Notes under the pieces: model-generated
The model's input: the letters and a program-made list of their open reading frames with translations, nothing else
The model's database searches: none
What the model was told of the DNA's origin: nothing
Part shown: positions 1-16,088 of the stretch, one piece after another
How positions within the stretch are numbered: the first letter of the stretch is position 1
Layout of the letters: each line of letters starts with the position of its first letter
Assembly: GCA_018818365.1 (NCBI GenBank)
Contig: JAHISH010000191.1
Span: 1 to 16,088, forward strand
DNA: 16,088 nucleotides
Reading direction: 5' to 3'
DNA from: Candidatus Omnitrophota bacterium
Lineage (GTDB): Bacteria > Omnitrophota > Gorgyraeia > Gygaellales > Profunditerraquicolaceae
Program-made: the position numbers and the translations under genes

Positions 1-242
1 CTCTTCTCTATCCCCTTATTAAGCGCCTCCGCGTAAAAAAGATTCTCCGGGCTGACAGAAAGGAGCGCGTGCGGATACCGAATCTTTATTTCTTTTTGGA
101 GCGCAGCATCTAAGGAGTTATCGATAACGATTATCTCGCAAGGATGCAATGTCTGCGCATTGAGGGAATCAAGCAACTGCCAAAGATAGGGGCTTTTTCC
201 GAAACTGACCACTATCGCACTGACTCCCGCATTGCTGCTCAT
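1..242 (-). CDS. Family-2 (GT-A) glycosyltransferase, N-terminal part only
   Basis: Only the first 80 residues are present; the gene runs off the left edge. The ATG at 242-240 overlaps the stop of the upstream ABC transporter in an ATGA arrangement, which fixes the start and suggests coupled translation. The visible protein begins with a GT2-type Rossmann strand (AIVVSFGKSPYLWQLLDSL), then a second strand ending in an acidic nucleotide-sugar motif (CEIIVIDNS), then NLFYAEALNKGIE, where GT2 enzymes usually have a G-N-x-G-x-A-x-A-x-N-x-G segment. The family transfers a sugar from an activated donor to an acceptor. Position as the last visible gene of the peptide operon suggests it either decorates the peptide or belongs to cell-envelope work that follows. 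The acceptor cannot be told from this fragment. Confidence 0.8.
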   Translation of the reverse strand, partial: MSSNAGVSAIVVSFGKSPYLWQLLDSLNAQTLHPCEIIVIDNSLDAALQKEIKIRYPHALLSVSPENLFYAEALNKGIEK

Positions 243-1963
243 GAGGAAATTCTCTGTGCGGAAAAGAAATTTGCAAGCTCTTGATCCTGATCAATAAGCT
301 CATTGAAAACCCCGTGCAGTATGTGACGGGAATTCTTGAAGAAGTAAACGAATTGGCATGATGCCACCGTAGATAAACGGTGGGATACAATGAGCACGGT
401 GGCATCCGGAAGGGCTCTTCTTATCCCCGCGAGAATCTTCTGTTCAATGGCAGAATCCACAGATGACATGCCTTCATCGAGAATCAAAATCCGTGGACGC
501 GCAAGGATTGCCCTAGCAATAGAGACCCGCTGCTTCTGCCCCTCAGAAAGCTTACAGGCATTCTCTCCAATGACCGTCTCCAAGCCCTGAGGCAGGTTTC
601 TGACCAGTTCATCGAGGCAGGCTATCTCTATTGCCGCGCCAATCTCTTGCGGGCTCGCCAAAGGGTTGGCATAGGTAATATTGTAACCCAAAGTATCATT
701 CCACAGATATGGCTCTTGCAAGGCAACGCAGACCTGCTCTTTTAGTGAATTCGCAGAAATCATTGTAAGCGGCTTGCCGTCAATACAAATCTGCCCTTTC
801 TGCGGATGGAAAAGCCGAAGGATAAGGTTAATAATGGTCGTCTTCCCGCACCCTGAAGGCCCTACTAATGCCGAGATACTTCCTCCGGGTATCGAGAAAC
901 TAATATTCTCCAAGATAGCCGCCCCCGGTTTATAACTAAAATGAAGATCCTGAAACTCAATACCCGCCCTATCAAAATGATATGCCTTGGCACCGTCACC
1001 TTCTGCGTGCTCATCAGGGGCATCAAGGATCTTCTCTAACCTTTTACCTGAGACATTTCCAAAAAGCGCGTTACGGAAGAACGCCACAAACGATGAGTGT
1101 AAACCCGCAAGCTGGCTCAAATACAGAGAGACCGCGCTTAACGTTCCTAAGGTCATCTTCCCTTGGATCACTTGATAGGCGCCGTAACAGATAATCAATC
1201 CAAGGACAATCCTGCCTATGGAATCATTGGCGAAGATGCTTCCGGCTTCCCATTTTGCTGCCTTCAGATTCAAACGGGCCAAGTGCAGTAAGCCCTTGAG
1301 GTATCGTCGTACCTCCTGGCTCTCTTTCCCTAAGGCCTTTACCAGCTGAATCCGGGAAAAAACCTCCTGTAAACGCTGAAAGACCCCCTGCGATCGCTCC
1401 ATCCTTAATTTAAAGATCTCACTTAACTTCCGGTTGAAATAATACGGCAGGAGAAAGAGAAACGGCGCAAGAGTGAAGGACAAGACTGCCATCTTCCAAT
1501 CAAGGCGGATAATAATCAGAACGGTCAGGATTACCCGAGGAAGAAGCCGTATTCCATTCGGAAGCGTATCTGAAACCAGAGAGGTAACCTGGTCAACATC
1601 ATAATTAATACGGTAAAGGATCTCTCCGGTTGAACTATCTTGAAAAAAATAATACGGCACCCTTTGAAGTTTCTTAAACACGCGGCTGGCCAGTTGCAGA
1701 TTAATGCGCACCCTGATGAAACTGCTTAGATAACTACTGATACTCTGAAAGACACCATTAAGGATAAAGGTAAATCCCCCTATTCCCGCAAGAACAAGGA
1801 ATAAGGTTATATCCCGCTGGACAAAAGCCCGGTCAATAATGAGTTTGGTCAGATACGGATTCACCAGTCCCAATACGGCTGAAGCCCCGCTTAATAAAAG
1901 AATAAGGATCTCTTTCTTTAAAAAAGGACGCAAATAGCGGAAATACTTCAGTACACTCGTCAT
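239..1963 (-). CDS. ABC exporter (fused membrane and ATPase domains), probable peptide exporter
   Basis: A 574-residue half-transporter with a type-I exporter membrane domain (about residues 10-300, several hydrophobic helices) followed by an ATP-binding domain (about 330-570). Visible motifs are Walker A GPSGCGKT (368-375), Q-loop Gln416, signature LSEGQ (472-476), Walker B ILILDE (492-497), D-loop SSVD (500-503) and H-loop His528. There is no N-terminal C39 peptidase domain, so any leader removal must be done elsewhere; the signal-peptidase-like protein two genes upstream is the obvious candidate. The start is the ATG at 1963-1961, overlapping the stop of the radical SAM gene by 4 bp (ATGA); a longer open frame extends 40 codons upstream but only inside that gene. 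It ends with the same ATGA overlap into the glycosyltransferase. Peptide export is inferred from context; a lipid or drug exporter of the same fold is possible. Confidence 0.9.
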   Translation of the reverse strand: MTSVLKYFRYLRPFLKKEILILLLSGASAVLGLVNPYLTKLIIDRAFVQRDITLFLVLAGIGGFTFILNGVFQSISSYLSSFIRVRINLQLASRVFKKLQRVPYYFFQDSSTGEILYRINYDVDQVTSLVSDTLPNGIRLLPRVILTVLIIIRLDWKMAVLSFTLAPFLFLLPYYFNRKLSEIFKLRMERSQGVFQRLQEVFSRIQLVKALGKESQEVRRYLKGLLHLARLNLKAAKWEAGSIFANDSIGRIVLGLIICYGAYQVIQGKMTLGTLSAVSLYLSQLAGLHSSFVAFFRNALFGNVSGKRLEKILDAPDEHAEGDGAKAYHFDRAGIEFQDLHFSYKPGAAILENISFSIPGGSISALVGPSGCGKTTIINLILRLFHPQKGQICIDGKPLTMISANSLKEQVCVALQEPYLWNDTLGYNITYANPLASPQEIGAAIEIACLDELVRNLPQGLETVIGENACKLSEGQKQRVSIARAILARPRILILDEGMSSVDSAIEQKILAGIRRALPDATVLIVSHRLSTVASCQFVYFFKNSRHILHGVFNELIDQDQELANFFSAQRISS

Positions 1964-3096
1964 AAACTTACGGGTAACGGAATATCCTTCATAATGGATT
2001 GAGAACGCTTCCCTGCCGCATCGCACAAATAAGGAATAAGGGAATCCAATTCCCCCGCCTCCAGGTACGACTGCGCCGGACACCAGCTACAGAGATAGCG
2101 GAAAGTACAATTGCGGCATTGTGCCAAAAGTGCTTGATTCTGCACACGCTTAGTAAGCGCCTGAGGAATACAACCTTCCCACACGTCAGTCAAGCTATGA
2201 TTCCTAAGATCAAAAATGCATTCAGGATGGCATAAAGAAAGACACATCCTGCACCAACCATCATATCCTATCGCAAGGCTTCCTCTGCCTGTGCCGCATC
2301 GGAAGAGATGGTCACAATCTCTTTCCTGCGGATACTGCGCCTGTAATCTACGGCATTCCTTTTTGAGCGCGGTATGGCGCGTAGAATCCAAGGTCTCAAG
2401 CGTGCCAATCTCTTGAGGGGTTAATCGCTCGTTGCGAATTTCCTGATTCCGCAGGTGATCCCTATCAAAACGCAGGTGTAAAAAAGGATCAAAACGAAAT
2501 GGCGCCTTACTGTATTCACGACACAATGCGGTAATCTGGGGCAACTCTTGGATATTAGACCTTAAAGCCATAGCCTTAAGATTGAATTTGATATTATTCT
2601 CTAAGAGAAGCGCAATCCCTTCTTTGAACGCCTCAAAAGAACCTGATTTACGGGTTATGCGCTCATAGGTATCTTTGGTCGCGCCATAGACGGTGATATC
2701 AAGGTCCCTCGGGGGATAACGCGTAAACAAATGCACATGTTCTTTAGTAAAGAGTGTGGCGTTGGTAAAAACCGAAATAACCATTCCTTTACGCTTAAGA
2801 TACATGTAGATATCAAAAAAATCATGCCTCAGAAGCGGTTCGCCTCCGGTCACCAGAGCCCATAAAGCTCCTAATGAGGATGATTCATCGACAAGTGCGG
2901 TTATCTCTTGAAAAGATAATTCTGCGTCCTGCGCCGCAAGATCGTTCTCCGGCACATTCAGATAACAATGGCGGCAATTGAGGTTACAGCGTGCGGAAAG
3001 TTCCAGGGTAAAGGAAAAAAGCCGGCGCCTCTTTCGCATCGCTTCCCAGGCATTGAAAGACGAAATGGGTTGCACACTGATAAAATCCTTATTCAC
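1960..3096 (-). CDS. Radical SAM/SPASM peptide-modifying enzyme (third of three)
   Basis: A 378-residue radical SAM enzyme. The [4Fe-4S]-SAM cluster motif is C37-x3-C41-x2-C44 in the context CNLNCRHCY, with the SAM-binding GGEP motif at 84-87. The C-terminal SPASM region carries Cys267, Cys282, Cys327, Cys330, Cys336, Cys339 and Cys358, enough for auxiliary iron-sulfur clusters; extra Cys285, Cys289, Cys293 and Cys309 are not shared with its two paralogues here. Such enzymes generate a 5'-deoxyadenosyl radical and modify ribosomal peptides, for example by thioether or carbon-carbon crosslinks or epimerisation. The start is GTG at 3096-3094, preceded by AAGGAG at a good distance; it overlaps the upstream gene by 8 bp. 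It shares the GGEP-to-LYG/VYG layout with the enzymes at 3862-5049 and 5231-7219, so the three look like duplicated paralogues. The reaction itself cannot be read from the sequence. Confidence 0.9.
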   Translation of the reverse strand: MNKDFISVQPISSFNAWEAMRKRRRLFSFTLELSARCNLNCRHCYLNVPENDLAAQDAELSFQEITALVDESSSLGALWALVTGGEPLLRHDFFDIYMYLKRKGMVISVFTNATLFTKEHVHLFTRYPPRDLDITVYGATKDTYERITRKSGSFEAFKEGIALLLENNIKFNLKAMALRSNIQELPQITALCREYSKAPFRFDPFLHLRFDRDHLRNQEIRNERLTPQEIGTLETLDSTRHTALKKECRRLQAQYPQERDCDHLFRCGTGRGSLAIGYDGWCRMCLSLCHPECIFDLRNHSLTDVWEGCIPQALTKRVQNQALLAQCRNCTFRYLCSWCPAQSYLEAGELDSLIPYLCDAAGKRSQSIMKDIPLPVSL

Positions 3097-3634
3097 CAGA
3101 CGCTCCTTGTACCTTGCGTACGCAAATACGGCACTGCCACAAAAAAAGAAATAGTGGCCTTAAGACTCCCATCCTGCTTAAGATTGCGAAAATGAAACTA
3201 TCTCTGCCCAGGCTCAATCGAACCCTCTTTCCTTTACGTTCAGCACAGGCCAAACGCCCGAGGATATCCCTGCGTGCCACAATCCCGTCTGGCGCAGAAC
3301 AACAATCTCCTTTAAGCATATACCCTGAACGGCTACTCCCCACGATCCGGTGTACCGTAAGATTGTTATGATGAGTATCGAGAAATGCCACGACTTCGCC
3401 GAGACCAAAGGAATCATCCTTGCAAGGTACAACAGTAAGGATATCGTTTTCTTTGATAAACGGCCACATGCTCATGCCTTTCGCGGAAAAACGCACCATC
3501 GCATCTCTGGCTAATAATTCCGTAAAGATCTGCGCAAATAACGATCCGGAAAGCAAAATAGTCTTATTCTTGCCGGGGTATCTGGTGGAGAATTCTTCTT
3601 CTAAAGAGTTCTTCGGTAAATCCGATGACATCAC
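3089..3634 (-). CDS. S24/S26 signal-peptidase-like protease of the peptide cluster
   Basis: Up to 181 residues. The motif GMSMWPFIKENDIL (from Gly53) contains the expected nucleophile Ser55. Further on, LTVHRIV contains His95 where bacterial type-I signal peptidases have the general-base Lys, and YMLKGD ends in Asp110. A Ser/His/Asp set resembles the archaeal and ER (Sec11-type) branch of family S26. A hydrophobic stretch near the C-terminus (about 148-166) may hold it at the membrane. In this cluster it is the best candidate for removing the leader of the precursor peptide. The start is uncertain: GTG at 3634-3632 (or the next codon, ATG) has a strong AGGAG at 7 nt but overlaps the PqqD-like gene by about 71 bp; a TTG at 3556-3554 would give a more usual length of about 155 residues. 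It overlaps the downstream gene by 8 bp. Confidence 0.75.
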   Translation of the reverse strand: MMSSDLPKNSLEEEFSTRYPGKNKTILLSGSLFAQIFTELLARDAMVRFSAKGMSMWPFIKENDILTVVPCKDDSFGLGEVVAFLDTHHNNLTVHRIVGSSRSGYMLKGDCCSAPDGIVARRDILGRLACAERKGKRVRLSLGRDSFIFAILSRMGVLRPLFLFLWQCRICVRKVQGASGE

Positions 3635-3878
3635 GTTGGATCTCCTCTATCGGAGTATCATATTCGGTGCCTAAGTCCAGGGCAATCTCCCGAAGGGTTC
3701 GCTTCCCATCCATCCGATCCCAGATTGCCTTGCCCTCTTCATTGAGGGTAAAGACAGCATCTTCAAAATCCCCCACCCCCGCAGAGATTGGCACCAGGAC
3801 AAATTCTCCTCCGACCTGCCGGGCCACCACTTCCTCCGAAGGGACATAGACAGTATCAATGCTAATTGTTTTCTCCAT
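3564..3878 (-). CDS. PqqD-like RiPP recognition element protein
   Basis: A 104-residue protein with the PqqD-family pattern: ARQVGGEFVLVPI in the N-terminal beta hairpin, then FTLNEEGKAIWDRMDGKRT leading into the winged-helix part, then a Tyr-Asp and a helix ending ...FTEELFRRRIL. PqqD-type domains bind the leader of a precursor peptide and present the core to the modifying enzyme. Here it stands alone between two radical SAM genes, so it could serve all of them. The start chosen is the ATG at 3878-3876, preceded by AAAGGA; an in-frame ATG at 3902 would add eight residues (MEKKGSHR) and cannot be excluded. With the chosen start it overlaps the end of the upstream radical SAM gene by 17 bp. 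Confidence 0.85.
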   Translation of the reverse strand: MEKTISIDTVYVPSEEVVARQVGGEFVLVPISAGVGDFEDAVFTLNEEGKAIWDRMDGKRTLREIALDLGTEYDTPIEEIQRDVIGFTEELFRRRILHQIPRQE

Positions 3879-5049
3879 ACGATGCGATCCTTTCTTTTCC
3901 ATTCTTAACTTCCCACCCTTGCTCGCCTATTCCCAAAAGCCCCACGGAACGTGCCTGCACATGGGCGATTTCACAGAAATACTCTATCGGCGTATCGAGG
4001 CTGCCATGCTCCAGCCATGACTTCGCGGGGCACTGCAGGCATAGCCCTTTTAAGAAACAGCGCGCGCAACGGCGCAGATACTCCGGATTGGTGGATTTAA
4101 TCTTTCTCCACTGTGGGAGAAGACTGGTGACTGCCTCTTTCAAAGAACCGTCTTTAAGGTCGTAGCTCAACCGGGGATCTTTTAAGAGCATACAAAGCCG
4201 CAATCTACCGTACGGATCAATGTCTGCCTTATTGATACCGCCGCCACAGGAGAAGATATTCTCTCCTGGAATCTTCATAAACTTCCGACAGAACTGCGCT
4301 AACTTACCCGAATAATCCGGCCGGAACTGCCTCAAGGATTCAAGGATATCTTCGGCGGATATCCGTCTGGCGCATATTTGTTTATTGCGGACAGAATCTC
4401 TTCTGGCGTGTAAATTAAGGTATAGTACAAATTGTACTGGATTCTCCCCTGACGAACCAAAAAGCGTCTCTCCCCATCTTACAAACGCTTCTTTATCCTC
4501 CTTGTTTTCGGGAAGGATCACCGCTTTTACGGCAAAAGGAATCTTGTATTCCTGTAATAAGTGTATCCCTCTCCACGCAGCTTCAAAACTTCCCGGCCTG
4601 CCGGTTACTGATTCATAGGTCTTAGGGGCCATCCCATAAAGGCTTACTTCTATTGGCTCTAAAGGCCGTATACGGCAAAAAAGTTGGGCAATGGTTGGGG
4701 TGATAAGGGTCGCATTAGTAAATAGGGTGACGCGAAGGCCCCGTCTTCTTGCATAGACATAGAGCTCTGCGAAATCCGGGCGCACCAAGGGTTCTCCTCC
4801 GCTGAAACGGACCCCAAGACAGCCCAATGCGGCCGCATCACGCAAGATAGTTTTAATCTCCTGTGCCGAAAGTTCCCTCCCACGGACACTTTCATCATGC
4901 AACGGAAGGTTGTTATAACAATGGACACAATTGTTGTTGCAGCGTTCGGTAAGTTCGATATCCAAACGGGAAAGAATTGGTCTGGCCGCGTTTGAAGAAA
5001 ATAGAGAATTCAGACTTTTACGTACGACAAACTCAGTAGTAGAGCTCAT
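3862..5049 (-). CDS. Radical SAM/SPASM peptide-modifying enzyme (second of three)
   Basis: A 395-residue radical SAM enzyme immediately downstream of the precursor peptide gene. The cluster motif is C37-x3-C41-x2-C44 (CNNNCVHCY) and GGEP lies at 84-87. The SPASM region has the seven-cysteine layout Cys268, Cys286, Cys328-x2-Cys331-x5-Cys337-x2-Cys340, Cys359. It is clearly related to the N-terminal half of the fusion enzyme at 5231-7219, sharing CNNNC, FSGGEPL-RPDF and TLITP-IAQL segments, and more distantly to the enzyme at 1960-3096. Placement 27 bp after the precursor suggests it acts on that peptide. The ribosome-binding site is weak (AAAGAAG) compared with that of the precursor, consistent with a lower dose of enzyme than of substrate. 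The type of modification is unknown; Cys-containing cores often point to thioether chemistry, but other crosslinks are possible. Confidence 0.9.
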   Translation of the reverse strand: MSSTTEFVVRKSLNSLFSSNAARPILSRLDIELTERCNNNCVHCYNNLPLHDESVRGRELSAQEIKTILRDAAALGCLGVRFSGGEPLVRPDFAELYVYARRRGLRVTLFTNATLITPTIAQLFCRIRPLEPIEVSLYGMAPKTYESVTGRPGSFEAAWRGIHLLQEYKIPFAVKAVILPENKEDKEAFVRWGETLFGSSGENPVQFVLYLNLHARRDSVRNKQICARRISAEDILESLRQFRPDYSGKLAQFCRKFMKIPGENIFSCGGGINKADIDPYGRLRLCMLLKDPRLSYDLKDGSLKEAVTSLLPQWRKIKSTNPEYLRRCARCFLKGLCLQCPAKSWLEHGSLDTPIEYFCEIAHVQARSVGLLGIGEQGWEVKNGKERIASYGENN

Positions 5050-5055
5050 ATACGC

Positions 5056-5067
5056 TTCTTTAAAGAA
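5056..5067 (-). promoter_or_regulatory. Palindrome covering the ribosome-binding site of the second radical SAM gene
   Basis: The 12-bp perfect palindrome TTCTTTAAAGAA lies in the 27-bp gap between the precursor stop and the next ATG, and its right half supplies the AAAGAA of the weak Shine-Dalgarno. A short stem of four pairs could form and reduce initiation. This is a minor structural observation; no function is shown. Confidence 0.25.
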
Positions 5068-5076
5068 TTATTGTGT

Positions 5077-5253
5077 TTAAGAACCTATCGCATCACAATC
5101 GGCGCAGCCGGCGGTAGTACACTCTAAATTGCCGGATACGGTTGCTGAAGGCGGGGTCCCTAACTGGTCTTTACAGGATGTTAACACCGCCTCTTCGGCT
5201 CTTAATCGCGCCAAAATAATCAATTCAGGTTTACGCCAGGATTTCTTTTGCAT
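5077..5253 (-). CDS. RiPP precursor peptide, 58 residues
   Basis: A short gene with a very strong ribosome-binding site (GGGAGG, 7 nt before the ATG at 5253-5251); its first 23 bp overlap the end of the radical SAM-kinase fusion gene. The N-terminal half is a basic, helix-like leader (KKSWRKPELIILARLRAEEA at 3-22), followed by VLTSCKD with Cys27. The C-terminal half is small, polar and rich in Gly, Ala, Ser and Thr, with Cys45, Cys50 and Cys53 (C-x4-C-x2-C) and a terminal Ser58 after DAIG. No signal peptide is seen. From memory, leaders of the form K-P-E-L-x-x-L-x-R-x-x-x-E-E-x-V-L-x-x-C-K recur in short peptides next to radical SAM genes of uncultured bacteria, but this was not searched. Position, size, leader/core split and neighbours together make a precursor the best reading. 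An upstream in-frame ATG at 5331 lies wholly inside the fusion gene and lacks support. Confidence 0.85.
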   Translation of the reverse strand: MQKKSWRKPELIILARLRAEEAVLTSCKDQLGTPPSATVSGNLECTTAGCADCDAIGS

Positions 5254-7219
5254 TCGCGTACCTCCCTTCAATAATATCAATAATCTTTCCGCTCGTATCA
5301 AAACACACTCTATAACAGGGGATTGTCTCAATCATCTTTTCAATAAACCAAAGAGTCTTCTCCCACCAGGCCTGTGTTACCAAAGGCCTGATCAGAGTCT
5401 CCAAGAGAATCTTTGTTAATTGTTTTCTGTCCGTAATCTCGATAACCCGGTTCTCGGAAGATTTTTCTAAGAAGAAAATTGCCTCCAGAGGGGCCGAACC
5501 GGATGATACCTGACGGTAATCGCCATGGCTCCAGGTGCCGTGTATTCTGAAACCTTCCTCATGGCGGCGCACGATAATACGCTCATCACAGAGCACCTCT
5601 GCGCGCGTCTCCCACATCCGTGCCATGGTTGATTTTCCCGCTTCCGACCTGCCCAGGAACAAAAGCCCCTGTCCGTGAAAATTTACTCCGCAGGCATGGA
5701 AATAAACCCCTTGTTTCTCTGCGAGAAAATGCGTCAGGAATATCTGGTCAGAAGGAATAAACGCAAGACTGGCAAATCCTCCTTTTAAAAAAAGCTCTTT
5801 CTTTCTCGGGCTATGGTAGAGCACTACCCTGGAATGATGCTGATTACAGACTGCGATGGCGCCCTCTGGATCCTGCGTGCCATCCGGCAGGAGACTGACA
5901 TACACCCACGCATGACGCAGACGATAAACTGCCCACGGCGGCCGGTGATAGACAAGACTTCCTTTTTTAAGACGTTCCAAGGATGGAAATCCGAAGTAAT
6001 TCTTCAAATGCATGGTATCTGCATCTATATTCAAATCCGATTCATCGATCGCAAAAGGAGCAAACTTCGGCTGGAATACCTTCCGGGAAAAAGGAAGCTC
6101 GGACTCCACCCGTACCTGTATACCAGCGACTCTGAAATAACGACAATGACTCTCCTGCCACTGTTTTCTGACCCCACGTGCCTCCTGCGCAATCTCGCAA
6201 AGCGATTCTACGTGTGCGCCATAATGCCGATGCTCAAGATAGACCTGGGCCGGGCACTGCCGACAATGGCCTTGCGCCGCACACTCACCGCAGGTATGGG
6301 GGCCTGCTTCATTTTTTTGATAACGGACTGATGCATGCGGGATAAACTCATCCCAGAAGTAGCCAAATGATTGGGTACGCAGGTCGCAGCGTAAAGATGG
6401 GTCCTTAATGAGCTGACAAGGCGCTGCCCGGCCATAGGGGTCGATATGAAATCCCTGACGGCGTAAGAAACAGAAGAATAAATATCCTTCTTCATGATGA
6501 TGCGCCTTCCGGCATGAGGCATCTATCTTTTCATCTAAGAAATACGGCCCTTCTAACTCAAGTGATTCTTTTGAAGAGAGCCGCTGTGCGCGTATCTGCG
6601 TATTTACCTGCGTGTCACCGTATGCGGAAAGTTGCAACCAGGTAGCTCCGATGCGCCATTTGCCGCTGAGTGATTCGGCAAGGCGGATCATATCATTTAA
6701 TTGGGAATAATTATCTTTCAGAGGGATAATCTGTATAGTACAAGCAGCTCCTGCTTCCTTAAGATATGCCAGGCCCTGCATAGTCTGTTGGAATGAGCCG
6801 GGGTTTTGCGTAATATGGTCGTGAATTTCGGCGGTTGCGCCGTACAGAGAAACCAGATTAGTGCCTTTTCGAGTAAGTAATTGCGCAATTGCGGGGGTAA
6901 TTAAGGTACCGTTAGTGACAAGAAGGTACTCTGTGGTGCGAGCAGTTATATAGTCGAATATCTCGGGAAAATCAGGACGAAAGAGCGGCTCTCCTCCGGA
7001 GAAAAGCCAACGCCGGCAGCCGAATTGGCTCGTTTGGTCGACGATACGGCGGATTTCAGAAAAAAACATTTCTCTGGTCTGTGAATAATCCTGTTGAGGG
7101 ATACGCACCCAACAGTGGCGGCAATTATTATTGCAACGGTAGGTAATATCTATCTGTCCCTGCAGGGGCAACCGAGGAAGATAAGAAGAAGTCTTTACAC
7201 GCACATACGAACCATACAT
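5231..7219 (-). CDS. Radical SAM/SPASM enzyme fused to an HPr-kinase-like domain
   Basis: A 662-residue two-domain protein. Residues about 20-350 form a radical SAM/SPASM enzyme: C29-x3-C33-x2-C36 (CNNNCRHCW), GGEP at 75-78, and SPASM cysteines 250, 268, 310, 313, 319, 322 and 341. Residues about 355-655 resemble HPr kinase-related proteins: P-loop GRSEAGKST (523-531), then an acidic segment VLCDERIIVRR with Asp545-Glu546, then IHGTWSHGD (559-567). HprK-like proteins occur in several peptide clusters, and some (ThcK/PadeK type) phosphorylate the C-terminal Ser of lasso peptides; the precursor here also ends in Ser. The start is the ATG at 7219-7217; it has no Shine-Dalgarno and sits where the promoter at 7226-7254 would begin the transcript, so a leaderless mRNA is likely. 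A longer open frame upstream enters the TPR gene and is rejected. The stop overlaps the precursor start by 23 bp. Confidence 0.88.
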   Translation of the reverse strand: MYGSYVRVKTSSYLPRLPLQGQIDITYRCNNNCRHCWVRIPQQDYSQTREMFFSEIRRIVDQTSQFGCRRWLFSGGEPLFRPDFPEIFDYITARTTEYLLVTNGTLITPAIAQLLTRKGTNLVSLYGATAEIHDHITQNPGSFQQTMQGLAYLKEAGAACTIQIIPLKDNYSQLNDMIRLAESLSGKWRIGATWLQLSAYGDTQVNTQIRAQRLSSKESLELEGPYFLDEKIDASCRKAHHHEEGYLFFCFLRRQGFHIDPYGRAAPCQLIKDPSLRCDLRTQSFGYFWDEFIPHASVRYQKNEAGPHTCGECAAQGHCRQCPAQVYLEHRHYGAHVESLCEIAQEARGVRKQWQESHCRYFRVAGIQVRVESELPFSRKVFQPKFAPFAIDESDLNIDADTMHLKNYFGFPSLERLKKGSLVYHRPPWAVYRLRHAWVYVSLLPDGTQDPEGAIAVCNQHHSRVVLYHSPRKKELFLKGGFASLAFIPSDQIFLTHFLAEKQGVYFHACGVNFHGQGLLFLGRSEAGKSTMARMWETRAEVLCDERIIVRRHEEGFRIHGTWSHGDYRQVSSGSAPLEAIFFLEKSSENRVIEITDRKQLTKILLETLIRPLVTQAWWEKTLWFIEKMIETIPCYRVCFDTSGKIIDIIEGRYANAKEILA

Positions 7220-7225
7220 AAAAGA

Positions 7226-7254
7226 ATTATAACACAATCCCCCCCTTCTGTAAA
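7226..7254 (-). promoter_or_regulatory. Sigma-70-type promoter of the peptide operon with G7 tract in the spacer
   Basis: On the minus strand, TTTACA (7254-7249; 5 of 6 to consensus) is followed by a 17-bp spacer and a perfect TATAAT (7231-7226). It lies in the 46-bp gap between the TPR gene stop and the fusion gene ATG. The spacer contains seven G in a row (7245-7239). The predicted start of transcription falls at or within a few bases of the ATG at 7219, implying a leaderless message. Confidence 0.7.
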
Positions 7255-7265
7255 CCGGGGACCTG

Positions 7266-8840
7266 CTATTTGGGAAGGTTGTCGAGCAGAATGCGAGCCT
7301 CGGAATTAGCGGGGTCAAGACGCAATACCTCTTGATACTCTTTCTTTGCTTCTTCGTACCTATTCTGGCGTTCAAATAAAAGCCCTAACCCAAGATGGGC
7401 CTGGATATAATCGGGAAATGCGTTAAGGATAATCCGATACTGCTCTTCCGCGTGGCCGAAATCATCTAAATCCTGAAATACGCGCGCTAACGCAACCCGC
7501 GCCTGGTAAAATCCTGCGTCCAGCAAGACCGCCTTCTGATAGAACCCGACTGCATCAGGTTTATTTGCCTCCTGCACATGCAGCCATCCCAAGATATAAT
7601 ACAAGTAAGGATTCTCCGGGAGCGCGGCACTTGCCTTCTTATATTCATCAACCGAACGTTGGCGCAACCCGCCTTTCTCATAAACTGCTGCCAATGCCAC
7701 ATGCGCCTGCGCCTCTTCTATCTTTCGCAACTTATCTTTTACTTCAGTATCTTGCGGATCATATTTAACAATCTCCTTGTATTCGGCAATCGCCTCTTTG
7801 AATTTGCCTTGATTTTCGTATAAGGCTGCGATCCGCTGATAAAGCTGGACATCCTTAGGGAAATCCTCAAGCAGCTTCTTATACTCATCCACCGCATTCT
7901 CCCGCTCGCCTCGCAACTCATAGAGCGCGGCAAGCTCCTTGATTATTTCTGTCCGCATGTCTTTTAACTCCGAGATCCGCACATGCTCCTCAAGGACCTG
8001 GGTATAGATATTCATATCGGTATAAAAAGAAACCCTCTCGTAGACCTTATCAATCTCATCGGGCAATAGCTCAAGGCACCTGCGGTATTGGCTGATTGCT
8101 TCATCATATTGCTTCCGAGGGAATTGATGATATAAGAACGCAAGCCTCCTGCGTGCGTCCACATACTCAGGATTAATGCTTAAGACTTTCTGGTACATCT
8201 CTATGGCCTGGTCAAGGCTATTCTTTTTTTCGTAAATAAACCCTAACTTGTAGTGCGCCTCCAAATTATCGGGATTGCGCCTGATCGCACGGTGGTACTC
8301 CGCCGCGCTGTCGTCGTAAACACCCTTACTAAGGTAGACATTACCCATGAAATTGGGGTCAAGCTCGCGGATCTTCTCAAGCTGCACTTCAACTAATCTC
8401 CGCTCATTCTTGGCCTCATAGACCAACGCCAGGTTATAATGCGCGCCGATATTAGCCGGATCAAGCGAAACGACCTTCTGAAGACTCTGGACCGCCCCTT
8501 CGGCGTCACCGGTCAAAAAGCGCGCGGTGCCTAAATTATTCCAGACGATGGCCGCGTACGGGAAAAAACCAAGCGCCTTTTCGTAGGCCTCAACGCTTGA
8601 AGAATATACCCCCATCTTCTGATATATCCTGCCTAAAAGGAAGATGGCTTCCAGACTATGAGACGCCCAGGATAACGATCTTTTTACCTTCTGCAAAGAG
8701 AGATCGACTTCTTGCTTATTGTACGCGCTCTGCGCCTGTTGTAAATAGCAGTCGGCAATAAAAGGAGCCAACGCCTGCCAGGAAAGAAAGGCCGCCACAA
8801 CTGAGATTCCCAATTGTTTGAGTAATCGGTTCACTGCCAT
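7266..8840 (-). CDS. Membrane-anchored tetratricopeptide repeat (TPR) protein
   Basis: A 524-residue protein. Residues about 11-29 (GISVVAAFLSWQALAPFIA) are a hydrophobic anchor or uncleaved signal. The rest is a chain of roughly ten or more TPR units of about 34 residues, seen from repeated patterns such as AHYKLGFIYEKKNSLDQAIE and repeat ends like LDPAN, NPEYVDA and DPQDTEV. TPR arrays bind partner proteins and have no catalytic residues. It starts 6 bp after the stop of the O-antigen-ligase-like gene, so the two are probably co-transcribed; such pairs are common in surface polysaccharide or membrane assembly loci. Its exact partner cannot be read from the sequence. The ATG at 8840-8838 has only a weak ribosome-binding site, fitting translational linkage to the upstream gene. 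Confidence 0.88.
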   Translation of the reverse strand: MAVNRLLKQLGISVVAAFLSWQALAPFIADCYLQQAQSAYNKQEVDLSLQKVKRSLSWASHSLEAIFLLGRIYQKMGVYSSSVEAYEKALGFFPYAAIVWNNLGTARFLTGDAEGAVQSLQKVVSLDPANIGAHYNLALVYEAKNERRLVEVQLEKIRELDPNFMGNVYLSKGVYDDSAAEYHRAIRRNPDNLEAHYKLGFIYEKKNSLDQAIEMYQKVLSINPEYVDARRRLAFLYHQFPRKQYDEAISQYRRCLELLPDEIDKVYERVSFYTDMNIYTQVLEEHVRISELKDMRTEIIKELAALYELRGERENAVDEYKKLLEDFPKDVQLYQRIAALYENQGKFKEAIAEYKEIVKYDPQDTEVKDKLRKIEEAQAHVALAAVYEKGGLRQRSVDEYKKASAALPENPYLYYILGWLHVQEANKPDAVGFYQKAVLLDAGFYQARVALARVFQDLDDFGHAEEQYRIILNAFPDYIQAHLGLGLLFERQNRYEEAKKEYQEVLRLDPANSEARILLDNLPK

Positions 8841-8846
8841 ATTTTT

Positions 8847-10040
8847 TTACACTTCTATTTTAGCCAAAACTTCCGCTGATCCCAATAAAAGCCAGAACCC
8901 CATGACAGACGCAGGGATGTATAACACGGGATTAAACAATGCTTGTATCAACAGTGAGATAATACTACAAAAAAGCCCTACCGCTAAAAATGACAGAGTG
9001 TACTTTCTCCTAAAGGGCCTAGCAAAAAGAGAAAATACCATCCCCAAGAATCCCAAGAAGCATAATCCCCCGACCACCCCTGTCTCAACTAAAATCTCCA
9101 GATAATCATTATGCATATGCGTATATTTTATTCCTTTAGGAGTGACTTCACGCTCCTCTTGGCTTCGATAGCGCGGATACAAGACCTTGAAATTGCCTAT
9201 TCCCACCCCGAGCACAGGATGATCGCCAAGGATCTGCGGGGCAGAACGCCAAAGATAGACGCGAGTGAGGTTGCGGATATTGATATTCTCCCCCAGCGCA
9301 CCTTTCTTACTTAACAGGAAGAATAATCCCGCAATAAGTATTATGCTGGAAACTGCAATAACCTTTAAAACCCTCCTTGTCTTCTGTTCCCCGCGTACCC
9401 ATACAAGCGCAAGGCAATAGAGTACTGCGGCCCCAATACCGATATAGGCCCCCCGCGAACGGGTCAGAACAAGAAAGACAAAGACCAGAATTGATGACGC
9501 CCCATAGAGCAGCGCAGGATATATCCTTCTTTGAGAAAAATAGGTAATACTCGATGCGATGCCCAAAGGCAATGCAATGCTTAAGAATTGCGAGAAGAAT
9601 ATTGGGTTTCCGAAGGTAGAGGTATAGGCAAGGCGTAATACTTCAAATTTAATTCCGCGCACTTCATAAATACTATAAAGACAGGCGCAGACTGCAGCGC
9701 AAATAACCGCCAAACAGATCTTTTGGGTCTCTTCTGGGGTGCGCACGGTATTAGTAAGATAAAAATATAAGCCTATACCCGCTGCCCACAGTAAAAGCGA
9801 TCCTATGCTTTCGTATTTGTTAAAGGAAGTAATAAGTGAAAGCGCGCAAGCCAGAAAATATACTATCGCCGCCCATCCCAGGCGGCTGATAGTGATCTTC
9901 GGCAGACGCATGAGCCACCGCCAGGCCAGAAGGATCACCCCCAGCTCGAATAGGACAATTTTTACCAAGCCGTAGATTTCAGTGGTAGAGTGGCTAAAGA
10001 CAAGCGGCACAAAGAATATTAAGCACAAGAGTGTTTTCAT
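8847..10040 (-). CDS. O-antigen ligase / Wzy-like polytopic membrane protein
   Basis: A 397-residue protein made mostly of hydrophobic helices (about ten or more). It has the marks of the Wzy_C / O-antigen ligase family: TRSRGAYIG (193-201), LGVGIGNF (277-284) in the large periplasmic loop, and THMHNDYLEILVETG (307-321) with His308/His310 and Glu residues. The family moves or polymerises glycans carried on undecaprenyl phosphate, either ligating O-antigen to lipid A core or glycosylating proteins. Which of these applies here is not decidable; the neighbouring genes do not include a full polysaccharide cluster within this window. The start is the ATG at 10040-10038, after a short stretch that overlaps a dispersed repeat. 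It is followed after 6 bp by the TPR gene. Confidence 0.85.
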   Translation of the reverse strand: MKTLLCLIFFVPLVFSHSTTEIYGLVKIVLFELGVILLAWRWLMRLPKITISRLGWAAIVYFLACALSLITSFNKYESIGSLLLWAAGIGLYFYLTNTVRTPEETQKICLAVICAAVCACLYSIYEVRGIKFEVLRLAYTSTFGNPIFFSQFLSIALPLGIASSITYFSQRRIYPALLYGASSILVFVFLVLTRSRGAYIGIGAAVLYCLALVWVRGEQKTRRVLKVIAVSSIILIAGLFFLLSKKGALGENINIRNLTRVYLWRSAPQILGDHPVLGVGIGNFKVLYPRYRSQEEREVTPKGIKYTHMHNDYLEILVETGVVGGLCFLGFLGMVFSLFARPFRRKYTLSFLAVGLFCSIISLLIQALFNPVLYIPASVMGFWLLLGSAEVLAKIEV

Positions 10041-10048
10041 ATCGATTT

Positions 10049-10187
10049 AGCTTATCATAGCGTCGAGGTATTTGCAATAAATAAAATGGACCGTCTCTAT
10101 TTTTGCGGGCGCTCTTGCGAGAGAAAAATAGAAACGGTCCCTTTATTTAAGCTTATCATAGCGTCGGGAAATTTGCAATAGATAAAA
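10049..10187. repeat. Composite repeat: two 38-bp direct repeats flanking a long palindrome
   Basis: Segments 10049-10086 and 10150-10187 match at 34 of 38 positions (both begin AGCTTATCATAGCGTCG and contain ATTTGCAATA). Between them lies an inverted repeat with 17-bp arms at 10088-10104 and 10124-10140 (one mismatch, G.T type), whose loop holds the small hairpin CTCTTGCGAGAG. The arms continue outward into A/T-rich AAATAAA / TTTATTT. The right half of the palindrome recurs at 11587-11658. The layout resembles a non-autonomous, REP- or MITE-like element. No transposase gene is present in the window. Confidence 0.7.
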
Positions 10188-10226
10188 CAAAAGGGACGGT
10201 TCTCAACACGCCTTCAGAACCGTCCC
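10184..10226 (-). terminator. Intrinsic terminator after brnA, made from a REP-like palindrome
   Basis: On the minus strand, GGGACGGTTCT (10226-10216), a 12-nt loop and AGAACCGTCCC (10203-10193) form a perfect 11-bp stem, followed by TTTTGTTTT (10192-10184). It begins 31 bp after the brnA stop. The same stem sequence ends the DUF4258/DUF2283 pair. Confidence 0.75.
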
Positions 10227-10257
10227 CCACATTAGAAAGAGACTGTCCCTTACGTGG

Positions 10258-10488
10258 CTACGAATACTGTTGCGCGTAGCGATCAATAAGTTTACGGATC
10301 ATCCTCTGATACTTAGTATGGTATTGCTGTGCATAGCGTTTAAAGAACGCAACACTTTCTTTACTCAGCGCAATCGTTACCTTGACGGTTTCTTCCGATA
10401 CTGCCAATGCTTCGGGAGGCGGAAGAAAATCATCAATTTTCTTAAGCATCCCCACAGGCATATGCTCATCCCTTATCATCTTCTTCAT
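10258..10488 (-). CDS. brnA: BrnA-type antitoxin (ribbon-helix-helix regulator)
   Basis: A 76-residue protein. The C-terminal half has the ribbon-helix-helix pattern of BrnA antitoxins: VKVTIALSKESVAFFKRYAQ, then HTKYQRMIRKLIDRYAQQY. BrnA neutralises the BrnT ribonuclease toxin and, as a DNA-binding dimer, represses its own operon. The ATG at 10488-10486 has a strong GGGAGGAAG upstream and overlaps the end of brnT by 23 bp, the usual toxin-first order of this family. An in-frame ATG at 10524 lacks a comparable ribosome-binding site. It is followed by an intrinsic terminator at 10226-10184. Confidence 0.88.
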   Translation of the reverse strand: MKKMIRDEHMPVGMLKKIDDFLPPPEALAVSEETVKVTIALSKESVAFFKRYAQQYHTKYQRMIRKLIDRYAQQYS

Positions 10489-10756
10489 AATACTTCCTCC
10501 CTTTTCTCCAATAGCCTGCCCCAAAGATTCTTATCTTATCGTTGCGATACATAAACCTCACCGTAAGGATTCGATGACCTACGATCCCTATACAGAAGTA
10601 GCGTTCTTCGTTTTTGCTATGACGCGCATCAGTAAAAATCTTTCTTTTGGGGTCACTAAATTCCTGCGTGGCGGTTAAAAAATTAACCCCATGTTTCTTG
10701 CTATTTTCCTTGTCCCGTTTCTCATCCCACACAAAACTGCCAAGGAACCTATCCAT
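10466..10756 (-). CDS. brnT: BrnT-type ribonuclease toxin (DUF497), with a changed C-terminal motif
   Basis: A 96-residue protein of the BrnT/DUF497 family, shown by FVWDEKRDKENSKKHGVNF at the N-terminus (the family's F-x-W-D-x-x-K-x-x-x-N-x-x-K-H-G-V-x-F), then EFSDP, a Arg-x-x-x-IG core strand, and RKYYEE at the end. BrnT has a RelE-like fold and cleaves RNA; it is inhibited by BrnA. The C-terminal strand normally reads R-I-I-S-A-R, but here it is RIFGAG, so the usual Ser and Arg are both Gly. This may weaken or abolish activity. It has its own promoter at 10765-10793, no clear Shine-Dalgarno, and overlaps brnA by 23 bp. Confidence 0.88.
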   Translation of the reverse strand: MDRFLGSFVWDEKRDKENSKKHGVNFLTATQEFSDPKRKIFTDARHSKNEERYFCIGIVGHRILTVRFMYRNDKIRIFGAGYWRKGRKYYEEDDKG

Positions 10757-10764
10757 CTATACTA

Positions 10765-10793
10765 AGCATAACATATATATGTATAATTATCAA
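10765..10793 (-). promoter_or_regulatory. Predicted promoter of brnTA
   Basis: On the minus strand, TTGATA (10793-10788; 5 of 6) and TATGCT (10770-10765; 4 of 6) are separated by 17 bp. The -10 box ends 8 bp before the brnT ATG at 10756, so the message would have almost no leader, in keeping with the missing Shine-Dalgarno. Confidence 0.5.
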
Positions 10794-10804
10794 TATTATT
10801 ATAC
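10771..10804. promoter_or_regulatory. Candidate BrnA operator: two A/T-rich palindromes over the brnTA promoter
   Basis: ACATATATATGT (10771-10782) is a perfect 12-bp palindrome inside the promoter spacer. GTATAAT (10781-10787) and ATTATAC (10798-10804) form a second inverted repeat across the -35 box. Palindromes at this position are what a self-repressing ribbon-helix-helix antitoxin would bind. The A/T richness makes chance palindromes likely, so this is tentative. Confidence 0.4.
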
Positions 10805-10891
10805 ATATTATTGAGGCCCTGTGAATACTCTTCAAAGCCTCCTATGCTCCTTTCTGCTACTAATAGACGACAAAGCCCCTCAAATCTCACT
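10805..10891. other. Intergenic stretch with no recognised feature
   Basis: Between the brnTA operator region and the next terminator I see no open frame with a ribosome-binding site, no strong hairpin and no repeat shared with the rest of the window. Confidence 0.5.
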
Positions 10892-10936
10892 AAAAAAAAA
10901 GGGGGACAGTTCTCGAACGACTTAAGAACCGTCCCC
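10892..10936 (-). terminator. Intrinsic terminator after the DUF2283 gene, made from a REP-like palindrome
   Basis: On the minus strand, GGGGACGGTTCT (10936-10925), an 11-nt loop and AGAACTGTCCCC (10913-10902) pair over 12 bp with one G.T, followed by C and nine T (10900-10892). It lies 16 bp after the DUF2283 stop. The stem and part of the loop match the terminator at 10184-10226. Confidence 0.82.
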
Positions 10937-10952
10937 GCACAAGTTAAGGTTA

Positions 10953-11168
10953 CTATCGCTTAATATGTTCGGTAAGTGCCATTTCAACCTGCAGTTCCTT
11001 CTTGCCGCCAAAAAGCCTCGCGGCATTAAGGAATTCGATGCCTACCGGTTGACCCGACGCATCATAATCAAGGATGATACCTTTTGCAATTTCATCGCTT
11101 TCCTGAATTTTTGTTTGTCTAAACCGAATATATAACGCATCTGCCTTAGGGTCATAATTCATCTTCAT
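10953..11168 (-). CDS. DUF2283 protein, probable partner or antitoxin of the DUF4258 protein
   Basis: A 71-residue protein matching the DUF2283 pattern closely: MNYDPKADALYIRFRQTKI at the start, GIILDYDASGQPVGIEFLNA in the middle, ending in a charged helix. The biochemical role of this family is not established. It is often found directly beside DUF4258 genes, and the pair is commonly regarded as a putative toxin-antitoxin system; that reading is inference. The ATG at 11168-11166 overlaps the stop of the DUF4258 gene by 4 bp (ATGA) and has a good GGAGG upstream. It is followed by a strong intrinsic terminator. Confidence 0.82.
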   Translation of the reverse strand: MKMNYDPKADALYIRFRQTKIQESDEIAKGIILDYDASGQPVGIEFLNAARLFGGKKELQVEMALTEHIKR

Positions 11169-11467
11169 TTCTTCTTCCTCCAGTACTTAGAGATCTTTGA
11201 AGTTCTATAGACCGTACGGATGACTTGTGTTCCCGCATACTCATCGACAAAAATTCGCAATAAATATTCTTTCTGAGACTGACTATCCCGATAGGCCTTA
11301 TGGATAATCTTCTGCCCCGCGGAATGAATAACCTGATCAGGTTTTTTAAGTGCTTCTAAAACAATAGCTTCATCAATGCCCCGCTCGGCCAACCGATCCC
11401 GAGCGTGCCTAAGCCAGGTAATACTCCTTACCCCATTGCTTTTATTTTCTCTATCAAAGTGTATCAT
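11165..11467 (-). CDS. DUF4258 protein, probable small toxin
   Basis: A 100-residue protein with the DUF4258 pattern: RHARDRLAERGIDEAIVLEA, then KKPDQVI, then a strand pair ending in VIRTVYRTSKISKYW. DUF4258 proteins have a short alpha/beta fold reminiscent of RelE/HigB-type toxins and often sit upstream of a DUF2283 gene, as here. Function in RNA cleavage is a family-level suspicion, not shown. The ATG at 11467-11465 has a very strong AGGAGGGG ribosome-binding site. It forms a two-gene unit with the DUF2283 gene (4-bp overlap). Its location beside a second toxin-antitoxin pair and mobile-like repeats suggests an acquired accessory island. Confidence 0.82.
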   Translation of the reverse strand: MIHFDRENKSNGVRSITWLRHARDRLAERGIDEAIVLEALKKPDQVIHSAGQKIIHKAYRDSQSQKEYLLRIFVDEYAGTQVIRTVYRTSKISKYWRKKK

Positions 11468-11571
11468 ATGCCCCTCCTGTAATCAAGATGATTATCCGGC
11501 TCACACATACAATAGACGAACCAACGGGCACAATCTCACAAAAATATTTCACCAATACATAAAAAAAACAT

Positions 11572-11658
11572 CTCTATTCTTGCACGCTCTTGCGAGAGAA
11601 AAATAGAAACGGTCCCTTTATTTCTTGCGAGAGAAAAATAGAAACGGTCCCTTTATTT
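11572..11658. repeat. Second copy of the dispersed palindrome, with a 35-bp tandem duplication
   Basis: The segment CTCTTGCGAGAG followed by AAAAATAGAAACGGTCC and CTTTATTT, seen once at 10112-10147, recurs here. A 35-bp unit starting CTTGCGAGAG is present twice in perfect tandem (11589-11623 and 11624-11658). The left arm of the palindrome is degraded (TCTCTATTCTTGCACG at 11572-11587 replaces TCTCTATTTTTGCGGG). Confidence 0.8.
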
Positions 11659-11734
11659 ACTAAACAAAATTTTTGGGTGGGCAAAATCGACTTGAGCGAA
11701 AAAACCAGCAGCCTATAGTGTAACGAAACAATAG

Positions 11735-11779
11735 AAAAACCCGCAAGAAATCAGGAATTACCTTCTAATTTCTTGCGGG
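11735..11779 (-). terminator. Intrinsic terminator of the giant repeat protein gene
   Basis: On the minus strand, CCCGCAAGAAAT (11779-11768), a 16-nt loop and ATTTCTTGCGGG (11751-11740) form a perfect 12-bp stem followed by five T (11739-11735). It lies about 73 bp after the stop codon at 11853. Confidence 0.85.
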
Positions 11780-11790
11780 CTTAATGTTAC

Positions 11791-11844
11791 GCGGCACCTT
11801 GCTTTATCGGAGACGCAAGTGTGCTACTTTCGGTAGCAAACCGC
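11791..11844. other. Possible three-way-junction structure between stop codon and terminator
   Basis: Nested complementary segments: GCGG/CCGC (11791-11794 with 11841-11844) enclose two hairpins, CTTGC/GCAAG (11798-11802 with 11815-11819) and TGCTAC/GTAGCA (11822-11827 with 11833-11838, loop of 5). The structure would lie in the 3' untranslated region of the giant gene. It does not match a riboswitch class I can name. Confidence 0.4.
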
Positions 11845-11852
11845 CCCCAAAA

Positions 11853-14800
11853 TTAGCCGCTGTGATAGGTGCAGGCGATGAGTTTTTCGGTCTCGCCTTC
11901 CTGCCAAACTACCGGCTCCAATGCCTTGGCAACGGAGTAATTGTGCAGAATATCATCATCCTGTTTCTCCGCTATACCCGGCACTCCCGATGCCTGCAGA
12001 TAATCTCCGACGGCAATGTCACCGTTTGTATTGGTTACCCAGATAAACCCGGTACCAAGTGCCAATACCAGGTCATTACCTTCATCATTGGTCCCGCCAA
12101 AAACACCGTATACTGCCTGTGATTTCTTGGTAGCGCAGATACGAGACTTAACCAACTGCTCCTTGCTCATGAACTTCTCCCCTGTTGCCTCTAAGAGCAT
12201 GTTTGGTTTCAGGCCGGTCTTATCGTCTATCTTGGTCCAGTGAGAACCGGTAAAGGTGTTATAGGCGATAACTCCCGCACTAGCAGTACCTGCGATGCTG
12301 CCTTCCGTCCCACTTGTGGAGTCGAATTTCATAAATACATCAGCCGCAGTAATACTTGCCTGCGCGGCCCTGATTTGGATTTTGACTGCATCGGTATTAT
12401 CTGCCGAAGAAACATGCAGCGGAGCGCCGGGATTAGTGTGCCCTGCGCCGACGTTTCCAGCGAAAACAACCTGATTGGATCCTGTCTGGGTAACCGGACC
12501 ACTCGTAGATAAGCCGCTTGCGCTAAAGACTGCGGCATTATCAAAGTAAGCAGTGGCATCAATCTCTAGGTTCCCTGCGACAAAGAGGTCCGCAGTTCCT
12601 GCGCCATGGCCGGGAGTAATAGAGCCAACGTGGATGTCTCCCACTGTAAAAATTCTCCCATTATCAGAATCCAAGAATACACTTGGCGTACCGTTTGACG
12701 CAACATATAATCCCCACAGATTATTAGTAAGGCCTGTGAAGGTAATGCCACCCCCACCGCTGTACCCATAGCCTACACCATACATGTTACCTAAGGTTGT
12801 CGTTCCGGGTACATACGATCCCCCTATAGAATAAATTGCACCCGATGTGGTGGTAGTTTCAACACTAGAATATTGTCCGTTCAAATAACCCGCTCCGGCA
12901 GCACTACGATATAGCGGCCCGGAAGTTGTTAATGAAGTTAATGTGCCAAGAGAAGTGATACTTGGTTGTGCTGCGGTTGTTACTGTTCCGGCAGTGGTAG
13001 CGCTTGTGGCAGTGGTAGCGCTAGAGGCTGTTAAGGTATTAGAAACCATGGCGTCAGTAATACAGTCGGTACAACCCCCATCATCTACTGCATCTTGCAG
13101 TGTAAAACTTAATCTGGCATCTTCTATTGTCCCAGATGAAAAGAAGGCAGTTGCCGAGTCTCCTGAATTTGCAGTTGTAGCGGTGGTGGCAGTGGTTGCG
13201 GAACCAACGATGTTCATCGTCTGTCCGGATAGAAACGTTGCTACCTTAGCCGCGGTTGCGCTACGATAATAGTTATCGCCGAATTTTCCCATAAGATAGG
13301 TCAAGGTGCCGGCAGAAACATCATCGGCACTATTCATATAACTACCCATGAAATACCGAGTAGTTAAATCACCGTTCGCATCCCTTAATGCAAGGGTATT
13401 TGCGGTGGCTGCAGTAGCAGTAGTGTAGGTATCAACGGTATCCGCATCCAATCCGCCACCTGAACCTTCTGAGGTAAAGGTCAACCCGTGCACATTCGTC
13501 GTTGCCTGCGAATGCGTATATGCAGTATCCCAGTTAGAAGTACTATCCGTAACCACTGACAACGCACCAGTACCGGTAGTTACTTTTACTAAACCTGTCG
13601 ATAAGCCGGTACTCAAATAGCCCTGCGCGGTGTCTGCACTTACCGCTGACCCGTCGTCGGAGAATGCTGAACCGTAGACCGTACCCAATACCTGCAGCTT
13701 AGCGCTGGAAGGATTGGTAGTCCCGATGCCGACGTTGGTGCCAGTGTCATAGATAACCGATTTTGTAATAGTATCCGCATCGGAGAATTTACCTACATAG
13801 CCCGTATTGGTACCTGAATAATCAACTAGTGAGGTTCCCCACACCCTTGAATCAACTTCATCCGTAGTCAGCGCATTGGAACCATTGAGAATCACCACCG
13901 AATTGTCAGTTCCTGTCCCAAGGCCCGTGAACGTAATGGTCCCGCTGGAAGATAGTCCTGTTAAGCCTGACGCAACGCCGGGTCCAGTGATATCCCACAC
14001 ATTGGAGTTAATCGCGACCGCATCTCCATTATCACCAAGAGTTACTGCTGCGTTGGCGTTTAGTGCTCCGTTAGCAGTAAGTGTCCCTGAGAGTGTCGCC
14101 GCAGCTGCGGTTACTGTTCCGGTAAGAGTCGGGCTTGCGGAAAGCACAAGGTTTGTCGATCCGGTCGAGCTGCTTACATCGCTTACCGAAGAAACCAAGT
14201 TGGCAAGCGTAATGGTGGATGCAAGATTCTTGCTTGCGTCGGTGGCAACAAGACTTGATGCAGTCAACCCACCGAAATTAATCGTGCCACTGGAAGTGAT
14301 TCCCGTTAACCCTGACGCAACACCAGGTCCGGTTATATCCCACACATTGGAGTTAATCGCGACCGCGTCTCCATTATCACCAAGAGTTACTGCTCCATTA
14401 CCAGTAAGAGTACCGGCAAGTGTCAAACCACCTCCTGCCACAAAATCAGTACCAGTGTCTCCTATATTGGTAATGAGGCTACTATCCATATCCAGCGCGC
14501 CGCCAAAGGTAAGCGTGCTGTTAGTAACGGTGACCCCTCCTATATAGGTATCGCCGTCAACGTAGAGTTTGTAGTTACCGGGGTTGGTGGTGCCGATGCC
14601 GACATTACCACTTGCGGTCACTAATAATCCCGGGGTAGGCGAGGTACCTGCCTGCAGTAATCCGAGAGGCGTAACAGTGCCGATACCTACATTCCCTGCT
14701 GAAGTATCCACATATAACTGATTGGTATTGACTGCAAAGTCGCCTGTCGTACTTAACGCGACATTCAAATTAGTCCCTGCGCTGGGAGTAACGGTCAAGG

Positions 14801-16088
14801 CGCCGCTTGAAGTCACATCCCCGCCGTTGACTGCCAAATCACCGGTCAATGTCGTATCTCCACCTATCCCTGCTGCACCCGAAACATACGCAGTGCCCGT
14901 GACCTCAAGATCGTATCCGGGAGCATTATTATTAATACCTACCCTTGCTTCCGAAGTATCCACATATAATTGATTGGTGTTTACCGCTAAGTCTCCGGTC
15001 GTACTTAAGGCCACATTCAAATTAGTCCCTGCACCGGGAGTAACGGTCAAAGCACTTGTTGAAGTCACATCTCCGCCGTTTACTGCCAAGTCACCGGTCA
15101 ATGTCGTATCACTTGATACATGCGCAGTTCCGGTGACATCAAGATCGTATCCGGGTGCCACATTATTGATACCTACCCGCCCTGCCGAAGTATCCACATA
15201 CAGATCATTGGTATTAACTGCAAAGTCGCCTGTCGTACTTAACGCGACATTCAAATTAGTCCCTGCGCTGGGAGTAACGGTCAAAGCACTTGTTGAAGTC
15301 ACATCCCCGCCGTTTACTGCCAAATCACCGGTCAATGTCGTATCTCCACCTATCCCTGTTGCACCCGAAACATACGCAGTGCCCGTGACCTCAAGATCGT
15401 ATCCGGGAGCATTATTATTAATACCTACCCTTGCTTCCGAAGTATCCACATATAATTGATTGGTATTAACTGCCAGATCCCCGGTTGTACCTAAATTAAT
15501 ATTGAGGTTATTGCCTGCCGGAGGATTAAGGGTCAAGGTAGTTCCCGGAGTAATCGCAAGTGCCCCTGAAGAAAGAATATCTCCGCCGTTTACCGCTAAG
15601 TCCGCGGCCAGAGTAAGCCCGCCGCCATCCACAAAATCAGTGCCCGCATTACCTATATTAGTAATAAGCTTGGTATTCATATCCAGGTCGCCACTGAAAG
15701 AAAGATTCCCTTGGCTGACCGTCACGCCGGAAATATAGGTATCACCGTCAACATAGAGTTTGTAGGCTCCGGGATCAGAAGTTCCAATACCTAACGCCCC
15801 TTCAATGATCAAACCACTGGTAGGCGCAGTACTGCCTGCGGCATACGTGGCGCCAATCGCCGCACCACCAGCCACTGAAAACTTACTCAAAGGAGCTACT
15901 GTCCCAATACCCACGTTAGTCGCCGAAGTATCCACATATAATTGATTGGTGTTTACCGCCAAGTCGCCTGTCGTACTTAAGGCCACATTCAAATTAGTCC
16001 CTGCGCTGGGGGTTACGGTCAATGCACTTGTTGAAGTCACATCTCCGCCGTTTACTGCCAAGTCACCGGTCAATGTCGTATCACTTGA
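11853..16088 (-). CDS. Giant repeat-rich surface or tail-fibre-like protein, 5' end outside the window
   Basis: An open frame continues through the right edge, giving at least 1411 residues; no true start is visible (the first apparent start at 16073 is an internal TTG). The protein is poor in Lys, Arg and Cys and rich in Gly, Ser, Thr, Asn and Asp, as in secreted fibres. Repeats are nested: a 78- or 84-residue block with TTLTGDLAVNGGDVTS, LYVDTS, VGINN-APGYDL-VTGTA; a block with YKLYVDGDTYI and ITNIG; and a block with LGDNGDAVAINSNVWDITGP, each present two or more times. VGIGTTNP motifs recur. A low-complexity Ala/Thr region (about 12930-13240) precedes a non-repetitive C-terminal domain of about 130 residues (11853-12260) resembling the ends of phage tail fibres and large adhesins. 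Function is probably surface structure or adhesion. No phage structural genes lie nearby. Confidence 0.8.
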   Translation of the reverse strand, partial: SSDTTLTGDLAVNGGDVTSTSALTVTPSAGTNLNVALSTTGDLAVNTNQLYVDTSATNVGIGTVAPLSKFSVAGGAAIGATYAAGSTAPTSGLIIEGALGIGTSDPGAYKLYVDGDTYISGVTVSQGNLSFSGDLDMNTKLITNIGNAGTDFVDGGGLTLAADLAVNGGDILSSGALAITPGTTLTLNPPAGNNLNINLGTTGDLAVNTNQLYVDTSEARVGINNNAPGYDLEVTGTAYVSGATGIGGDTTLTGDLAVNGGDVTSTSALTVTPSAGTNLNVALSTTGDFAVNTNDLYVDTSAGRVGINNVAPGYDLDVTGTAHVSSDTTLTGDLAVNGGDVTSTSALTVTPGAGTNLNVALSTTGDLAVNTNQLYVDTSEARVGINNNAPGYDLEVTGTAYVSGAAGIGGDTTLTGDLAVNGGDVTSSGALTVTPSAGTNLNVALSTTGDFAVNTNQLYVDTSAGNVGIGTVTPLGLLQAGTSPTPGLLVTASGNVGIGTTNPGNYKLYVDGDTYIGGVTVTNSTLTFGGALDMDSSLITNIGDTGTDFVAGGGLTLAGTLTGNGAVTLGDNGDAVAINSNVWDITGPGVASGLTGITSSGTINFGGLTASSLVATDASKNLASTITLANLVSSVSDVSSSTGSTNLVLSASPTLTGTVTAAAATLSGTLTANGALNANAAVTLGDNGDAVAINSNVWDITGPGVASGLTGLSSSGTITFTGLGTGTDNSVVILNGSNALTTDEVDSRVWGTSLVDYSGTNTGYVGKFSDADTITKSVIYDTGTNVGIGTTNPSSAKLQVLGTVYGSAFSDDGSAVSADTAQGYLSTGLSTGLVKVTTGTGALSVVTDSTSNWDTAYTHSQATTNVHGLTFTSEGSGGGLDADTVDTYTTATAATANTLALRDANGDLTTRYFMGSYMNSADDVSAGTLTYLMGKFGDNYYRSATAAKVATFLSGQTMNIVGSATTATTATTANSGDSATAFFSSGTIEDARLSFTLQDAVDDGGCTDCITDAMVSNTLTASSATTATSATTAGTVTTAAQPSITSLGTLTSLTTSGPLYRSAAGAGYLNGQYSSVETTTTSGAIYSIGGSYVPGTTTLGNMYGVGYGYSGGGGITFTGLTNNLWGLYVASNGTPSVFLDSDNGRIFTVGDIHVGSITPGHGAGTADLFVAGNLEIDATAYFDNAAVFSASGLSTSGPVTQTGSNQVVFAGNVGAGHTNPGAPLHVSSADNTDAVKIQIRAAQASITAADVFMKFDSTSGTEGSIAGTASAGVIAYNTFTGSHWTKIDDKTGLKPNMLLEATGEKFMSKEQLVKSRICATKKSQAVYGVFGGTNDEGNDLVLALGTGFIWVTNTNGDIAVGDYLQASGVPGIAEKQDDDILHNYSVAKALEPVVWQEGETEKLIACTYHSG
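14701..16088 (-). repeat. In-frame coding repeats of 252 and 234 bp within the giant gene
   Basis: A marker segment GAAGTATCCACATA (plus-strand reading) begins at 14701, 14953, 15187, 15439 and 15925. The spacings are 252, 234, 252 and 486 bp, all multiples of three. The 252- and 234-bp forms differ by 18 bp, corresponding to six residues (VSGATGIGGDTT versus VSSDTT). Long stretches between copies are nearly identical, so the duplications are recent or kept alike by recombination. Confidence 0.85.

Follow-up and report, generated by a model that had tools for sequence, protein, structure and literature searches.

A radical SAM–HprK kinase fusion locus of Candidatus Omnitrophota probably directs a pathway for a crosslinked and C-terminally phosphorylated ribosomal peptide

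A contig of Candidatus Omnitrophota (JAHISH010000191.1, assembly GCA_018818365.1), analysed here over its entire length of 16,088 nt and referred to as the window, carries a gene cluster that probably encodes a RiPP pathway giving a radical-SAM-crosslinked, C-terminally phosphorylated peptide. The pathway follows the logic of Linear Polyphosphorylated Peptides (LPP) and SynChlorMet (SCM) but falls under the definition of neither. The PqqD-like protein would bind the WxxPxL leader of a 58-residue precursor and deliver the peptide both to three radical SAM/SPASM enzymes and to the HprK-like kinase that forms part of one of these proteins. Each radical SAM enzyme would form one radical crosslink at the C-terminal cysteines, and the fused one would handle an extra cysteine near the C-terminus. 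A thioether is the likeliest crosslink, by comparison with sactipeptides and ranthipeptides, as cysteine conservation and the SPASM fold suggest. The fused kinase would phosphorylate the C-terminal Ser, leaving a group on which a nucleotidyltransferase or a glycosyltransferase could possibly act. The S26-type Ser/His protease would then cut off the leader, and an MsbA-like pump would finally export the product. Gene content, conservation, fold, catalytic residues, the C-terminal Ser/Thr and the association between cysteines and radical SAM enzymes were computed; every chemical step, the sequence of these steps, the place where the leader is cut and the function of the product are inferred. The product of such clusters may be a kind of peptide natural product not described before. 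None of the passages covered from the open-licence PMC literature (PMC10368454, PMC4289311, PMC9902471, PMC13381572) describes a radical SAM–kinase RiPP, which falls short of proof of absence.

The eight genes lie on the minus strand, as do all features given below, in the order radical SAM–HprK fusion, Cys peptide, radical SAM/SPASM-2, PqqD-like RiPP recognition element (RRE), S26-type protease, radical SAM/SPASM-3, MsbA-like exporter and glycosyltransferase. Six of the seven junctions overlap (23, 17, 71, 8, 4 and 4 nt) and one is a gap of 27 nt, in agreement with the nearly complete overlap described in the initial annotation. A predicted sigma-70-like promoter directly before the first gene (7226–7254; TTTACA-17-TATAAT with TG before the −10 element, 6 nt ahead of the first ATG) has 11 of 12 consensus positions; it is a consensus match, and the scan of a 601-nt stretch gave two such sites against 0.8 expected in shuffles. 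Neither Rfam families nor tRNA genes were found in the window. The exporter (239–1963; PF00664 147.7 bits, PF00005 104.6 bits) scores 305.9 bits against the MsbA profile, under the curated cut-off of 602, and the Pfam scan found no peptidase domain in it. The genes of the proposed eight-gene operon are all present at the positions initially given. The GT2 glycosyltransferase (1–242; PF00535 35.6 bits) is partial because the window is an entire contig that ends inside the locus. At the other end, a TPR protein gene (7266–8840) and a Wzy_C O-antigen-ligase-like gene (8847–10040; PF04932 87.5 bits) adjoin the locus on the same strand with a gap of 46 nt to its first gene. These possibly associated genes (7266–10040) indicate that the functional locus may extend past the boundary initially drawn.

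The first gene joins a radical SAM/SPASM domain, rSAM_A (6065–7219, residues 1–385), to an HprK-like kinase domain (5231–6064, residues 386–662). The radical SAM motif CxxxCxxC is formed by C29, C33 and C36, and the SPASM-type cysteines are C250, C268, C310, C313, C319, C322 and C341; all are invariant across 36 aligned fusions. The model of the whole fusion has a pLDDT of 88.0, and the structures nearest to its radical SAM domain are SkfB, SuiB, a sactipeptide/thioether maturase (5why) and PqqE, with the EpeE epimerase also among the structural neighbours. The locus thereby resembles sactipeptides and ranthipeptides, in which radical SAM/SPASM maturases (SkfB, CteB-type) act on Cys-rich peptides: the SPASM cysteines are present and such maturases are the nearest solved structures to the first domain. 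Neither class is known to have a kinase fusion or a separate set of PqqD, S26 and HprK proteins.

The assignment of the second domain to HprK is weak by single sequence (14.3 bits, under the cut-off of the profile scan) but firm by alignment, predicted fold and structure comparison. Its landmarks are H508, GRSEAGKS at 523–530 and D545-E546. The AlphaFold model of the domain has a pLDDT of 91.3. Foldseek gave 38 matches to it at E<=0.001, every one either HprK/P or PEP carboxykinase, which shares the HprK/P fold. When the kinase alignment was searched against the sequences of solved structures, most matches were to ABC proteins through the P-loop, with HprK at E 7e-4, a result that is uninformative alone. 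Among 50 aligned sequences, the active-site residues are invariant or nearly so and correspond to the H-G-G-G-K-S-D-D set described for lasso kinases (PMC10368454) with one difference: at the middle Gly position, 41 sequences have Glu and 9 have Gly. Counting against the proposal, the window kinase carries Glu at the second Asp position, where 49 of the 50 have Asp, and its branch in the tree is long (1.38).

The other two radical SAM/SPASM enzymes lie at 3862–5049 (enzyme 2) and 1960–3096 (enzyme 3). PF04055 is above its cut-off in the fusion, enzyme 2 and enzyme 3 (78.3, 96.7 and 65.2 bits); the SPASM score of enzyme 3, 20.6 bits, is slightly below the cut-off of 21.5. In a tree of 164 sequences, the three fall into three supported clades, including 58 sequences for enzyme 2 and 54 for enzyme 3 (support 99 each). 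The PqqD-like RRE (3564–3878, alternative start 3902) matches PF05402 with 51.7 bits. The presumed leader peptidase is an S26/archaeal-type signal-peptidase-like protein (3089–3634), for which sigpep_I_arch is the best NCBIfam match (34.9 bits, cut-off 51.85); PF00717 is also under its cut-off (16.3 bits). The S26 assignment is weak by single sequence but firm by its conserved Ser/His/Asp: in an alignment of 44 sequences including the window's, which omits lower-scoring and fused S26 proteins, Ser51, His91 and Asp106 are invariant and Asp112 is 98% conserved (numbering of the aligned segment). In the LPP peptidase LppS, inactivation of S29, H68 or D93 is described as stopping leader cleavage (PMC13381572).

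The precursor (5077–5253; 58 residues) was aligned with 20 relatives. A ribosome-site-like stretch, GGGAGG, precedes its ATG. The leader (about 5170–5253; WRKPEL to EEAVLTSCK) carries the WxxPxL motif of the lasso/LPP RRE type (PMC13381572), and the Cys-rich end (5080–5169) closes with a Ser codon (5080–5082). W6, P9, L24, C27, C45, C50 and C53 are invariant in the 21 aligned precursors. It is hardly credible that this small ORF arose by chance and has no role, the enzymes using another peptide. A search against 5.8 billion proteins did match only the precursor itself, but relies on shared 5-mers, and no peptide was counted in five of the 32 loci whose contigs leave room for one (L109, L141, L152, L154 and L176). 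Against this stand the invariant residues, the ribosome-site-like stretch and a leader profile that at E<=1e-3 matches 91 real ORFs and none among reversed or shuffled ones. The concern attached to the initial annotation, that homologous loci might lack the short peptide, is not borne out, since 27 of the 32 loci have it.

Among 87 family peptides collected with a leader-only profile, the C-terminal residue is Ser in 72 and Thr in 9; a terminal Ser is found in 9.7% of 6257 other short ORFs. Such a Ser/Thr terminus in 81 of the 87 is as expected of a paeninodin-like C-terminal kinase. The residue does not, however, split kinase-bearing from kinase-less genomes in the two usable kinase-less ones, whose peptides end in Thr (G024) and Ser (G023). 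Furthermore, the kinase targets described for LPP and the lasso peptide BsfA are core residue 3, not the C-terminus (PMC13381572, PMC10368454), which counts against the proposal, and LPP is described as carrying phosphate on core Ser3 (PMC13381572).

The PqqD plus radical SAM/SPASM architecture, with PqqE as a structural neighbour, also brings to mind PQQ or mycofactocin, in which case the peptide would be consumed and its side chains converted into a small-molecule cofactor or redox carrier. This is very unlikely because a cofactor precursor is conserved, whereas the cores of these precursors are strongly variable and at least 16 profile matches are spread over 9 contigs of a single genome (G026); a dedicated kinase, a leader protease and often an exporter also argue for a peptide product. 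The single precursor originally assigned to the locus agrees with the one leader-profile match in the window's own genome, but several precursors per locus are possible in relatives.

The gene set is conserved in many bacteria and some methanogens. A strong kinase match is present in 73 of 77 GTDB loci, and the loci occur in Omnitrophota, Aminicenantes, Desulfobacterota, Chlorobiaceae, methanogens and one isolate, Desulfofustis glycolicus DSM 9705 being at least one culturable carrier. In the 32 loci with contig room, radical SAM-2 is found in 30, PqqD in 32, S26 in 29 and radical SAM-3 in 32. This adds a ribosomal peptide family common to uncultured bacteria and methanogens.

The number of core cysteines is associated with the number of radical SAM enzymes: at least three are found in 44 of the 53 peptides that belong to fusion loci, compared with 2 of 17 from loci that have an unfused kinase and lack that radical SAM. 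The 9 remaining fusion-locus peptides and these 2 are exceptions; phylogenetically independent pairs number only 5, of which about 4 agree (p 0.125, underpowered). One unfused locus (L176) has a leader-bearing peptide with zero Cys. L235 pairs a three-Cys peptide with a single radical SAM match and no kinase on the contig other than a distant unfused one, although a second locus exists in its genome. Because the leader cysteine of 'CK' is also invariant, a strict count of one enzyme per cysteine is not established. We tentatively suggest, as a possibility somewhat short of an even chance, that crosslink number is modular: each extra radical SAM would add one substrate cysteine, and the third would come fused to the kinase for the C-terminal Ser/Thr. 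The tail would then be finished by a single bifunctional protein, and one enzyme set could serve at least 16 dispersed precursors in trans, in a RiPP class spanning Bacteria and Archaea. Loci with a fused kinase, three radical SAMs and three cysteines can be set against those with an unfused kinase and two of each, a natural experiment that offers a direct route to assigning a residue to each paralogous radical SAM, a recurring problem in multi-enzyme RiPP pathways.

The closest characterised class is LPP, as far as it is described for LppA/B/K/S/D/N of Paenibacillus alginolyticus (PMC13381572). Common to both are a discrete RRE, an HprK-like kinase (here by fold and active-site residues), an archaeal-type S26 leader peptidase with Ser/His/Asp (here putative, the archaeal-type profile being best but below its cut-off), an MsbA-like exporter, a nucleotidyltransferase (here in many relatives, with none seen on the window contig), a [Y/W]xxPx[L/V] leader and nearby polysaccharide genes. 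However, the window has three radical SAM/SPASM enzymes, one fused to the kinase, whereas the term radical SAM is absent from the main text of PMC13381572. The LPP leader YxxPxVLxHQxIxFETxxS is not matched by the window's WRKPELIILARLRAEEAVLTSCK, whose W is invariant over 21 sequences. Moreover, the core of the window family is Cys-rich and ends in Ser/Thr, and the family reaches beyond Bacillota into other phyla and into Archaea. Two maturation logics so far treated apart would meet in the locus and be fused in one polypeptide: cysteine chemistry by radical SAM enzymes and the kinase/S26/RRE pathway of LPP, itself newly described.

SynChlorMet (NCBIfam TIGR04248–TIGR04251) likewise comprises an HprK-like kinase, PqqD, two radical SAM/SPASM enzymes and an S26-like ORF, with W/YxxPxL in candidate precursors. 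The locus is rather improbably a divergent SynChlorMet cassette, that is, the same pathway and product type lying just under the curated cut-offs. True SCM loci in two genomes (G150 and G239) pass the Scm cut-offs and contain ScmC, ScmD, ScmE, ScmF and an adjacent S26-like ORF, and ScmC matches the window kinase with E 1.2e-12. Nevertheless, the window stays far below the cut-offs for ScmC (47.7 bits, 125 for TIGR04249), ScmD (26.6, 100), and, at best among its three radical SAMs, ScmF (94.2, 400) and ScmE (83.3, 400), and the AhbD heme synthase profile outscores ScmE and ScmF on all three. The ScmC cut-off is passed by 2 of 285 genomes of the phylum, the window's genome being below it. Furthermore, the SCM kinase is unfused, and the candidate SCM precursors, picked by eye, differ in length (77 and 120 residues), in cysteine pattern (many Cys across glycine-rich stretches) and in C-terminus (Thr and Leu). 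SynChlorMet membership was rejected on cut-offs for the window, for the related loci L137 and L138 and for the more distant L064. The initial view that the combination matches no named class therefore holds, since the Scm cut-offs are missed, the LPP leader differs and the LPP main text is without radical SAM; the combination is not without precedent, because the SCM cassette already has a kinase, PqqD, two radical SAMs and an S26-like ORF.

Paeninodin-type phosphorylated lasso peptides are described with a WxxP leader, an HprK-like kinase with a C-terminal Ser substrate, a nucleotidyltransferase and an ABC exporter (PMC10368454, PMC13381572), and the window precursor also ends in Ser. The window locus, by contrast, has radical SAMs. 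A lasso peptide was rejected for want of leader peptidase B2: PF13471 was found in none of 10 system-bearing genomes (drafts, 74–97% complete) and in 1 of 14 controls. The Pfam scan of 15 window proteins, on a contig ending inside the locus, gave no macrolactam cyclase match.

In another reading, the peptides would belong to the cell envelope. The radical SAMs would then epimerise or otherwise modify the peptide rather than crosslink it, and the kinase would make a phospho-serine anchor to surface polysaccharide. The adjoining Wzy_C, TPR and glycosyltransferase genes, the EpeE neighbour and the frequent location of LPP and paeninodin clusters near capsule loci (PMC13381572) suit this reading. 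We consider it unlikely, although worth keeping in view, since the association between an extra radical SAM and an extra Cys suits cysteine chemistry better than epimerisation, and a Wzy_C-type cluster is near just 9 of 78 loci, the window counted (one other member was verified). In favour of the crosslinked phosphopeptide, a PF14907-type nucleotidyltransferase family, which also occurs in LPP and paeninodin clusters (PMC13381572), lies near 27 of 78 loci (one representative was verified); none was seen on the window contig, which stops inside the locus, and PF14907 is found on another contig (C72) of the same genome.

The window spans the whole of contig C45 (16088 nt), one of 295 contigs in a 1.63-Mb draft genome of 80.9% completeness. 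The locus begins at 7219 on the minus strand and extends to the end of the contig at position 1. The first gene, starting at 7219, encodes a 662-aa fusion of a radical SAM/SPASM domain with an HprK-like kinase domain and is followed on the same strand by genes for a 58-aa precursor peptide, radical SAM-2, a PqqD-like protein, an S26-type protease, radical SAM-3, an MsbA-like exporter and, in eighth place, a GT2 glycosyltransferase truncated by the contig end. Six of the seven gene junctions overlap. A putative promoter, recognized by its near match to the consensus, precedes the fusion gene, and Wzy_C and TPR genes lie directly upstream on the same strand. In the proposed pathway, the radical SAM enzymes would modify the peptide under guidance of the RiPP recognition element (RRE), here the PqqD-like protein, the kinase would phosphorylate the peptide C-terminus, the S26 protease would remove the leader and the ABC pump would export the product.

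A search of GTDB r220 genomes with the kinase alignment identified 77 such loci, many of them cut by contig ends; the kinase match is strong in 73. In 32 loci the contig extends more than 3 kb before and more than 6.5 kb after the kinase. Of these, 27 have the peptide, 30 radical SAM-2, 32 PqqD, 29 S26 and 32 radical SAM-3; all five occur together in 24, and an exporter is detectable by profile in 11. No peptide was counted in five of the 32 (L109, L141, L152, L154 and L176); one of them, L176, contains a Cys-free ORF that bears the leader. By record title, the carriers are Omnitrophota, Aminicenantes, several Desulfobacterota, other 'Deltaproteobacteria', Chlorobiaceae, Planctomycetota, Victivallaceae, KSB1, WOR-1, Chloroflexota and archaeal Methanomicrobiales; the sole isolate is Desulfofustis glycolicus DSM 9705, nearly all others being metagenome-assembled genomes. 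Bacteria and archaea are intermixed in the kinase tree (71 rows, from which fragments and a few kinases lacking the P-loop pattern were excluded), which is consistent with horizontal transfer. When 164 radical SAM domains are placed in a tree, they fall into three clades and no more (support 99-100), each corresponding to one gene; because the labels were taken from profile scores, this split serves as a consistency check. In protein databases, 186 clusters match the kinase region at E<=1e-20; among the matches listed, 111 of 120 clusters also carry a radical SAM Pfam, and named clusters are labelled radical SAM or hypothetical proteins. Pfam PF27840.1 appears on database rows matching the fusion kinase domain (window 5231-6064) and probably falls on their kinase part; the Pfam scans of the present analysis did not yield this model.

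The consensus of 21 aligned peptides is W-x-x-P-x-L followed by L.R, E, VL and CK, after which come another three Cys that are invariant; according to the description of Linear Polyphosphorylated Peptides (LPP; PMC13381572), WxxPxL is of the leader type bound by lasso and LPP RREs. A leader-only profile, blind to the peptide tail, collected 87 distinct peptides and had zero matches in reversed and shuffled ORFs. The C-terminal residue is Ser in 72, Thr in 9 and another in 6 (Ser 64 and Thr 8 of 78 when profile-building rows are excluded), and 9.7% of 6257 other short ORFs end in Ser. Two of the six exceptions, in L115, seem truncated, two in L110 lack the usual cysteines, and L180 and L137 account for the rest. 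In 63 of the 87 peptides the last Cys occupies position -7; in the window peptide it occupies -6. Because one genome (G026), from the same taxonomic family as the window's genome, has at least 16 precursor matches over 9 contigs (16 of 29 candidates scored) and one such kinase, the maturation enzymes can probably act on precursors in trans. Three stretches of this genome (L034, L037, L038) hold one to three precursor peptides each with no maturation enzyme matched there, and two of the three peptides in L038 flank a tRNA-Pro gene. A related but distinct family (L239, G247:C64) has four adjacent peptides with LNPEQA(V/I)LSCCD leaders, all ending in Ser.

The family shares with LPP the set of kinase, RRE, S26 and exporter and, in many relatives of the window locus, a nucleotidyltransferase. 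However, radical SAMs are not mentioned in the main text of the LPP description, and the LPP leader consensus is another one. Mutation of S29, H68 or D93 in the LPP peptidase LppS abolishes leader cleavage (PMC13381572), and Ser, His and Asp are kept in 44 aligned S26 sequences of the present family. Judged by position, an LPP-like cut would fall before CK, so that the invariant CK Cys would also belong to the core. The commonest other neighbour, in 27 of 78 loci, is a PF14907-type nucleotidyltransferase family (one representative verified); it is fused to an S26 domain in G052 and lies on contig C72 in the window's genome. The NCBIfam SynChlorMet (SCM) cassette shares a kinase, PqqD, two radical SAMs and an S26-like ORF with the window locus. 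SCM membership was rejected: window proteins fall under the SCM cut-offs, as do those tested from L137, L138 and L064, while true SCM loci found here score above them, and candidate SCM precursors look unlike the window-family peptides. Lasso peptidase B2 is absent in all 10 genomes with the system that were searched. On these comparisons, the family was placed in none of these classes; the literature searched contained no description of such a system. Three other loci (L065, L067, L068) combine an unfused HprK, a radical SAM and PqqD with short YxKP-leader peptides, all three ending in Ser, and L065 has an S26-like domain fused to GNAT and PF14907 domains.

Some loci have an unfused kinase and lack the fused radical SAM, leaving two radical SAMs. 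Core cysteines were counted in 72 of the 87 peptides (the rest are in duplicate or kinase-less loci, or unparsable), two of which go with contig-cut kinases. At least three core Cys occur in 44 of 53 fusion-locus peptides (exactly three in 39) versus 2 of 17 unfused-locus peptides (exactly two in 14), with a Fisher p of 1.8e-7 when kinship is ignored; one L136 peptide was parsed with a leader Cys included, its class being unaffected. Per kinase-tree row, the figures are 31 of 32 fusion rows versus 2 of 15 unfused rows, in a set that excludes L115 and L174 (both kinase kinds), kinases cut by a contig end and peptides with a C-terminal residue other than Ser/Thr, includes a partial L113 peptide added by hand and has two L159 rows with identical peptides. 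On the kinase tree, 14 changes of fusion state are counted, at least 9 of them on supported branches, when contig-cut kinases are taken as unfused; the cleaned set gives 7 changes. Only 5 phylogenetically independent pairs lie on supported branches, of which a mean of 3.9 agree, 0.0 oppose and 1.1 show no difference; just one of 200 random pairings contained an opposing pair, and the median p of 0.125 is the smallest attainable. The two last Cys are spaced by 3 or 4 in 41 of 52 fusion peptides and by 7 to 14 in 13 of 17 unfused ones. We read these patterns to mean that the fused radical SAM acts on the additional cysteine in the terminal CxxC, which on our reading would sit a few residues from the Ser presumed to be modified by the fusion's kinase domain. 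By eye, fusion loci outside the counted set have 4, 2 and 4 (L226), 3 and 3 (L230) and 3 (L232) core Cys per peptide; in L235, where the only kinase on the contig is distant and unfused, a peptide has three.

Elsewhere on the minus strand of the window, a BrnT toxin (71.3 bits) overlaps a BrnA-like antitoxin (21.8 bits, under the cut-off) at 10258-10756. Small DUF2283 and DUF4258 genes with a 4-nt overlap lie at 10953-11467, an arrangement that we take to be toxin-antitoxin-like. The protein encoded at 11853-16088 (about 1400 residues, open at the contig end) is repetitive, with repeats of the VGIG/GTTNPG type, and had no match in a Pfam scan; the long TTG-started ORFs on the opposite strand are perhaps a by-product of its repeats.
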